Origin: Sphingomonas sp. Y38-1Y
GTDB taxonomy: Bacteria; Pseudomonadota; Alphaproteobacteria; Sphingomonadales; Sphingomonadaceae
DNA length: 64,000 nucleotides
Direction: 5' to 3'
Assembly (NCBI RefSeq): GCF_032391395.1
Contig: NZ_CP135916.1
Span: 124,001 to 188,000, forward strand
The notes under the pieces were generated by a model. It was not told the DNA's origin. It searched no databases and saw only the letters and a list, made by a program, of their open reading frames with translations. The stretch's first letter is position 1. Each line of letters begins with the position of its first letter. Below, one piece after another: positions 1 through 64,000 of this stretch. The position numbers and the translations under genes are program-made.

Positions 1-899
1 GGCGGCAGCGGCGCACCGCCGACGATCACGCGCTTGAGCGAGGGCAGGTCGCCGCCGACCGCATCGAGATGCTCGACCAGCCCCAGCCAGACCGTCGGCA
101 CGCCGACCGACACCGTCACGCCTTCTTCGGCGATCAGCCGCGCGAGGCTGGCGCCATCGGCCTGGCGGCCGGGCAGCACCAGCCGCGCGCCCGCCGCGGG
201 CGCGGCAAAGGGCAGGCCCCAGGCATTGGCGTGGAACATCGGCACCACCGCCAGCACCGTGTCGGTCGCTGAGATCGCCATGCCGTCGACCTGGAGCAGC
301 CGAAGCGTGTGGAGGAAGCTCGACCGATGCGTGTAGGTGACGCCCTTGGGCGCGCCCGTCGTGCCGGAGGTGAAGCACAGCCCGGACGGCGCCGTTTCCG
401 GAAACTCGCCCCAGACCGCGTCGCGCGCGGCATCGGCGATCATCGGCTCGAGCGGCGTCCCCGCCTCGCCATCGATCGTCAGCACGTGTGCGATCGTCCT
501 CGCCTGCGCCGCGATCCCATTGGCGAGCGACAGCAGGTCGGCGCTGACGATCAGGACGCGCGCGCCCGACTGGTCGACCATCGCCGAAAGCTGCTCGGCG
601 GTGAGGCGCGGGTTGAGCGTGTGGCAGACCGCGCCCATGCCCATGACGCCGTACCATGCCTCGACATGCGCGGCGCTGTTCCAGGCGAGCGTCGCCACCC
701 GGTCCCCCGCCGCCACACCCAGCCCGGCCAGCACCGAGGAGACTGCCGTCGCCCGATCCTTGAGCGCGGCATAGCCGATGCGGTCGCTGCCCCCGCCCGC
801 CCGCGCGGTCACGACCTCCGCATCGGGGTGCCATTTGGCGGCGTGTCGCAGGAACCGGTCGAGCGTCAGCGCGAAGTCCTGCATCGTCCCGTCGATCAT
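1..899 (-). CDS. Acyl-CoA synthetase (AMP-binding), N-terminal part; runs off left edge
   Basis: The reverse strand is open from ATG at 899 to the window edge, giving the first 299 residues of an ANL-superfamily acyl-CoA ligase. The AMP-binding P-loop TSGTTGAPKG is at residues 177-186, followed by THRS, and the MFHANAWGLPF stretch typical of medium/long-chain fatty-acyl or aryl-CoA ligases comes later. Ligases of this family activate a carboxylic acid to acyl-AMP and then to the CoA thioester. The start codon overlaps the stop of the upstream esterase gene (ATGA), so the two are translationally coupled; a natural reading is that the esterase frees an acid which this enzyme activates. The substrate cannot be told from sequence. 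The C-terminal domain lies outside the window. Confidence 0.93.
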   Translation of the reverse strand, partial: MIDGTMQDFALTLDRFLRHAAKWHPDAEVVTARAGGGSDRIGYAALKDRATAVSSVLAGLGVAAGDRVATLAWNSAAHVEAWYGVMGMGAVCHTLNPRLTAEQLSAMVDQSGARVLIVSADLLSLANGIAAQARTIAHVLTIDGEAGTPLEPMIADAARDAVWGEFPETAPSGLCFTSGTTGAPKGVTYTHRSSFLHTLRLLQVDGMAISATDTVLAVVPMFHANAWGLPFAAPAAGARLVLPGRQADGASLARLIAEEGVTVSVGVPTVWLGLVEHLDAVGGDLPSLKRVIVGGAPLP

Positions 900-2494
900 C
901 GGCAACCCGCCACCGGCTTGAGCACGGGCGAGATCACACCGGTGTTCCAGTTCCACGGCGCGTTCCCGGCGACGCGGCGGCGACAAACCGCCGCCTCGTG
1001 CAGGGCGAAGCTGCCGGGCAGCAGCTTCTGGCGAAGCGCCGGCTGCGCGGCATAGGCCATGTAGTTGGCGGCCTTGCCATAGGGTTGCCAGTCCGCGCCC
1101 GGCTCGGCGGTCTTCACGAACTGCGTCCAGTGCGACAGCATCGCGTCCGACAGCCGCCGCTCGGCCAGCGTGTCGGGGATCCTGGGCCAATAAGGGGGCG
1201 TGTTCCCCGCCGTGCCGAACACATAGGGAAGCTCCGCCGCGTGGAAGGCATGGAGGCCCGCGCTGTCGGCAGCGGGATAGCCATGGTCGAAATAATAGAG
1301 ATAGCCGCGCTGGCCGATCGCGGTCTGACCGATCGCCAGCCGCTGCGACGTCCAGCCGTAGAGCGCGTCGCGCGTCGTGGCGAGCATGCTCTCGCCGATG
1401 TCGCTCGCCGGATAGAGGCGGAGGAACGTGTCGGCGAGGTCGCCATAGCGTTCGCGGATCGTCGCCTCGTACGCCGCGGCGTTGGCGGGCGCGGGTGGCA
1501 GGAGGACGCGCAGCGAGCGGATCTCGCCCGCGTTGAAGCCGGCGATCACCGGCACCGGCGCCTGTTCGCCGCGATCCCACGTCTCGGCGAGCTGGCGCGT
1601 CAGGATCTTGCCGTCGACCGTCGCCTGCGGGCCATAGAGCTTGGCCGCGGCCTGTCCGGTCAGCGTCTCGGCATCCATCGCGCGCAGCGCCGCGAGGTCG
1701 GGCGCACCGATCGCCGCTGCAACGGCGCTGCCCGCCGCTTCGGCCGAGGGCGTGCCGTGCGCCGCCGCCTTCAGCTCGGGCGAGGAGATCATGTAGGCGC
1801 TCTGCGCGATCGCCTGGCCGAACAGCCCGCGCGCGGCAGGGCTCGCCATCAGGTAGAGGACGCTGAGCCCGCCGGCGCTCTCGCCCGCGATCGTCACCTT
1901 GGCCGGATCGCCGCCGAACGCGCCGATGTTGCGCTTGACCCATTCGAGCGCCGCAATCTGGTCGCGGATGCCGTAATTGCCCGACACGCCGTCCGCCGCC
2001 TCCGCGCTCAACTCCGGATGCGCGAGGAAGCCCAGGATGCCGAGGCGGTAGTTGATCGAGACGACGATCATCCCCTTGGCCGCCATCCGCGCCCCGTCGT
2101 AGATCGGCTCGTGGCTGTAGCCGGTCAGCAGCGCGCCGCCGTGGATCCAGACCATCACCGGCAGGCCCTTGGCATCCTTCGGTGCCCAGACGTTGAGCGT
2201 CAGGCAGTCCTCGCTCATCCGCTGCGGCGGGTTGGCATAGATGCCGGCATTGATGCGCGGCTGGACACAGGCGGGGCCGAACGCCGCCGCCTTGCGCACG
2301 CCCGTCCAGGGCGCGAGCGGCACCGGCGGCTTCCAGCGGCGTTCGCCGACGGGTGGCTGGGCATAGGGAATGCCGCGAAAGACGTTGAGGCCGCGTTCGC
2401 TGCTGCCCTCGATCGTGCCGGCCGGGGCCGTCACGGTCTGGGCGAGCGCTGGCGAGGCCGCGCCCAGCAGCGCGGCGAGGATCAGGCGTTTCAT
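896..2494 (-). CDS. Secreted type-B carboxylesterase (para-nitrobenzyl esterase family)
   Basis: This 532-aa alpha/beta hydrolase begins with a clear signal peptide ending in SPALAQ near residue 19, so it is predicted to be periplasmic or exported. The oxyanion-hole region is HGG at 118-120. The nucleophile elbow GESAGG is at 204-209 (Ser206), and a later FHAAELPYVFG segment carries the catalytic His typical of the COesterase family. Full length fits the family. It hydrolyses carboxylic esters; the substrate is unknown. Its start overlaps the stop of the MFS gene and its stop overlaps the start of the acyl-CoA ligase, both as ATGA, so receptor, carrier, esterase and ligase form one operon. 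A role in breaking down an imported ester is inferred from this order. Confidence 0.93.
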   Translation of the reverse strand: MKRLILAALLGAASPALAQTVTAPAGTIEGSSERGLNVFRGIPYAQPPVGERRWKPPVPLAPWTGVRKAAAFGPACVQPRINAGIYANPPQRMSEDCLTLNVWAPKDAKGLPVMVWIHGGALLTGYSHEPIYDGARMAAKGMIVVSINYRLGILGFLAHPELSAEAADGVSGNYGIRDQIAALEWVKRNIGAFGGDPAKVTIAGESAGGLSVLYLMASPAARGLFGQAIAQSAYMISSPELKAAAHGTPSAEAAGSAVAAAIGAPDLAALRAMDAETLTGQAAAKLYGPQATVDGKILTRQLAETWDRGEQAPVPVIAGFNAGEIRSLRVLLPPAPANAAAYEATIRERYGDLADTFLRLYPASDIGESMLATTRDALYGWTSQRLAIGQTAIGQRGYLYYFDHGYPAADSAGLHAFHAAELPYVFGTAGNTPPYWPRIPDTLAERRLSDAMLSHWTQFVKTAEPGADWQPYGKAANYMAYAAQPALRQKLLPGSFALHEAAVCRRRVAGNAPWNWNTGVISPVLKPVAGCR

Positions 2495-3780
2495 GCGTGG
2501 CTCCGGGTTTCGCGGGCCAGCCGGCGCGCGAGCAGGAGGAAGAGGGCGATGGCGATCAGGTAGAAGGGAGTCAGCGTGAAGAGCGCCGACTGGAGCGGCT
2601 GGGCCGCGCCCGACGCGCGGAACGCGTCGCTGGCGAAGCCCACCCAGGTCGGCCCGAGCCCCAGGCCGATGAAGTTCATGACGAGCAGCAACAGCGCCCC
2701 CGACAGCACGCGCTGATCGGGCCGCACTTCTTCCTGCACCAGCGCGACCGACGCCGAGAGGTAGAAATAGTTGAACACCATCACGACACCGAGCAGCGCG
2801 AGCGCAAAGCCCCAGCCCGGCGCCCAGACGAAGGCGATGTAGAAGGGCATCGCGATCGCCAGCGATGCCGCGGGCGCGATCGCATAACCCGCGCGCGAGC
2901 GGCGGGTCATCCGGTCGATCACCCGGCCCGACAGCGCCATGCCGCCGCCCATGCCGACGACCAGGACCAGCGCATACCAGATCGCAACCTCACCCAGCGC
3001 CATCCCCTTGTCGCGCATCAGGAACAGCACCGCGAAATTGCCGAGGCCATAGGTGACGAACTGCGTCGCGCCGCTGCCGAGCGCGGCGAGCAAGAGGACC
3101 GGGTTCGAGAAGAACATGCGGAGCGTCGGCCAGAAGCGCGCCTTGTCGGCGGGTACCGTCGCGGCGCCGTCGGTGGCGCCGCGCTCGGGCTCGCGGACGA
3201 TCAGGCGGACGACCAGCGCGGTGACGATGCCGATCACGCCGACGACGATGAACGGCGCGCGCCAGCCGAAGCGCTCCGCAATGGTGGCGCCGAACGCGAC
3301 CCCCGCCGCCGCGCCGATCGCGGGCCCCATGTTATAGATGCCGAACGCTGCGCCGCGTCGCCCGGCGGGATAGGTGTCGGTGATGATCGCGTAGGAGGGG
3401 GGCACGCCCCCCGCCTCGCCGAACCCCACCACCATCCGCGCGACGACGAGCTGCGTGTAGTTGGCCGCCATCCCGCACGCGACCGTCGCCCCGCTCCAGA
3501 TCGCGCAGGCGAGCGAGAGCACGCCCACCCGGCTCGTCCGATCGGCGAGATAGCCGACCGGGATCGCAATGAAGCAATAGAACATCGCGAAGTAGAGCCC
3601 GCCGATCAGCCCGAGCTGGCCGTCGCTGATCGCCAGCGCATCCTGGATCGGCTTGGCGAGGATGCCGATCAGCTGCCGGTCGAGGAAGTTGAGGACATAG
3701 ACGAAAGTCAGTGCGGCGAGCACGACGCCCGGCCGCCGGGCGCCGTGCGGCGGGACGAGAGCGGGGGCGGCGGTCGCCAC
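2491..3780 (-). CDS. MFS transporter (spinster-like)
   Basis: The product is about 429 aa with roughly 12 hydrophobic segments. The first transmembrane segment carries NFLDRQ, common in spinster-like carriers of sphingomonads, and a DRTSR loop follows the second segment. The open frame extends upstream to 3906, but that part lies inside the TonB receptor gene and is Ser/Arg-rich noise. I therefore choose the GTG at 3780, which is 4 bases after the receptor stop, has TGAGGCG just before it and places the first membrane segment about 20 residues in. It probably moves the product of the outer-membrane receptor or esterase across the inner membrane. The substrate is not deducible. Confidence 0.9.
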   Translation of the reverse strand: MATAAPALVPPHGARRPGVVLAALTFVYVLNFLDRQLIGILAKPIQDALAISDGQLGLIGGLYFAMFYCFIAIPVGYLADRTSRVGVLSLACAIWSGATVACGMAANYTQLVVARMVVGFGEAGGVPPSYAIITDTYPAGRRGAAFGIYNMGPAIGAAAGVAFGATIAERFGWRAPFIVVGVIGIVTALVVRLIVREPERGATDGAATVPADKARFWPTLRMFFSNPVLLLAALGSGATQFVTYGLGNFAVLFLMRDKGMALGEVAIWYALVLVVGMGGGMALSGRVIDRMTRRSRAGYAIAPAASLAIAMPFYIAFVWAPGWGFALALLGVVMVFNYFYLSASVALVQEEVRPDQRVLSGALLLLVMNFIGLGLGPTWVGFASDAFRASGAAQPLQSALFTLTPFYLIAIALFLLLARRLARETRSHA

Positions 3781-3784
3781 CGCC

Positions 3785-6148
3785 TCAAATCCCGTAGCCG
3801 AGGCGGATGCCGATGGTGCGCGGCCTGAGCGTGCCGAAGCGGCTGACGAGGAACGCTTCCGGGTGGATGTAGACGATCGAATGATCGTCGAAGACGTTCT
3901 CGACATAGGCCTGTGCCGACAGCGGCCCGCGCTTGATGCCGAAGCTGATGTTGGTGTTCACATATTCGTCTGTCTGTCCGAACGTCGACAGGCGGACATT
4001 GGGCAGGCCCGGCGTGTTCGGGAACGAGCTGTTGTACGACCCGACATACTGCGCGTTGACCGCCAGCGTCCCCTTGGTCGCATTGCCCAGGTCGAAGCCG
4101 ATCGAGGTGAAGATCGCACCTTGGAGCCGCGGCGCCGACAGCCGGTGCCCGAGCACTGCGCCCGAGATCGCCGCCTCCGCCGCCGTCAGTTCGGTGATCT
4201 TGGCGTCGTTGTAGGCGGCGTTGAGGCCGATGAAGACGTCGGTGACGGGCACGACGCCCATCTCGACTTCGAACCCCTTGCTGCGCGCCGCGCCGATGTT
4301 GGTCGCGAACTGCACCGAGTCCGAGACGCGATTGGCCTGTGCCTGGATGTTGCTCCAGTCAATCAGGTACGCCGCGGCGTTGATCGTCACCCGCCCGCCC
4401 AGGAACGAGCCCTTGGCCCCGATCTCGTAGCTCTTGAGATCGTCGGATTCCGCGCCGTTGGGGATGATGATGTCGTTCTGGTTGACGACGCTGGCGCGGC
4501 CGGCGAACGCGTTGACGATCGGAGCGCGGAAGCCCGTCGAGAAGGTGGCATAGGTGGTGATCGCGTCGCTGGGCTTATAGGTGGCGCTCGCCTTCCATGA
4601 CGGCTTCTTGCCGACCGCCTTGACCCCCTCGACCGCCTGATAGGCGGGGAAGCTGTTGAAGCGCACGTTGCGCACGTTGCCGAGCGCAAGCCCGAAATAG
4701 TTGAGGTTGAGCCCCGCAAAGCCGGGCGCGGGCGGGATGACGAAGGCGGCCAGATAGCCCCCCTCCTCCGTGAAGCCCTGTGCCGAGATGCGAGCATAGC
4801 GCGCGCCGCCGGTCAGCCAGAACTTGGGCGAGAAGCGATAGGTGAGCTCGCCGAAGCCCGCCAGCTCCTCGCTGATCTGATGCGTGTACTGCTTCTGATA
4901 ATATTGGTCAGGCAGCCCCGTCAGCCCGCGCGCAGCGAGAAACTCGGGCGAGGAGCGGTAGAAATAATCGACGTCGCGGCGGCGGTTGAGATAGAAGCCG
5001 CCGAGCACGAACTCGAAATTGCCGCCCAGCGTCGAGGCGAGCCGCGTTTCCTGCACGAACACCTTGTCATAGGCGTCGGCGTCGAGCCCGAAGGCGATCG
5101 GCGCGCCGGGGAAGCTGCCGCGCGGGAAGGTGCCGGCCAAGTCGAGATAGAAGCGCTGGTCGAAATCCGAATAGGTCGACGAGCTCGTCAGCTTGGCGAA
5201 GTCGAATTCATAGTCGAGCGTCGCATTGTAGATCTGCTGCTTGCCGGTGAAGCGGTCGGGCTGGTCCGAAATGCGCTTCTCGCGGCCGAGCGAAGGGCTG
5301 GTCAGCGACGAATCCTTGGGATCGCTGTCCTCGTACGAGGCGAGCAGCCGGATGCCGAGCCGCTCGGTCGGCTTGAACAACAGGATCAGGCGGCCACCCC
5401 AGTCGATCAGCGTGTTCGAATTCTTCACGCCCGTCCCGACGTTGTCGAGGTAGCCCTCTTCGTTGCGATAGAAGCCGACCGCACGCAGCGCGAGCTTGTC
5501 GGTGACGATCGGCACGTTGAGCATCGCGTTGTAGCGCTGGCGGAAGCTGTCCTTGCCGGTCAGGCCCAGGTCGACCAGCGCCGAACGGTCGAAATTGTCG
5601 AGGTCGGGGCTCTTGGTCAGGATGCGCATCGCGCCCGACAGCGACCCCGACCCGAACAGCGTCCCCTGCGGCCCGCGCAGGAACTCGACCCGTTCGACGT
5701 CGAACAGGTTGGGATCGACCACGGTCGTGTTGCCGATCGTCGAGACGGGCAGCTCGTCGATATAGACCGCGACCGAGCTTTGCAGGTTGGCGTTGTAGCC
5801 GTTGGTGGCGATGCCGCGCGCGGTGAAGTTGTTGAAGTTCTGAGTCGGGCGATTGAGGATGACGCCCGGCGTCTCGCGCGCAATCCCCTCGAACCCGACG
5901 ATGCCCTTCTCTGTCAGCTCTTCCTGCTGGAAGGCGGTGATGCTGAGCGGCACGTCCTGGATGCGCTCGGCGCGGCGGGTGGCGGTGACGATCACGTCGT
6001 CGCCACGATCCTCGGCCTCCTGGCCCAGCGGCGGCGGCGTGGTCGAGGATGTGGGTGCGGCGGGCGAGATCACCGTCTGCGCCGAGGCCATGGTTCCGCT
6101 GAGCGCAATGGCGCCGGCGCACGCCGACGCGAGATAGATCCCTCGCAT
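3785..6148 (-). CDS. TonB-dependent outer-membrane receptor
   Basis: This 787-aa receptor starts at ATG 6148, behind a good Shine-Dalgarno (AGGGAGAGG), with a signal peptide ending TMASAQ. The TonB-box-like VIVTATRR is followed by a plug domain (DVPLSITAF, LRGPQGTLFGSG) and a beta-barrel ending in an amphipathic strand, GIRLGYGI. It belongs to the large family of energy-coupled receptors used for iron complexes and, in sphingomonads, for many organic substrates. It is the promoter-proximal gene of the operon with the MFS carrier, esterase and acyl-CoA ligase, so an organic ester or its parent compound is a more likely ligand than a siderophore. That assignment is inference. Confidence 0.93.
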   Translation of the reverse strand: MRGIYLASACAGAIALSGTMASAQTVISPAAPTSSTTPPPLGQEAEDRGDDVIVTATRRAERIQDVPLSITAFQQEELTEKGIVGFEGIARETPGVILNRPTQNFNNFTARGIATNGYNANLQSSVAVYIDELPVSTIGNTTVVDPNLFDVERVEFLRGPQGTLFGSGSLSGAMRILTKSPDLDNFDRSALVDLGLTGKDSFRQRYNAMLNVPIVTDKLALRAVGFYRNEEGYLDNVGTGVKNSNTLIDWGGRLILLFKPTERLGIRLLASYEDSDPKDSSLTSPSLGREKRISDQPDRFTGKQQIYNATLDYEFDFAKLTSSSTYSDFDQRFYLDLAGTFPRGSFPGAPIAFGLDADAYDKVFVQETRLASTLGGNFEFVLGGFYLNRRRDVDYFYRSSPEFLAARGLTGLPDQYYQKQYTHQISEELAGFGELTYRFSPKFWLTGGARYARISAQGFTEEGGYLAAFVIPPAPGFAGLNLNYFGLALGNVRNVRFNSFPAYQAVEGVKAVGKKPSWKASATYKPSDAITTYATFSTGFRAPIVNAFAGRASVVNQNDIIIPNGAESDDLKSYEIGAKGSFLGGRVTINAAAYLIDWSNIQAQANRVSDSVQFATNIGAARSKGFEVEMGVVPVTDVFIGLNAAYNDAKITELTAAEAAISGAVLGHRLSAPRLQGAIFTSIGFDLGNATKGTLAVNAQYVGSYNSSFPNTPGLPNVRLSTFGQTDEYVNTNISFGIKRGPLSAQAYVENVFDDHSIVYIHPEAFLVSRFGTLRPRTIGIRLGYGI

Positions 6149-6225
6149 ATTCCTCTCCCTGCCCGCCGCTTCGATGCGCAGCGTGTCTGGCAGGATGAAA
6201 CCATATCCACCGGGCACTGTCAACA

Positions 6226-6245
6226 TTCACTCTCACGCGTGTGAA
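6226..6245. promoter_or_regulatory. Inverted repeat upstream of TonB receptor (candidate operator)
   Basis: TTCAC at 6226-6230 and GTGAA at 6241-6245 form a dyad around a core containing the perfect palindrome CACGCGTG (6234-6241). It sits about 80 bases upstream of the receptor ATG (6148) on the reverse strand, where a promoter would be expected. The binding protein is unknown; the nearby MucR-type and LuxR-type regulators are candidates only by proximity. Confidence 0.35.
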
Positions 6246-6529
6246 CGTTTTTAGCGTAAATCACTCTCCCACCCCGCCGATCCCCGTGATGCGGACAGCG
6301 TTGTCGCAGCGAACCCAGGTCGCCGCGCCGGCGGAAGCTATTTCAGCGGACAACTGACGATTTGCGCGCGGCGCCGAAAAGAACAACGAACGCCGCTTCA
6401 GCATCATGGATCGTTTCTGGCGAACCGGCGATCTTGCCGAAGCTTGCGCGATCGACTGAAGATCGTCGAGATCGCTAAGATCGAAACTGGGCCGGCGGGA
6501 CGATCAGGATCGACGGCCATCAACCATTT
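6246..6529. other. Intergenic region between divergent operons
   Basis: No convincing gene is visible in this stretch between the receptor operon on the reverse strand and the MucR-like gene on the forward strand. It is less GC-rich than its surroundings and has several GATC-containing short repeats near 6450-6500, but I see no clear RNA gene or mobile element. It presumably holds promoters for both directions. Confidence 0.4.
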
Positions 6530-6564
6530 ACTTTCAATCAAATCGTTGATCGACGCTTGAAAGT
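6530..6564. promoter_or_regulatory. Nested dyad upstream of mucR-like gene (candidate autoregulatory site)
   Basis: ACTTTCAA (6530-6537) and TTGAAAGT (6557-6564) form a perfect 8-bp inverted repeat. Nested within is a second dyad, ATCAA (6537-6541) and TTGAT (6546-6550). The block is AT-rich in a GC-rich genome and lies 65-99 bases before the ATG at 6629. MucR/Ros proteins are known to bind AT-rich sites in their own promoters, so autoregulation is the simplest reading. Confidence 0.4.
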
Positions 6565-6628
6565 TGTTTCGTTTGGATCAAATGATGCGCCATCAGCATT
6601 GGGTCACAACGAAAGACAGGAGAGGCAT

Positions 6629-7141
6629 ATGGCAGAGGAAGACGTCAAGTTGAACGCGGTCGAGCTTGCGACCGAGTTGACGATTGCTTGGCTGGGCAAC
6701 CAGAACAATCGCGTGGCGGCCGACGACGTCCCCGTCTTCCTGCGCCAGATGCACAGCACGATCAGCGAGCTGTCGGGAAGCCCGGTGGCGGGCGATGCCG
6801 GCGGCGAAGCGACGGGCTCGGAAGAGCATGTCCCGGCGGTGTCCGCGCGCAAGTCGCTCGCCTCGCCCGACCACATCATCTCGATGATCGACGGCAAGCC
6901 GTACAAGACGCTTCGCCGCCACCTGTCGCGCCATGGCCTAACGCCGGAACAGTATCGCGACCGCTACAACCTCAAGTCCGACTATCCGATGGTGGCGCAG
7001 AGCTATTCGGAATCGCGCCGCGCGATGGCGCACAAGATCGGGCTGGGCTCGAAGGGTCGCCAGGCCAAGGCCGCCGCGCCGGCGACCGACGACGCCAAGC
7101 CGAAGCGCGCGCGCAAGGCGCCGGCCGAAACCGCGGAATGA
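6629..7141 (+). CDS. mucR: MucR/Ros-family transcriptional regulator
   Basis: The 170-aa protein starts at ATG 6629 behind AGGAGAGG; an upstream in-frame start at 6557 lacks a ribosome site. The C-terminal half matches the MucR pattern: SPDHIISMIDGKPYKTLRRH (79-98) followed by LTPEQYRDRYNL and DYPMVAQSYSESR, ending in KKIGLG-like residues. The family is a prokaryotic zinc-finger-type DNA-binding fold controlling exopolysaccharide, motility and cell-cycle genes. Here Ser85 stands where the first zinc-ligand Cys usually is, with Asp88, His98 and His102 retained, so zinc binding may be weak or absent. The tail is rich in Lys and Ala. It is monocistronic and ends at a strong hairpin. Confidence 0.9.
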   Translation: MAEEDVKLNAVELATELTIAWLGNQNNRVAADDVPVFLRQMHSTISELSGSPVAGDAGGEATGSEEHVPAVSARKSLASPDHIISMIDGKPYKTLRRHLSRHGLTPEQYRDRYNLKSDYPMVAQSYSESRRAMAHKIGLGSKGRQAKAAAPATDDAKPKRARKAPAETAE

Positions 7142-7147
7142 GACCAC

Positions 7148-7178
7148 GAAGCGCCGCGTCCTTCAGGCGCGGCGCTTC
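7148..7178. terminator. Bidirectional terminator hairpin between convergent genes
   Basis: A perfect 11-bp stem, GAAGCGCCGCG (7148-7158) and CGCGGCGCTTC (7168-7178) with a 9-base loop, lies between the stops of the convergent mucR-like and TonB receptor genes. There is no long T-run on either side, so it is a strong hairpin that may act with Rho. Confidence 0.7.
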
Positions 7179-7187
7179 GCTTCCCGC

Positions 7188-9389
7188 CTAGAACGCCAGC
7201 CGCACGCGCACGCCATATTCGCGCGGCGAACCATAGAATTCGTTCGAGCCGAACTGTCCGCTGACATAGTCCTTGTCGGTCAGGTTGGTGCCATAGGCGG
7301 TGACCTGCCACTCCCCCATGTCGAGCGTCACCAGCGCGGAGAGCAGGCCGCGGCCATCGATCCGGTCGCTGATCGGCGAATAGCCGAGATAGGTGAATTG
7401 CGGCCCGACATAGGCGTAGTTGACGCGCGGCGTCAGCGTGCCCCGCCCGACCGGGATGCGATAATCGACACCCAGATTGTACGTCCATTCGGGCGCATAG
7501 AGGTTGGGGCCGTCCCCCGACACTTGGATGAAGGGCGCATAGTCGAAGCAGAGCGGCGGGTTGGAGGCCGTCCCGGCCGGGCATTGCGGCCCCAGCGTCC
7601 CCGCCGGCAGGTTGCGCGTGTTGACGAAGGTGACGCTCGCCAGGTTGGAGTCGACATAGGCGACGTTGGCGTCGAAGCCGAACCCGCGCACGCGCGCCTG
7701 GACCTGCGCCTCGAACCCCTTGATCGTCACGTCGGAAATGTTCTCGACCCCGTTGAACCCGGTGCTCGGCTCGACGACGTTGAACTGAAAGCCCTTGTAC
7801 TTGTTGTAGAAGGCGGACAGCTGCGTGCGGACGCGCTCGCCGAAGAAGCTCGACTTCCACCCCGCTTCATAGCTCATCACCGTTTCCGGATCGAACTCCG
7901 ACGAGGTCGAGTTGAACCCGCCCGGCTTGTAGCCGCGCGCGACGAGGGCATAGACGAGATTGTCGGCGTCGACCTTCCAGTTGAGCGCCGCCTTGCCGGT
8001 GAAGCGCGCATCGTCATGCTCGCCCGACAGGTCGGCGACGGGCACGCCGTCCGGCGGGAAGCCCGGAATGCCGCGACCAATCGTGACGAACCCCGATCCG
8101 GTCGCCTTGTAGGTCGAATAGCGGCCGCCGACCTGGAGCTCGACCGCGTCGGTCAGCTGGTAATTGCCCTGCGCGAACACGCCCGTCGTCGTTCGCTGGT
8201 TGTCGGGGGTGATATCGGTCGGGAAGCCGCCCTGCCGTTCGAAGATGCGCACGCGAATGTCGTTCCGCTGGAAATAGCCACCGACGATCCAGTCGAACGC
8301 GCCGTCGGTCGGAGAGATGATGTTGATCTCCTGGCTGTACTGCTTCTCGCCCGCGAAATAGTCCTGGAAGGTGTTGCCGCCGACCTCGACCGGCGCCTGC
8401 GATCCGTCGATGTCGAGCAGGTTCTTGATCCGCTTGTTCTGATAGCCCGACAGCGACCGCAGGACGATGCCGTTCGCCAGCTCCTGCCGCAGTTCCAGCC
8501 CCGCCTGGAAGCCGAGGTCGCGATTGCCGGTCGGGCTATCGAAGCTGAGCGTGCGGATATCGCCGACGCGGTACGCGGCAAAGCGCGTGCCTGGGATCGG
8601 GCGATAGGGATAGCCGCCGGTGTCGCGGTCGTTCAGGCTGATCTTCGCCGTCGCCGAGAAGCTGCCCGGCTGCCACAGCACAGTCACGCGCCCGCCCTTC
8701 TCGTCCAGCCGCCCGGCGTCGTTGGCGAGCGGGCCGATGTCGCGATAATAGCTGTCGCGGCGGCGATAGAAGCCCGCGACGCGCACGCCCAGCGTCTGGC
8801 TGACGGGCAGGTTGAGCGCGCCTTCCGCGGTCACCGCGTCGTAATTGCCATAGCCGATCTCGCCATAGCCGCCGATGCCGCCGTCGAGGTCGGGATTGCG
8901 CGAGTTGATGAAGATCGCGCCGCCGGTCGAGTTCGAGCCGACCAGCGTTCCCTGCGGCCCGCGCAGCACCTCGACACTGCCAAGATCGTAGAAGCTGTTC
9001 GCCTGGACGATCGGCGGCTGGAACAGGCCGTCGACATAGGTGGCGACGCCCGCGGTCACGTTGGGGCTGTCGCTGGCAAGGCCGATGCCGCGGATGTTGA
9101 CGTTCTGGATGATGCCGCCATTGGTGACCGACAGGGCGGGCGTCGCGGTCTGGAGATCGGCAAGGTTGGTTACGGCGTTCTTGGTCAGCGCGTCGGCGTC
9201 GAGCGCGGTCGCCGACAAGGGCGCGGTCTGGAGCCGCTCGGTGCGCCGCTGCGCGGTGACGACGATGTCCTGGAGCTGGTCCTCGGGCGTGGTCTCGGGC
9301 GCTGGCGGCGACGCGGCCTCCTGCGCCAGCGCCGGGACGGCGGTCGTGCCGAGCAATAGCGCCAGCGCCGCCTTGGTGCGGATGATCAT
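7188..9389 (-). CDS. TonB-dependent outer-membrane receptor
   Basis: This 733-aa receptor starts at ATG 9389 (Shine-Dalgarno GGGGAGAGG) with a signal peptide ending VPALAQ. The plug begins at DIVVTAQRRTERLQ and includes VEVLRGPQGTLVGSNSTGG. The barrel follows and ends with a terminal strand, YGVRVRLAF. A disulfide-capable pair (CPAG and LCFDYAP) sits in an extracellular-loop region. It lies 49 bases after the serine hydrolase gene and is probably co-transcribed with it, suggesting uptake of an amide/ester compound or its fragments. The ligand is unknown. Confidence 0.92.
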   Translation of the reverse strand: MIIRTKAALALLLGTTAVPALAQEAASPPAPETTPEDQLQDIVVTAQRRTERLQTAPLSATALDADALTKNAVTNLADLQTATPALSVTNGGIIQNVNIRGIGLASDSPNVTAGVATYVDGLFQPPIVQANSFYDLGSVEVLRGPQGTLVGSNSTGGAIFINSRNPDLDGGIGGYGEIGYGNYDAVTAEGALNLPVSQTLGVRVAGFYRRRDSYYRDIGPLANDAGRLDEKGGRVTVLWQPGSFSATAKISLNDRDTGGYPYRPIPGTRFAAYRVGDIRTLSFDSPTGNRDLGFQAGLELRQELANGIVLRSLSGYQNKRIKNLLDIDGSQAPVEVGGNTFQDYFAGEKQYSQEINIISPTDGAFDWIVGGYFQRNDIRVRIFERQGGFPTDITPDNQRTTTGVFAQGNYQLTDAVELQVGGRYSTYKATGSGFVTIGRGIPGFPPDGVPVADLSGEHDDARFTGKAALNWKVDADNLVYALVARGYKPGGFNSTSSEFDPETVMSYEAGWKSSFFGERVRTQLSAFYNKYKGFQFNVVEPSTGFNGVENISDVTIKGFEAQVQARVRGFGFDANVAYVDSNLASVTFVNTRNLPAGTLGPQCPAGTASNPPLCFDYAPFIQVSGDGPNLYAPEWTYNLGVDYRIPVGRGTLTPRVNYAYVGPQFTYLGYSPISDRIDGRGLLSALVTLDMGEWQVTAYGTNLTDKDYVSGQFGSNEFYGSPREYGVRVRLAF

Positions 9390-9438
9390 CGGTCCTCTCC
9401 CCTCGATCTTATCGTTGTTCGTATCGGGCGCGTGCCCG

Positions 9439-10677
9439 TCAGCGCGGCGTCCAGGCCGATGCCGCGGCAAGGAAGGCCGCCGTCTCCGCCGACGCGCCGT
9501 CCTCGGCGGGCGGGAAGTAGCTGAGCTTCACCACCACGGTGCGCGTCGCCGGATCGACGAAGACATATTGCCCCTGAAGCCCGATCGCGGAGAAGGCGGG
9601 CGTGTTCGGCATCGTCCACCACTGCATGCCATAGCCGCCGGTCGCATCCTCCGCGGCGGCAGGCGCGCTCGCCATCGTCAGCCATTGGGGCGAGACGACG
9701 CGCCGGCCATCGGCCATGCCGCCACCCAGCACCATCTGCCCGAACCGCGCCCAGTCGCGCAGCGTGGCGTTGAAGCCCGCGCCGCTGAACTCGCGGCCCG
9801 TCCCGGGCGCCCCGTCCATGATGTAGAAGCCGTCCGCCTCCGCCCCCAGCGGCTCCCACAGCTTGCGCGCGGTGTAGGCGGCGACGCTGCCCCCCGACAC
9901 GCGCTCGATCAGCCAGCCGAGCACCGCGGTGTCGATCGTCTTGTAGGCGAAGACCGCGCCCGGCTTGTGCGCGCGCTTGATCGTGCGCGCGACGTCGGCG
10001 AAGCGCGCGACATTCTTGACCAGCGCGTTGATGTGGTTGGTCGCCGCGATCCCCGGATTGGCGAAGTCGTAGCGTTCCTCGTAATCGACGCCCGAGCGCA
10101 TCTGGAGGATCTGGCGGATCGTCGTCCCGTCATAGCCGCCGCCGCGAAGCTCCGGCAGATAGCGCGTGATCGGATCGTCGAGCGAGGCGATCAGCTTGTC
10201 CTCCAGCGCCGCACCGACCAGCGTCGAGGTGACCGACTTGGTCATCGACCAGCCCATGAACCGCGTGCGCTCGTTGGAATTGTTGCGATAGATCTCGCTG
10301 ACGATGCGCCCGTCCTTCATGACGAGCAGCGCGTTGGTGTAGCTGCGCTCCAGGAAGTCGTCCGCACGATAGGTCTGTCCGTTCACCTGATAGGTGAAGT
10401 CGAGCGGATGGTCGGCGCGCGGCAGGCGCCAGACGGGTCCGCTGCGCGCCACGGTCCGCGTCGTGAACAGCGTGTCCATGCTGCGGAAGGTCAGCGTGTT
10501 GATGTCGCCGTCGAGCATGTGCCAGCGCGCGATCTGAACCGCGACGGGCACGTCGGACTTGGCACCGGCGGCAAGCGGCGCGGGCAATTGCTGCTGTGCG
10601 GATGCGGGTGCCGCGATGGCGATCGCGGCGGCCGACAACAGGCGAACGGACAGCAGACGAATGAGTGACTGGCGCAT
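9439..10677 (-). CDS. Secreted serine hydrolase of the beta-lactamase fold (class C / NylB-like)
   Basis: The 412-aa protein has an N-terminal signal peptide ending APASAQ. The nucleophile motif SMTK is at residues 144-147, matching the SxxK of class C beta-lactamases, DD-peptidases, EstB esterases and 6-aminohexanoate-dimer hydrolase. A later FAYKT segment sits where the YxN motif is expected, and the substitution argues against a true beta-lactamase. The tail has the FQ/GM, PQW pattern of the NylB-type branch. It likely hydrolyses an ester or amide in the periplasm. It heads a two-gene operon with the TonB receptor downstream. Its ribosome site lies inside a long hairpin (10681-10741). Confidence 0.88.
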   Translation of the reverse strand: MRQSLIRLLSVRLLSAAAIAIAAPASAQQQLPAPLAAGAKSDVPVAVQIARWHMLDGDINTLTFRSMDTLFTTRTVARSGPVWRLPRADHPLDFTYQVNGQTYRADDFLERSYTNALLVMKDGRIVSEIYRNNSNERTRFMGWSMTKSVTSTLVGAALEDKLIASLDDPITRYLPELRGGGYDGTTIRQILQMRSGVDYEERYDFANPGIAATNHINALVKNVARFADVARTIKRAHKPGAVFAYKTIDTAVLGWLIERVSGGSVAAYTARKLWEPLGAEADGFYIMDGAPGTGREFSGAGFNATLRDWARFGQMVLGGGMADGRRVVSPQWLTMASAPAAAEDATGGYGMQWWTMPNTPAFSAIGLQGQYVFVDPATRTVVVKLSYFPPAEDGASAETAAFLAAASAWTPR

Positions 10678-10680
10678 GAT

Positions 10681-10741
10681 CCTCCCCTCACGCCGCGCGA
10701 TCGTCGTCCCTTTTCAGGCTGTCGCGGCGTGCGTGGGGAGG
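10681..10741 (-). promoter_or_regulatory. Leader hairpin sequestering the ribosome site of the serine hydrolase gene
   Basis: CCTCCCC (10681-10687) pairs with GGGGAGG (10735-10741), and CACGCCGCG (10689-10697) pairs with CGCGGCGTG (10723-10731). The result is a 16-bp stem with a small internal loop and a 25-base apical loop. Read on the reverse strand, the 3' arm contains GAGGGGAGG, the Shine-Dalgarno of the hydrolase gene whose ATG is at 10677. If transcription starts upstream of 10741, the ribosome site would be paired. It could instead be a DNA-level palindrome. Confidence 0.45.
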
Positions 10742-10795
10742 AATTAGAGCGGCCGGAGCGATCGCCGCGACTCTCATTTGATATATGGCATTGCT

Positions 10796-11944
10796 TTATC
10801 GCGGGGCGAGGCTGCGCCGGGCGGCGGACCCGTGGACGATCCGCACTAGGTCGGCCTGACGCTGCGTTCCCGTCTTCGACAGCACGCGGTTGAGCTGAAC
10901 CCGCGCCGTCCCCGTCGCGATGCCCCGCGCGAGCGCATATTCGGTGATCGATGCACCCCCCGCCAGCGCGGAGGTCAGCCGCGCTTCGGCCGGCGACAGG
11001 TCGAACAACGCAGCCAGATCCTCGACATCGAACTGGGTCGGGCTGTCGGGCAGCGACAGCAGGATCGACAACGGCGCCGTCTCGGTCCCCGCGGGCGAGG
11101 CGCCGACGGTGTCGCCGGTCGGCGCGATGCGCAGGTGGAGCGTCGCGCCGTCGTCCCCGACCAGGACGACGCGGCCGACGCGCGCCGCGCCGGTCGCGAC
11201 CGCATGCGCCGCACCGCGCAGCCGCTCGCTGTCGCAAGGGCGCGCGCAGCGCAGCTTGCCCGCCACCTGCGCGATCAGCGAGGTCTGCGCGAGCACCTGG
11301 ACCGCCGCCGCGTTGCGCCAGTCGATCGAAAGGTCGGCGCCGCAGAGCAGCAGGCCTGCCTGCACATGGCTGGATGCCGCAGCGAGCGTGTCAGCCCGCG
11401 CCTGAAGCGCGCCGATCCGCGCGCTCAGCCGCACCGCCTGTTGCAGGTGGGGAAGCAGGCGCGCGAGATCGCCCTCCTCCGCCTCGCTCAGGTCACGCAT
11501 GTCGCCGGGATGGCGGTGGAGCAGCAGCGTAAAGGTGCGATCGCCGCCGATCGGGAACGAGGCCCACAATCCGATACCCAGGTCCGCATGCGCCATCCGC
11601 CGGCGCAGGTCGTCGATCAGCCGCGACTGCGAGCCGAAGCTGCGCTGGTCGCTCGAAATCTCGATGCCGGGAACATAGCCGGGCGGCAATTGATAGCGCG
11701 GGCTGTCGGGCTGGTTTAGATAGCTGTCGTGCCGCGCGGCATGGGCGGTCGACAGCGTGTCGCGCACGGTCCAGGTTTCCCAGCTCGCCTGCGCCGCCTC
11801 TTGAACGACCTGCACCACGGCGCTTCGCACCGACAGCGCGCTGCACAGCGCGTCGAGCATGGGCGTCCACCGCGCCTCGGACTCCGCGGCGGCGTAGAGA
11901 TCCAGCAGGACCCGGTCGTCGTACAGGTGGACCCCTCCTTCCAC
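10796..11944 (-). CDS. LuxR-family transcriptional regulator
   Basis: The 382-aa protein ends in a LuxR-type helix-turn-helix: LSPAEARLTSALAGG at about 318-332, then ITEYALARGIATGTARVQL and a VLSKTGTQRQADLVRIV recognition segment. The N-terminal two-thirds resembles the long sensory part of sphingomonad LuxR-type regulators with no recognised autoinducer domain. The start is uncertain: GTG at 11944 gives a frame beginning MEGGVHLYDD, but the GGAGGGG just inside it could be the ribosome site for a slightly later non-ATG start. It lies directly upstream of the hydrolase/receptor operon on the same strand, so control of that operon is plausible. Confidence 0.85.
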   Translation of the reverse strand: MEGGVHLYDDRVLLDLYAAAESEARWTPMLDALCSALSVRSAVVQVVQEAAQASWETWTVRDTLSTAHAARHDSYLNQPDSPRYQLPPGYVPGIEISSDQRSFGSQSRLIDDLRRRMAHADLGIGLWASFPIGGDRTFTLLLHRHPGDMRDLSEAEEGDLARLLPHLQQAVRLSARIGALQARADTLAAASSHVQAGLLLCGADLSIDWRNAAAVQVLAQTSLIAQVAGKLRCARPCDSERLRGAAHAVATGAARVGRVVLVGDDGATLHLRIAPTGDTVGASPAGTETAPLSILLSLPDSPTQFDVEDLAALFDLSPAEARLTSALAGGASITEYALARGIATGTARVQLNRVLSKTGTQRQADLVRIVHGSAARRSLAPR

Positions 11945-12034
11945 GCAGCTGGCGTGAGAATACCGGGTGCAGGGTCGGCGGGCAATCTCTGCCGCCGGAT
12001 GCTGGCGCCAGCTTCGACATCCGGATCGCCTCCA

Positions 12035-14173
12035 TCAGAATGCCGCGCGCAGTCCAATCGCGGCGGTGCGCGGCGCGCCGGGCTGCACCCACAGGGGCGA
12101 ATAGCTGTTGGCGTACCAGCGTGCGTCGAACAGGTTCTGCACCGACGCGAACACCGTCAGCCCCTCGATCGCCTCCACCTCGCCGAATACCCTTGCGAGC
12201 GTGTGTGCGGGGAGCGTGAACGCCGTCCCCGTCTCGCCCGACCGCTCACCCACATGCTGGATGCCGCCGCCGATCAGCGCATCGCGGCCGGCGATGGCGA
12301 AACGCTTGCTCGCCTGCACGTTGAGGTTGTGGGCGGGAATGTTGACCAGCGGGTCGCCGGGCCGAATCTGGAAGTTGAAATTGGGTTCGAGCAGCGTCGA
12401 GCGCGCCTCCGCGTCCAGATAGGCATAGCTCAGCAGCACCTCGACATCGCCCGGCAGCCGGCCGGTGAGGTCGAGCTCGATCCCGCGGCTGCGCGCCTTG
12501 CCGATCGCGACGGAAAAGCCCGGGTTGCCCGTATCGCTCGCCAGCACATTGGCCTTGTCGAGCTGGAACACCGCCAGCGTACCGGTCAGCCGCCCGCCCA
12601 GCGCCGTCAGCTTGACGCCGACCTCCTTCGACCGGCTCGTCTCCGGATCGAAGATCGCGCCGGTGACGTCGGTGCCGATGTTCGCGCGAAACCCCTCGCC
12701 ATAGGCGGCATAGAGCGTCAGCGGCTCGTTCAGGCGATAGACGATGCCCGCCTGCGGGCTGAAGCGGCCGGCACTGCGATGGCTGTCGATGCCGGTCAGG
12801 CGGTTGAGCGTGCGCAGGCTGACATCGTCATAGCGGCCGCCGATGCGGAGCTGGAGCCGGTCGGTCAGCTCGATCTGGTCCTGAACGAACAGCCCGGTCG
12901 ATTGCTGGACGTCCAGCCGGTCGTTCTGCGGACCCGGCGTCGGCAGCGGAAAGCGGCCATAGACCGGATCGAGGATGTCGAGCACATAGCCCGCACGATC
13001 GGTAGTCGAGCCGGTGACGATCGCCGGCCGGACACGCCCGAACTGCTGGTCGTTGTCGAAGCGGTCATGGTCGGCGCCCACCAGCACGCGGTTGCGCAGC
13101 CCCGCCACCTCGAACTCGCCCGACAGCTCGGCGCGGATCACCCATTGCCGCGAATCGTACCGGCGCGACCGGCGCTGGCGCGACAGCGAGCGGCCATCGA
13201 CGAAGATCTTCTGGCGCGAGGGCACGAGCTCGGCATCGGAGGAGAAGCCGGTCAGCAGCGTGTCGCGCAGGCTGGCGCCGACCAGCAGGCTCCAGTTGCT
13301 GCCGAAATCATGCTGGACGCGAAGCTGGTGCCCGGTGGCGCGCGCGACATGATCGCCATCGCCCGGCTCGCCCAGGAACCGGTCGCGCGGCACGGTGTCG
13401 AAGTCGCCGTTCAGCACGACGATGCCGCGATCGAAAGGCGTCTCGACGCGCGTCCATTCGAAGTCGTAGGTCAGCCGCGTCGCCGGCCCGATCGCCAGCC
13501 CGATCGACGGGAGCAGCCCCCAGCGGCGCAGATGCACCTGGTCACGGAATGTGTCGCCATCCTCGGCATAGCCGATCAGCCGCGCGGTCAGCCCGCCGGT
13601 CAGCGCCAGGTTGACGTCGCCCTCCGTCCGCACGCGGTCGAAGCTGCCGGCCTGAACCGCCGCACTGCCGAAGGTGCGGCCGATCTCCGCCTGCTTGGTG
13701 ACGAGGTTGATGGTGCCGCCGGGCTCGCCGCGACCCAGCAGCGCGGCGGCGGGACCCTTCAGCACCTCGATCCGCTCGATTCCGGCGACATCGCGCGGGC
13801 CGCCGAACCCGCGTCCGCCATTGAAGCCGTTGACGAGATAGCCGGTCGGGATGTTCTCGTCGCCGGCGAAGCCGCGCACGGCGAAGCTGTCGAACAGCCC
13901 GCCCAGCGAATTCTGGCGCGACACCGAGGCGTTGAGGTCGAGCGCGTCGGCCAGCCGGACGAAGTTGTTCTCCCTCACCACCGCCTCGTCGATCTGCGCG
14001 ATCGATTGCGGGATTTCGGCCAGCGTGAAGTCGCCGCGATACGCCTGGCGCACGCCGGTGACGGTGATCTCCTGATCGGCGGGCGGCGGCTCTTCGGCCG
14101 GATCGGTCGCCCAGGCGGGCGCGGCGAAGGCCAGCGTCGTCATCAGCCCGGCGCGCGAAACAAGGCGCAGCAT
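12035..14173 (-). CDS. TonB-dependent siderophore receptor (FhuA/FpvA-like)
   Basis: This 712-aa receptor starts at ATG 14173 with GGGGGAAC before it; the open frame extends further upstream without support. A signal peptide ends APAWAT. The plug has the siderophore-receptor pattern: ITVTGVRQAY, IPQSIAQIDEAVVREN, VLKGPAAALLGRGEPGG and INLVTKQ. The C-terminus ends in GLRAAF with terminal Phe. The KGP..LLGRGEPGG signature distinguishes it from the other, RGPQGTL-type receptors in this window and fits ferri-siderophore receptors. It diverges from an ABC exporter cassette across a 147-base region holding two palindromes, suggesting joint control. The siderophore is unknown, and no siderophore synthesis genes are in view. 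Confidence 0.92.
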   Translation of the reverse strand: MLRLVSRAGLMTTLAFAAPAWATDPAEEPPPADQEITVTGVRQAYRGDFTLAEIPQSIAQIDEAVVRENNFVRLADALDLNASVSRQNSLGGLFDSFAVRGFAGDENIPTGYLVNGFNGGRGFGGPRDVAGIERIEVLKGPAAALLGRGEPGGTINLVTKQAEIGRTFGSAAVQAGSFDRVRTEGDVNLALTGGLTARLIGYAEDGDTFRDQVHLRRWGLLPSIGLAIGPATRLTYDFEWTRVETPFDRGIVVLNGDFDTVPRDRFLGEPGDGDHVARATGHQLRVQHDFGSNWSLLVGASLRDTLLTGFSSDAELVPSRQKIFVDGRSLSRQRRSRRYDSRQWVIRAELSGEFEVAGLRNRVLVGADHDRFDNDQQFGRVRPAIVTGSTTDRAGYVLDILDPVYGRFPLPTPGPQNDRLDVQQSTGLFVQDQIELTDRLQLRIGGRYDDVSLRTLNRLTGIDSHRSAGRFSPQAGIVYRLNEPLTLYAAYGEGFRANIGTDVTGAIFDPETSRSKEVGVKLTALGGRLTGTLAVFQLDKANVLASDTGNPGFSVAIGKARSRGIELDLTGRLPGDVEVLLSYAYLDAEARSTLLEPNFNFQIRPGDPLVNIPAHNLNVQASKRFAIAGRDALIGGGIQHVGERSGETGTAFTLPAHTLARVFGEVEAIEGLTVFASVQNLFDARWYANSYSPLWVQPGAPRTAAIGLRAAF

Positions 14174-14240
14174 CGAAGTTCCCCCATTCGATCGAAAGCG
14201 GCCGATCCAGTCCGGCCGCCGTTCACGCCGCCTGTGCCGT

Positions 14241-14254
14241 GACGTTATAACGTC
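14241..14254. promoter_or_regulatory. Perfect 14-bp palindrome in divergent promoter region
   Basis: GACGTTATAACGTC reads identically on both strands. It lies midway between the siderophore receptor start (14173) and the ABC ATPase start (14321), where a shared operator would sit. The protein that binds it is unknown. Confidence 0.5.
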
Positions 14255-14258
14255 GTCA

Positions 14259-14275
14259 ATGATATCTTGTATCAT
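14259..14275. promoter_or_regulatory. Second dyad in divergent promoter region (possible metal-regulator site)
   Basis: ATGATA (14259-14264) and TATCAT (14270-14275) form an inverted repeat with a 5-base spacer. The GATA/ATC-type AT-rich halves loosely recall Fur-family boxes, which would suit a siderophore receptor gene, but the match is not exact enough to call Fur. Confidence 0.4.
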
Positions 14276-14320
14276 CACAGCGGATCGGGTTAGGGGCACC
14301 GCAACGTTCGAGAGGTACCG

Positions 14321-15061
14321 ATGCATTCAGCGACCGACGCGCCCATTTCGATTCAATCGCTTGTGCTGAGCTATGGCGAGCACCGCGTGCTGGACGGCCT
14401 GTCGCTCGACGTGCCGGCGGGCAGCATCACCGCGCTGCTCGGCGGCAACGGCGCGGGCAAGTCGACAACGCTGGCGGCGCTGCTCGGGTTCGAGCGGAGC
14501 GAGGCGGGCAGCATCACGGTGTGCGGCATCGATCCCGGCGCCGACCCCGACGCCGCGCGCCGACGCATCGCCTATCTGCCCGAGAATGTCGCGCTCTACG
14601 ACCATCTGAGCGCGATCGAGAATGCCGACTATCTCCTGGCGCTGTCGGGGGAGCGGTACGACCGTGCGGCGATTACCGATGCGCTCGCCGCCGCGGGTCT
14701 TCAGGAAGCGGCATGGCACCGCCGGCTCGGTGGCTTTTCCAAGGGGATGCGCCAGAAGGTCGCGATCGCCGTCGCACTCGTCCGCGCGGTGCCGGTGCTG
14801 CTGCTCGACGAGCCGACCTCCGGCCTCGATCCGCGCGCGACCGCCGATTTCAACGCGCTGGTCCTGTCGGTGCGCGAGCGCGGGACGGCGGTGCTGATGG
14901 TGACGCACGACCTGCTCTCCGCCGCCGACGTCGCCGACCGTATCGCGTTCCTGGAGCGCGGCCGCGTCGCCCATGCGGTCGAGGCGAGCGGCCCCGATCG
15001 CTTCGACGTGCGCGCGCTTCACGCCCGTTTCCAGCTCGGCGGCGAGCGGCTCGCGGCATGA
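14321..15061 (+). CDS. ABC transporter ATP-binding protein
   Basis: The 246-aa ATPase has Walker A GGNGAGKST at 41-49, a YLPENV segment at 85-90 in the Q-loop area, signature-like FSKGMRQK at 139-146, Walker B VLLLDEPTSGLD at 159-170 and a switch His in VTHDL. YLPENV resembles the NosF branch of ABC-2 exporters (from memory of that family). It is the first gene of a three-gene cassette and its TGA overlaps the ATG of the first permease (ATGA). It should power export or membrane extraction by the two downstream DUF3526-like permeases. The substrate is unknown. Confidence 0.93.
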   Translation: MHSATDAPISIQSLVLSYGEHRVLDGLSLDVPAGSITALLGGNGAGKSTTLAALLGFERSEAGSITVCGIDPGADPDAARRRIAYLPENVALYDHLSAIENADYLLALSGERYDRAAITDALAAAGLQEAAWHRRLGGFSKGMRQKVAIAVALVRAVPVLLLDEPTSGLDPRATADFNALVLSVRERGTAVLMVTHDLLSAADVADRIAFLERGRVAHAVEASGPDRFDVRALHARFQLGGERLAA

Positions 15062-16497
15062 GCGCCGTCCGCCTGATCGCCCGCGACGAGCTGCGGCTGA
15101 TGCTGCGCAACCGCGTCGCCGTCATCGCCTTTGCGCTGCTGGTGCTGCTCACCCTGGTCGCGATCGCCAGCAGCTGGTCGCACCAGCAGCGCATCGCCGA
15201 CCTGCGCGCCCGGCACCAGGCGGCGGCGGCGGAGGCGTTCGACGCGCAACCCGATCGCCACCCGCACCGCGTCGTCCACTACGGCAACTTCATCTTCCGC
15301 CCGCTGGGACCGCTCGCCGCCTTCGATCCCGGCGTCGACGCGTTCACGGGGAACAGCATGTTCCTGGAGGGGCATCGCCAGAACACCGCCAATTTCGGCG
15401 ACGTGCGGCAAAGCTCGCTGCTCGTCCGCTTCGGCCAGCTCTCGCCCGCCTTCGTACTCCAGACCGTCGCGCCGCTGCTGCTCGTCTTCCTGGGCTTCGC
15501 CGCCGTCGCGCGCGAGCGGGAGCGGGGCACACTGCGACTGTTGATGCTGCAGGGCGTCGGGCGCGGGCAGTTGATCGCGGGCAAGCTCCTCGCGCTCGGC
15601 ACCGTCGCGCTCGCCGCCGCGCTGCCGGCGCTGGTTGGCCTGGCCGTCATCGCGGCGCAGCCCGGCGCGGCGGCGCTGCCGATGCTGGTGATCGGGGCGG
15701 GCTATCTCGCCTACCTTACCTTGTGGGTGGTCGTGATCCTGGCGGTGTCGGCGCTCGTGCGCCGCGGGCGCGATGCGCTGCTCGCGCTCGTGGCGATCTG
15801 GGCGGTGACGACGATCCTCGTCCCCCGCCTCGCCCCCGACGTCGCGAGCCAGGCACACACACTTCGCAACCGGCTCCAGACCGACGTCGCGATCGCCCGC
15901 GACCTTCGCCGGATGGGCGACAGCCACAATCCCGACGATCCCCATTTCGCCGCGTTCAAGGCCGCGACGCTCCAGCGCTACGGCGTGGGCCGCGTCGAGG
16001 ACCTGCCCGTCAACTACAAGGGGCTGCTGGCGCTGGAGGGCGAGCGGATGACCTCCGCGCTGTTCGACCGCTATTCGCGCGAGAGTTTCGCGGCTCAGGC
16101 GCGGCAGAACGCGCTGGTCGACGCGGCGAGCGTCGCCAGCCCGGCGATCGCGCTGCGGTCGATGTCGATGTCGGCGGCGGGCACCGACCTTGCCGGGCAC
16201 CAGCGCTTCCTCGAACAGGCCGAGGCCTATCGCTACGACCTCGTCCAGCGGCTCAACCGCATGCAGGCGGAGGGGGTCCGCTATGCCGACGATACCGCCA
16301 CCGATGCGGGCGCCGACCGCCGCAAGCGGGTGGATGCGGGCAATTGGCAAGCGATGCCCGACTTCGCGTTCGAAGCCCCCGCCCCCGCGACGCTCGCCCG
16401 GGCAGCGCTGCCCGGGCTTGCCACCATCCTCCTCTGGCTGGGCGCCGCGGCTGCGCTGCTTGTCCTTGCCACGCGCCGGCTGGGAGCCCGCCGATGA
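15058..16497 (+). CDS. ABC-2 type permease, DUF3526-like (first)
   Basis: The 479-aa membrane protein starts at ATG 15058 overlapping the ATPase stop. An N-terminal segment (ARDELRLMLRNRVAVIAF) leads into a membrane helix at about 20-36. A long extracytoplasmic region follows, then a cluster of four to five hydrophobic segments (about 140-270), another large soluble domain and a final membrane helix at the C-terminus. This N-helix, soluble, helix-bundle, soluble, C-helix layout is typical of DUF3526-containing ABC-2 permeases. The ATGA overlap at its end couples it to the next permease. It probably forms a heterodimeric channel with that protein. Confidence 0.85.
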   Translation: MSAVRLIARDELRLMLRNRVAVIAFALLVLLTLVAIASSWSHQQRIADLRARHQAAAAEAFDAQPDRHPHRVVHYGNFIFRPLGPLAAFDPGVDAFTGNSMFLEGHRQNTANFGDVRQSSLLVRFGQLSPAFVLQTVAPLLLVFLGFAAVARERERGTLRLLMLQGVGRGQLIAGKLLALGTVALAAALPALVGLAVIAAQPGAAALPMLVIGAGYLAYLTLWVVVILAVSALVRRGRDALLALVAIWAVTTILVPRLAPDVASQAHTLRNRLQTDVAIARDLRRMGDSHNPDDPHFAAFKAATLQRYGVGRVEDLPVNYKGLLALEGERMTSALFDRYSRESFAAQARQNALVDAASVASPAIALRSMSMSAAGTDLAGHQRFLEQAEAYRYDLVQRLNRMQAEGVRYADDTATDAGADRRKRVDAGNWQAMPDFAFEAPAPATLARAALPGLATILLWLGAAAALLVLATRRLGARR

Positions 16498-17768
16498 GCC
16501 TCTACACGCACGAACTCCGCCTGCTGCTGCGCCAGCGTCTCAGCCTGTTCGCACTCGTCCTGCTCGCCGCGCTGACCTTCGCGGCACTCGGCGCAGGCAT
16601 GGCCGAGGTCGCGCGCCAGCGCGCCGCGATCGCCGCCATCCCGGCCGCACAGGCCGAGGATATCGGCGCCGTCGCCGACTATGTCGGGCGGACGCAGGAT
16701 GCGGGCAGCGCCGCCTATTACAGCTTCCACCCGACCTGGGACGCGCCCGCTCCGCTCGCCTTCGCCGCGCTCGGGATGCGGGACGTGTCGCCCTACATTC
16801 TTCGCGTCCGCGCGCTGGGGCTGGAGGCGCAGATCTATGACGGCGACACCTTCAATCCCGAACTGGCGCTGCCCGGCCGGTTCGACTTCGCTTTCGTGCT
16901 CGTCTTCCTCGCGCCGCTGTTCGTCGTCGCGCTCTTCCACGACCTCGTCTCCAGCGAGCGCGAGGCCGGGCGTGCGCGGACGCTGGAGGCGCTGCCGCGC
17001 GGCGGTTCGGCGCTGTGGCGACGGCGCACCGCCGTGCGGCTGGCGCTGCTGTGGAGCGTGCTCGCGCTCCCATTCCTCGTCGCCGCGATCGTCGAGGGGG
17101 TCGGCGTGCTCGCGATCCTCGCCGTGTTGGCGCTGATCGCCCTCTATCTCCTGTTCTGGATCGGGCTGGCGGCGCTGATCGGCCGGCTGCGTTGGAGCTC
17201 GGTCGCCAATGCCGCGACGATGGCGGCGGCGTGGCTGCTGCTCGTCCTCATCGTGCCCACGCTCGCCAACGTCGCGATCGACCGCGCGGTGCCCGTCACC
17301 GAAGGCGCCGAGATCGCGCTCGCGCAGCGCGAGGCGGTCAACCACGCCTGGGACATCCCGCGCGAGGCGACGATGCGCCGCTTCTATGCCAACCATCCCG
17401 AGTGGGCAGGCTCGGCGCCGCTCGGCACCGCGTTCCACTACAAATGGTACCTCGCCTTCCACCAGAATGGCGACGAGCATGTCGCCGCAAAGGTCGCGGC
17501 CTATCGCGCCGGGCTGGAGCGCCGCGACGCCGCCGCTCGGTCACTCGGCTGGCTCTTGCCCTCCGTCGGCGTGCAAGCGGCGCTGACGCGGCTCGCCGAG
17601 ACGGATCTTGCCGCGCAGCTCGCCTATCAGGATCGCATCCGCGCCTTTCACACCCGGCTTCGCGAATTCTACTACGACTATGTCTTTGCGGATAAGGCGT
17701 TCGACGCGGCCGCCTTCGACCGGGCGCCGCGGTTCGATACGGGGGCGATGTCGACCCGCATGCGATAG
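16494..17768 (+). CDS. ABC-2 type permease, DUF3526-like (second)
   Basis: This 424-aa membrane protein starts at ATG 16494 overlapping the previous stop. It begins YTHELRLLLRQRLSLFAL with an immediate membrane helix, then a soluble loop, FDFAFVLVFLAPLFVVALFHDLVSSEREAG (a conserved-looking cytoplasmic turn in ABC-2 permeases) and more membrane segments. A soluble domain and a Tyr/Asp-rich tail follow, with no obvious final helix, unlike its partner. It is a paralogue of the first permease. The cassette is closed by this gene; the next gene has its own leader. Confidence 0.83.
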   Translation: MSLYTHELRLLLRQRLSLFALVLLAALTFAALGAGMAEVARQRAAIAAIPAAQAEDIGAVADYVGRTQDAGSAAYYSFHPTWDAPAPLAFAALGMRDVSPYILRVRALGLEAQIYDGDTFNPELALPGRFDFAFVLVFLAPLFVVALFHDLVSSEREAGRARTLEALPRGGSALWRRRTAVRLALLWSVLALPFLVAAIVEGVGVLAILAVLALIALYLLFWIGLAALIGRLRWSSVANAATMAAAWLLLVLIVPTLANVAIDRAVPVTEGAEIALAQREAVNHAWDIPREATMRRFYANHPEWAGSAPLGTAFHYKWYLAFHQNGDEHVAAKVAAYRAGLERRDAAARSLGWLLPSVGVQAALTRLAETDLAAQLAYQDRIRAFHTRLREFYYDYVFADKAFDAAAFDRAPRFDTGAMSTRMR

Positions 17769-17831
17769 GACGCACTCGGGCCGCGGGGTGGCACGATCTT
17801 CGGGCCCATGCCCGGAAACGCGATATCAACG

Positions 17832-17888
17832 GGTTGTCTCCGCGACCGCCCTCCCCCTATCGACGATCGGGGAAGCCGCGGAGAAACC
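17832..17888 (+). promoter_or_regulatory. Leader hairpin sequestering the ribosome site of the CPA1 antiporter gene
   Basis: GGTT (17832-17835) pairs with AACC (17885-17888), TCTCCGCG (17837-17844) with CGCGGAGA (17877-17884), and TCCCC (17852-17856) with GGGGA (17869-17873). This gives about 17 bp of stem with one bulged G and one internal loop. The 3' arm contains GCGGAGA, the Shine-Dalgarno for the TTG start at 17891, and the stem ends two bases before that codon. Such a fold would block translation unless opened. Thermometer-like or pH-responsive control is speculation. Confidence 0.55.
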
Positions 17889-17890
17889 AT

Positions 17891-19519
17891 TTGGAAGCCG
17901 TCTCGATCAGCCTGTTCCTCCTGCTGGCGGTGGTGGTCAGTGGGGCCGTCGCGCGGATGCTGCCGATCTCGGTCCCGACCCCCTTGGTCCAGATCGCGCT
18001 GGGCGGGCTGATCGGCCTGTCGACCTCGTACCGCGTCGAGCTCGATCCCGAGCTTTTCCTGTTCCTGTTCCTGCCGCCGCTCCTGTTCCTCGACGGCTGG
18101 CGCATTCCCAAGGACGAGCTGTTCAAGGACCTGCCCACCGTCGTCGAGCTGGCGCTGGGCCTCGTGCTGCTGACCGTCGTCGGCATGGGATTCTTCATCC
18201 ACTGGATGATCCCCGCAATGCCGCTGGCGGTCGCCTTCGCGCTCGCCGCGGTCGTCTCGCCCACCGATCCGATCGCGGTGTCGGCGATCGCGGCGCGGGT
18301 GCCGATCCCCAAGCGGATGATGCACATCCTGGAAGGGGAATCGCTTCTCAACGACGCCTCCGGCCTCGTCTGCCTGCGCTTCGCCACTGCCGCGGCGATG
18401 ACGGGCACGTTCTCCGCCGGGGCGGCGGCGGTCAATTTCCTGTGGGTCGCAGGCGCGGGGCTCGCGATCGGCGTCGGCCTGACGCTCGCGGTCTCGCGCG
18501 GCAAGGCATGGGTCACGCGCCGGTTCGGCGAGGACACCGGCTCGCAGATCCTGGTCAGCCTGCTGATCCCGTTCGGCTCCTATCTGCTGGCCGAGCATTT
18601 CCACGCCTCCGGCATCCTCGCCGCGGTGAGCGCGGGCGTGACGATGACCTTTGCGGAGCGGACGCGCCAGACGCTGGCCATCACCCGCATGCGCCGCAAT
18701 TCGGTGTGGGACACCATCCAGTTTGCGCTCAACGGCATCATCTTCGTGCTGCTCGGCGAACAGCTTCCCGCGATCCTGGCGGGGGCGAAGCAGACCGTGG
18801 CGCTGACCGGCCACGCATCGCCATGGTGGCTCGCGATCTATATCGTCGCGATCGTCGCCGGGCTGGCGCTGCTCCGCTTCGGCTGGGTGTGGGTCTCGCT
18901 TCGCCTGACCATCCTGCGCCGCAAGCCACAGGGCATGGCGGTCAGCCCGGATTGGCGTCTGGTCGCGACGACCTCGTTCGCGGGCGTGCGCGGGGCGATC
19001 ACGCTGGCGGGTGTGCTGACGCTGCCGCTGACGCTGGCGGACGGGACCGGGTTCCCGGCACGCGACCTGGCGATCTTCCTTGCCGCTGGCGTCATCGTCG
19101 TGTCGCTGATCCTGGCGACGGTAGCGCTGCCGATCCTGCTCAAGGGATTGACGCTGCCCCCCGAACCCTCGCGACAGGCGGAAGAGGACGCCGCCCGCGT
19201 CGCCACCGCCAAGGCGGCGGTCCGCGCGATCGAACGCCACCAGCACGCGCTGGCGGAGGCGCATGAGGATCCCGACATCTTCGCCAGTGCCGGCGTGCGC
19301 GTGATGGACTTCTATCGCGACCGCATCGACGGCCTTGCCGGCGAGGGATCGGACGCGGTGAGGACGCAGGAGAAGCTGGCGTCCGAAATGCGGCTGGTGG
19401 GGATCCGGGCCGAGCGCGAGCAGCTCGACGGCCTGGTCCGCGAACGCGCGGTCGGCAGCGAAACCGCGCGCCGGCTGATCCGCGAACTCGACCTAGCCGA
19501 GGCGCGCCACCGGGGATAG
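17891..19519 (+). CDS. CPA1-family Na+/H+ antiporter
   Basis: I place the start at TTG 17891 (GCGGAGAAACC before it), giving 542 aa that begin MEAVSISLFLLL, matching the usual short N-terminus of the family. About 12 membrane segments include the hallmark SPTDPIAVSAI and EGESLLNDASGL motifs of NhaP/CPA1 exchangers. A cytoplasmic helical tail rich in Glu, Arg and Ala (about 440-542) follows the last membrane segment. It exchanges Na+ or K+ for protons across the inner membrane in pH and salt homeostasis. The ribosome site is buried in a leader hairpin, so translation may be conditional. It is monocistronic. Confidence 0.92.
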   Translation: MEAVSISLFLLLAVVVSGAVARMLPISVPTPLVQIALGGLIGLSTSYRVELDPELFLFLFLPPLLFLDGWRIPKDELFKDLPTVVELALGLVLLTVVGMGFFIHWMIPAMPLAVAFALAAVVSPTDPIAVSAIAARVPIPKRMMHILEGESLLNDASGLVCLRFATAAAMTGTFSAGAAAVNFLWVAGAGLAIGVGLTLAVSRGKAWVTRRFGEDTGSQILVSLLIPFGSYLLAEHFHASGILAAVSAGVTMTFAERTRQTLAITRMRRNSVWDTIQFALNGIIFVLLGEQLPAILAGAKQTVALTGHASPWWLAIYIVAIVAGLALLRFGWVWVSLRLTILRRKPQGMAVSPDWRLVATTSFAGVRGAITLAGVLTLPLTLADGTGFPARDLAIFLAAGVIVVSLILATVALPILLKGLTLPPEPSRQAEEDAARVATAKAAVRAIERHQHALAEAHEDPDIFASAGVRVMDFYRDRIDGLAGEGSDAVRTQEKLASEMRLVGIRAEREQLDGLVRERAVGSETARRLIRELDLAEARHRG

Positions 19520-19534
19520 CGGGCGCCGTCCCGC
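19519..19534. terminator. Short hairpin between convergent genes
   Basis: GCGGG (19519-19523) and CCCGC (19530-19534) form a 5-bp stem with a 6-base loop beginning on the last base of the antiporter stop codon and followed by CCTTTC. It is short and lacks a T-run, so terminator function is only possible. Confidence 0.3.
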
Positions 19535-19557
19535 CCTTTCGATCCCGCCTCCCGCGT

Positions 19558-19665
19558 TCAGTCGTGGAACACGGCGACGGTGATGGCGACGATCCCGACC
19601 ACCGCCGCGACGATCGCCAGCACGAACCACCAGGGCGGCCGCTTGCGCTGTTCGTTCTCGGTCAT
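19558..19665 (-). CDS. 35-aa single-pass membrane peptide
   Basis: A 35-codon frame (ATG 19665, TGA 19558) encodes a basic N-terminus (MTENEQRKRPP), then one hydrophobic helix (WWFVLAIVAAVVGIVAITV) and a short VFHD tail. AAGGAG lies 7 bases before the ATG, an optimal ribosome site, and the gene begins 26 bases after the stop of the KefB-like antiporter gene on the same strand. The topology, strong ribosome site and co-direction argue that it is real. I do not recognise the family; small membrane peptides next to transporters are often accessory subunits or regulators, which is inference here. Confidence 0.65.
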   Translation of the reverse strand: MTENEQRKRPPWWFVLAIVAAVVGIVAITVAVFHD

Positions 19666-19691
19666 GTTCGGCTCCTTGGTAAAGCGCCCGG

Positions 19692-21338
19692 TCACGGGCG
19701 GGACACGCCGGCCTTGCCGCCGGCCAGTTCGGCCATGCGCAGCGCGATCTCGCGCTCGCCCATCACGACGTGATCGGCCCCGTTCTTCTCGAGATTGACG
19801 ACCTGCTCGTCCGAATGCGCACGGGCGATGATGCGCAGCGCCGGACTCGCGGCGCGCGCGCGATTGGCGATGACGCCCGCTTCATACCCCTCCGGGATCG
19901 CCACCAAGAGTGTCGACGCGCCGGACAGGTCGGCGCGGGCGAGCACCGCGGCATCGGTCGCGTCGCCGCGCACGCCGTCGAACCCCGCCTCGCGCGCGTC
20001 GCGCAGCACGTCGGCCTGATCCTCGACGATCACGACGCGGTAACCGGCGTCCTTCATCTGCGGCGCCAGGATGCGGCCGACCCGGCCGAAGCCGACGAGC
20101 ACGATGTGCCGCGCCGTGCTGGGCGGCGGCGCGGCCTCGTCCGCCTCCGGCGCGGCCGAGCGCCCGGCCTTGACGATCAGCGCGAAGATCAGCGGGTTGA
20201 GCAGGATCGACAGGATCGCGCTCGCCAGGATGAGGTCGCGCGCCTCGCCCGGCAGTGCGCCGAGATTGCTGCCGAGCCCGGCCAGGATGAACGAGAATTC
20301 GCCGATCTGCGCCAGGCTGGCCGCGATCGTCAGCGCGGTGCGGTTGTCGTGGCCGAACGCGCGGACGATTGCCCACGCCGCCACCGACTTGCCGACCAGA
20401 ATGATCGCCAGCGTCGCGATCAGCGGGCCGGGCTGCTCCACGACGACCGCCGGGTCGAACAGCATCCCGACCGAGACGAAGAAGAGCACGGCGAACGCGT
20501 CGCGAAGCGGCAGCGTCTCCTCCGCCGCGCGGCGGCTGAGCTGCGTCTCGCCCAGGATCATGCCGGCGAAGAAGGCGCCGAGCGCGAACGACACGTCGAA
20601 CACGAACGCCGCGCCGAACGCGACACCCAGCGCGATCGCCAGTACCGCAAGGCGAAAGAGCTCCCGCGAGCCGGTATGCACGACCCAGTGGAGCGCCGCG
20701 GGGATCACGCGCCGGCCGACGATCAGCATCAGCGCGAAGAAGCCCGTGACCTTGAGCGCGACCGCGCCCATCGACCGCAGGATCTCGCTGCCCCCGGCGC
20801 CGTCGGGATTGTTCTGGATGGCGACGATCGCGGGGAGGAGGACGAGCGCGAGCACCATCGCCAGATCCTCGACGATCAGCCAGCCGATCGCGATCCGCCC
20901 GCGTTCGGATTCGATGAGGTTGCGGGCCTGGAGCGCCCTCAAAAGGACGACGGTGCTGGCGACAGACAATGCCAGGCCGAAGACGATGCTGGCGATCACG
21001 CTCCAGCCGAGCGCGATGCCGAGCCCGGCGCCGAGCGCGGTCGCGACGCCGATCTGCGCGATCGCGCCGGGAATCGCGACCCGGCGTACCGCGAGCAGGT
21101 CGCGCAGCGAGAAATGAAGCCCGACGCCGAACATCAGGAGGATGACGCCGATCTCGGCAAGCTCGGCCGCGAGCCCGGCATCGGCGACGAAGCCCGGCGT
21201 GAACGGCCCGACACAGACGCCCGCGACCAGATAGCCTGCGATCGGCGAGATGCGCAGACGATGGGCGATGGCGCCGGCAAAGAAGGCGAGCACCAACCCG
21301 ACGACGATCGTCCCGATCAGCGGGGTACTATGCGGCAT
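19692..21338 (-). CDS. Cation:proton antiporter, KefB/YbaL-like (CPA2)
   Basis: The 548-aa protein starts at ATG 21338; the frame extends upstream but only into low-quality Arg/Pro-rich sequence. About 12 membrane segments form a CPA2 exchanger domain (ISPIAGYLVAGVCVGPFTPG near the N-terminus, SLAQIGEFSFILAG near residue 340). A C-terminal RCK/TrkA-N domain begins near residue 410 with the Rossmann motif VLVGFGRVGRIL. The layout is that of YbaL/KefB K+ or Na+/H+ antiporters gated by nucleotide or glutathione-type ligands. No KefF/KefG partner is visible; the small membrane peptide follows it. Confidence 0.92.
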   Translation of the reverse strand: MPHSTPLIGTIVVGLVLAFFAGAIAHRLRISPIAGYLVAGVCVGPFTPGFVADAGLAAELAEIGVILLMFGVGLHFSLRDLLAVRRVAIPGAIAQIGVATALGAGLGIALGWSVIASIVFGLALSVASTVVLLRALQARNLIESERGRIAIGWLIVEDLAMVLALVLLPAIVAIQNNPDGAGGSEILRSMGAVALKVTGFFALMLIVGRRVIPAALHWVVHTGSRELFRLAVLAIALGVAFGAAFVFDVSFALGAFFAGMILGETQLSRRAAEETLPLRDAFAVLFFVSVGMLFDPAVVVEQPGPLIATLAIILVGKSVAAWAIVRAFGHDNRTALTIAASLAQIGEFSFILAGLGSNLGALPGEARDLILASAILSILLNPLIFALIVKAGRSAAPEADEAAPPPSTARHIVLVGFGRVGRILAPQMKDAGYRVVIVEDQADVLRDAREAGFDGVRGDATDAAVLARADLSGASTLLVAIPEGYEAGVIANRARAASPALRIIARAHSDEQVVNLEKNGADHVVMGEREIALRMAELAGGKAGVSRP

Positions 21339-21441
21339 CGGCGCCCTCCCGATGACCGGACGGGGCGCTTTGCAGAATGGAAAAGAACACGAACGTCTCC
21401 CGGCCAGAACGATCCCGCCGCGCCTGGGCGCAGCCCGTCGA

Positions 21442-21804
21442 TCACGCGGCGGCGGGCGGTCCGCTGGGAACGATGGCCGAGAGGAAGCCGCGCAGCGGCG
21501 GCCCCCTTGCGAGGTAGCGGCGCAGCACCGGTCCGTTTGGCGCGGGGGCGGTGACGATCGCGACGGGCGGTGCCGCCGGCGTCGTCGGGGGCAGGATGGC
21601 GGACGTCTCTGCGGCCAGATCGATGCCGCGGGTGACGGTGGAGACGTCGGCGGTGGTCGCCCCGAACGCCGAACCGCGCACATGGCCTGCCGCGACGGCA
21701 GCCGGCGCCAGCGCGTGCGTCGCCGCGACCATCAGCATCAGCAGCGCCGCTAGACGCACGGCCGATCGCTGGAGCGCGGGGATGAGAGACCAGACGGCTT
21801 TCAC
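21442..21804 (-). CDS. Small exported hypothetical protein
   Basis: I propose GTG 21804, giving 120 aa: a basic start (KAVWSLIPALQRSAVRL), a hydrophobic signal or anchor segment (AALLMLMVAATHALAPAAVAA) and an Ala/Pro/Thr-rich mature part ending LRRYLARGPPLRGFLSAIV. The frame is open to 21978, but the extra part reads as random Arg/Ser/Ala sequence. No ribosome site is obvious at 21804, so the start is uncertain. I do not recognise the family. It lies 103 bases upstream of the KefB-like gene on the same strand, so co-transcription is possible. Confidence 0.45.
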   Translation of the reverse strand: MKAVWSLIPALQRSAVRLAALLMLMVAATHALAPAAVAAGHVRGSAFGATTADVSTVTRGIDLAAETSAILPPTTPAAPPVAIVTAPAPNGPVLRRYLARGPPLRGFLSAIVPSGPPAAA

Positions 21805-22068
21805 ACGATCAGGATAGGTCGTGCGGCACCAAAACGCCACCCGCGCAGCGCCGTTCGCCGCGGCTACGCCGCTCGCTCCGCATGATAAAGCTGCCGACAC
21901 GCCTCGATCAAAGACGAGTGATCGACCCAAGGCTCGTCGGCTCGGGGCGCGCAAGGTCGAACAGGCACTCGGCACCACGAGCCGGTGGGAAAATGAGCGG
22001 CACGCTTGAACTCAGGCGGTCTATCCGGGCAAATTGCGGGTCGGATACGAGCGCATGAGGACGAAACG

Positions 22069-22521
22069 ATGCTGCGTCTGATGTTTTCAGGTCCCCTTCG
22101 GCTCGAGCCGCTGAGCCATGCGCTGCTCCGCATCGGCTATGGGCTGACGCTTGCGACGCATGGCTGGCCCAAGCTGCTCGGCCGGCCGCACGGGTCGATG
22201 GCGGACCCGATGGCCGGATCGGTGCGGTTGATCGACAGCGTGCTCGGCCTCCCCTTCGCGCCGCAGGTCGGCGTGTTCATCGCGGTGCTGGAGGGGGTCG
22301 GCGGGCTGATGCTGGCAGCGGGGCTGGCGACCCGGCCGCTCGCGATCACGTTCGCGATCCAGATGGTGTTCATCTGCCTGGCGATGGGGCCGACCTATCC
22401 CTGGATCGATCGCGGCATCGAATACCCGATCATCCTGGGACTGGTCGGGGTGGCGATCGCGATGCGGGGGAGCGGACCGGCGGCGATCGACCGGATGATC
22501 GCCGCGCGGCTCGCCCGTTAG
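22069..22521 (+). CDS. DoxX-family membrane protein
   Basis: The 150-aa protein starts at ATG 22069 (GAGGACG before it; in-frame codons further up lack support). Four hydrophobic segments and the motifs LLRIGYGLTLATHGWPKLLG and GVGGLMLAAGLATRPLA match the DoxX family of small inner-membrane proteins linked in other bacteria to redox and thiosulfate/quinone reactions. The exact role here is unknown. Its TAG (22519-22521) overlaps the TAA (22518-22520) of the convergent TonB receptor gene, so the two genes share two bases and have no spacer. Confidence 0.88.
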   Translation: MLRLMFSGPLRLEPLSHALLRIGYGLTLATHGWPKLLGRPHGSMADPMAGSVRLIDSVLGLPFAPQVGVFIAVLEGVGGLMLAAGLATRPLAITFAIQMVFICLAMGPTYPWIDRGIEYPIILGLVGVAIAMRGSGPAAIDRMIAARLAR

Positions 22522-24692
22522 AAGTCCATGTTGACCGCGAGCATCAGGCGGCGCCCCTCCTGATTGATCGCATAGGCGGGCGCGAACACCGTCGTCGGCG
22601 CGGCCGCCGTCCTGCTCGCATAGGGCTCGTACACGGCATAGTCGGTGTCGAGCAGGTTCCACAGCGTCGCCGACAGCCGGAACTCGGGCGTCACCTGATA
22701 CGAGCCGCCGACGTGGAATAGCTCGTAGCCGCGGAAATCGCCGAGCGCGCGCTGCTGGTCGTTGTTGCCGCGATACCGGCTGGACCGGATTTCCGCACGC
22801 GTCCACAGGCTGCCGCGCTCGCCGACCCGCCAGCGCAGGTTCGCGTTGACCATGTGCGCCGGGATGCCGACCAGCGGCTGACCCTGCTCGGCACCGCTCA
22901 GCTGCTCGGTCTCGGTATAGGTGTAGTTGGCGGCGAGGGAGATGGCGCCGCCGAGCTTGAGCCGGCCGGCCGCCTCGATCCCGCGCGTGCGCGCCTTGTC
23001 GATGTTGATCGACTGGCCGAACAGGTCGACCGCCGGAAACGCGCCGACGTCCAGGCAGCCGGGGCGCCCCGGATTGCCGGCGAACTGGCAATTGGGGATG
23101 CCGGGGCCGGCGGCGATCTTGTCGTCGAAATCGTTGTTGAACAGCGTCACATTGCCGCTGAACGCCCCGTGATCGTCGAAATAGACGCCGGCTTCATAGG
23201 TGGTGCTGGTCTCAGGCGTCAGCGTCGGCGTGCCCAGCAGCGGAATGCGGCCCTGCCCGCCGAAGCCGATGATCCCCTCCGCGATCTGTTCGACGCGCGG
23301 CGTCTTGAACCCGCGACTGACGCCGCCCTTGATCGTCAGCGAGCGGTTGACGTTCCAAACGCCGTAAGCACGCGGCGACCATTTGTCGCCGAAGGTCGAG
23401 TGATTGTCGTACCGCGCGCCGCCGGTGAGGTTCAGCCCCGGCGCCAGCGTCAGCGTCGCCTCGGCAAAGCCGGCCCATTGGGTGAAGGTGAACGGCTCCG
23501 GCGCGACCCCTTCGACCAGGCGGGCATGCCAATATTGCCCACCCACGGTGAAGGCGACCGGGCCCTGCCTGCCGGCAAGGCGCGTGTCGACGATGTCGTT
23601 GCGCGCCTCCAGCTCGCGCGGGCTACCGGGCACCCGGCCCGGGGTGCCGTTGGGAATCAGCCGGCCGATCGTTTCGGTGTCGTTCCGCGTCAGCGTCGTG
23701 TCGAGCGTGCCGATCGGGCTTCGCCAGCTATGCGCCGCGACATAGTTCGACCGGTTGAACCGCTGCTCGGGCGCATAGCCGCCCGACCCCAGCGTGCCGA
23801 GCTGCCCCTCGCTATTGTCGTAGACCTGCTCGTTGCGATCATATTCGAACCACAGGTCGTTGTCGGCGTGCGGCGTCAGCGAAATCCGCCCGCCATAGGA
23901 ATAGACGTCCGACCGCACGGGATTGCGCCCGAGCGTCAGCGCGGGATCGCCGGGGATGACGATGTCCGATCCGTCGCGGTGGAACACGCTTCCCCGCAGC
24001 GTCAGGCCGACCAGATCCTCGACCACCGGCCCCTGCGCGAAGCCGTTGATCGACTGGATGTTGCCGAAACGGTCGTCGCCCTGGATCGTGCTTTCGGCGG
24101 TCGCGGTGCCGACCCAATGGTCGCCGACCTTGCGCGTGATGATGTTGACCACCCCGCCCATCGCGTCCGAGCCGTAGAGCGTGGACATCGGCCCGCGCAC
24201 TACCTCGATCCGGTCGATCGCGGAGAAGGGCGGCAGGAAGCTGGTCGAGGTTTCGCCGAAGCCGTTGGGCGTGACGCCGCCGGGCGGGTTCTGGCGGCGA
24301 CCGTCGATCAGCACCAGCGTATAGTCGCTCGGCATGCCGCGGATCGAGATGTTGAGGCCGCCGGTCTTCCCGGCCTCGCCGCCCACGTCGATCCCCTGCA
24401 CGTCGCCCAGCGCCTCGGCCAGGCTGCCGAACCTTTTCTCCTCCAGGTCGCCGCGATCGAGGACGCTGATGCTTGCCGGCGCCTCGACGATCCGCTGCGC
24501 ATAGCCCGCCGCGGTGACGACGATCTCCTCGCCGCGCTCGCGATGCCCGGCGGCGCCGGTCGCGTCGGCGAAAGGCGTTTCGGCGTCATCGGTAGCGCTT
24601 GTCTGCTCCTGGACCTGCATCGCAAAGGCCGGTGCCGCGGAACACAGGAGAAGCGCCGTCAGCAGTCGAAGCTGCGCCGAGAGAGTGACCAT
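22518..24692 (-). CDS. TonB-dependent receptor, FepA/CirA-like
   Basis: The 724-aa receptor starts at ATG 24692 (AAAGGGA upstream) with a signal peptide ending APAFAM. The TonB-box region is EIVVTAAGYAQRIVEAPASI. The plug contains ISIRGMPSDYTLVLIDGRRQNPPG, a long insert and VVRGPMSTLYGSDAMGGVVNIITRK. That string matches the enterobactin/colicin I receptor branch rather than the RGPQGTL type. A Cys pair (NCQFAGNPGRPGCLD) sits in a barrel loop. It probably imports a catecholate-type ferri-siderophore; ligand and iron control are inferred. A 25-bp dyad lies 33-57 bases before the start. Confidence 0.92.
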   Translation of the reverse strand: MVTLSAQLRLLTALLLCSAAPAFAMQVQEQTSATDDAETPFADATGAAGHRERGEEIVVTAAGYAQRIVEAPASISVLDRGDLEEKRFGSLAEALGDVQGIDVGGEAGKTGGLNISIRGMPSDYTLVLIDGRRQNPPGGVTPNGFGETSTSFLPPFSAIDRIEVVRGPMSTLYGSDAMGGVVNIITRKVGDHWVGTATAESTIQGDDRFGNIQSINGFAQGPVVEDLVGLTLRGSVFHRDGSDIVIPGDPALTLGRNPVRSDVYSYGGRISLTPHADNDLWFEYDRNEQVYDNSEGQLGTLGSGGYAPEQRFNRSNYVAAHSWRSPIGTLDTTLTRNDTETIGRLIPNGTPGRVPGSPRELEARNDIVDTRLAGRQGPVAFTVGGQYWHARLVEGVAPEPFTFTQWAGFAEATLTLAPGLNLTGGARYDNHSTFGDKWSPRAYGVWNVNRSLTIKGGVSRGFKTPRVEQIAEGIIGFGGQGRIPLLGTPTLTPETSTTYEAGVYFDDHGAFSGNVTLFNNDFDDKIAAGPGIPNCQFAGNPGRPGCLDVGAFPAVDLFGQSINIDKARTRGIEAAGRLKLGGAISLAANYTYTETEQLSGAEQGQPLVGIPAHMVNANLRWRVGERGSLWTRAEIRSSRYRGNNDQQRALGDFRGYELFHVGGSYQVTPEFRLSATLWNLLDTDYAVYEPYASRTAAAPTTVFAPAYAINQEGRRLMLAVNMDF

Positions 24693-24724
24693 GTGATCCC
24701 TTTATGAGAATGCATCGCAATTGC

Positions 24725-24749
24725 ATGACCACTGCGCAGCGTTGGTCAT
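24725..24749. promoter_or_regulatory. Nested dyad upstream of FepA/CirA-like receptor
   Basis: ATGACCA (24725-24731) and TGGTCAT (24743-24749) form a perfect 7-bp inverted repeat that contains the palindrome CTGCGCAG (24732-24739). It lies just upstream of the receptor ATG at 24692 (reverse strand), a normal operator position. It does not look like a Fur box. Confidence 0.4.
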
Positions 24750-24877
24750 CACGTCAACTCGATCGGTCAGCAGAAACAAAATGTTACGGAGGGGTTGGCC
24801 GTTCTTCACGACCGGACAGCAGCGATCGGCACGCCGCCGACGCGGCGCGCGACCTTAAATCCCGACCCCTGCGGCGG

Positions 24878-25321
24878 TTAGCCGGCGATCGCCTTCCAGA
24901 TCGTCACGGTGCCGGCATCGCCATCGACGCGCACCCGGTCGCCGCTCTCGATCAGCGTCAAGGGATCGCCGTCGAGGTCGGTGACGGAGGGCACGCGCAT
25001 CACCACGCAGCCGAGCGCGACCTTGGTCGTCATCGTCGTGAACACCATGCCGATCGGTGCGGTGCCGGCGAGCCGGGCGGTGTGGAACACGCCGGACCAG
25101 CCCGACGATCCCTTGGCGCCGGGAAAGACGAGGATCTTGCCGGCGAAGCTCACGCCCTTCAGCTCGTGGCGCGTCTCGATCACCGTGCCCGTCATCGCAG
25201 CGACGCCGCCCCAGCCGGAGATCGTCTCGCGCGTGACCAGCGCCTCGCCCTCGACGATGCCGCCGACGACCCTGCGGCCGGTGAGGACGATCGGCGGGCG
25301 CTCCAGCGTGAGCTCGCTCAT
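24878..25321 (-). CDS. Aconitase X small (swivel) subunit
   Basis: The 147-aa protein starts at ATG 25321, overlapping the stop of the large subunit (ATGA). It carries the swivel-domain hallmarks of two-subunit aconitase X: TISGWGGVAAMTG (about 33-45) and ILVFPGAKGSSGWSG. Aconitase X enzymes are Fe-S dehydratases; characterised members act on cis-3-hydroxy-L-proline or, in archaea, on mevalonate 5-phosphate. With the large subunit it should form a heterodimeric dehydratase. The substrate here is probably different, given the sugar-acid enzymes around it. Confidence 0.88.
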   Translation of the reverse strand: MSELTLERPPIVLTGRRVVGGIVEGEALVTRETISGWGGVAAMTGTVIETRHELKGVSFAGKILVFPGAKGSSGWSGVFHTARLAGTAPIGMVFTTMTTKVALGCVVMRVPSVTDLDGDPLTLIESGDRVRVDGDAGTVTIWKAIAG

Positions 25322-26613
25322 GCCGCCAGCCTCCCTGCCCATTTGCTCGTACACGCCGCGTCGATGCACTCGGCGGTCGTGCCGTACCAACCCTCGATCC
25401 CCATGATCGCGGGCAGGTAATGGACCTGCTTGGCGCTATCCAGCGCGGCGACGCGGGTGCCGGGCGGCACCGCCTGGCTGATCGAGGAACAGGTGTCGGT
25501 CATCAGCCGCGCACCGGCGCGCTCCAGGATGCGGGTGAAGCCGCTCGCGCCCGCGGTCGCCTTCACCGCGCGCGAGGTGAAGATCCACAGCGCCGAGTTG
25601 GCGGAGACGCTGCGCCCCTCGATCAGCTGCGCAGCCTCCGCAATCTGCTCGATCGAGTAATGCGGACAGCCGAGCATGACGAAGTCGACATCGGTCGACG
25701 CACCGACGCTGTTGAGCCGCTCGTATGTCCGCGCCCGCGCCGCCGCGTCATAGACGAAGGTCTCGCCGGGATTGCCGCCGCCGAACGCGTGCTCGGCGGT
25801 GGGCGCCTCGGGCGTGATGCCCGCCATGTGGTACATCTCGACCCCGCCCGACGACGCCGCCGCGGCGCCGAAATGCTTGTGGCGAATGAGGCTGGGCGAC
25901 CCGATCGCGCCATCCAAGACGGGGATCGTGTCGAGCACCGCGTCGCCGGTGAAATAGCCGAGCATGCCCCATTCGAACACGTCGTCCACCGGTACCTCGA
26001 CGCGCACCGCATGCTGCCCGCGCCGAAAGTCGTCGCGGTGAAAGCCCCAGTCCGGGATGCGCTTGGTCAGCATCGCCGCCGACGTCGACTCGCGTCCCTC
26101 GCAATTGGTGCGTCCGCCGATCACCGAGTTGCAGAAGACGACCGCCGAGCTTTCCATCCAGGCGCAATGCTCGCCCATCACGGGGACGTTGCCGGCCAGA
26201 TAGGGCGTGCAGGTCTTCAGCACCTGGATGCCGTGTGCCGCCACCTGCCCCTCGTCATAGACGAAATTGTCGTGCTGCGCGTCGGTCATGCCCTGCTCGC
26301 GCCACAGCATCGGGTCCATGCCGCCCTGAAGGTGACAGGCGATGCCGGCGTTCATCCGCGGCACGTCGACGACATCGTCCGAATCGAGGTCGAAGCGCGA
26401 GAAGATCGCGCGGTAATCGCCGCCATCTTCCTTGTAATAGTTCTTGAGCCAGGGCGTCGAGGAGCCCGGGACGCCGGCGATGTTGTTGGTCTCGACCAAG
26501 CGATCCGCGCCCAGCGCCTCGGCATAGCGGATCAACAGGTTCATCGCGCGCGCGGTCGCGTCGCCCTGGGCGCCATCCAGCATCGCGCGCTCGGCATCGG
26601 TGAGTTGGACCAC
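25318..26613 (-). CDS. Aconitase X large (catalytic) subunit
   Basis: The 431-aa protein starts at GTG 26613 behind AAAGGAG. It has the full length and layout of the aconitase X catalytic subunit: VQLTDAERAMLDGAQGDATARAM at the N-terminus, TNNIAGVPGSS near residue 42, KTCTPYL, MLGCPHYS and TDTCSSISQ as candidate Fe-S Cys sites, and SKQVHYLPAIMG near the end. The segment TNNIAGVPGSS differs from the SAHVSG-type segment I recall in proline-type members, which hints at another substrate. A GRTAGC dyad lies 17 bases upstream, so the pair can be transcribed separately from the rest of the operon. Confidence 0.88.
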   Translation of the reverse strand: MVQLTDAERAMLDGAQGDATARAMNLLIRYAEALGADRLVETNNIAGVPGSSTPWLKNYYKEDGGDYRAIFSRFDLDSDDVVDVPRMNAGIACHLQGGMDPMLWREQGMTDAQHDNFVYDEGQVAAHGIQVLKTCTPYLAGNVPVMGEHCAWMESSAVVFCNSVIGGRTNCEGRESTSAAMLTKRIPDWGFHRDDFRRGQHAVRVEVPVDDVFEWGMLGYFTGDAVLDTIPVLDGAIGSPSLIRHKHFGAAAASSGGVEMYHMAGITPEAPTAEHAFGGGNPGETFVYDAAARARTYERLNSVGASTDVDFVMLGCPHYSIEQIAEAAQLIEGRSVSANSALWIFTSRAVKATAGASGFTRILERAGARLMTDTCSSISQAVPPGTRVAALDSAKQVHYLPAIMGIEGWYGTTAECIDAACTSKWAGRLAA

Positions 26614-26629
26614 GATCGCTCCTTTGGTC

Positions 26630-26643
26630 GGTAGCTTGCTATC
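26630..26643. promoter_or_regulatory. GRTAGC dyad before acnX genes (candidate MarR operator, site A)
   Basis: GGTAGCTTGCTATC is a near-perfect dyad of GRTAGC half-sites around two bases. It lies between the MarR gene and the aconitase X genes, 17 bases before the GTG. A 13-of-14 match is found at 33685-33698. Confidence 0.55.
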
Positions 26644-26686
26644 TCTTCAACATACGATCCGCCGCCGGCCAGGGCAGCCGCGACCG

Positions 26687-27307
26687 TCAGCGGATCTCGT
26701 CGAGCTTGCGCAGGATGTCGGACAAGACCTCGAGCGCGATCTCCAGCTTGTCGCGGTCGATGTCGCCCAGCACCTCGCGGCGCAGGCCGTTGCTGATCTC
26801 CATCAGGTCGGCGATCACCTGCCGGCCCTTGGGCGTGATGCGGTTGATCGTCTGGCGCCGGTCGCTCTCGCGCTGCTGGCGCTCGATCAGCCCGTCACGT
26901 GCCAGCACGTCGAGCATCCGCACCATCGTCGGCCCCTCGACCGAGATGAGGTGCGCCAGGTCGCTCTGCGTCAGCTCGTCCCCGGTGAAGGCGACGAGGA
27001 ACAACGTCTCCCACCGTGCCATCGTCTGGCCGGTGACCTTGACGCGTTCGTTGGCGAGCTTGCGCCAGCGCCGTGCGGCGGTGACGATCGAGCGCGTCGT
27101 GCGAAAGAACTGGTCGTCCTCGCTCGAGGCCTCGAAATAGCTGTGATAGTTGATGAGGTGCCGCTCGGCCTTTTCGACCGGATCGGTCCGCACCTTGGCG
27201 GGCTTCACCGCCCGCGGATAGGGCTTGGGGCCGCGCTTCTGAAGCGAGCGCGGCCCGCGGCGTGGCGTCTCGTTCGCGCCCGTCGCTGCATCGTCGTCGT
27301 CGGCCAT
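26687..27307 (-). CDS. MarR-family transcriptional regulator
   Basis: The 206-aa protein starts at ATG 27307 (GAGGGCC before it); ATG 27316 is an alternative. A basic, charged N-terminal extension of about 60 residues precedes the MarR winged-helix core: FRTTRSIVTAARRWRKLANERVKVTGQTMARWETLFLVA, the recognition helix ELTQSDLAHLISVEGPTMVRMLDVLARDGLI, and a wing with RQQRESDRRQTINRITPKG. MarR proteins are usually ligand-relieved repressors of nearby catabolic genes. Its place inside the operon, with three shared candidate operators around it, makes it the likely local regulator. Confidence 0.92.
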   Translation of the reverse strand: MADDDDAATGANETPRRGPRSLQKRGPKPYPRAVKPAKVRTDPVEKAERHLINYHSYFEASSEDDQFFRTTRSIVTAARRWRKLANERVKVTGQTMARWETLFLVAFTGDELTQSDLAHLISVEGPTMVRMLDVLARDGLIERQQRESDRRQTINRITPKGRQVIADLMEISNGLRREVLGDIDRDKLEIALEVLSDILRKLDEIR

Positions 27308-27351
27308 GGCCCTCATCCTAGGGATGTGATCGCGTCCTGACAAAGCCGGTC

Positions 27352-29022
27352 TCACGCATCCAGGTCGGTAAGGACCGCGCCCGTCGCCATCGACTGCACG
27401 TCGCGGCGATAGATGCCGAGATAGCCGTCGGCAGGAACGGCATAGGCGTTGCTGGCCGATCCCGGCCGCCGCGCGAGCTCGTCCGCCGGCACGTCCAGGT
27501 CGAGCTGGCGCGCGGCCACGTCGATGACGATGCGGTCGCCGTCGAGCACGCGGCCGATCGCGCCGCCCACCGCGCCCTCCGGCGCGACCTCGGCCACCGT
27601 CAGCCCTTTCAGGCACAGGCCCGACAACTGGCCGTCGGTGACGAAGGCGACGTCCTTGGCCAGGCCCGCGGCATCGATCGCGAACAGGACGTGGCTCGCG
27701 CCGCCGCCCATCGCCGGCCCGCCCTTCAGCCCCTGGCCGTGCAGCACGACGACGTCGCCCGCGACGATCGACCCTGCCTTGATCGCAGCCATCGCGTCGG
27801 GCGTGCTGTCGAACACGCGCGCGCGGCCCGTGAACGCCTCCGGCCGGGTGCCGTCGCGGATGCCGAGCTTCACCACCGCGCTTTCGGTGGCAAGGCTGCC
27901 GCGCAGGATCGCGATCGCGGGCCCGGCCGAAACCGGATCGTCGATCGGCCGGATGATCGCGGGATCGGCAATCTCGGCGCTGGCAAGATCCTCGCCGAGC
28001 GTCCGTCCGCTCGCGGTCGTGACATCCAGGTCGATGATCGACGAAAGCTGCTTCAGCACCGCACGCGCGCCACCCGCATCCTCGAACTGCTCGATCCGTA
28101 CCTCGCCATTGGGGCGCACGGCGCTCAGGATCGGGACCTTGCGGCCCATCTCTTCCCAGATCGCGAACAGGTCGATGTCGGTATGACCCTCGACCGCCGT
28201 CGCCTGAAGATGCTTGATCGCGTTGATCGAGCCCGAGACCGCCAGCACCATCGCGGCGGCGTTGCGGAACGCGCCCTCGGTCATGATCGCGCGGGGGGTG
28301 AGCCCCTCCTCGACCATGGCGACGATGCGCGTGCCCGCCTCGCGCGCCTTGTCGAACATCTTGTCACTGTTGGCGCGGACAGGGGCGGAGCCCGGCACGC
28401 ACATGCCCAGCGCCTCGACCACGCAATGCATGGTGTTGGCGGTCGCCATGCCCGCGCACACGCCCGGCCCCAGGATCGCCTGCTCGGCCATTGCCTCCAT
28501 CGAATGGCGGCCGGGCTTGCCCAGCGCTGCGCCGACCCCGCCGGAGAACAGGTCCTCGATATCGACATGCTCGCCGTCGATCATTCCCGACGCCTGATAG
28601 CCGCCGATGACGAGCAAGGTCGGGATGTTCAGCCGCATCGCCGCCATCAGATGCCCCGGCGGCGTCTTGTCGCACGAGGTCAGGCAGACCATCCCGTCCA
28701 GCATCGCCGCCTCGACCTGCGCCTCGATATCGTTGGTGACGAGGTCGCGAGCGGCGAGGATGTAGCTCCCCTTCTTGGCCGCACCGGTGATGAAGTCTGA
28801 CGGCGCGGTCGTGCGCACCTCGAACGGGATGCCGCCCGCCGCGCGGATCGCGTCCTTCACCACCCGCGCGACGCCATCCAGATGCGCGAAGCAGACGGCG
28901 AGCTCCGACGAGGAGTTCACGACTGCGATCTTGGGCTTTTCCATGTCGGCGGGCGACAGGCCCAGCGCCCGCCAGTGCGCGCGGCGGACGGGGGTGTTGG
29001 CGGCAAGGCTGCGGAGCGTCAT
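27352..29022 (-). CDS. IlvD/Edd-family sugar-acid dehydratase (copy 1)
   Basis: The 556-aa enzyme starts at ATG 29022 (GAGGAAC before it). Three Cys match the Fe-S ligands of the family: Cys44 (SELAVCFAHLDG), Cys117 (LTSCDKTPPGHLM) and Cys189 (GPGVCAGMATANTMH). The Gly-rich GQGLKGGPAMGGGASHVLFA and TDGQLSG segments near the C-terminus are also typical. Members dehydrate dihydroxy-acids; the closest functional relatives by motif are the pentonate/aldonate dehydratases rather than IlvD. It is a close paralogue of the gene at 30438-32102; the transporter gene lies between them. The exact aldonate is unknown. Confidence 0.92.
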   Translation of the reverse strand: MTLRSLAANTPVRRAHWRALGLSPADMEKPKIAVVNSSSELAVCFAHLDGVARVVKDAIRAAGGIPFEVRTTAPSDFITGAAKKGSYILAARDLVTNDIEAQVEAAMLDGMVCLTSCDKTPPGHLMAAMRLNIPTLLVIGGYQASGMIDGEHVDIEDLFSGGVGAALGKPGRHSMEAMAEQAILGPGVCAGMATANTMHCVVEALGMCVPGSAPVRANSDKMFDKAREAGTRIVAMVEEGLTPRAIMTEGAFRNAAAMVLAVSGSINAIKHLQATAVEGHTDIDLFAIWEEMGRKVPILSAVRPNGEVRIEQFEDAGGARAVLKQLSSIIDLDVTTASGRTLGEDLASAEIADPAIIRPIDDPVSAGPAIAILRGSLATESAVVKLGIRDGTRPEAFTGRARVFDSTPDAMAAIKAGSIVAGDVVVLHGQGLKGGPAMGGGASHVLFAIDAAGLAKDVAFVTDGQLSGLCLKGLTVAEVAPEGAVGGAIGRVLDGDRIVIDVAARQLDLDVPADELARRPGSASNAYAVPADGYLGIYRRDVQSMATGAVLTDLDA

Positions 29023-29035
29023 TCGGTGTTCCTCA

Positions 29036-30403
29036 TCAGGAGGCGGGAAGCGGGTCGGCGGGGAGCGGCGCGGGCGTGCGCGTGCGGCGCACGACGGTCG
29101 CGATGGTAATCGCCGACACCGCCAAGATGGCGGGACAGAGGGCGAGGATGGCGAAGCTGCGCACGATCGGCAGTCCGCTGGCGAGCACATAGGCGCCGAT
29201 CACCGGCCCGCCGATCCCGCCGAGCTTGGCGACGGAGGTCGCCCAGCCGCCGCCGTTCGCGCGGATCGCGCTCGGATAGAAGACGCTGGCGATCGAGAGG
29301 ATGCCGAAATGCGCGCCGCCGATGAAGGTCGTCGAGATCAGCGACAGGAGGAGGAAGCGATCGGGCGCCAGCGGCACCAGCCCCACGACCAGCAGCATCG
29401 GCGCGGCGATCATCGGATAGACCGCGACCGCGAACGGCCCGAACCGGTCGGTGAAGCGCATCAGAAGGAGGCCGAGCATCGCCCCGAGCACGCCCGACAG
29501 CGACGACACATAGGCGGCCGTCTCTCGCGAGAAGGCGAGGTCCTCATAGACCAGCGGACCCCAGTTCGCCTTGAAATAGACCGCCAGCGTACTGGCGATA
29601 TAGCCGATCCAGAGCACCGGGGTGAGCAAAGCCAGCCGCCCCTCGAACAGCTTCGACACCTTGAAATTGCCCGTATCGATCCGCTCGTCGCCCAGCACGA
29701 AGCGGTCGTTCGCGGTTGCGCCGATGGTCGGGTCGAAGTCGTTGAGCGTCCTGGCGATCAGGTCGGGGCGCATCTGCTTGGTCGCTAGGAACCGCACCGA
29801 TTCGGGGAGCCATTTCGCCAGCAGCACCGCGCAGACGAGCGTGCAGCCGCCGCCGAACACGAACACGCCCTCCCACCCGAATTGCGGCGCGAGCCATACG
29901 GTGACGGGGCCGGCGAGCGAGCTGCCCAGGCTGTACCCCATCATGATGATCGTCACGACGGTCGAGCGCATCTTGGACGGGACGAACTCGATGTTGAGCG
30001 CCCAGGCGATCGGCAGCATCCCCCCGATCGCGAACCCGTCGAGGAAGCGCAGGATCAACAGCGCTTCATAGCTGCGCGCGAGCGCCGTTGCCGTCGTGAG
30101 GATGCCGAACGCGAACGCCGCGCTGACGATCGTCCGCCGCCGCCCCAGCCGGTCGCCGATATAGGCGAAGGCAAAGCCCCCCACCATCATGCCGATGATC
30201 CCGGCCGAGAAGATGTTGCCGAGCTGGATGCGATCCAGCGACAGCTCGTCGCGCATCCACGGCGCGGTGAAGCTGATCATCATCATGTCGAACCCGTCGA
30301 ACACGGTGATGAGCCACGACAGCGCGATCAGCTTGTAGTTGAAGGGGCCGAGCTTTCGCCCGTCGATCAGCTTGGCGACGTCCAGCACGCGGGCTTCGGC
30401 CAT
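29036..30403 (-). CDS. MFS transporter, AAHS (aromatic acid:H+ symporter)-like
   Basis: The 455-aa carrier starts at ATG 30403 (GGAG 8 bases upstream; the GTG just before it is less likely). It has about 12 membrane segments, VFDGFDMMMISF in the first membrane segment (the D-G-x-D pattern of PcaK-type symporters), GDRLGRRRT between segments 2 and 3, and LPESVRFL in the central loop. It lies between the two dehydratases with 13- and 34-base gaps, so it should import the substrate of the pathway. The AAHS branch mostly carries aromatic acids, quinate and related hydroxy-acids, which bears on the substrate question. Confidence 0.9.
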   Translation of the reverse strand: MAEARVLDVAKLIDGRKLGPFNYKLIALSWLITVFDGFDMMMISFTAPWMRDELSLDRIQLGNIFSAGIIGMMVGGFAFAYIGDRLGRRRTIVSAAFAFGILTTATALARSYEALLILRFLDGFAIGGMLPIAWALNIEFVPSKMRSTVVTIIMMGYSLGSSLAGPVTVWLAPQFGWEGVFVFGGGCTLVCAVLLAKWLPESVRFLATKQMRPDLIARTLNDFDPTIGATANDRFVLGDERIDTGNFKVSKLFEGRLALLTPVLWIGYIASTLAVYFKANWGPLVYEDLAFSRETAAYVSSLSGVLGAMLGLLLMRFTDRFGPFAVAVYPMIAAPMLLVVGLVPLAPDRFLLLSLISTTFIGGAHFGILSIASVFYPSAIRANGGGWATSVAKLGGIGGPVIGAYVLASGLPIVRSFAILALCPAILAVSAITIATVVRRTRTPAPLPADPLPAS

Positions 30404-30437
30404 CACTCTACTCCACGCGAAAAGGCGGTTTCCGGCA

Positions 30438-32102
30438 TCATGCGGTGGGGATCGTCACCGCCCCCTTGGACATCGGCTGCACGTCGCGGCGATAGGCGGC
30501 GAGATAGCCGGTGGCGGCATTCGGGTAATTCTGATTCCAGGGCCGCGCGTCGAGCTCGGCCGGCGCGACGTCGATGTCGAGGCTGCGCGCCGGCACGTCG
30601 ATGACGATCCGATCGCCATCGCGTACGCGCGCCAGCGGCCCGCCCACCGCCGCCTCGGGCGAGACCTCGGCGACGGTCAGTCCCTTCAGGCACAGGCCCG
30701 ACAGCTGGCAGTCGGTGATAAAGGCGATGTCGCGCGCCAGGCCCGCCGCATCGATCGCGAACAGCACCAGGCTGGCGCCGCCGCCCATCGCCGGCCCGCC
30801 CTTGGGCCCCTGCCCGCGCAGGATGACGACGTCGCCCTTGGCGATCGCCTGCCGCTCGATCGCGGCCATCGCGCTCGGCGTGTCCTCGAACACGCGCGCG
30901 CGCCCCTCGAAGCGGTCGGGCCGCTTGGGGTCGCGCACGCCCAGCTTCACGATCGCGCTCTCGGGGGCGAGGCTGCCTTTCAGGATCGCGATCGACGGCC
31001 CTTCCGAAATCGGCCGGTCGAGCGGGCGGATGATGTCGGCGTCGCCATCCGGCTGCGCGTCGAGCACGGCGCCGAGCGGCTGGTTCATGCAGGTCTGCGC
31101 GGTCAGGTCCAGGATCGGCGCCAGCCGCTTCATCGTCGCCGCGGCGCCGCCGGCATCCTCGAACTGCTCGATGCGGACGGGGCCGTTGGGGCGCACCGCG
31201 CTCAGCACCGGCACCTGGCGCCCGACCTCGTCCCAGATCGCGAACAGGTCGGCGTCGGTGCCGGCCTCGACCGCGACGGCCTGCAGATGCTTGATCGCGT
31301 TGATCGATCCCGACACGGCGAGCGTCACCGCGGCGGCGTTGCGGAACGCGGCTTCGGTCAGGATGGTGCGCGGCAGCAGCCCTTCCTGAACCATCGCGAC
31401 GATCCGCGCGCCGGCCTCGCGCGCCTTGTCGAACATCTTGTCGCTGTTGGCGCGCACGGGGGCGGAGCCGGGGATGCACATGCCCAGCGCCTCGACGACG
31501 CAATGCATGGTGTTGGCGGTCGCCATGCCGGCGCAGACGCCCGGTCCCCGCACCGCCTGCGGCACCATCGCCTCCAGCGGGAACTTCGCCTTGCCGCCGA
31601 CGCGCTCGGCGATCGTGCCCGACCACAGGTCTTCCAGGTCGACGGGCTCGCCGTCGATCGCGCCCGAGGCCTGATAGCCGCCGATCACCAGGATCGTCGG
31701 AATGTTGAGCCGCGCCGCCGCCATCAGATGCCCGGGCGGCGTCTTGTCGCAAGAGGTCAGGCAGATCATGCCGTCGAGCAGCGCCGCCTCGACCTGCACC
31801 TCGATGTCGTGCGTGACGATGTCGCGCGCGGCGAGGATGTAGCTCCCCTGCTTGCCCGCGCCGGTGATGAAGTCGGACGGGGCGGCGGTGCGCACCTCGA
31901 ACGGCACGCCGCCCGCGGCGCGGATCGCGTCCTTCACCACCTTGGCCACGCCATCCAGATGCGCGTAGCAGACCGCGAGCTCGGACGAGGAATTGACCAC
32001 CGCGATCTTGGGCTTGAGGAGGTCCGCCTCGCTCAGCCCCAGCGCGTGCCAGTGCGCCCGGCGCGACGGCGAATTGGCGGCTAGGCTGCGCAGCTCGGGC
32101 AT
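30438..32102 (-). CDS. IlvD/Edd-family sugar-acid dehydratase (copy 2)
   Basis: The 554-aa enzyme starts at ATG 32102 behind GAGGAGAG; upstream in-frame sequence is not supported. Fe-S ligand Cys are at 45, 118 and 190 in the same contexts as copy 1, and most of the sequence aligns without gaps. Differences cluster around residues 160-185 (substrate-lid region: WSGTIAERVGGKAKFP versus FSGGVGAALGKPGRHS) and in the C-terminal third (residues 350-400). This suggests two related enzymes with different substrates rather than a recent duplicate. It follows the FAD oxidoreductase gene by 53 bases. Confidence 0.92.
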   Translation of the reverse strand: MPELRSLAANSPSRRAHWHALGLSEADLLKPKIAVVNSSSELAVCYAHLDGVAKVVKDAIRAAGGVPFEVRTAAPSDFITGAGKQGSYILAARDIVTHDIEVQVEAALLDGMICLTSCDKTPPGHLMAAARLNIPTILVIGGYQASGAIDGEPVDLEDLWSGTIAERVGGKAKFPLEAMVPQAVRGPGVCAGMATANTMHCVVEALGMCIPGSAPVRANSDKMFDKAREAGARIVAMVQEGLLPRTILTEAAFRNAAAVTLAVSGSINAIKHLQAVAVEAGTDADLFAIWDEVGRQVPVLSAVRPNGPVRIEQFEDAGGAAATMKRLAPILDLTAQTCMNQPLGAVLDAQPDGDADIIRPLDRPISEGPSIAILKGSLAPESAIVKLGVRDPKRPDRFEGRARVFEDTPSAMAAIERQAIAKGDVVILRGQGPKGGPAMGGGASLVLFAIDAAGLARDIAFITDCQLSGLCLKGLTVAEVSPEAAVGGPLARVRDGDRIVIDVPARSLDIDVAPAELDARPWNQNYPNAATGYLAAYRRDVQPMSKGAVTIPTA

Positions 32103-32155
32103 CGACTTCACTCTCCTCACTCGGGCCGGGCTTGGTGCCGGCTCCACTTTGTTGC

Positions 32156-33634
32156 TCAGGCGCGCGCGGCCCTGGCCGGTTCGGCCGTCGTCTCGGTGCG
32201 ATCCTGAAGGAACACGCCCTGGTCGCGAAGCACCGCCTGAAGCTCGGCCACGTCGACCGCGCGCGGCTGGACGCCGGCCTTCGCCGCCAGCGCCGCCGCC
32301 GCGCCCGCCGCCTGGCCGGTCAGCCAGCATTGCGGGATCTCGCGCAGGAAGCCGTGCGAATTGGCATCGCACGAGATGTGCCGCCCGCACGCGAGCAACC
32401 CGTCCAGCCGCCGCGGCACCAGTGCGCCATAAGGGACCGAGATGACCGGGAATTTGGGCGAAACCGACGGGCTCACGCCCACCTCGTCGGCATGCACCGC
32501 GCCGCTCGACCAGTTCGCGCGCTCCACCCGGTCGACACCCGCCAGCCGCCGCGTATGCCGCACGCCGAGCTGCGGCGCGCTTTGCAGCATGTATGCATCC
32601 TCGAAGCCCGGCGCGTTGGCGCGGAAGAAGTCGCAATGGCTCGCCATGAAGCGGTGCGAGCGGATCTCGATCTCCGTCATCTCGTCGACGTCAAGCGCCG
32701 ACAGGCCCGTCTGCCGCGGGCCCAGGAACAGCGCGATGTCGTCGCGCCACGACACATAGGGCGCCTGGAAGAAGCCGAGTTCCTGCCGCCCGCGCTGCAC
32801 GAATGCCGAATAGCGCTCCGGATCGGCGGCGCGAAAGTCGAGCCAGCGCGGCATGTCGACGCCGCCCAGCATGAAGGCGGTGTTCATCGAATGATGCGTG
32901 TCGGCCGGCTCGATGTCGTTGTCAAAATCGGCGCCCGCGCGCGCGAACATGTCGCCGTCGCCCGTCGCATCGACGACGACCTTAGCCATCATCGCCTGAC
33001 GCCCGGCCTTGCTCTCGAAATAGGCGCCGCGCACCTGCCCGTCCTCGACGATCGGCAGCGCCGCCCAGCCGTGAAAGACGAGGCGCACGCCCGCTTCGAT
33101 CAGCATTTCCTGCGACACGAGCTTCAATCGTTCGGGATCGATCGTCGGCGACCAGGCGACGATGCCGTGGAACGCGGCGGTCCGCTGCTGCCAATAGGCG
33201 GCGAGCGCCGGGTCCTGCGATCCCCATTGATTGGGGCCTGGCCCCGCGACGCCCTCGGGCGGGAGCCGCGACAGCACTTCCTCGGCAAAGCCGCGGATGA
33301 CGGGACGGCCGGTCCAGTCGGTCATCCGGTCGATCCAGATGACGAGACCGCCGGTCGAAAGCCCGCCCAGATGATTGTACCGCTCGAGCAGCACGACGTC
33401 CGCGCCCGCCTTTGCCGCGGCATAGGCGGCGGCCGATCCCGACGGGCCGCCACCGACCACCAGCACGTCGCACTGGTGATAGATCGGCACGTCGCGCGCC
33501 GGCTCATGATGCGTACCCTCGCCATTGCGCGGCGGCAGCGTGCGATCGCGCTTTTCGAACAAGTCGGAGGTAAGGATCCGGTCCTCGGTCCGCTCGACGC
33601 TCTGCACTTTCGGATTGACTGGCTGCTCGGACAT
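32156..33634 (-). CDS. FAD-dependent oxidoreductase
   Basis: The 492-aa protein starts at ATG 33634 (AGAGGCG upstream). After about 54 polar residues comes an FAD-binding Rossmann motif CDVLVVGGGPSGSAAA (55-70), then LLERYNHLGGLSTGG. The FAD-family C-terminal segment LLACGRHISCDANSHGFLREI leads into TGQAAGAAAALA. This is the FAD_oxidored-type fold, not the GMC type. No signal peptide is present, so it acts in the cytoplasm. It is the first gene of the reverse-strand operon and would carry out the oxidation (or reduction) step before dehydration. Donor and acceptor are unknown. Confidence 0.88.
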   Translation of the reverse strand: MSEQPVNPKVQSVERTEDRILTSDLFEKRDRTLPPRNGEGTHHEPARDVPIYHQCDVLVVGGGPSGSAAAYAAAKAGADVVLLERYNHLGGLSTGGLVIWIDRMTDWTGRPVIRGFAEEVLSRLPPEGVAGPGPNQWGSQDPALAAYWQQRTAAFHGIVAWSPTIDPERLKLVSQEMLIEAGVRLVFHGWAALPIVEDGQVRGAYFESKAGRQAMMAKVVVDATGDGDMFARAGADFDNDIEPADTHHSMNTAFMLGGVDMPRWLDFRAADPERYSAFVQRGRQELGFFQAPYVSWRDDIALFLGPRQTGLSALDVDEMTEIEIRSHRFMASHCDFFRANAPGFEDAYMLQSAPQLGVRHTRRLAGVDRVERANWSSGAVHADEVGVSPSVSPKFPVISVPYGALVPRRLDGLLACGRHISCDANSHGFLREIPQCWLTGQAAGAAAALAAKAGVQPRAVDVAELQAVLRDQGVFLQDRTETTAEPARAARA

Positions 33635-33684
33635 TGCGCCTCTTGATCGCTCCCCTGAGACCAGCATCCATGCCGACCTGATTA

Positions 33685-33698
33685 GGTAGCTTGGTATC
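33685..33698. promoter_or_regulatory. GRTAGC dyad before FAD oxidoreductase operon (site B)
   Basis: GGTAGCTTGGTATC matches site A at 13 of 14 positions. It lies 51 bases upstream of the FAD oxidoreductase ATG on the reverse strand, in operator position for the whole reverse operon. Confidence 0.55.
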
Positions 33699-33777
33699 TT
33701 TCTAGACTCGACAGTGTCAACGGCGGGATTAGCCCACACGACGTTTTTTCTGGCTAAACCACTGATATATAGCAGTG

Positions 33778-33808
33778 AAAAAATAGGTAGCTTTGATAGC
33801 TATTTTTT
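33778..33808. promoter_or_regulatory. AT-rich inverted repeat with GRTAGC half-sites before large TonB receptor (site C)
   Basis: AAAAAATAG (33778-33786) and CTATTTTTT (33800-33808) form a perfect 9-bp inverted repeat enclosing GGTAGC (33786-33791) and GATAGC (33795-33800); a further GATAGC is at 33832-33837. It lies about 80 bases before the receptor ATG (33886). It is the most AT-rich spot of the region and likely covers the receptor promoter. Confidence 0.5.
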
Positions 33809-33885
33809 CTTGTCAGCGCCGCGTCCGGTTTGATAGCTTTCTTCCGAACGCGACAGAGTGCGCGATGCCAGAGAGGATCGACATC

Positions 33886-36843
33886 ATGCCCGCCCCCTAT
33901 CGTTCGACGCTCGCCGGTGTCAGCGCCGCCGCCCTTCTCGCCGCGCTCGCCGGCGCTCCGGCCCATGCGCAGGACGCGCCCGCCGCGCCCGTCGCCGGGA
34001 CACCGCAGGACGCGGCGACTCAGGACAGCCCCGCCGATACCGCGCCCGCCGGCGTGACCGACGGCGCGGTCGAGGACATCGTCGTGACCGGCACGCGCCT
34101 CGGCGGCGGCTTCTCCGCGCCCTCGCCCGTCTCGGTGGTCGGCACCGCCCGGCTGGAGCAGCGCGGCATCGCCAACGTCGCCGACGCGCTCAACGAAGTC
34201 CCCGCCTTTCGCGCGTCGAACACGCCTGCCTCGGGCGAGCTCAATCCCAATGCGGGCTATGTCGGCGGCCGCATCCTCGACCTTCGCGGCCTTGGCGCGG
34301 TCCGCACGCTGACGCTCGTCGACGGCAAGCGCTTCGTCCCCTCGACGACGCAGGCGACGGTCGACACCAACATGATCCCGTCGATCCTCTTGGAGCGGGC
34401 CGAGGTCGTGACCGGCGGCGCGTCCGCGCAATATGGCTCCGACGCGGTCGCGGGCGTCGCCAACCTGATCCTCAATCATCGGCTGGAGGGCATCCGCGCG
34501 ACCGCACAGACCGGCGTCACCAAATATGGCGACAACGGCAACGTCACCATTGGGCTGGGCGCCGGCACCCGCATCGGCGACAATGTCCGCTTCGTCATCG
34601 GCGGCGAGTATGAGAACAGCCAGGGCATCGGCGATTGCCAGGCCCGCCCCTTCTGCCGGACAGAGGTGCTGAACTTCGGCCGGAATCCCGGCTATCTCGC
34701 GCTGCCCGCCAACAACATCCTCGGCGACGTGCGCCCCTCGACCGTGCCGTTCAACGGCGTCACCGTGCCGCCGACCGCCGCCTATTCCGGCCGGCCGACG
34801 CCGCTGCTCCGACCGATCGACGGCATCACCTTCGGTCCCGACGGCACGCCGCGCCGCTTCCAGTACGGTTCGCTCGTCAACAACCTCTACATGGTCGGCG
34901 GTGAGGGCGAGGGGCGGAACGCCTATTTCAAGGACCTGTATTTCAGCGCCCCGCTGGAACGCTATGCCGTTACCGCCAATGTCGATTGGGAAGTGTCGCC
35001 CGGCCTCACCTTCTCGCTGATGGGCAATTACGGCCATCTGACGTCGAGCTACAGCGCGACGGTCTATCGCAACCCCAACTTCACCATCCGCAACGACAAC
35101 CCGTTCCTGCCGCGCTCGTCCGATCCCAGCCTCGATATCCCGACGCTGCTCGCACAGGGCAATCTGACCTCGTTCCAGATGGGCAAGGGCTTTGTCGAGC
35201 TCGGCCGGCCCGACATCACCACCAACAACGACCTCTACCGCATCGTCGCCTCGGTAAAGGGAACGATCTCGTCGCGCTTCGACTGGGACGCCTATTACCA
35301 GTACGGCCGCAACGAATTCCGCAACGACGTGACCAACCACACGATCACGTCGCGGATGCTGCTGGCGCTCGACGCGGTCCGCGATCCGAGCGGGCAGATC
35401 GTCTGCCGCGTCAATGCCGACGCCAATCCCGCCAACAACGACCCGAACTGCGTCGCCTTCAATCCCTTCGGCCAGCAATCGAGCCAGGCGGCGCGCGACT
35501 ATGTCACCGCTGATGGCTTCCAGACCAACAACACGACGCAGCACGTCGTCGCCGGCAACATTCGCGGCAAGCTGTTCGACCTGCCCGCCGGTGCCGTCGC
35601 GATCGCGGTCGGCGGCGAGTATCGCTCGGACAGCGTCCAGGGCGATGCCGACGATCTCTCCCGCTCGCTCGCCTTCTTCTCGGCCAACGGCTCGCGCGTG
35701 TCGGGCAAGATCGAGGTGGTCGAAGGCTATGTCGAGGGCGAGATCCCGATCCTGCGCGGCGAATCCTTTGCCAACGAGCTGAGCATCAGCGGCGCGATCC
35801 GGCGCACGCGCTACAACCGGTCGAGCGAGCTTGCGCCCTCCTCCGACCTCAGCGTCACCACCTACAAATACGGCGCGGTGTACGAGCCGATCCCCGCGAT
35901 CCGCTTCCGCGCCACCAATTCGCGCGACATCCGCGCGCCCAATGTCAGCGAGCTGTTCGGCCCGACCACCGCGATCAGCGGCATCGTCACCGATCCCTCG
36001 CGCGGCGGTGCGCAGACCAACCCGCGCATCTTCAGCGGCTCGAACCCCTCGCTTCGCCCGGAGCGTGCCGACACCTTCACCGCGGGCGTCGTGCTGAAGC
36101 CGTCGGGCGGCTTCCTCGGCCGCTTCCGCGCCTCGATCGACTATTACGAGATCAAGGTGGACGACGCGATTGCGACGCTGGGCCAGCAGAACATCGCGAC
36201 CCGCTGTTTCGAGGGGCTGCAAAGCGCGTGCGACCTGATCGTGCGCGGCGCCGATGGCAGCATCACCCAGGTCACCGACGTGCTCCAGAACGTCAACGAG
36301 GTCATCAACCGCGGCGTCGATGCCGAGATCGAGTATCGCCAGCCGCTGGGAGCCTTGGGCGACGTCAATTTTCGGCTGCTGACGACCTATGTGAAAGACT
36401 TCATCACCGTCGATGCGGTCGGCGCCACCAACCGCGCGGGCCAGACCGGGCTTCGCGGCGGCACGCCCGCCGGCCTGCCGGACCTCGTCCTCGACGGGCT
36501 GGTCAGCTGGACGCTCAACAACTTCACGCTCAACGCCCACGGCCGCTTCATCAACAGCGGCTTCTACAACGCCGCGTTCGTGGGGCCGGAGCAGGACGGC
36601 TATGACCAGAACCTGGTCAACAGCTCCAGCACCAACGCGGTCCCCTCGCGCGGCTATCTGGACCTGCTCGCGCAGTACAAGCTCGACTATGGCCCCGACC
36701 GGTCGTTCACCGTGTTCCTCGGCATCGACAACGTCACCAACACGATGCCGCCGCTCAATCCCGGCTCGCACGGAACCGGCAACGCCATCATCTTCTCGCC
36801 CTTCGGCCAGACGTTCAAGGCGGGGCTTCGCCTGAACTACTGA
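33886..36843 (+). CDS. Large TonB-dependent receptor
   Basis: I choose ATG 33886 (AGAGAGGA 8 bases before it; ATG 33865 is possible), giving 985 aa with a signal peptide ending APAHAQ. After an Ala/Pro/Asp-rich linker comes the TonB-box area DIVVTGTRLGGGFSAPSPVS. The plug has ILDLRGLGAVRTLTLVDGKRFVPST and VVTGGASAQYGSDAVAGVANLIL, typical of the large receptors that sphingomonads and Caulobacter use for carbohydrates and plant-derived compounds. The barrel ends FKAGLRLNY. A Cys pair (DCQARPFCR) lies in a loop. It diverges from the FAD oxidoreductase operon with matching operator sites and precedes three isomerase genes, so it likely imports the pathway substrate. Confidence 0.93.
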   Translation: MPAPYRSTLAGVSAAALLAALAGAPAHAQDAPAAPVAGTPQDAATQDSPADTAPAGVTDGAVEDIVVTGTRLGGGFSAPSPVSVVGTARLEQRGIANVADALNEVPAFRASNTPASGELNPNAGYVGGRILDLRGLGAVRTLTLVDGKRFVPSTTQATVDTNMIPSILLERAEVVTGGASAQYGSDAVAGVANLILNHRLEGIRATAQTGVTKYGDNGNVTIGLGAGTRIGDNVRFVIGGEYENSQGIGDCQARPFCRTEVLNFGRNPGYLALPANNILGDVRPSTVPFNGVTVPPTAAYSGRPTPLLRPIDGITFGPDGTPRRFQYGSLVNNLYMVGGEGEGRNAYFKDLYFSAPLERYAVTANVDWEVSPGLTFSLMGNYGHLTSSYSATVYRNPNFTIRNDNPFLPRSSDPSLDIPTLLAQGNLTSFQMGKGFVELGRPDITTNNDLYRIVASVKGTISSRFDWDAYYQYGRNEFRNDVTNHTITSRMLLALDAVRDPSGQIVCRVNADANPANNDPNCVAFNPFGQQSSQAARDYVTADGFQTNNTTQHVVAGNIRGKLFDLPAGAVAIAVGGEYRSDSVQGDADDLSRSLAFFSANGSRVSGKIEVVEGYVEGEIPILRGESFANELSISGAIRRTRYNRSSELAPSSDLSVTTYKYGAVYEPIPAIRFRATNSRDIRAPNVSELFGPTTAISGIVTDPSRGGAQTNPRIFSGSNPSLRPERADTFTAGVVLKPSGGFLGRFRASIDYYEIKVDDAIATLGQQNIATRCFEGLQSACDLIVRGADGSITQVTDVLQNVNEVINRGVDAEIEYRQPLGALGDVNFRLLTTYVKDFITVDAVGATNRAGQTGLRGGTPAGLPDLVLDGLVSWTLNNFTLNAHGRFINSGFYNAAFVGPEQDGYDQNLVNSSSTNAVPSRGYLDLLAQYKLDYGPDRSFTVFLGIDNVTNTMPPLNPGSHGTGNAIIFSPFGQTFKAGLRLNY

Positions 36844-36851
36844 CGCGATCG

Positions 36852-36900
36852 CGACGGGGGCGCGCGGCGTCGGAAATCGCCGACCCGCCGCGCCCCGTCG
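36852..36900 (+). terminator. Long GC-rich stem-loop after TonB receptor gene
   Basis: An outer imperfect stem (about 36852-36868 with 36886-36900, GC-rich with a small bulge) encloses an inner perfect stem GTCGG (36869-36873) and CCGAC (36880-36884). It starts 8 bases after the receptor TGA. There is no T-run, so it may attenuate rather than fully stop transcription into the isomerase genes. Confidence 0.5.
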
Positions 36901-37033
36901 ATCGAGCGTGCACGGCCGCGATTGATTACCGCGCCGCGCCGACGTAATAGCGGCGCACAAAATAGCGGGATCGACCCGCCAGGCATACGGATGCGCGGGC
37001 GCATCACGGGGCCGTAGAATGGGAAGGGATCCT

Positions 37034-37807
37034 ATGTCTGCGGCTTACCCACTATCCTCTTGCATCGAATGGCAGTTCGTCGAGGCCGGCGATCTCGACG
37101 CGCGGCTGCGCGCGGCCAAGGCTGCCGGGTTCGAGCTGGCCGAATTCCACCTGTGGCGCGACAAGCCGGTCGAGGCGCTGGCGACCGCGCTGGACGAAAC
37201 CGGCATGCGCCTGACCAGCCTGTGCGTCGATCCGCGCCGCTCGATCGTCGACCCCGCCCAACGCGAGGAGATGGTGACCGCGGTGCGCGAGACGATCGCA
37301 GCGACCGCGATCCTCGGCAAGCCGAACCTGATCGTCGCCTCGGGCTTCCGCGTCGAGGGCATGAGCGAGGACGAGCATTTCGCCAACGCCGTCACCGCGC
37401 TGCGTGAGGCAGCGGACGCGGCCGAGGCGGCGGGCGTGATGCTGCTGCTCGAACCGCTCAACACGCGCCTGTTCGCGACCATGTACCTGGTCAGCACCAA
37501 GCTCGGCCTCGACCTGATCGAGGCGGTGAACAGCCCCAACCTCCGCCTCCTCTACGACGTCTGGCACAGCGCCGTCATGGGCGAGGACATGGCCGAGGTC
37601 CTGGCGGGGCGCATCCACCTGGTCGAGCATGTGCAGGTCGCCGACATGCCCGACCGCAACGAGCCCGGCACCGGCAGCGTCGACTGGGACCAGGTCACGC
37701 GGACGCTGCGCGGCCTTGGCTACACCGGCGCGATCGGCCTCGAATATTTCCCGACGATGCCGATGGACGAGTCGCTGGCGCTCTCTCAGCGCACGCTCGC
37801 CGACTGA
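37034..37807 (+). CDS. TIM-barrel isomerase (hydroxypyruvate isomerase / xylose-isomerase-like)
   Basis: The 257-aa protein starts at ATG 37034 (GGAAGGGATCC before it). It is a single AP-endonuclease-2-type TIM barrel with metal-ligand candidates Glu140 (LLLEPLN), Asp175 and His178 (LLYDVWH), Gln201 (EHVQVADMPDRNEPGTG) and Glu237 (IGLEYFP). The DRNEPGTG loop is the hydroxypyruvate-isomerase signature. It could isomerise a hydroxypyruvate-like or 2-keto sugar acid. It is the first of three TIM-barrel genes in a row, all forward. Confidence 0.88.
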   Translation: MSAAYPLSSCIEWQFVEAGDLDARLRAAKAAGFELAEFHLWRDKPVEALATALDETGMRLTSLCVDPRRSIVDPAQREEMVTAVRETIAATAILGKPNLIVASGFRVEGMSEDEHFANAVTALREAADAAEAAGVMLLLEPLNTRLFATMYLVSTKLGLDLIEAVNSPNLRLLYDVWHSAVMGEDMAEVLAGRIHLVEHVQVADMPDRNEPGTGSVDWDQVTRTLRGLGYTGAIGLEYFPTMPMDESLALSQRTLAD

Positions 37808-37840
37808 GCCTCTTGCATCCCATTTGAACGGACCCGCGTG

Positions 37841-38797
37841 ATGAACAGCGATCGGATTGCGATCAGCCTCGACCTGATCAACCGCCATTACCAGGAGCCG
37901 AACCGAAACCGGTTTGAGAGCAAGTATTTCTGGGAAGAACTCTATCCTCTGATCCGCGCGAGCGGATTTCGCTCGATCGAGATCCCCTATGAACCCGTGT
38001 GGCAGTTCGGCGGACGCAGCGGCGTGCCGATGAACCGCTATTGCATCAACACCAAGTACGAGAGCGCCGCCAATTACCGGACGGTGCTGGCGGACGCCGG
38101 CATCGATCGGGTGACGGGGGTCACGTTCGACCCCAACCTGTTCATGCGCAACGACAATCTCGATTTCTTCTTCGGCGCGTCGGGCCATTTCGCGGGTGAG
38201 GCACTGGCCCATGCCGCCGACCTCGGCGCCGATTACTTCGCGATCAGCCCGTCGCCCTTCTATGGCCGCGCCGCGCATTATCATCCCGATCTAGAGGCGA
38301 AGCGCGAGACGTTCGCCGCGCGCACGACCGATCTGCTCGGCGGCCTCGCCGAGAAGGCGGCGGCCTCGGGCGTCACGCTGGTGCTTCGCAACGAATATTG
38401 GAGCCTGTTCCGCGGGGAACAGATCCTGTCGCTACTGGACGCGCTGCCCGACGGCGTGAAGCTCGATATCGATGCGGCGACGCTGACCATCGCCGGCATC
38501 GATCCCAAGCCGTTCATCGAGGCGCATCAGGCGCGGATCGGCTGCGTCCACCTGACCGACACCGATTTCGTCGACGCGGACGAGACGTGGAAGACCGCGA
38601 ATCCCGAATTCCCGGCCGCGCGCGCGACACAGGTGTTCCGCGATCCGGGCACTGGATCGGTCGACCTGGCGGGCATCGTCTCGCTGCTCGATCGCCTTGG
38701 CTATCAGGGGCCGGTCGTCGCCAGCGCCCGTCAGACGCGCGATCCGTTCCGCGCCTTGCTGCGGACCCGCGCCCTCCTCAACCAATTCGCGAACTGA
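37841..38797 (+). CDS. TIM-barrel sugar isomerase/epimerase-like protein
   Basis: The 318-aa protein starts at ATG 37841 (the GTG directly before it is an alternative; the ribosome site is weak). Features are IEIPYEPVWQFGG near residue 48, a ligand-type segment LVLRNEYWSLFRG near 184, KLDIDAATLTIAG, CVHLTDTDFVD and FRDPGTGSVDLAG. It belongs to the AP-endonuclease-2 TIM-barrel superfamily (sugar isomerases/epimerases, inosose and dehydroshikimate dehydratases). Two strand ends lack the usual Glu/His pattern (VVASARQ replaces the usual xxxE), so its chemistry may differ from its neighbours. The substrate is unknown. Confidence 0.8.
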   Translation: MNSDRIAISLDLINRHYQEPNRNRFESKYFWEELYPLIRASGFRSIEIPYEPVWQFGGRSGVPMNRYCINTKYESAANYRTVLADAGIDRVTGVTFDPNLFMRNDNLDFFFGASGHFAGEALAHAADLGADYFAISPSPFYGRAAHYHPDLEAKRETFAARTTDLLGGLAEKAAASGVTLVLRNEYWSLFRGEQILSLLDALPDGVKLDIDAATLTIAGIDPKPFIEAHQARIGCVHLTDTDFVDADETWKTANPEFPAARATQVFRDPGTGSVDLAGIVSLLDRLGYQGPVVASARQTRDPFRALLRTRALLNQFAN

Positions 38798-38807
38798 GGC
38801 TCAGACG

Positions 38808-39731
38808 ATGCCCAACATCCGCTACGCCAACATGTGCCACTGGAAGGCGATCCCGTACCGGCAGATCGAGAACTTCCGCGACTTCTATTACGAGGACAAG
38901 ACCAATACCGCTTATTATTCGGACTGGGACAGGATCCTGAAGTACCAGGCGGCGCTCGGCTTTGACGGGATCGAGATCGCGCCCTGGGATCTGTCCGACA
39001 TCCTGCCGCTGTTCGGCTCGCCCGAGAACTTCGCCGCCTTTGCCAAGGACCGCGGGGTCGAGGTGATCGGCATGTTCCACGGCGCCCACGCCTCGCACGA
39101 CGCCGGCCATGAGGAAGAAGCGATCCGCGCGGGCCGCGAGGCGGTGGACACGATCGTCAAGTTCGGCGGCAGCTACATGAACACCTGCCCCACGCAGAAT
39201 TACTGCGGCACCGGCCCACTGAGCCACGAAGAGGTGCAGCAATGCGCCAAGGTGATGAACGCCATCGGCGAATATGCCACCGACAACGGCGTGAAGATCG
39301 GGCTGCACAACGAGTTCTTCTGCGCGATCAACCTGCCCAACCACCGGCAGCTGATCGAAACGACCGATCCGCGCTATGTCCATTATTGCCTGGACACCGC
39401 ACAGGTCGCGATCCTGGGTGAGGACATCCTCACCTTCTACAAGGATTATCACGACCGCATCAGCACCTTCCACCTCAAGGACACCGCGTCGGCGTTCCAG
39501 CCCGACAGCGTCCGCTATTCGCGCGATCCGGAGATCACCGACGACGGCACGCGCTGGTTCTGGGAGCCGGGTCTGGGCGAACTCGACCTCGAAGGGCTGT
39601 ATCGCTTGCTCAAGGAGCATGAGTTCAAGGGCTGGATGTCGATCGAATATGACGGGTCGCCCGACATGCTCGCCTCGATGGCGCTGACGCGCTTTCACCT
39701 CGATACGGTGCTGCGGCCCATCTACGACTGA
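38808..39731 (+). CDS. TIM-barrel sugar isomerase/epimerase (IolE/IolI-like superfamily)
   Basis: The 307-aa protein starts at ATG 38808 (TGAGGC 8 bases before it, overlapping the upstream stop). Metal-ligand candidates are Glu169 (GLHNEFF), Asp196 (YCLDTAQVA), His222 (STFHLKDT) and Glu280 (MSIEYDG), a complete set for the isomerase/dehydratase superfamily that includes inosose dehydratase. Paired Cys near 127 and 133 (NTCPTQNYCG) are unusual. It is the last gene of the forward operon, followed by a terminator. With the oxidoreductase, it could handle a keto-sugar or keto-cyclitol. Confidence 0.87.
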   Translation: MPNIRYANMCHWKAIPYRQIENFRDFYYEDKTNTAYYSDWDRILKYQAALGFDGIEIAPWDLSDILPLFGSPENFAAFAKDRGVEVIGMFHGAHASHDAGHEEEAIRAGREAVDTIVKFGGSYMNTCPTQNYCGTGPLSHEEVQQCAKVMNAIGEYATDNGVKIGLHNEFFCAINLPNHRQLIETTDPRYVHYCLDTAQVAILGEDILTFYKDYHDRISTFHLKDTASAFQPDSVRYSRDPEITDDGTRWFWEPGLGELDLEGLYRLLKEHEFKGWMSIEYDGSPDMLASMALTRFHLDTVLRPIYD

Positions 39732-39738
39732 TGACCGG

Positions 39739-39769
39739 GGCGTCCGGTTGCTGCGCGCGACCGGACGCC
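39739..39769. terminator. Bidirectional terminator hairpin
   Basis: GGCGTCCGGT (39739-39748) and ACCGGACGCC (39760-39769) form a perfect 10-bp stem with an 11-base loop between the convergent isomerase and peptidase genes. No T-run follows. Confidence 0.7.
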
Positions 39770-39774
39770 GCCGC

Positions 39775-41688
39775 TCAACGCGGCGCGATGAGCGCGCCGA
39801 GCGTGTCCGGCCGGTCGGCGATGCGGTCGAGCCGCGGATAGCGCAGGCCGCCGCGGTACCGGAGCGGTGCCTCGACCCGGCGACCATCCCGCTCGACCGT
39901 CACCACGACCGGCTGCTCCGCCGACCGACGCACCGCCGCGATCAGCGCATCCCGCGCGAAGGGCGAGCCGTTGACCGCGACGATCCGCACGCCGGGACGC
40001 AGGCCGGCACCGAACGCCGGACCGTTCCATGCGACCGCCCTCACCATCCCATTGTCGCGGACCGTCAGCCCGATCGAATAGGTGAGGTCCGCAACGCCCG
40101 CTTCCCCCTCGTTCGCCAGGAACGCCTCGGTCGGCGTGTCGGCAAAGACGAGCCGCCAGCCATGCCGGGTCAGCCCGCGATTTGTGTCGAGTTCGTCATG
40201 CGCATCGATCCACCCGCGCAGGATCCCGTCCCAGTCCGCAGGCGCCACCTCGTTCAGCGTCCGGCAGATGTCGCCGAACGTGTAGAGGCGCGTCGGCGCC
40301 TCGGCCGAAGCGCCCGCGAAGAAGCGCTGCGCGAAATCGTCGATGCCGCGGCGCCCGCCGCTCCGCTCACGCAGTTCGGCATCGATCGCGAGCCACAGCA
40401 TCACGCCTTCGGCATAATAATCGCGGCGGCGCTGCCAGTCGCGCCACCCCATCGCCTGGCCCAGCATGAACGACGGATAGTTGACGTCGTCGGACAGCGG
40501 CCGCCACGCGCGACCCGGCCGCGCGGCGACTTCGGCGGCATCGATCGCGAGCCGGTCGCGCAGCTCGGCGGGCGTGAATTGCCCGGCGCGGGCGGCGAGC
40601 ACGCGGCCCCAGAACTCGGTCTGCCCCTCGTACATCCACAACAGGCTGCCGGAGACGGGGACGTTGGGCGTCGGCGCCCACAGGTCGGCGGGTGTGCGAT
40701 GGAAGCCGTTCCAGGCGTGCACGATCTCGTGCGCGATCAGGTCGCGCGACATGAGCTGGCGCTGCCAGGCGCTGAAGTGGGTGGAGGCCAGCCCGTTCTC
40801 GCTCGACGTGCGGTGCTCGGTCCCGCCCGACGCGCCGTCGTCGCTCAGCCTTGCCAGGATGTCGTAGCGGCGAAAGGGCGTGGGACCGAACACCGCACGC
40901 ATCTGTTCGATGAGCTTACGAAGCTCCGCGACGCGCGCGGCCGGCACCTCCAGATCGTCCGGCCGCTCCGCCACCAGGTCGAGCATGACGGCCCCGGGGC
41001 CGGCGGCAGTCAGCGGCATCTGCCGCGCATGGCGGCCCGCCAGCACCGGCGCGTCGAGCAGCGTCTCCAGCGTCGTCCGCTCGAACTGCAGCGTCGGGCC
41101 GCGGTCACGCTCGACCGGCAGCGCGGTGAAGGCGCGCAGCCCCGCCGGCAGGGTCAGCGTCGCCGCGACCGGGAGGTTCCGCGTGTACCACCCCGCCGGA
41201 TAGAGCGTCAGCCGCTGCCACGGCACGGACACGACGTCCGGCGTCAGCAGGTCGCCGCCGGCCACCATCTGGAACCGCACCTCGATCGCGCGGGTGCCGG
41301 GCGGCACCTCGATGTGAAAGGCGTGCGGGTCATAGCGGTCGCGCCGCCACGGCACGCGCTTCCCCGCCGCCTCGATCGTCAGGCCGGCGAGGTCGGTGAC
41401 GGTCAGGCTCGGCCCGTGGCTGGCGGCTTCCCACCGCGGATAGAGCAGCGTCACCCGGCCGCTCGCGTCCACCGGGATGCGCTGGCGAACGGAAAAGATG
41501 CGGCGGGCGACGTCGGTCGCATCGACGTGCAGCTCGATGACGCCGTCGAAGCGCCGGTCCATAGGTGCGGGAACGCTGGAGGACGGCGCCGAATAGACCG
41601 GCCCCTGTCCCGGCGGCGAGAACGCCGTCGTCCCCGGCGCCGCAAGCATCAGCGACAAGGCAAGAGATCGGCGGCGAAGAGCGCTCAC
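39775..41688 (-). CDS. M61-family peptidase (glycyl aminopeptidase-like) with PDZ domain
   Basis: Using GTG 41688 (weak GGGGAAC upstream) gives 637 aa with a signal peptide (RRRSLALSLMLAAPGTTAF). The frame is open to 41769, but that would run to within 27 bases of the divergent nasT. The zinc motif HEIVH is at 320-324 with WMYEGQTEFWG (third-ligand Glu) about 30 residues later. A C-terminal PDZ-like domain has GPAFGAGLRPGVRIVAVNG. M61 enzymes are periplasmic metallo-aminopeptidases with a preference for small residues. It is monocistronic and shows no link to either neighbouring pathway. Confidence 0.88.
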   Translation of the reverse strand: MSALRRRSLALSLMLAAPGTTAFSPPGQGPVYSAPSSSVPAPMDRRFDGVIELHVDATDVARRIFSVRQRIPVDASGRVTLLYPRWEAASHGPSLTVTDLAGLTIEAAGKRVPWRRDRYDPHAFHIEVPPGTRAIEVRFQMVAGGDLLTPDVVSVPWQRLTLYPAGWYTRNLPVAATLTLPAGLRAFTALPVERDRGPTLQFERTTLETLLDAPVLAGRHARQMPLTAAGPGAVMLDLVAERPDDLEVPAARVAELRKLIEQMRAVFGPTPFRRYDILARLSDDGASGGTEHRTSSENGLASTHFSAWQRQLMSRDLIAHEIVHAWNGFHRTPADLWAPTPNVPVSGSLLWMYEGQTEFWGRVLAARAGQFTPAELRDRLAIDAAEVAARPGRAWRPLSDDVNYPSFMLGQAMGWRDWQRRRDYYAEGVMLWLAIDAELRERSGGRRGIDDFAQRFFAGASAEAPTRLYTFGDICRTLNEVAPADWDGILRGWIDAHDELDTNRGLTRHGWRLVFADTPTEAFLANEGEAGVADLTYSIGLTVRDNGMVRAVAWNGPAFGAGLRPGVRIVAVNGSPFARDALIAAVRRSAEQPVVVTVERDGRRVEAPLRYRGGLRYPRLDRIADRPDTLGALIAPR

Positions 41689-41795
41689 GTGTCGATGGTT
41701 CCCCAATGGCTGTCGCCGGCCCTTTAGGGTCGGTCGGTCGTTTCGCTCAAGAATGCGCACTGGCAGCACCGCCGCGCGCGCGGTAGCCAGCGTCC

Positions 41796-42377
41796 GTGCG
41801 AATCGCGATCATCGATACCAGTGAAACGCGGGCGGCGATCATCGCCGATGGGCTTCGCGACGCCGGGCTGGACGATCAGGTGGTGATCGACCCCGCCGGC
41901 CCGCTCGCGCGCCAGATCGAGGCGTGCGCGCCGGAGGTCGTGCTCATCAACCTGGAGAACCCCAGCCGCGACCTGCTCGAGGATTTCTTCGCCATGTCGC
42001 GCGTGCTGGGCCGGCCGATCGCGATGTTCGTCGACCAGTCCGATGCCGAAAGCGCGCTTGCCGCCGTCGATGCGGGCGTGTCGGCCTATGTCGTCGACGG
42101 GCTGGCGCGCCAGCGGATCAAGCCCGTGCTCGACGTCGCGATCCGACGCTTCCAGGCGTTTTCGCGATTGCAGGCCGAGCTGGCCGAGGCGAAGACGGCG
42201 CTGGCCGACCGGCAGACGATCGACCGGGCCAAGGCGATCCTGATGCGCCGCCGCGGCATCGACGAACCTGCCGCCTATGCACTGCTGCGCGGCCACGCGA
42301 TGCAATCCAACCGCCGCATCGCCGAAGTGGCCGAGGCGATCGTGACCAGCGAGGCGCTGATGGGAGACCTGCCATGA
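41796..42377 (+). CDS. nasT: NasT: ANTAR-domain nitrate/nitrite response antiterminator
   Basis: The 193-aa protein starts at GTG 41796. A receiver-like domain (IIDTSETRAAIIADGL at the N-terminus, VVLINLENP with the phospho-site region, AGVSAYVVDGL) is joined by a helix to a C-terminal ANTAR domain (ADRQTIDRAKAILMRRRGIDEPAAYALLRGHAMQ). ANTAR proteins bind paired hexaloop RNA hairpins and prevent termination. NasT is held inactive by NasS until nitrate or nitrite is present. The next gene is nasS (ATGA overlap), and the cognate RNA target lies at 43643-43796. Confidence 0.94.
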   Translation: MRIAIIDTSETRAAIIADGLRDAGLDDQVVIDPAGPLARQIEACAPEVVLINLENPSRDLLEDFFAMSRVLGRPIAMFVDQSDAESALAAVDAGVSAYVVDGLARQRIKPVLDVAIRRFQAFSRLQAELAEAKTALADRQTIDRAKAILMRRRGIDEPAAYALLRGHAMQSNRRIAEVAEAIVTSEALMGDLP

Positions 42378-43570
42378 GCACCGAGCGCTTCCGCATCGGC
42401 TTCCTGCCGCTGGTCGATGCCGCGCTGCCGATCCTGGCGCAGGAGCTCGGCTTTGCCGAGGCGGAGGGGCTGGCGCTCGACCTGGTTCGCGATGTCACCT
42501 GGGCGACGGTGCGCGACCGGCTCCTCTATGGCCACACCGATGCCGCGCACATGGTCGCGCCGCTCGCGATCGCCAGCGCGCTGGGGCGCGACCGGCCGCC
42601 GACGGCGATGGCGGTGCCGTTCGTGCTGGGGCTGAACGGCAACGCCATCACCTTCTCGACCGCACTGGGCGAGGCGTGCGGGCTGGGCGACACGCTGGGT
42701 GATCCGCATACGGTCGGCGCGGCGCTGCGTTCGGTCGCGGGCACGCGGCGGCTGCGCTTCGGCGTCGTGCATCGCTATTCGAGCCACAACTACATGCTCC
42801 GCTACTGGCTGGCCGGCGTGGGCATCCGCCCCGATGCCGATGTCGAGATCGTCGTCACCAGCCCACCCTTCGCCGCCGACGCGCTGGCGAGCGGCGAAGT
42901 CGACGGCATCTGCGTGGGCGAGCCATGGAATTCGATCGCGGTCGATCGCGGTGTCGGCCGCATCGCGCTGGCGACGGCGCAGATCTGGCGCCGCGGCGTC
43001 GAAAAGGTGCTGGCGATGCGCGCCGATGTCGCCGCCGAGCGCGCCGACGCGACGCAGCGCCTGATCCGCGCGCTCCACGCGGCGGCCGCGCATTTCGTCC
43101 GACCGGAGACGGCGGAGACCAACGCCGCGATCCTCGCGCGGCCCGCCTATCTCGACGCACCGGCCGACGCGATCCTGCGCGCGATCACCGACCGCATCCG
43201 CCTCGTCCAGGGCGGGGAACCCGTCCACTATCCCGACTTCATGTTCCAGCATCGCGAGGCGGCGAACTTCCCGTGGCGCAGCCAGGCGGCGTGGCTCTAC
43301 GCGCAGATGACGCGCTGGGACGGGCGCGGCTACGACGCGGGCGACGCGGCGATCGCGGCGGCGACGTTCAGGCCCGACCTCTATCGCGCGGCGCTCGCGG
43401 GGTCGGGTGCGGTGCTGCCCGGCGCCTCGTCGAAGCTGGAGGGGGCGCTCGGCGAGCCGATCGGCGCGGGGTCGACGCAGGGGCGGCTGATGCTCGGCAA
43501 CGATCGCTTCTTCGACGGCCGGGCGTTCGATCCCGACGACATTCCGGGCTATCTCGCCGCGCTGCCCTGA
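42374..43570 (+). CDS. nasS: NasS: nitrate/nitrite sensor
   Basis: The 398-aa protein starts at ATG 42374 overlapping the nasT stop. It is an NrtA-like periplasmic-binding-protein fold without a signal peptide, hence cytoplasmic, as expected for NasS. Motifs include FLPLVDAALPILAQELGFAEAEGL, YGHTDAAHMVAPLAIASALG, LGLNGNAITFS and SGEVDGICVGEPWN. In related systems it binds nitrate/nitrite and releases NasT. It is followed by a 256-base leader with the NasT target and then the transporter gene. Confidence 0.94.
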   Translation: MSTERFRIGFLPLVDAALPILAQELGFAEAEGLALDLVRDVTWATVRDRLLYGHTDAAHMVAPLAIASALGRDRPPTAMAVPFVLGLNGNAITFSTALGEACGLGDTLGDPHTVGAALRSVAGTRRLRFGVVHRYSSHNYMLRYWLAGVGIRPDADVEIVVTSPPFAADALASGEVDGICVGEPWNSIAVDRGVGRIALATAQIWRRGVEKVLAMRADVAAERADATQRLIRALHAAAAHFVRPETAETNAAILARPAYLDAPADAILRAITDRIRLVQGGEPVHYPDFMFQHREAANFPWRSQAAWLYAQMTRWDGRGYDAGDAAIAAATFRPDLYRAALAGSGAVLPGASSKLEGALGEPIGAGSTQGRLMLGNDRFFDGRAFDPDDIPGYLAALP

Positions 43571-43642
43571 CGATCGGCGTGCAAATGCTGCAACTGCGAA
43601 AACCGCTTGTGCCGCGACCGCGAATCAGGCACCTTGATGGTC

Positions 43643-43701
43643 GCTCGGCAAGGACGCCGGGCACGAGATAGCAGCGACACGCCTCTCCAGCGCCGGGGAG
43701 G
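43643..43701 (+). ncRNA. Tandem ANTAR hairpin motif in nas operon leader
   Basis: Hairpin 1: GCTCGGC (43643-43649), hexaloop AAGGAC, GCCGGGC (43656-43662). Hairpin 2: CCTCTCC (43682-43688), hexaloop AGCGCC, GGGGAGG (43695-43701). Each stem is 7 bp with one G-U pair, and each six-base loop has A at position 1 and G at position 4, the known ANTAR recognition rule. The 19-base linker separates them. They lie between nasS and the nitrate transporter gene, 47 bases before a terminator, as in the Klebsiella nasF leader. NasT binding here should allow read-through. Confidence 0.85.
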
Positions 43702-43748
43702 TTCCGCTGACGGAAACGCCGGCACCGCCGGCATCCGACGAGGCAACG

Positions 43749-43796
43749 AAGCCGCCAGGACGCGCCCCACAAGGGCCGCCGTCCTGGCGGCTTTTT
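43749..43796 (+). terminator. Intrinsic terminator in nas leader (attenuator)
   Basis: AAGCCGCCAGGAC (43749-43761) and GTCCTGGCGGCTT (43781-43793) form a perfect 13-bp stem with a 19-base loop, running into TTTTT. It is the only textbook Rho-independent terminator with a T-run that I saw in the window. It lies 31 bases before the transporter ATG, so without antitermination the whole operon would be off. Confidence 0.9.
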
Positions 43797-43826
43797 CTAT
43801 TTCCGGTTCAGCCGAGGGGACGGGCG

Positions 43827-45062
43827 ATGGCGACGGCATTCTGGGACGAGACACGGGCCGAGAAGAGCGATTTCTGGCGAAGCGGGCATGTGCCGACATT
43901 GGTCGCCGCCTTCCTCTACTTCGACCTGGCCTTCATGGTGTGGGTGCTGCTGGGGCCGCTCGCGCCCGAGATCGCCAAGACGCTGGCGCTGACGCCCGCC
44001 GAACAGGGGCTGATGGTCGCGGTGCCGACGCTGGCGGGCGCGGTGCTGCGCGTGGTCAACGGCCTGCTGGTCGACCGGATCGGCCCCAAGCGGTCGGGCG
44101 CGATCAGCCAGGTGATCGTCATCGCCGGGCTGTTCTCGGCCTGGAGCATGGGCGTCAACAGCTTTGTCGGCACACTGGCGCTGGGCGTCGTGCTGGGCTT
44201 TGCCGGCGCGTCGTTCGCGATCGCGCTGCCGCTCGCCAGCCGCTGGTACCCGCCGGAGCATCAGGGCAAGGCGATGGGCCTGGCCGGTATGGGCAATTCG
44301 GGCACCGTGCTCGCCGCGCTGTTCGCGCCCGCGCTTGCCAAGCTGTTCGGCTGGAACGCGGTGCTGGGGCTCGCCTGCATCCCGCTGACGATCGTTTTCG
44401 CGCTCTATCTTTTGATGGCGAAGGATGCGCCGGGTGCGCCCGCGCCCAAGCGGCTGGCCGAATATATGGCGCCGCTGCGCGAGGCGGACGCGTGGTGGCT
44501 GATGGCCTTTTACTCGGTCACATTCGGCGGGTTCGTCGGGCTGGCGGCGAGCCTGCCGATCTACTTTACCGACCGGTTCGGGCTGACGACGATCCAGGCG
44601 GGCTATGCCACCGCGGCGTGCGTGTTCGCCGGGTCGCTGGTGCGACCGATGGGCGGCGCGCTCGCCGACCAGGTCGGCGGCGTCAAGGCGCTGACCGCAG
44701 TGTTCCTGCTCGCCGCGGTGGCACTGGCGGGGGTGGCGAGCGCGAGCAGCTTCGTCGCCGCGCTCACGCTGTTCGTCATCGCGATGCTGGCGCTGGGCGT
44801 CGGCAACGGGTCGGTGTTCCAGCTCGTGCCCCAGCGCTTCGGCGCCGAGATCGGGGTAATGACCGGGCTGGTCGGCATGGCGGGCGGCGTCGGCGGCTTC
44901 TATCTCGCCTCCTCGCTGGGTCTCGCCAAGCAGTGGACGGGCAGTTTCGCGCCCGGCTTCCTCATCTTCGCCGCGCTGTCGCTGCTGGCGCTGGCCGGGC
45001 TGACGCTGGTCAAGGGCGGCTGGCGGCGCAGCTGGGGCGCGGCCGAGGGGGTGCGGATCTGA
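43827..45062 (+). CDS. narK: Nitrate/nitrite MFS transporter (NarK/NasA-type)
   Basis: The 411-aa carrier starts at ATG 43827 (GAGGGGAC before it). It has about 12 membrane segments and the nitrate-porter signatures GFAGASFAIALPLASRW (with the Arg of the substrate site) and GLAGMGNSGT, repeated in the second half as ALGVGNGSVFQLVPQRF and GLVGMAGGVGGF. It imports nitrate and/or nitrite. It is the first gene of the operon controlled by the ANTAR leader; its TGA overlaps the ATG of the next gene by one base. Confidence 0.93.
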   Translation: MATAFWDETRAEKSDFWRSGHVPTLVAAFLYFDLAFMVWVLLGPLAPEIAKTLALTPAEQGLMVAVPTLAGAVLRVVNGLLVDRIGPKRSGAISQVIVIAGLFSAWSMGVNSFVGTLALGVVLGFAGASFAIALPLASRWYPPEHQGKAMGLAGMGNSGTVLAALFAPALAKLFGWNAVLGLACIPLTIVFALYLLMAKDAPGAPAPKRLAEYMAPLREADAWWLMAFYSVTFGGFVGLAASLPIYFTDRFGLTTIQAGYATAACVFAGSLVRPMGGALADQVGGVKALTAVFLLAAVALAGVASASSFVAALTLFVIAMLALGVGNGSVFQLVPQRFGAEIGVMTGLVGMAGGVGGFYLASSLGLAKQWTGSFAPGFLIFAALSLLALAGLTLVKGGWRRSWGAAEGVRI

Positions 45063-46252
45063 TGCGCGCGCTCGCGCTCCTGACCCTGGTGGCGGCGACG
45101 CCGGCCGCCGCGCAGACGATCAAGCCGCTGGCCGAAGCGCGGCTGCGCTACGAACATGCCGAGCAGGACGGGCTGCCGCAGAATGCCGACGCGGTGACGA
45201 TGCGGGTCCGTGCCGGGGTGGAGGCGAGCGTGAGCGGCGTTTCCGCGCTGATCGAGGCGCAGGGCAACCTCGCGATCGTCGGCGACTATTATGACGGGCT
45301 GCACGGCACTCAGACCCGCCCGCTGGTCGCCGATCCGCAAAACGTCGCGCTCTACCGCGCGCAGCTGCGCTACGCCGCGGCGGGACAGGCGGTGACGCTG
45401 GGGCGCCAGCGCATCGCCCTCGACGACGAGCGGTTCGTCGGCAACATCCCGTTCCGCCAGAACGCCCAGACCTTCGACGCGGTGCGCGGCGAGTTCGCGC
45501 CGGTGAAGGGTCTCAAGGCCGATCTCAGCTATGTCTGGTCGGTCCGCACGCTCTGGGGGATCGACGGCACCGGGGCGCGCCAGCGTGCGGTCGATGGCGA
45601 TACGGTACTCGCCAATCTCGCCTGGGCGTCACCGGTCGGCACGCTCACCGGCTTCGGCTACTGGATCGATCAGGACGAGGCGGCGGTGCAGGGCTATCGT
45701 CTGTCGAGCCGGACGCTGGGCGTGCGGCTGGCGGGCACCCGGCGGATCGGCGGGGCAAAGCTCGCCTATGCGGCCAGCTATGCGCGGCAAGCCGATCATC
45801 ACCGCAATCCCAACGACTATCAGGCCGATTACTGGACAGTCGACGCCGCGCTCGACCTGAACGGGCCGCGGCTGGGCGGCGGCTACGAGGTGTTCGGCGC
45901 CGACGACGGCCGCGCGCTGACGAGCTTCCAGACGCCGCTCGCCGCCAATTTTAAGTTCAACGGCTGGGCCGAGAAGTTCACCGTGAAGCCCGCCGACGGC
46001 CTGCGCGACCTCTACGCCAGCGCCGGCTGGGGGTGGAAGGCGCTCGGCCCGCTTCAGGCGGTGACGCTGTCGGCGACGTGGCACCGGTTCGACAGCGACC
46101 GGCTGTCCCGCCGTTACGGCGAGGAGGTCGACCTGCTCGCCCAGGCGCGCATCGGCCGCACCACCGCTGGCATCCGCTACGCCGACTATCACGCCGACAG
46201 CTTCGCCACCGACACCCGCAAGCTGTGGCTCCAACTCGACTGGACCATCTGA
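45062..46252 (+). CDS. Outer-membrane beta-barrel channel (alginate-export family-like)
   Basis: The 396-aa protein starts at ATG 45062 sharing one base with the transporter stop, and ends sharing one base with nirB. A short signal peptide (MRALALLTLVAATPAAAQ) is followed by repeated amphipathic strands: RLRYEHAEQDG, VTMRVRAGVEASV, LGRQRIALDDERFVGNIPFRQN and GVRLAGTRRIGGAKLAYAASY. The last strand, KLWLQLDWTI, closes the barrel. LGRQRIxLDxxRFVG is the hallmark of the alginate-export channel family. Inside a nitrate operon it most likely provides outer-membrane passage for nitrate/nitrite. Confidence 0.82.
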   Translation: MRALALLTLVAATPAAAQTIKPLAEARLRYEHAEQDGLPQNADAVTMRVRAGVEASVSGVSALIEAQGNLAIVGDYYDGLHGTQTRPLVADPQNVALYRAQLRYAAAGQAVTLGRQRIALDDERFVGNIPFRQNAQTFDAVRGEFAPVKGLKADLSYVWSVRTLWGIDGTGARQRAVDGDTVLANLAWASPVGTLTGFGYWIDQDEAAVQGYRLSSRTLGVRLAGTRRIGGAKLAYAASYARQADHHRNPNDYQADYWTVDAALDLNGPRLGGGYEVFGADDGRALTSFQTPLAANFKFNGWAEKFTVKPADGLRDLYASAGWGWKALGPLQAVTLSATWHRFDSDRLSRRYGEEVDLLAQARIGRTTAGIRYADYHADSFATDTRKLWLQLDWTI

Positions 46253-48732
46253 TGAAGCACGAACCCATCCGGGCCGCGCAGGCCGATATGCGCCCGCATT
46301 TGATCGTCATCGGCAACGGCATGGCCGGCTGTCGCGCGGTCGAGGAACTGATCGCGCGCGATCCCGGCCGCTACCGCGTGACGATCTTCGGCGCGGAGCC
46401 GCTGGTCAACTACAACCGCATCATGCTCTCGCCGGTGCTGGCGGGCGAAAAGACGTTCGAAGAGATCGTCATCAACGGCCACGACTGGTATGCCGAACAC
46501 GGCATCACGCTGCTGAGCGGCGATCCCGTCATCGGTATCGACCGCGCGGCGCGAACGGTGACGAGCCGCAGCGGCCTGACGATGGGCTATGACCGGCTGC
46601 TGATCGCGACGGGCAGCGATCCCTTCATCATCCCGGTACCCGGCCACGACCTGCCCGGCGTCGTCAGCTTCCGCGACATGAACGATGTCGAAGCGATGCT
46701 GGCGGCAGCCGATCGCGGCGGCAGCGCGGTGGTGATCGGCGGCGGCCTATTGGGCCTGGAGGCAGCGCATGGCCTGTCGCTCAGGGGCATGAAGGTGACG
46801 GTGCTGCACCTGATGCCGACGCTGATGGAACGCCAGCTCGACGAAGCGGCGGGCTGGCTGCTCAAGACCGCACTGGAGGCGCGCGGGCAGACGATCCTGA
46901 CCGGCGCCGACACCGCCGCGATCGTCGGCGACGGCCGGGTCGAGGGTGTGCGGCTGAAGGACGGGACCGAGATCGCCGCCGACCTCGTCGTCATGGCCGT
47001 CGGCATCCGCCCGTCGGTCGCGCTGGCGCGGCAGGCGGGCCTAGCGGTCGGGCGCGGGATCCAGGTCGACGATCATATGGTCACCAGCGACCCCAGCGTC
47101 CTCGCGGTCGGCGAATGCGTCGAGCATGACGGCCAGGTCTATGGCCTCGTCGCGCCGCTCTGGGACATGTGCCGCGCGCTGGCGGACGGGCTGGTCGAGG
47201 CGCCGACCGGTTACCGCCCCGCCCCCACCTCGACCAAGCTCAAGGTCGCGGGGCTCGACGTCTTTTCCGCGGGCGACTTCTCGGGCGGCGACGGGGCGGA
47301 GGACATCGTCCTGCGCGATGCCAGCCGCGGCATCTACAAGCGCGTGGTGGTGCGCGGTGACCGCATCGTCGGCGCGGTGCTGTACGGCGACACCGCCGAC
47401 GGCAATTGGTATTTCGACCTGCTCAAGAAGGGCGAAGACGTCGCCGACATCCGCGACGCGCTGATCTTCGGCCAGGCCTATGCCTCGGGAGGGGGGCAAA
47501 CGGACCCTAAGGCGGCCGTTGCGGCGCTTTCCGACGATGCGGAAATCTGCGGCTGCAACGGCGTCTCCAAGGGCCGCGTCCTCGCCTGCATCGATGGCGG
47601 GGCGGCGAGCCTTGATGCGGTGCGCAGCGGCTGCAAGGCATCGGCAAGCTGCGGCTCCTGCACCGGTATCGTCGAGAGCCTGCTCGCGCTGCGGCTGGGC
47701 GCCGAAGTCGAAGCCGGGCCGAAGACGATGTGCAAATGCACCAGCTTCGGCCATGACGACGTGCGGCGAGAGATCGTCGCACAGGGCATGCGCTCGATCC
47801 CGGAGGTCATGCAGAAGCTGCACTGGTCGACGCCCGACGGCTGTTCGTCCTGCCGCCCGGCGCTCAACTATTACCTGCTCTGCGCGCTGCCCGGCGAATA
47901 TGAGGACGACCAGCAGAGCCGCTTCGTCAACGAGCGGATGCATGCCAACATCCAGAAGGACGGCACCTATTCGGTGGTGCCGCGCATGTGGGGCGGCCTG
48001 ACCAACTCGCGCGAGCTGCGCGCGATCGCCGACGTGGTCGAGAAGTTCGACGCGCCGATGGTCAAGGTGACCGGCGGCCAGCGGCTCGACATCTTTGGGA
48101 TCAGGAAGGAGGATCTGCCCGCCGTCTGGGCCGATCTCAACGCCGCCGGCATGGTCAGCGGCCACGCCTATGGCAAGTCGCTGCGGACGGTGAAGACCTG
48201 TGTCGGCAGCGAATGGTGCCGGTTCGGCACGCAGGATTCGACGGGGCTGGGCGTGAAGATCGAGCGCGCCACCTGGGGCAGCTGGATGCCGCACAAGTTC
48301 AAGATCGCCGTCTCCGGCTGCCCGCGCAATTGCGCCGAGGCGACGATCAAGGATTTCGGCATCGTCTGCGTCGATTCGGGCTACGAGCTTCATGTCGGCG
48401 GCAATGGCGGGATCAAGGTCCGCGCCACCGACCTCCTGTGCAAGGTCGCGACCGAGGCCGAGGCGATGGAGATGTGCGCCGCCTTTATCCAGCTTTATCG
48501 CGAGGAGGCACGCTATCTGGAGCGCACCGCGCCGTGGATCGAGCGGGTCGGCCTCGCCTATATCCAGTCGCGGCTGCTGCCCGACGCGGCGGCACGACGC
48601 GACCTCGCCGAACGGTTCCGTTTCTCGCAGAGCTTCATGCAGGACGATCCCTGGGCGGCGCGCGTCGCCGGGGCCGAGCGCGAGCATCACGCGCCAATGG
48701 CGCGCTTCACCCCGGCGGAGGCAATGGCATGA
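46252..48732 (+). CDS. nirB: NirB: NAD(P)H nitrite reductase large subunit
   Basis: The 826-aa protein has an N-terminal FAD/NAD(P)H disulfide-reductase-like domain (HLIVIGNGMAGCRAVEEL; SAVVIGGGLLGLEAAHGL). BFD-like [2Fe-2S] segments follow (CGCNGVSKGRV, CKASASCGSCTG, and a second cluster around MCKCTSFGHDDVR), then the sulfite/nitrite reductase ferredoxin-like and siroheme domain. The siroheme/[4Fe-4S] Cys are 650 and 656 (TCVGSEWCRFG) and 690 and 694 (SGCPRNCAEA). It reduces nitrite to ammonium in the cytoplasm, using siroheme made with the CobA-like enzyme downstream. Its stop overlaps nirD (ATGA). Confidence 0.96.
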   Translation: MKHEPIRAAQADMRPHLIVIGNGMAGCRAVEELIARDPGRYRVTIFGAEPLVNYNRIMLSPVLAGEKTFEEIVINGHDWYAEHGITLLSGDPVIGIDRAARTVTSRSGLTMGYDRLLIATGSDPFIIPVPGHDLPGVVSFRDMNDVEAMLAAADRGGSAVVIGGGLLGLEAAHGLSLRGMKVTVLHLMPTLMERQLDEAAGWLLKTALEARGQTILTGADTAAIVGDGRVEGVRLKDGTEIAADLVVMAVGIRPSVALARQAGLAVGRGIQVDDHMVTSDPSVLAVGECVEHDGQVYGLVAPLWDMCRALADGLVEAPTGYRPAPTSTKLKVAGLDVFSAGDFSGGDGAEDIVLRDASRGIYKRVVVRGDRIVGAVLYGDTADGNWYFDLLKKGEDVADIRDALIFGQAYASGGGQTDPKAAVAALSDDAEICGCNGVSKGRVLACIDGGAASLDAVRSGCKASASCGSCTGIVESLLALRLGAEVEAGPKTMCKCTSFGHDDVRREIVAQGMRSIPEVMQKLHWSTPDGCSSCRPALNYYLLCALPGEYEDDQQSRFVNERMHANIQKDGTYSVVPRMWGGLTNSRELRAIADVVEKFDAPMVKVTGGQRLDIFGIRKEDLPAVWADLNAAGMVSGHAYGKSLRTVKTCVGSEWCRFGTQDSTGLGVKIERATWGSWMPHKFKIAVSGCPRNCAEATIKDFGIVCVDSGYELHVGGNGGIKVRATDLLCKVATEAEAMEMCAAFIQLYREEARYLERTAPWIERVGLAYIQSRLLPDAAARRDLAERFRFSQSFMQDDPWAARVAGAEREHHAPMARFTPAEAMA

Positions 48733-49067
48733 TCGGCGAATGGCTCGATATCGGCTGGGTCGGCGAAATCCCGCTTCGCGGCAGCCGCACGATCACCGTC
48801 GATGGCGGCGACGACATCGCCGTGTTCCGCACCGGCGAGAGCCAGGTGTTCGCGCTCCTCGATCGCTGCCCACACAAGCATGGCCGGCTGAGCCAGGGCA
48901 TCGTCCATGGCGGCGCGGTCGCGTGCCCGCTCCACAATTGGCGCATCAGCCTGTCGACCGGCGAGGCGCTGGGCGAGGACAAAGGCTGCACGCCGACGGT
49001 GCCGGTCCGGATCAGCGGCGGCCGCGTGCTGATCTGCCGCGCCAGCCTGTTGAAGGCGGCGGCATGA
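48729..49067 (+). CDS. nirD: NirD: nitrite reductase small subunit, Rieske-type
   Basis: The 112-aa protein starts at ATG 48729 overlapping nirB. It is a Rieske-fold protein with a full ligand set Cys47-Pro-His49 (CPHKHGRLSQG) and Cys66-Pro-Leu-His69 (CPLHNWRIS). Some NirD proteins have lost these ligands; here the [2Fe-2S] cluster should be present. It partners NirB. A 150-base gap with a long palindromic element separates it from the nitrate reductase gene. Confidence 0.95.
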   Translation: MIGEWLDIGWVGEIPLRGSRTITVDGGDDIAVFRTGESQVFALLDRCPHKHGRLSQGIVHGGAVACPLHNWRISLSTGEALGEDKGCTPTVPVRISGGRVLICRASLLKAAA

Positions 49068-49080
49068 GGGCGCTGGCCAA

Positions 49081-49214
49081 GATCCTTCCCCGGAGGGGGA
49101 GGGGGACCAGCGAAGCTGGTGGAGGGGTAGTCGCCTCGAACGCAGCGCCGCATGGCTGGGCGGCCTACCCCTCCACCGCCTTCGGCGGTCCCCCTCCCCC
49201 TCCGGGGGAGGATC
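49081..49214. repeat. Long palindromic intergenic repeat (REP-like)
   Basis: Two near-complementary 50-base arms (49081-49130 and 49165-49214) are separated by 34 bases. Both ends read GATCCT.CCCC.GGAGGGGGAGGGGG and the inner ends GGAGGGGTAG and CTACCCCTCC. Each arm also has its own small hairpin: ACCAGCGAAGCTGGT (left) and ACCGCCTTCGGCGGT (right). This is the form of the dispersed palindromes common between genes in alphaproteobacterial genomes. The right arm supplies the GGGGGAGG ribosome site of the nitrate reductase gene, whose GTG is at 49219. Confidence 0.8.
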
Positions 49215-49218
49215 GTTC

Positions 49219-51801
49219 GTGACGATCAAGACCACCTGCGCCTATTGCGGCGTGGGCTGCGGCATCGTCGCGACGCGCACGGGCGAGCGATCGGTCGAGA
49301 TCAAGGGCGACCCCGACCACCCCGCCAATCGCGGCCGACTCTGCTCCAAGGGCACGCATCTGGGCGAGACGGTGGGCCTGGAGGGTCGGCTGCTCCATCC
49401 GATGATCGGCCGTCGCCGCGCGTCGTGGGACAAGGCGCTGAACCTCGTCGCCGCGCGCTTTCGCCGCACCATCGCCGAGCATGGGCCGGGCAGCGTCGCC
49501 TTCTACGTCTCGGGCCAAATGCTGACCGAGGATTATTACGTCGCCAACAAGCTGATGAAGGGGTTTATCGGCACCGCGAACATCGACACCAATTCGCGCC
49601 TCTGCATGTCGAGCGCGGTTGCCGGCCACACCCGCGCGTTCGGCGAGGACGTCGTCCCGGCAAGCTATGATGACATCGACGCCGCCGACCTGATCGTGCT
49701 GGTCGGGTCGAACACCGCCTGGTGCCACCCGATCGTCTATCAGCGCATCCGCGCGCGGTGCGATGCCGGTGCGAAGCTCGTCGTCATCGATCCGCGCCGG
49801 ACGGAAACGGCGGACGAGGCCGACCTCCACCTCGCGATCCGGCCCGGCAGCGACGTCGCGCTGATGAACGGCCTGCTCGCCTGGTGCCGAGATGCGGGCG
49901 TGCTCGACAAGGCATTCCTTCGCGACCATGTCGCGGTGCCGGAGGGGTTCTGGGACATCGAGGACAGCGACCTCTGGTCCACCGCCCGCACCTGCGACGT
50001 GCCCGCCGCCGACCTCCGCCGCTTCTACGAATGGTTCGCCGCCACGCCGCGGACGGTGACGCTGTTCAGCCAGGGCGTGAACCAGTCGCTGACCGGCACC
50101 GATCAGGTCAACGCGATCCTGAACGTCCATCTCGCCACCGGCCGCATCGGCAAGCCGGGTGCGCAGCCCTTCTCGATCACTGGACAGCCCAATGCCATGG
50201 GCGGGCGCGAGGTCGGCGGGCTCGCCTCGACGCTGGCCGCGCACATGGACTTCGCCGAGGCGAACCGCGCGATCGTGCAGCGTTTCTGGGCCTCGCCGAC
50301 GATCGCCGCCAAGCCGGGGCTCAAGGCCGTCGACCTGTTCCGCGCGGTCGGCGAGGGGCGGATCAAGGCGCTGTGGGTGATGGCGACCAACCCCGCGGTG
50401 TCGATGCCCGACGCCGGCCGCGTGCGCGAGGCGCTCACCGCCTGTCCGTTCGTCGTCGTCAGCGACGTGATGGCCGACACCGACACGGGCGCCTTCGCGC
50501 ACGTCCGCCTCCCCGCCGCCGCCTGGGGCGAGAAGGACGGGACCGTCACCAACTCTGACCGCACGATCAGCCGCCAGCGCGCGATCTTCCCGCTGCCGGG
50601 CGAGGCGAAGCCCGACTGGTGGATCGTCAAGGAGGTCGCGCGGCGGATGGGGTGGAAGACCGCCTTCGCCTACGACCGGCCCGCCGATATCTGGCGCGAG
50701 CATGTCCGCCTCTCGACCTATCGCAACGAGGGCGCGCGGCTGTTCTCGCTGACGGGACGGGCGAGCGGCGGCAATGCCGATTACGACGCGATGGCGCCGT
50801 TCCGCTGGGGCGGGACGCCGTTCGCCGATGGCCGCTTTCCGACGCCCGACGGTCGGGCGCGATTGGTCCCGGTGGCGCAGAAGCCGCTCGCCGCGCCGCT
50901 GCGCGACTGGCCGCTGACGCTCAACACCGGCCGTTATCGCGACCAGTGGCATACGATGACGCGCACCGGCCTCGCGCCCAAGCTCGCGCGCCATCGCGAG
51001 GAGCCGCTGGTCGAGGTGCATCCAGAGGATGCCGCGCGGCTGGGCATCGCCGACGGCGCGCTGGCGCGGGTCGCGACGCCGCAGGGCGAGAGCCTCTATC
51101 GCGCGCGTGTGACCGATGCGCAGCGGCCGGGCGAGCTGTTCGTACCGATCCACTGGACTGACCAAACCTCTTCGGGCGGGCGTACCGGCCTGCTCCCGCG
51201 CCCGCTCGCCGATCCGATCTCCGGCCAGCCGGGGTTCAAGGCGGCACCGGCCGCCATCACCGCGGTCGCGACGAGCTGGCGCGGGTTCCTGATCCTTGCG
51301 GGGGAGCCGGCGCCGCGGCCCGACTGCCTGTGGGCGACCCGCGTGGCGATCCCGTCGGGAAGCCTTTGGGAGCTGGCGGGCGATGGCGATCCGGCACGGC
51401 TGGAGACGATCCTGCCTGCGGGCGAGCGGATCGAGGCGGTCGACGCCGCGCGCGGCACCCGCCGCGTCGCGGTACTCGCCGGCGGGCGGCTCGTCGCGGC
51501 GCTGTTCGTCACCGAATGCGGCGAGCTGCCCGCGCGAGACTGGCTGATCGCGCAGCTGGGCGAGGTCGAAGCGGCGCCGACGCTGCTCGCCGGCCGGGCG
51601 CCTGGGGCGGTGGTCGATCGCGGGCCGGTGGTCTGCGCATGCTTCGACATCGGCCTCAAGACCATCGTCGCGGCGATCCGCGACCAGGGACTGGCCGACG
51701 TCGCCGCGATCGGCGCGGCGATCGGTGCGGGCACCAATTGCGGCTCGTGCCGCCCCGCGCTCGCGCGGCTCATCGCAGGAGAGACGACCCATGCGGCATG
51801 A
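49219..51801 (+). CDS. nasA: Assimilatory nitrate reductase catalytic subunit
   Basis: The 860-aa protein starts at GTG 49219 (GGGGGAGG before it). The N-terminal [4Fe-4S] ligands are Cys7, 10, 14 and 42 (CAYCGVGC, LCSKGTH). A Mo-bis-MGD domain (LCMSSAVAGHTRAFG, GSNTAWCHPIVYQR, TGQPNAMGGREVGG, MATNPAVSMPD) is followed by the molydopterin-dinucleotide C-domain (LNTGRYRDQWHTMTRTG). A C-terminal BFD-like [2Fe-2S] module has Cys806, 808, 841 and 844. It reduces nitrate to nitrite in the cytoplasm. No separate electron-transfer subunit is present, so the C-terminal cluster may receive electrons directly. Symbol usage varies between species (nasA, nasC). Confidence 0.96.
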   Translation: MTIKTTCAYCGVGCGIVATRTGERSVEIKGDPDHPANRGRLCSKGTHLGETVGLEGRLLHPMIGRRRASWDKALNLVAARFRRTIAEHGPGSVAFYVSGQMLTEDYYVANKLMKGFIGTANIDTNSRLCMSSAVAGHTRAFGEDVVPASYDDIDAADLIVLVGSNTAWCHPIVYQRIRARCDAGAKLVVIDPRRTETADEADLHLAIRPGSDVALMNGLLAWCRDAGVLDKAFLRDHVAVPEGFWDIEDSDLWSTARTCDVPAADLRRFYEWFAATPRTVTLFSQGVNQSLTGTDQVNAILNVHLATGRIGKPGAQPFSITGQPNAMGGREVGGLASTLAAHMDFAEANRAIVQRFWASPTIAAKPGLKAVDLFRAVGEGRIKALWVMATNPAVSMPDAGRVREALTACPFVVVSDVMADTDTGAFAHVRLPAAAWGEKDGTVTNSDRTISRQRAIFPLPGEAKPDWWIVKEVARRMGWKTAFAYDRPADIWREHVRLSTYRNEGARLFSLTGRASGGNADYDAMAPFRWGGTPFADGRFPTPDGRARLVPVAQKPLAAPLRDWPLTLNTGRYRDQWHTMTRTGLAPKLARHREEPLVEVHPEDAARLGIADGALARVATPQGESLYRARVTDAQRPGELFVPIHWTDQTSSGGRTGLLPRPLADPISGQPGFKAAPAAITAVATSWRGFLILAGEPAPRPDCLWATRVAIPSGSLWELAGDGDPARLETILPAGERIEAVDAARGTRRVAVLAGGRLVAALFVTECGELPARDWLIAQLGEVEAAPTLLAGRAPGAVVDRGPVVCACFDIGLKTIVAAIRDQGLADVAAIGAAIGAGTNCGSCRPALARLIAGETTHAA

Positions 51802-52591
51802 CGAGTTCCCGGCCGGCAGCGTCTGGCTGGTCGGCGCGGGGCCGGGCGATCCCGACCTTCTGACGCGCAAGGCGCTGCGGCTGATCGCCGCGGCCGACAT
51901 CGTCTTCCATGACGCGCTGGTCGGCCCCGGTGTGCTCGATCTGATCGGGCCGGAGACCGAGCGCGTCAGCGTCGGCAAGCGATCGGGCCGCCATTCCAAG
52001 GATCAGGGAACGATCGACGCGCTGATCGTCGCTGCGGCGCTCGCGGGGCGGCGCGTCGTTCGGCTGAAGGGCGGCGACCCGGCGATCTTCGGGCGGACGG
52101 CGGAGGAGCTCGCCGCCTGCCGGGCCGCCGGCGTGCCCGTCCACATCTGTCCCGGCATCACCGCCGCCAGCGCCGCGGTCGCCTCTGCCGGCGCGAGCCT
52201 GACGCTGCGCGGTCTCGCCCGGCAGCTCACCTTCGTGACCGCGCACGCATCGGCGGGAAAGCCGCTCGATCTCGACTGGCGAACGCTGTCGGCACCCGAT
52301 GCGACGCTTGCCGTCTATATGGGCCGCGCCGCCGCCGCGACCGTCGCCCGGCAGCTCATCGCCGCGGGCCGCGCGCCGGACACGCCGGTGCTCGTCGTCG
52401 TCAACGCCGCGCTGCCCAGCGAGCGGATCATCCGCGGCCAGCTGTTCGCGCTTTCCTTCCTGGTCGAGGCGGTCAGCGACGACGATCCCGCGGTGCTCAT
52501 CATCGGCGAGGCGGTGGCCGCGGCCGATGGACGCAGCGCCAAGGCCGCCCTGGCCGTCACCGCACCGTCGAACGCCTCCAACCCGGCTTGA
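51791..52591 (+). CDS. cobA: Uroporphyrinogen-III C-methyltransferase (SUMT)
   Basis: The 266-aa protein starts at ATG 51791, 11 bases inside the end of the nitrate reductase gene (AGGAGAG before it). It has the SUMT motifs VWLVGAGPGDPDLLT (12-26), DIVFHDALV, GKRSGRHS, VVRLKGGDPAIFGR and CPGITAASA. It methylates uroporphyrinogen III to precorrin-2, the first step to siroheme. It lacks the oxidase/ferrochelatase part of CysG. In this operon it supplies siroheme for NirB. Confidence 0.94.
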   Translation: MRHDEFPAGSVWLVGAGPGDPDLLTRKALRLIAAADIVFHDALVGPGVLDLIGPETERVSVGKRSGRHSKDQGTIDALIVAAALAGRRVVRLKGGDPAIFGRTAEELAACRAAGVPVHICPGITAASAAVASAGASLTLRGLARQLTFVTAHASAGKPLDLDWRTLSAPDATLAVYMGRAAAATVARQLIAAGRAPDTPVLVVVNAALPSERIIRGQLFALSFLVEAVSDDDPAVLIIGEAVAAADGRSAKAALAVTAPSNASNPA

Positions 52592-52623
52592 TCGCCGCGG
52601 CGGATCGCGGCAGCGAAGGTGGC

Positions 52624-53325
52624 ATGACGATCCGCCTCATCTGCCTCGATGCCGACGACACGCTGTGGCACAACATGCGGCACTTCAACGCTGCCGAGGA
52701 CGCGTTCCTGGCGATGCTCCGCCCCTTTGCCGAGGCGGGGGTCGCCCGCGCCGCGCTGGAGGCGTGCGAGGCGCGCAACCTGCCGCTCTATGGCTACGGC
52801 GCCAAGGGGTTCACGCTGTCGATGATCGAGACCGCGGTCGAACTCTGCGGCGACCGGATGCGTCCAGGGATGATCGCCGACCTGCTCGCCGCCGGCCGCG
52901 ACCTGCTCGCCCACCCCGTCGAGCTGCTCGACGATATCGACGCGACGCTGGACGCGCTCGACAGCCGCGGCAAGCTCGTGCTCGTGACCAAGGGCGATCT
53001 GCTGCATCAGGAGGCCAAGCTCGCCGCATCGGGCCTGGGCGATCGCTTCGCCGGGGTCGAGATCGTCAGCGACAAGACAGCCGCGACCTTCGAAAAGCTG
53101 TTCGCGCGGCATGGCGTCGAGCCCGAAGAGGCGATCATGGCCGGCGATTCGATGCGGTCCGACATTCTGCCGTCGCTGGCGGCCGGCGCATGGGCCGCCT
53201 ATGTCCCGCAAGCGGGCGCGTGGTCGCATGAGCACGCCGCGCCGCCGGCGGCGGGCGACCGCTTTGCCGAGCTGCCGAGCCTGGCGGCGCTGCCCGCGCT
53301 CATCGATCGCATCAACGTCGGCTGA
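52624..53325 (+). CDS. HAD-family hydrolase
   Basis: The 233-aa protein starts at ATG 52624 (GAAGGTGG before it), 32 bases after the methyltransferase. HAD motifs are DADDTLWHN (nucleophile Asp region, 8-16), LVTKGD (motif II/III Lys) and AGDSMRSDILPSLAAG (motif IV). The cap is the small helical type. It is likely a phosphatase of small metabolites. It has no known role in nitrate assimilation, so it may just share the transcript. Confidence 0.88.
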   Translation: MTIRLICLDADDTLWHNMRHFNAAEDAFLAMLRPFAEAGVARAALEACEARNLPLYGYGAKGFTLSMIETAVELCGDRMRPGMIADLLAAGRDLLAHPVELLDDIDATLDALDSRGKLVLVTKGDLLHQEAKLAASGLGDRFAGVEIVSDKTAATFEKLFARHGVEPEEAIMAGDSMRSDILPSLAAGAWAAYVPQAGAWSHEHAAPPAAGDRFAELPSLAALPALIDRINVG

Positions 53326-53363
53326 ACCGGACGGCCGGAAGCCGCACGATCGCGTGATCCCGG

Positions 53364-53383
53364 CGGGCAAAGCGTTTCGCCCG
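53364..53383. terminator. Near-palindrome between HAD gene and adhesin gene
   Basis: CGGGC (53364-53368) and GCCCG (53379-53383) bracket a partly self-complementary AAAGCGTTTC core, a 20-base imperfect dyad. It could be the terminator of the nas transcript or an operator of the adhesin gene. No T-run follows. Confidence 0.35.
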
Positions 53384-53540
53384 AACAATCATTTTCAGAA
53401 TCGGAAGCGTCGCAACGCGCGGCGGCAATCGACCGTCCTCCCGCTCGTAACTGGCGCGGTGCGCCGGGGCGTATCGCGTTCGTATACCCAACGACCGTCG
53501 ACGCGAACGCCCCCGCCCCGGCCGCAAAGAGGGGTTCGTC

Positions 53541-56500
53541 ATGCTGGCCAAGATCATCGACAAGGCGACGGGTAAGGAAATCGACGTTTCGGGTGACATC
53601 ATCGACCTCGACGCCCCCAGCGTCGTTCGGCTCACGCTGGAGCGCGGCGACGTCGCCGCGATGGAGCGCAGCGGCAACGACCTCTTGATCCGACTGACCA
53701 ACGGCCAGCAGATGCGAATCGCCGACTTCTACGATGATCGCAGCAACGTTCCCAGCGACCTGGTCCTGGTCGGCAATGACGGCACGATGTGGCTGGCAGC
53801 GGCGCCCGCGGGCGGCACGCCTCGCTGGTCGCTGCTCAATGAGATCGACGACCTGCTGACGCCGGCGGCGCAGGCCGGCGGCGGCAGCAGCGCGGCGCTG
53901 ATCCCCGCCCTGCTCGGCGGCGCGGCCGTGATCGGCGGCGGCGCGGCAGCCGCATCGGGCGGCAGCGGCGGCCGCGACGACTTCGAAGGCGACGCCGACG
54001 CGGATAGCGATGCGGACGCGGATGCTGATGCCGATGCTGACGCAGACGCTGACGCGGATGCTGACGCGGACGCCGACGCTGACGCTGACGCTGACGCTGA
54101 CGCTGACGCTGACGCTGACGCTGACGCCGACGCCGACGCCGATGCTGACGCGGACGCGGACGCGGATGCCGACGCGGACGCTGATGCCGACGCCGATGCC
54201 GACGCTGACGCTGACGCCGATGCCGATGCAGATGCAGATGCGGATGCAGACGCCGACGCTGACGCCGACGCCGATGCGGATGCAGACGCGGATGCGGATG
54301 CGGATGCCGATGCTGACGCTGATGCTGACGCCGATGCAGATGCGGATGCAGACGCTGACGCCGACGCCGATGCTGATGCCGACGCCGATGCCGATGCTGA
54401 CGCCGATGCCGATGCTGACGCTGACGCCGATGCGGATGCCGACGCAGATTCCGACGTCGATACCGAAGCGCCTCGACCGCCGACCGCGGTGGTGGCCGCT
54501 GACGGTCGGAGCGTGACCGGCACCGGCGAGCCCGGCGCGACGCTCACGATCCGTGACGCGGCCGGCGCGGTGATCGGCACCGGCATCGTCGCTGCCGACG
54601 GCAGCTATTCGGTCGCGATCGACCCGGCGCAGGTGAATGGCGAGATCGTCTTCGCGACGCAGACCGATGCCGCCGGCAACGCTTCGGAGCCGACCCCGGC
54701 GACCGCGCCCGACCTGACCGCGCCCGACGCGCCCGTCGCGATCCTGTCGCCCGACGGCACGGTCGTCACTGGCACGGGTGAGCCCAACACGACCGTCCAG
54801 ATCCGCGGCCCCGGCGGCGTGCTGATCGGCACCGGCATCGTCGGCGCCGACGGCAACTACACCGTCACGCTCACTCCCGCGCAGACCAATGGCGAGGCGA
54901 TCTCGGTCACGCTGACCGACGCGGCCGGCAACGTGTCCGATCCCACGCCGCTGACCGCGCCCGATACAACCGCGCCCGATGCGCCCGACGTAGCGATCGC
55001 GCCCGACGGCACCGCGCTGACCGGCACGGGCGAGCCCGGCGCGACGATCATCGTCCGCGATGCCACGGGCAACGAGATCGCGAGCGGCGTCGTCGGCGCC
55101 GACGGCACCGTCAACATCCCGCTGGCGCCGCCGCTGGCCGATGGCGAGGTGGTGACCGCGGTCCAGACCGATCCCGCCGGCAACGTCTCCGATCCCGTTC
55201 GGCTCGTCGCGCCCGACATCACCGCCCCGCCCGCGCCGGAGGCGACGGTCGCCCCCGACGGCGCCTCGATCAGCGGCACCGGCGTGCCCGGCGCGATCAT
55301 CACGATCACCGATGCGGACGGCAACCTGATTGGCCGCGTCCGCGTCGGCGCCGACGGCACCTTCCTGGCGCCGCTGGTCCCCGCGCAGGTGAATGGCGAG
55401 GCGCTGAGCGTCGTCCAGAGCGACGCCGCCGGCAACGCCTCACCGCCGCTGGCGCTGACGGCGCCCGATCTCACCGCCCCCGAGGCGCCGACCGCGACGA
55501 TCGACGATGACGGCACCACGCTGACCGGCACCGGCGAACCCGGCGCCACGATCGAGGTTCGCGCCGCCGACGGCACGATCGTCGGCACCGGCACCGTGGG
55601 TGCGGACGGCAGCTTCACGCTGACGCTGACCCCCGCGCAGGCCGATGGCGGCGCGCTGTCGGTGACTCAGGCCGACGCGGCGGGCAATGTCTCGCCGCCC
55701 GCGACCGTCGTCACGCCGGACCTCACCGCGCCCGAAGCGCCGGTCGCCGCGATCGACGCCACCGGCACGATCGTCAGCGGCACCGGCGAGCCCGGCGCGA
55801 CGATCACCGTCCGCGGACCCGATGGCGCCGTGCTCGGCACCGCCATCGTCAACGCCGCCGGCGCCTATAGCGTGACGCTCACCACGCCCCAGCTCGACAG
55901 CCAGGAACTGTCGGTGGTGCAGAGCGATGCCGCGGGCAACGAATCGGGCGCGACCTCGGTCGTCGCGCCCGACCTGACCGCGCCCGACGCGCCGGTCGCG
56001 ACGGTGTCGGCCGACGGCGCGCTGGTGACCGGCACGGGCGAGGCGGGGACGACCGTCCGCATCCTCGATCCGGTCGGCCAGCTGATCGGCACCGGTACGG
56101 TGAATCCGGACGGCAGCTTCAGCATCGCGATCGCGCCTGCGCAGGTGAATGGCGAGACGCTGTCGGTGCGGCTGACCGACGCGGCGGGCAACGTCTCCGC
56201 CCCGGCGACGCCGACCGCGCCGGACCTCGTCCCCAACGACTCGCCCGACGCGCCGACCGCCACGGTCAGCGCCGATGGCACGGCGGTGAGCGGCACGGGT
56301 GAGCCCAATGCCGCGGTTATCGTCCGCGATCCCGATGGCGTGACGATCGGCACCGGCACCGTCCAGGCGGACGGCAGCTACACCATCGTCCTCGACGTGC
56401 CTCAGCTCGACGGCGAAACGCTGAGCGTCGTTCAGGTCCGCCCGGGCGGTGCGGCGTCGCCGCCGGCCTTTGCCGATGCGCCCGACCTGACCGCGCCCGA

Positions 56501-59500
56501 GGCGCCGACTGCGGAGCTCGTTCCCTCCGGCGAGGTCGTCACCGGCACCGGTGAGCCCGGTGCGACGATCACCGTGCGCGCCGCCGACGGCACCGTGCTC
56601 GGCACCGCGACGGTCAATGCCGCGGGCAATTATGCCGCGACGCTGAGCAGCGCGCAGCAGAATGGCGAGACGCTGACCGTCATCCAGACCGATGGCGCGG
56701 GCAACGCTTCCCCGCCAATCCCGCTGGTGGCGCCCGACGTGACCGCGCCCGCGGTCCCGACGCTGGCGATCGCCGACGACGGCGCGACCGCGACCGGCAC
56801 CGGCGAGCCCGGCGCGACCATCACCATCCGCGATCCCGCGGGCGTGGCGATCGGCACCGCCATCGTCGCGGCGGACGGCAGCTACTCGGCGCCGCTCTCC
56901 CCCGCACAGACCAATGGCGAGCAGTTGACCGCGACGCAGGCGGATGCGGCCGGCAACGTCTCGCCGGAGGTAAGCGCCCCCGCGCCCGACCTCACCGCGC
57001 CCGACGCCCCCACCGCCGCGGTTTCGCCGGAGGGGACGCTGGTGGCCGGCACGGGCGAGCCCGGCGCCACCATCACCATCCGCGACGCGGTCGGCAACGT
57101 CGTCGCGACCGGCACCGTCGGCACCGATGGCCGCTTCGCCATCCCGCTCGATCCGCCGATCGTCACCGGCGAGGCGCTGAGTGTCGTCCAGGCGGATGCC
57201 GCGGGCAACGCCTCGCCGCCCGCCACCGCCGCGACGCCCGACCTGACGCCGCCCGAGGCGCCCGAAGCGACGATCGCGCCCGATGGCGCCAGCGTCAGCG
57301 GCACGGGTGAGCCCGGTGCGACCGTCACGATCGTCGACGACAATGGCGTGCCGCTCGGCAGCGCGATCGTCGCCGCGGACGGCAGCTTCACCGTCCCGCT
57401 CGACCCGGCGCTGGCGGATGGCGAGACGCTGATCGTTCGCCAGCAGGATGCGGCGGGTAACCTGTCCCCCGCCACCAGCCTGACCGCGGCGGACACCACC
57501 GCCCCCGGCGCGCCGACCGCGACGATCGCCGAGGATGGCAGCGTCGTCACCGGCACCGGCGAGCCCGGCGCGACGGTGCGCATCGTCGACGCCGCCGGTA
57601 CGCTGGTCGGCACGGCGGTCGTCGGCGCCGATGGCAGCTATCAGGCGACGCTCGACCCCGCGCAGCGCAATGGCGAGCAGCTGAGCGCGACGCAGACCGA
57701 TACCGCCGGCAACACCTCGGCCAGCATCGGCCTGCTTGCGCCCGACCTCACCGCGCCCGGCGCGCCGGTCGCCGAGGTGTCGGATGACGGCACCGCGCTG
57801 ACCGGCACGGGCGAGCCCGGCGCGCTGGTTCGCGTGACCGATGCCCTGGGTAACCTCATCGCCACGGGCATTGTCGGCGCCGACGGCAGCTTCAGCATCC
57901 CGCTGACGCCGGCCCAGGCCAATGGCGAGACGCTGACCGTGGTTCAGGTCGATGCCGGCGGCAACGCCTCGCCCTCGACCAGCGTGACCGCGCCCGACAT
58001 CACCGCCCCCGCCGCCCCCACTGCCGACGTCAGCGATGATGGCACGGTGGCGACCGGCCGCGGCGAACCCGGCGCGACCGTCACCGTCACCGACGCCGCC
58101 GGGAACGTCATCGCGACCGCACCCGTCGCGGCGGATGGCAGCTACAGCGTCCCGCTCGCGCCGCCGCTGCTCAATGGCGAGATCGTCACCGTCGTCCAGA
58201 CCGACGTCGCGGGCAACGACTCGCCCGCCACCTCGGTCACCGCGCCCGACGAGACCGCGCCCGAGGCGCCCGTTGCGACGATCACCGACGACGGCACCGC
58301 GCTGACCGGCACTGGCGAGCCCGGCGCCACCGTCACCGTCACCGATCCGGCGGGCAACACCGTCGCGACCGGCACGGTGGGCGCCGACGGCAGCTTCACG
58401 CTGCCGCTCCAGCCGCCGCTGGCGAATGGCGAGACGGTGACCGTGGTACAGACCGATGCGGGCGGCAACGCCTCACCCACGACCAGCGTCACCGCGCCCG
58501 ACATCACCGCCCCGGCCGCGCCCAGCGCCGAGGTCGCCGACGACGGCACCGCGGTCACCGGCACCGGCGAGCCCGGCGCGACGGTCACCGTGCGCGACGC
58601 GGAAGGCAACGTCATCGCCACCGCCCCGGTCGCGACCGACGGCAGCTACAGCGTCCCGCTCGTCCCGCCGCTGCTCAACGGCGAGACCGTCACCGTCGTC
58701 CAGACCGATCCGGCCGGCAACGACTCGCCCGGCGTCGATGCGACCGCGCCCGACGAGACCGCGCCGGCGGCACCCGCCGCCGAGATCTCGGAGGATGGCG
58801 GCACCATCACCGGCACCGGCGAACCCGGCGCGACCGTGACGGTCCGGGCGGGCGATACCGTGCTCGGCACCGCGACCGTCGCGGCCGACGGCAGCTACAG
58901 CGTGCCCCTGACCCCGCCGCAGATCGACGGCCAGGACCTGACCGTGACCCAGGCGGATGCCGCGGGCAACGTGTCGCCCGGAACGCCGGTCGAGGCGCCC
59001 GACTATAACGGGCCGCCCGCACCGACCGCGGAGGTGTCCGACGACGGCGCGCTGGTGACGGGTACCGGCACCGCCGGGTCGACGATCACCGTCATCGACG
59101 TCGACGGCACCGTGCTCGGCACGGGCCCCGTCGCCGCGGATGGCAGCTTCTCGATCCAGCTGACGCCGCCGCAGATCGAGGGCGACCTGCTCACCGTCCG
59201 CCAGGCCGACAGCGCCGGCAACCAGTCGCCGCCGGTCAGCGTCCTCTCCCCCGACCTGACCGCGCCGGAGGCGCCGACGGCGACCGTGTCCGATGATGGC
59301 CTGACCGTCACCGGCACGGGTGAAGCAGGCGCGACGATCGAGGTGCGCGCGCCCGACGGCTCGTCGCTGGGCACGACCACTGTCCTCGCCGACGGCAGCT
59401 ACAGCGTCACGCTGACGACGCCTCAGCTCGCCAGCCAGGTGCTGACGGTCGATCAGACCGACCCGGCGGGCAACACCTCGCCTTCGGTCAACGCGACCGC

Positions 59501-62500
59501 GCCGGACCTGACGGCGCCGGAAGCGCCGACGGCGACCGTGTCCGACGACGGCCTGACCGTCACCGGCACCGGCGAGGCGGGCGCGACGATCGAGGTGCGG
59601 GCAGCGGACGGCTCGCCGCTCGGGACGACCACTGTGCTGGCGGACGGCAGCTACAGCGTCACGCTGACGACGCCGCAGCTCGACAGCCAGGTACTGACGG
59701 TCGACCAGACCGATCCGGCGGGCAACACCTCGCCGTCGGTCAACGCGACCGCACCGGACCTCACCGCACCCGAAGCACCCATCGCCACCGTGTCGCCCGA
59801 CGGCCTGACCGTCACCGGCACCGGCGAGGCGGGCGCGACGATCGAGGTGCGCGCGCCGGACGGCTCGTCGCTCGGCATGGCGACCGTGCTCGCCAACGGC
59901 ACCTACACCGTCACGCTGACGACGCCGCAGCTCGCCAGCCAGGTGCTGACGGTCGACCAGACCGATCCGGCGGGCAATACCTCGCCTTCGGTCACGACGA
60001 CCGCGCCGGACCTGACGGCACCGGAGGCACCGACCGCTACCGTGTCGCCCGATGGTCTAACCGTAACCGGCACCGGCGAAGCAGGCGCGACGATCGAGGT
60101 GCGCGCGCCGGACGGCTCGCCGCTCGGCACGACCACTGTGCTGGCGGACGGCAGCTACAGCGTCACGCTGACGACGCCGCAGCTCGCCAGCCAGGTGCTC
60201 ACGGTCGATCAGACCGATACCGCAGGCAACACCTCGCCCTCGGTCAACACGACCGCTCCGGACCTGACTGCGCCCGAAGCGCCCACCGCCACCGTGTCGC
60301 CGGACGGCCTGACCGTCACCGGCACCGGCGAGGCTGGCGCGACGATTGAGGTGCGCGCGCCGGACGGCTCGCCGCTCGGCACGACCACCGTGCTGGCCGA
60401 CGGTAGCTACAGCGTCACGCTGACGACGCCGCAGCTCGCCAGCCAGGTGCTGACGGTCGATCAGACCGACCCGGCGGGCAACACCTCGCCTTCGGTCACG
60501 ACGACGGCACCCGACCTGACGGCGCCGGAGGCACCGACCGCTACCGTGTCGCCTGACGGCCTGACTGTCACCGGCACGGGTGAGGCCGGCGCCACCATCG
60601 AGGTACGCGACCCGGCCGGCACGGTCGTCGCCACCACCGTGGTGCTCGGCGACGGCAGCTACAGCGCGGCGCTCAATCCGCCCCAGGACAATGGCGGGGT
60701 GCTGAGCGTCACGCAGGAAGATGCCGCGGGCAATGTCTCGCCGGAGGTCGACGTCCCTGCTCCCGACATCACCGCGCCTGCCGCCCCCACCGACCTTGCG
60801 GTCGAGGCGGACGGCACGACGCTGACCGGGCGCGGTGAGGCGGGCGCCTCGGTGGAGGTCACCGATGCCAGCGGCGACGTGATCGGCATCGGCACGGTCA
60901 ATCCCGACGGCAGCTTCTCGGTCGAGCTCGTCCCGCCGCAGACCGGCGGCGACAACCTCAACGTCGTCCTGATCGACGGGGCGGGCAACGACTCGCTGCC
61001 CGGCATCGTGTCCGCGCCGATCGACATCGATGCGTTCGACAATGTCAATAGCGTCCAGCTCGACGTGTCGCCGACCAGCACGCCGGTGGAGCTTGGCGCC
61101 GCCAACTATACGGTGCTGCTGTCGCTCGGCCTGATTGACCTGTCGGCGCAGGTGCTGGCGGTCCCGACCGTCAACTTCAGCGTCGCCACGGGCCACACGC
61201 TCGATGCCAGCTTCACCTATGACGCGGTGGCGAGCATCGGCGTGGCGAGCAACTACCGCGTCGTCGTTCAGCGGCTCGAGGGCGGCCAGTGGGTCTCGCT
61301 CGAAGGCACACCCGGCGGATCGCTGCTCGAACTCGGCGTGCTGGCGGGCGACCTCAACGCCACCGCCGACCTCGGGCCGGGCCAGTATCGCGCCTTCGTC
61401 GCCTTCCAGGGTGTCGCCGGCCTCGGCCTGCTCGGCGCCCTGGAGGTGTCGGGGATCGACAACGACTTCACCCGGCCGATCGTCGACCCTGAGACGGCGA
61501 CGGGCAATGTCGTCACCGATCCCGGCCCGGGCGGCGAAGTCGACATCGTCGGCGCCGCCACCGTGGTCGAGAGCGTCACGGTGGGCGGCGTCACCACCGC
61601 CGTCGCGGCGGGCGGGACCAGCGTTCGCGGCACCTATGGCACGCTGACGATCAATCCCGACGGCAGCTACAGCTATGTGCCGGATGCGAGTGCCGCCGGC
61701 ATCGGCCGGAGCGACAGCTTCACCTACACGCTGCTCGACCCGACCGACAACGAGCGCGAAAGCGCGAACCTGACGATCAACATCGGCAGCGACGATGTCG
61801 CGGCGCCGGTGGCGACCAACGATCAGGCGAGCGTCACCGCATCGTACGACTATCTCGTCACCACGCCCACGGCGGTCGCGGGCGTCTTCTTCGACACGCC
61901 GGGCACGCTCGCCCTGCCGGTCACGCGGTCGCAAACCGGCACCTTTACCGTGGCGGCGAACGACCAGTCCGACGTGACGATCAGCGCGATCCGCGGCGGC
62001 AACGTCGCCCTGCTGCCCAGCTACACCATCACCGTCCGCGATGCGGCCGGCGTGGAAGTGGGCCGCGTGACGGGACTGGCGGTCGTCGGTCCGCTGAGTA
62101 CGGGCCTGTCGCTGACGGTTCCGGACCTGGATCCCGGTACCTACAGCTACACGATCAGCAGCACCAATATCGCTGGCACGGGCTATACGACGACGTCGCA
62201 AATCAGCCAGACGATCACCAATCTCGACCAGTTCGACTTCGACAGCGCGACGACGGCGACGGGCAACATCCTCGCCAACGATGTCGATGGCGGCGCTTTC
62301 GCATCGCTTCGGATCGAGAGCGGGACGGGCTTCACCCCCGTGGGCAATGCGACAGTGAAGGTCGATGGCGACTATGGCCGGCTCTTCATCGATGCCGATG
62401 GCGATTACCGCTACGTCGTCGATGCGGACCTCGCTTACGCCCCCGGGCCGCGGGTGGACAGCTTCACCTATGAGATCGTCCAGCCCGGCGGGCAGACGGC

Positions 62501-62771
62501 GACGGCGACGCTGGACATCACCATCGCCTCGGCGACCCCCGCGACCGCACCCGCACTGACCGCGGAGTTCGGGATCTTGGAGGAGCAAGGTGAGCTGGAG
62601 ACGGTCCTTGCCCGCTACCTCGACGAGCAGGGGACGCAGGAAGGTCAAGGCCTCCATCCGGATGCGCCTGCGCCAGAACCGGCCGCGATTGTCCACGATC
62701 CTGTCGACCCATTTGCTTACATAGATCAGCAAACGTACGAAGAGGATCGCCACCATCTTGGTCCGGTTTGA
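53541..62771 (+). CDS. Giant BapA-like repeat adhesin, probably type I secreted
   Basis: The 3,076-aa protein starts at ATG 53541 (GAGGGG before it). Residues 1-110 form the BapA/Bap prefix-like domain (beta-rich; [33 protein letters not shown]). A Gly/Ala/hydrophobic stretch (115-142) follows, then an Asp-Ala repeat (151-303), 26 Ig-like repeats of about 84 residues (about 309-2490), a non-repeat beta region with [10 protein letters not shown], two VCBS-like domains ([34 protein letters not shown]) and an acidic tail ending HHLGPV. No signal peptide, LPxTG or RTX nonapeptides are visible. Bap-type proteins of this layout are exported by TolC-dependent type I systems and act in biofilm and surface attachment. 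A TolC-family gene follows. Confidence 0.93.
53991..54449 (+). repeat. Asp-Ala dipeptide array (about 76 units)
   Basis: An in-frame GCN-GAY hexanucleotide array encodes residues 151-303 of the adhesin as alternating Asp and Ala, with a single Ser near the start. All eight GCN/GAY hexamer types I looked for occur, mixed irregularly; only one short stretch (about 54070-54125) is a pure GCTGAC run. It gives a highly acidic, probably extended stalk between the anchor-like N-terminus and the Ig-like repeats. Because the period is six bases, other frames also remain open. Confidence 0.95.
54466..61020 (+). repeat. 26 tandem Ig-like repeats, 252-base period
   Basis: I count 26 copies of a unit with core [46 protein letters not shown] and .[10 protein letters not shown] (Big_6-like bacterial Ig fold). 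The period is exactly 252 bases (84 residues) where I checked it: 59281, 59533, 59785. Copies 20-25 (about 59263-60770) share [21 protein letters not shown] and are nearly identical as protein, but differ at many synonymous sites. Confidence 0.93.
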
Positions 62772-62890
62772 CAAGTTGGCCCGATTTGGTGGGACTTCCC
62801 AAGGAGATAGCGCCGCATCTTAGTACTACGTTAAGCTCCCGATGCTTTCCTCCGTCTCAGACGAAAGAAAGTATTAGGGGAGTCGTGCGG

Positions 62891-64000
62891 ATGCGGCGCG
62901 ATGCTCGTGTAACTTTGGTCGCTCTAACCTGCCTGCTCGTATCCCCGGGATACGGGCAGGCGCTGTCTGATCGAGCCCCCGGCGCACCAGCGGGCGCGGT
63001 CCTCACCCTGGATCAGGCGGTCCGCGCCGCGGTCGCCTGGCACCCCCAGGTGACCGAGGCGTCGGGCTCGCTCAGCGCCCGCCGCGAGGAAATCGCGGTC
63101 GCCCGCGCGGGCTATCTGCCGCGCGTCAACGCCGGGGTCGACAGCGGCTATGACAGCCGCATCGCCGACAGCTGGCGCCCGCGCCCGACCGCGTCGGTCG
63201 ACCAGATGCTCTATGATTTCGGCAAGGTGGCGAGCGCCGTCGCCGCCGCCCGCGCCGACACCCGGGAGGGTGAAGCGCAGCTGCTGCTCGCGATCGACGA
63301 CCTCGTCCGCCAGACCGCCTTCGCCGCGATCGAGCTCCAGCGCGCCGCGGCACTCCGCACCGTCGCGCAAGCCCAGCTGGCGCGGATCGGCGAGATCAGC
63401 CGGCTGGTCGGCGACCGCAGCGACGTCGGCGCCGCGACCCGATCCGACGCGCTTCAGGCCCGTGCCCGTGTCGAGAGCGCCCGCGCCACGCTGTCGCAGA
63501 TCGAGGCGTCGACGCAGCGTTGGTCGGCGGCGCTCGCCTTCCTCGTCGGGCGCGACACGCCCGTCCCGGGCGTCACCGACGACGCGCCCGCCTTCCTCGA
63601 CACCGCCTGCATCGACGCGAGCGTCCGCCCCGAGCCGGTGCCTGCGATCATGGCCGCGGAGGCACGCCGCGACGAAGCGGAGGCCAATCTTCGCCGCAGC
63701 AAGGCGGACCAGTATCCGACCATCGCGTTCGGCGGCAACGCGTCGACCGACCTTGCCTCCTTCACCTCGGACCGCAGCATCTACAGCTTCGGGCTGCGCG
63801 CCTCGAGCGAGGTGTTCGGCGGCGGCGCGCGGCGCGCCCGCGCTCGCGGCGCGCAGCTGGCGCTCGGCGCGGCGGAGGCGTCGATCGCCGCGACCCGGCT
63901 GGAGACGCGGCAGGCGCTGGCGGAAGCCGGCACGCAGGTGCCGCTCCTCACCGACCTGCTCCAAACGCTGGAGCGACGGCGCACCGACATGGCGGAGACG
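62891..64000 (+). CDS. TolC-family outer-membrane efflux protein, cut by right edge
   Basis: The forward frame is open from ATG 62891 (AGGGGAG 9 bases before; GTG 62885 is possible) to the window end, giving 370 residues. A signal peptide (MRRDARVTLVALTCLLV) is followed by LTLDQAVRAAVAWHPQVTEA, GYLPRVNAGVDSG, VDQMLYDFGKVASAVAAARAD, and long Ala/Arg-rich coiled-coil helices with VGAATRSDALQARARVESARATL, then EANLRRSKADQYPTIAFGGN. This is the TolC/LapE type used in type I secretion. Directly after the adhesin gene, it is very likely its outer-membrane exit. ABC and membrane-fusion partners would lie beyond the edge. Confidence 0.92.
   Translation, partial: MRRDARVTLVALTCLLVSPGYGQALSDRAPGAPAGAVLTLDQAVRAAVAWHPQVTEASGSLSARREEIAVARAGYLPRVNAGVDSGYDSRIADSWRPRPTASVDQMLYDFGKVASAVAAARADTREGEAQLLLAIDDLVRQTAFAAIELQRAAALRTVAQAQLARIGEISRLVGDRSDVGAATRSDALQARARVESARATLSQIEASTQRWSAALAFLVGRDTPVPGVTDDAPAFLDTACIDASVRPEPVPAIMAAEARRDEAEANLRRSKADQYPTIAFGGNASTDLASFTSDRSIYSFGLRASSEVFGGGARRARARGAQLALGAAEASIAATRLETRQALAEAGTQVPLLTDLLQTLERRRTDMAET

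Follow-up and report, generated by a model that had tools for sequence, protein, structure and literature searches.

The chromosome of a Sphingomonas-like bacterium (source genome G000) carries, at positions 24878–39731 of the 64 kb stretch analysed here (the window), eleven genes that a first-pass annotation had read as one regulon and one pathway, and the question raised by this locus is whether they form a single regulon or abutting modules. The gene inventory and coordinates given in that annotation held in profile searches and gene calls. Genes on the reverse strand encode the small (swivel) subunit of an aconitase X (AcnX; 147 aa, 24878–25321; PF01989), its large subunit (431 aa, 25318–26613; PF04412), a MarR/SlyA-type regulator (206 aa as called, 26687–27307; PF01047, 42 bits), the Fe-S dehydratase IlvD-A (27352–29022; PF00920/PF24877), an AAHS-like MFS carrier (29036–30403), a second Fe-S dehydratase, IlvD-B (30438–32102; PF00920/PF24877), and a PF12831 flavoprotein oxidoreductase (492 aa, 32156–33634; 268 bits). 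Genes on the forward strand encode a TonB-dependent receptor (992 aa, 33865–36843; PF00593/PF07715) and three TIM barrels: the hydroxypyruvate-isomerase-like TIM-A (37034–37807; PF01261, 138 bits; TIGR03234, 155 bits against a cut-off of 353), the divergent TIM-B (37841–38797; PF01261, 57 bits) and the IolE-like TIM-C (38808–39731; PF01261, 100 bits; best solved relative IolE, 3cny, 3.9e-12). The two sets diverge, as had been described, from one gap (33635–33864) that separates the flavoprotein and TonB genes.

The eleven genes very probably constitute two abutting modules rather than one regulon: module 1 (24878–36843), from the AcnX genes to the TonB receptor, which is likely to be a single acid-degrading regulon, and module 2 (37034–39731), a TIM-barrel unit that appears to be unrelated to it. 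Orthologues of TIM-A, TIM-B and TIM-C were found at none of 80 flavoprotein loci, and TIM-B was found in none of 21 other genomes with AcnX or the flavoprotein, at a threshold that recovered G000 and six others as a positive control for the query; conversely, those six other TIM-B genomes contained neither the flavoprotein (0/6) nor AcnX (0/6). This reciprocal absence is the reason for rejecting the one-regulon reading, and the genome-neighbourhood comparison thus assigned the TIM trio to a locus unrelated to the rest. It also contradicts a single pathway for all eleven genes, in which the TIM barrels would cleave or isomerise what the flavoprotein makes by oxidising a glycoside or cyclitol, and the dehydratases would finish the route; such a pathway is favoured by the adjacency of the TIM genes here in the same direction as TonB and by other TIM barrels beside the flavoprotein in L049, L051 and L156, but the 0/80 count and the lack of the candidate operator upstream of the TIM genes make it very unlikely, and the proposal that the flavoprotein feeds the barrels is not supported. 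The flavoprotein does adjoin hydroxypyruvate-isomerase-like barrels that are 31 and 29% identical to TIM-A in L049/L051, and another TIM barrel on a Variovorax plasmid, so that recruitment of TIM-A is still conceivable.

The candidate operator RTAGMTTKSTAY has exactly two matches in the 64 kb window (0.01 expected), both on the forward strand: GTAGCTTGCTAT in the AcnX/MarR gap (26631–26642) and GTAGCTTGGTAT in the divergent flavoprotein/TonB gap (33686–33697). The earlier claim that the genes share candidate operators therefore stands for these two gaps and fails for the TIM genes, upstream of which the window holds no match. The same pattern occurs upstream of TonB in L058, L061, L064 and L140 (the gene sizes of L064 resemble those of L061, and the two are probably close kin); it is missing from L028, L118 and L142, and for this reason no common control of the distant genes described below is inferred. 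In the whole genome there is a third match, which is unexplained, and a reversed control pattern matches once. A relaxed form allowing up to three mismatches (GGTAGCTTGSTATC) was discarded, its five matches against 2.9 expected being no better than chance. On the basis of these sites, the MarR-type protein may act as a repressor through RTAGMTTKSTAY. A GC-rich hairpin on the forward strand between TonB and TIM-A (36852–36900; −48.3 kcal/mol) is a possible transcript end, and a weak one, since its z is only −1.9 and it has no T run.

Module 1 recurs well beyond G000. Among 396 sampled Sphingomonadales genomes, AcnX is present in 17, the flavoprotein in 16 and both in 11, where about 0.7 (0.69) would be expected, a comparison uncorrected for kinship. 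When G000 is left out, ten genomes carry both, less than 20 kb apart in seven and on separate contigs in three. The 80 flavoprotein loci, 14 of which span less than 15 kb, include IlvD in 36, the AcnX large subunit in 28, either in 43 and both in 21; the other 37 have no AcnX or IlvD from these clusters. Gene orders are similar in L028/L143, L058, L061, L145 and L140, and a TonB receptor gene adjoins the flavoprotein in L028, L058, L061 and L064. The 20 kb of L142 contain no IlvD gene, so IlvD may be dispensable or located elsewhere. G000 alone among 61 close-relative genomes has a full-length, high-identity flavoprotein; G033, also in this set, carries paralogues of about 35–40%. The proposed unassigned hydroxy-acid regulon of AcnX, IlvD, flavoprotein, AAHS-like carrier and TonB is thus real and conserved, and no described pathway with this set was found: a full-text search of one open-access library (a library without bioRxiv), judged by titles and the starts of abstracts, gave no paper on the gene set among the matches listed.

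Both AcnX subunits score above the profile cut-offs (PF04412, 338 bits, cut-off 31.5; PF01989, 87 bits, cut-off 27) and are encoded by adjacent genes. When the large subunit is aligned to 7cnr, with the active-site residues for comparison taken from PMC8184944, the type II set of three Cys plus Glu, Ser, Lys and Tyr is kept, and the three Cys, Glu154, Ser155, Ser156, Lys395 and Tyr399 are invariant in 29/29 AcnX large subunits. In fold family, Fe-S cysteines, carboxylate- and hydroxyl-binding residues and the two-subunit arrangement of type II, the module 1 enzyme resembles known AcnX proteins; it differs from them in lacking the Asp specific to C3LHyp, in a probable Ser at the phosphate-site Asn53 position and in a gene context unlike theirs. 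The position of C3LHyp Asp203 aligns to Pro49 or to a gap region in the 7cnr alignment (with a chain numbering offset that appears to be 10), and that of Thr72 was read as Gly74 in the small subunit, where the GS-S motif was matched by eye. From the phosphate site of phosphomevalonate dehydratase (type IIb; Gly48-Val49-Ser50-Asn53), Gly and Val are kept, and the Ser50 and Asn53 positions appear as Pro and Ser in an ungapped extension beyond the 7cnr alignment. That this AcnX is a cis-3-hydroxy-L-proline dehydratase is highly improbable: the large subunit does find its best NCBIfam model in that enzyme, but scores 210 bits where the cut-off is 700; the 7cnr alignment shows no conservation at the Asp203 position, and an undirected reading of the gene lists turned up no proline-pathway genes.

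IlvD-A and IlvD-B are 74% identical to each other; other IlvD/Edd-type genes occur elsewhere in G000, at 33–36% identity. The aldonate-type assignment that had been made for these dehydratases is contradicted for IlvD-A, the one of the pair covered by NCBIfam scores, by 466 bits for its best model, dihydroxy-acid dehydratase PRK00911 (below the cut-off of 644), against 303 bits for L-arabinonate dehydratase (below the cut-off of 882). Its best solved relatives are likewise dihydroxy-acid dehydratases (6ovt, 4e-85; 6nte, 9e-84), from which it differs in falling below the NCBIfam cut-offs. The best NCBIfam model of the carrier is aromatic acid/H+ symport TIGR00895 (320.8 bits, below the cut-off of 418.55). 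The structure model of the flavoprotein has a pLDDT of 87, and the protein weakly matches cyclohexane-carboxylate desaturase models. AsdA was dropped as a relative on its description in PMC12911418, which likens it to p-nitrophenol 4-monooxygenase. An ETF as electron acceptor of the flavoprotein, considered from the sizes of neighbouring clusters in Neorhizobium and L039, was also rejected; the neighbours there look by eye like Era- and LepB-type housekeeping proteins.

Some 580 kb away, G000 carries genes for a TonB receptor, an AAHS-like carrier, a TfdA-like dioxygenase, a 2-hydroxyacid dehydrogenase and a D-glycerate-3-kinase-like enzyme (best PDB matches D-glycerate 3-kinases, 1e-19), and in a sister genome (L142) this distant half is joined contiguously to the first. 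Among solved structures, the L028 dioxygenase best matches TfdA-type 2-oxoglutarate dioxygenases (5j92, 5bke) acting on 2,4-D and phenoxypropionate; G000 has a 65% orthologue, whose gene sits outside the window.

These enzymes suggest a route for module 1 in which a hydroxy acid is taken up, undergoes flavin oxidoreduction and Fe-S dehydration without CoA, and ends as D-glycerate. The order and roles of the steps are offered tentatively. The TonB receptor and AAHS-like carrier would import a hydroxylated carboxylic acid, the flavoprotein would make or reduce a double bond (C=C or C=O) close to the acid group, the two-subunit Fe-S AcnX would, with no CoA activation, take water from a beta-hydroxy acid or add it, and IlvD would convert a 2,3-dihydroxy acid to a 2-oxo acid. 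From the distant half, the TfdA-like Fe/2-oxoglutarate dioxygenase could then release glyoxylate or hydroxypyruvate, which the 2-hydroxyacid dehydrogenase and D-glycerate-3-kinase-like enzyme would pass through D-glycerate to glycolysis. More broadly, module 1 may represent, at somewhat less than an even chance, a widespread CoA-independent route for a substituted (perhaps ether-linked or cyclic) hydroxy acid, in which a PF12831 flavoprotein and an IlvD homologue are coupled to an uncharacterised AcnX subclass that serves as a catabolic dehydratase, and the TfdA-like enzyme releases hydroxypyruvate or glyoxylate.

The substrate could instead be a plain sugar acid (aldonate, tetronate or aldarate), with the flavoprotein oxidising an alcohol, IlvD forming a 2-keto-3-deoxy acid and AcnX acting as a further dehydratase. 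The surroundings of the module in L049/L051 fit such a substrate, with PdxA and tartronate semialdehyde reductase over their cut-offs, a 2-oxo-tetronate-isomerase-like barrel just under its own and a weak D-threonate-kinase-type match, as do the glycerate-type enzymes of the distant half; yet L-arabinonate and xylonate dehydratases are more distant from IlvD-A than dihydroxy-acid dehydratase is, profile searches found no aldolase among the eleven genes, and the TfdA-like enzyme would be left idle, all of which makes a plain sugar acid unlikely. A cyclic polyhydroxy acid related to quinate or shikimate is a more doubtful substrate still. It would account for the flavoprotein's desaturase match and for a Variovorax paradoxus plasmid on which the gene run of a 65% identical flavoprotein also includes alpha/beta hydrolases, a TIM barrel that weakly matches QuiC and a gene resembling shikimate dehydrogenase, but this is a single locus, and to our knowledge quinate has no beta-hydroxyl for AcnX.

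Module 2 points to different chemistry. TIM-B occurs in 7 of 397 family genomes, and the C-glycoside deglycosidase beta subunit (CGDB, PF19906) is present in all seven, where its presence in 24/397 overall would give 0.42 expected (uncorrected for kinship), which bears out the earlier association of the barrels with keto-/C-glycoside chemistry. The TIM trio thus resembles the known C-glycoside/3-keto-glycoside elimination loci (CGD, dgp, OGE) in being found in CGDB genomes, often less than 13 kb away, and differs in that TIM-A, TIM-B and TIM-C are not CGD subunits. TIM-C weakly matches a 2-hydroxy-3-keto-glucal hydratase (8ro4, 6.6e-4). Along with the deglycosidase locus at 3.57–3.58 Mb, module 2 may process 3-keto sugars that arise when keto-/C-glycosides are cleaved. 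Taken as a whole, and with the step order of module 1 not insisted on, the two-module account is probably correct.

The TIM result is a caution about physical adjacency, which in this one genome brought together two modules that are separate in its relatives; module 2 also contributes a unit of three barrels to work on C-glycosides. As of PMC8184944, no role was known for four of the six type II AcnX subclasses. The route proposed for module 1, if true, would be the first AcnX function outside hydroxyproline and mevalonate metabolism. Through module 1, this AcnX comes with conserved partner genes, with a regulator and its candidate operator, and with hosts available from culture collections, which opens its role to study by induction and growth.

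The eleven genes that the first-pass annotation placed at 24878–39731 were borne out by gene calling and domain scans. The reverse strand carries seven of them (AcnX small and large subunits, MarR, IlvD-A, an AAHS-like MFS carrier, IlvD-B and a PF12831 flavoprotein), the forward strand the other four (a TonB receptor and three PF01261 TIM barrels, TIM-A, -B and -C). The source genome, G000, is one contig (C1) of 3.58 Mb, and the window corresponds to C1:124001–188000. The neighbors are apparently unrelated: an M61 peptidase (minus strand), a second TonB receptor (22518–24692, minus strand), a Na/H exchanger and a plus-strand set beginning at 41796. This set, with ANTAR regulator, NMT1_2 protein and MFS carrier consecutive (41796–45062), presumably resembles a nitrate-assimilation set.

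The eight genes other than the TIM barrels are a real, conserved set, probably a catabolic regulon, of which searches of one open-access library yielded no description. Named genomes were scanned with the flavoprotein alignment, and the best 80 of 328 confirmed loci (14 of them <15 kb) were subjected to our own gene calling and clustering at 35% identity. Among these 80, IlvD of the window cluster occurs in 36 and AcnX large in 28 (either in 43, both in 21), the AAHS-like carrier in 20 and a TfdA-like dioxygenase in 12. AcnX large (E ≤ 1e-40) was found in 17 of 396 Sphingomonadales genomes and the flavoprotein (E ≤ 1e-60) in 16; 11 have both vs. 0.69 expected, uncorrected for kinship. Setting G000 aside, 10 genomes carry both genes: seven have them no more than 20 kb apart, and three have them on separate contigs. 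AcnX of at least 75% identity is present in 12 genomes, 11 of which carry the flavoprotein; in the remaining one (G254), MarR and AcnX have another PF12831 protein beside them, and a TfdA-like gene lies 3.6 kb beyond.

Gene order in a Sphingomonas MAG (HJP_bin13, locus L028) is like that of the window, except for a single IlvD: TonB, divergent flavoprotein, IlvD, carrier, MarR, AcnX large, AcnX small. The same order recurs in G592 (L143), whose proteins are 99–100% identical to those of L028. L145 runs in a single direction (TonB, carrier, IlvD, AcnX large, AcnX small, flavoprotein); L061 and L058 have AcnX, MarR, IlvD, TonB and divergent flavoprotein, with the carrier in L061 only; and L140, assigned to SYK-6 by coordinates, has TonB, carrier, MarR, AcnX large and AcnX small. 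In Burkholderiales loci AcnX, often with IlvD, adjoins the flavoprotein, together with TctC receptors and IclR, and a Rhizobiales locus (L048) combines AcnX and IlvD with TRAP-type genes (type judged by eye). Several variants were seen in passing. Sphingobium sp. SYK-6 has two flavoprotein copies (L053 and L067; 503 and 495 aa, 458 matches in global alignment), one adjoining a TauD-like gene and the other TonB and LysR. A second PF12831 subgroup (L147:7687–8985 and L048:18514–19827, 51% identical to each other) adjoins AcnX and MarR in L147, a locus that lacks the usual flavoprotein, and lies between AcnX and IlvD in L048. A Burkholderiales-type AcnX/flavoprotein/TctC block is found in a MAG titled Akkermansia muciniphila (L082), possibly mis-binned. 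At L037:13126–14651, two GST-like genes, which we take to be reminiscent of lignin beta-etherases, adjoin a flavoprotein, an AAHS-like carrier and a GMC oxidoreductase (by eye).

The earlier reading of all eleven genes as one regulon with common candidate operators stands for the eight genes as a conserved set and fails for the TIM barrels. No TIM-A, -B or -C orthologue (35% identity clusters) occurs in the best 80 of 328 flavoprotein loci, and absence is reciprocal: flavoprotein and AcnX are each missing from the six other TIM-B genomes, and TIM-B from all 21 AcnX or flavoprotein genomes. TIM-B (323 homologues at 1e-5; the named ones among 120 listed are all sphingomonads) is present in 7 of 397 family genomes; each of the six besides G000 has TIM-C next to it, and three have TIM-A there as well. 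All seven (0.42 expected) carry a C-glycoside deglycosidase beta subunit (CGDB), itself found in 24 of the 397, at ≤13 kb from TIM-B in five of the six others and on a separate contig in one. The G000 deglycosidase locus (3.570–3.585 Mb) comprises CGD beta and alpha, GMC oxidoreductase and GFO/IDH, assigned by similarity to scanned proteins, and a GH3-like gene assigned by eye. The clean split is qualified, as TIM-type barrels do occur beside the flavoprotein elsewhere: 2-oxo-tetronate/hydroxypyruvate-isomerase-like barrels near it in L049 and L051 are 31 and 29% identical to TIM-A, and on a Variovorax plasmid another TIM barrel directly follows it. The closest solved structures to TIM-C are IolE and, weakly, 2-hydroxy-3-keto-glucal hydratase. 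The last barrel strand of the TIM-B family (37841–38797) ends in SARQ in at least 95 of the 120 homologues listed, where TIM-C has Glu (SIEYD), one of the usual metal ligands of the fold; this ligand thus seems to be replaced in TIM-B.

Comparison of intergenic gaps revealed GGTAGCTTGSTATC-like sites as candidate operators, and the pattern RTAGMTTKSTAY, built from the window sites and L058/L061, matches twice in the 64 kb window vs. 0.01 expected and three times across the G000 genome vs. once for the reversed control. The third genome match is GTAGATTTCTAC (C1:1486359–1486370). Outside the derivation set, the pattern occurs in the TonB-flavoprotein gap of L064, probably close kin of L061, and in SYK-6, 237 bases upstream of the called TonB start; it is absent from the remaining loci of 148 scanned, including L028, L118 and L142, short G000 loci aside. 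Within the window no such site precedes TIM-A, and a hairpin 3′ of the TonB gene hints weakly at a transcript end.

Window AcnX was aligned to the solved AcnX-family structure 7cnr and to cis-3-hydroxy-L-proline (C3LHyp) dehydratase, with residue roles taken from PMC8184944. Its Fe-S cysteines are retained, as are the hydroxyl- and carboxylate-binding Glu, Ser, Lys and Tyr; none of these residues varies among 29 large subunits, and all 23 called small subunits share PGAKGSSGWS. Because these active-site residues are kept and the C3LHyp-specific Asp203 position is not, window AcnX should, judging by residues, act as a dehydratase or hydratase on some beta-hydroxy acid that is not hydroxyproline. 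At 26338–26358 its large subunit reads RMNAGIACH vs. RMNAFSCH in six sphingomonad relatives; the extra residue may be genuine or may come from a compensated frameshift.

In L028 a TonB receptor, a carrier, a TfdA-like dioxygenase (closest to 2,4-D and phenoxypropionate dioxygenases), a 2-hydroxyacid dehydrogenase (top models glyoxylate reductase and GhrB, scores below cut-off) and a kinase adjoin the module. G000 has counterparts of the dioxygenase (65%) and kinase (62%; top PDB match D-glycerate 3-kinases, 1e-19) at C1:736–739 kb, in a distant block ordered TonB-carrier-dioxygenase-dehydrogenase-kinase-DUF3237 (TonB and carrier assigned by eye). The two halves are contiguous in G530 (L142): kinase, dehydrogenase, dioxygenase, carrier, TonB, MarR, AcnX small and large, MarR, flavoprotein; IlvD and TIM barrel are both absent within 20 kb. 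In L118 a DUF3237 gene (7866–8354; PF11578, 148 bits) lies directly 3′ of a glycerate-kinase-like gene.

A pathway built on these genes would combine, not necessarily in this order, import of a substrate acid, a flavin step by the flavoprotein, dehydrations, release of a C2 or C3 oxo acid and glycerate formation. It may be a sugar-acid, an ether-acid or a cyclic-acid variant, and a Variovorax locus with a shikimate-dehydrogenase-like gene offers a lead toward the cyclic acid. Through the conserved gene set, an uncharacterized AcnX gains a testable role.
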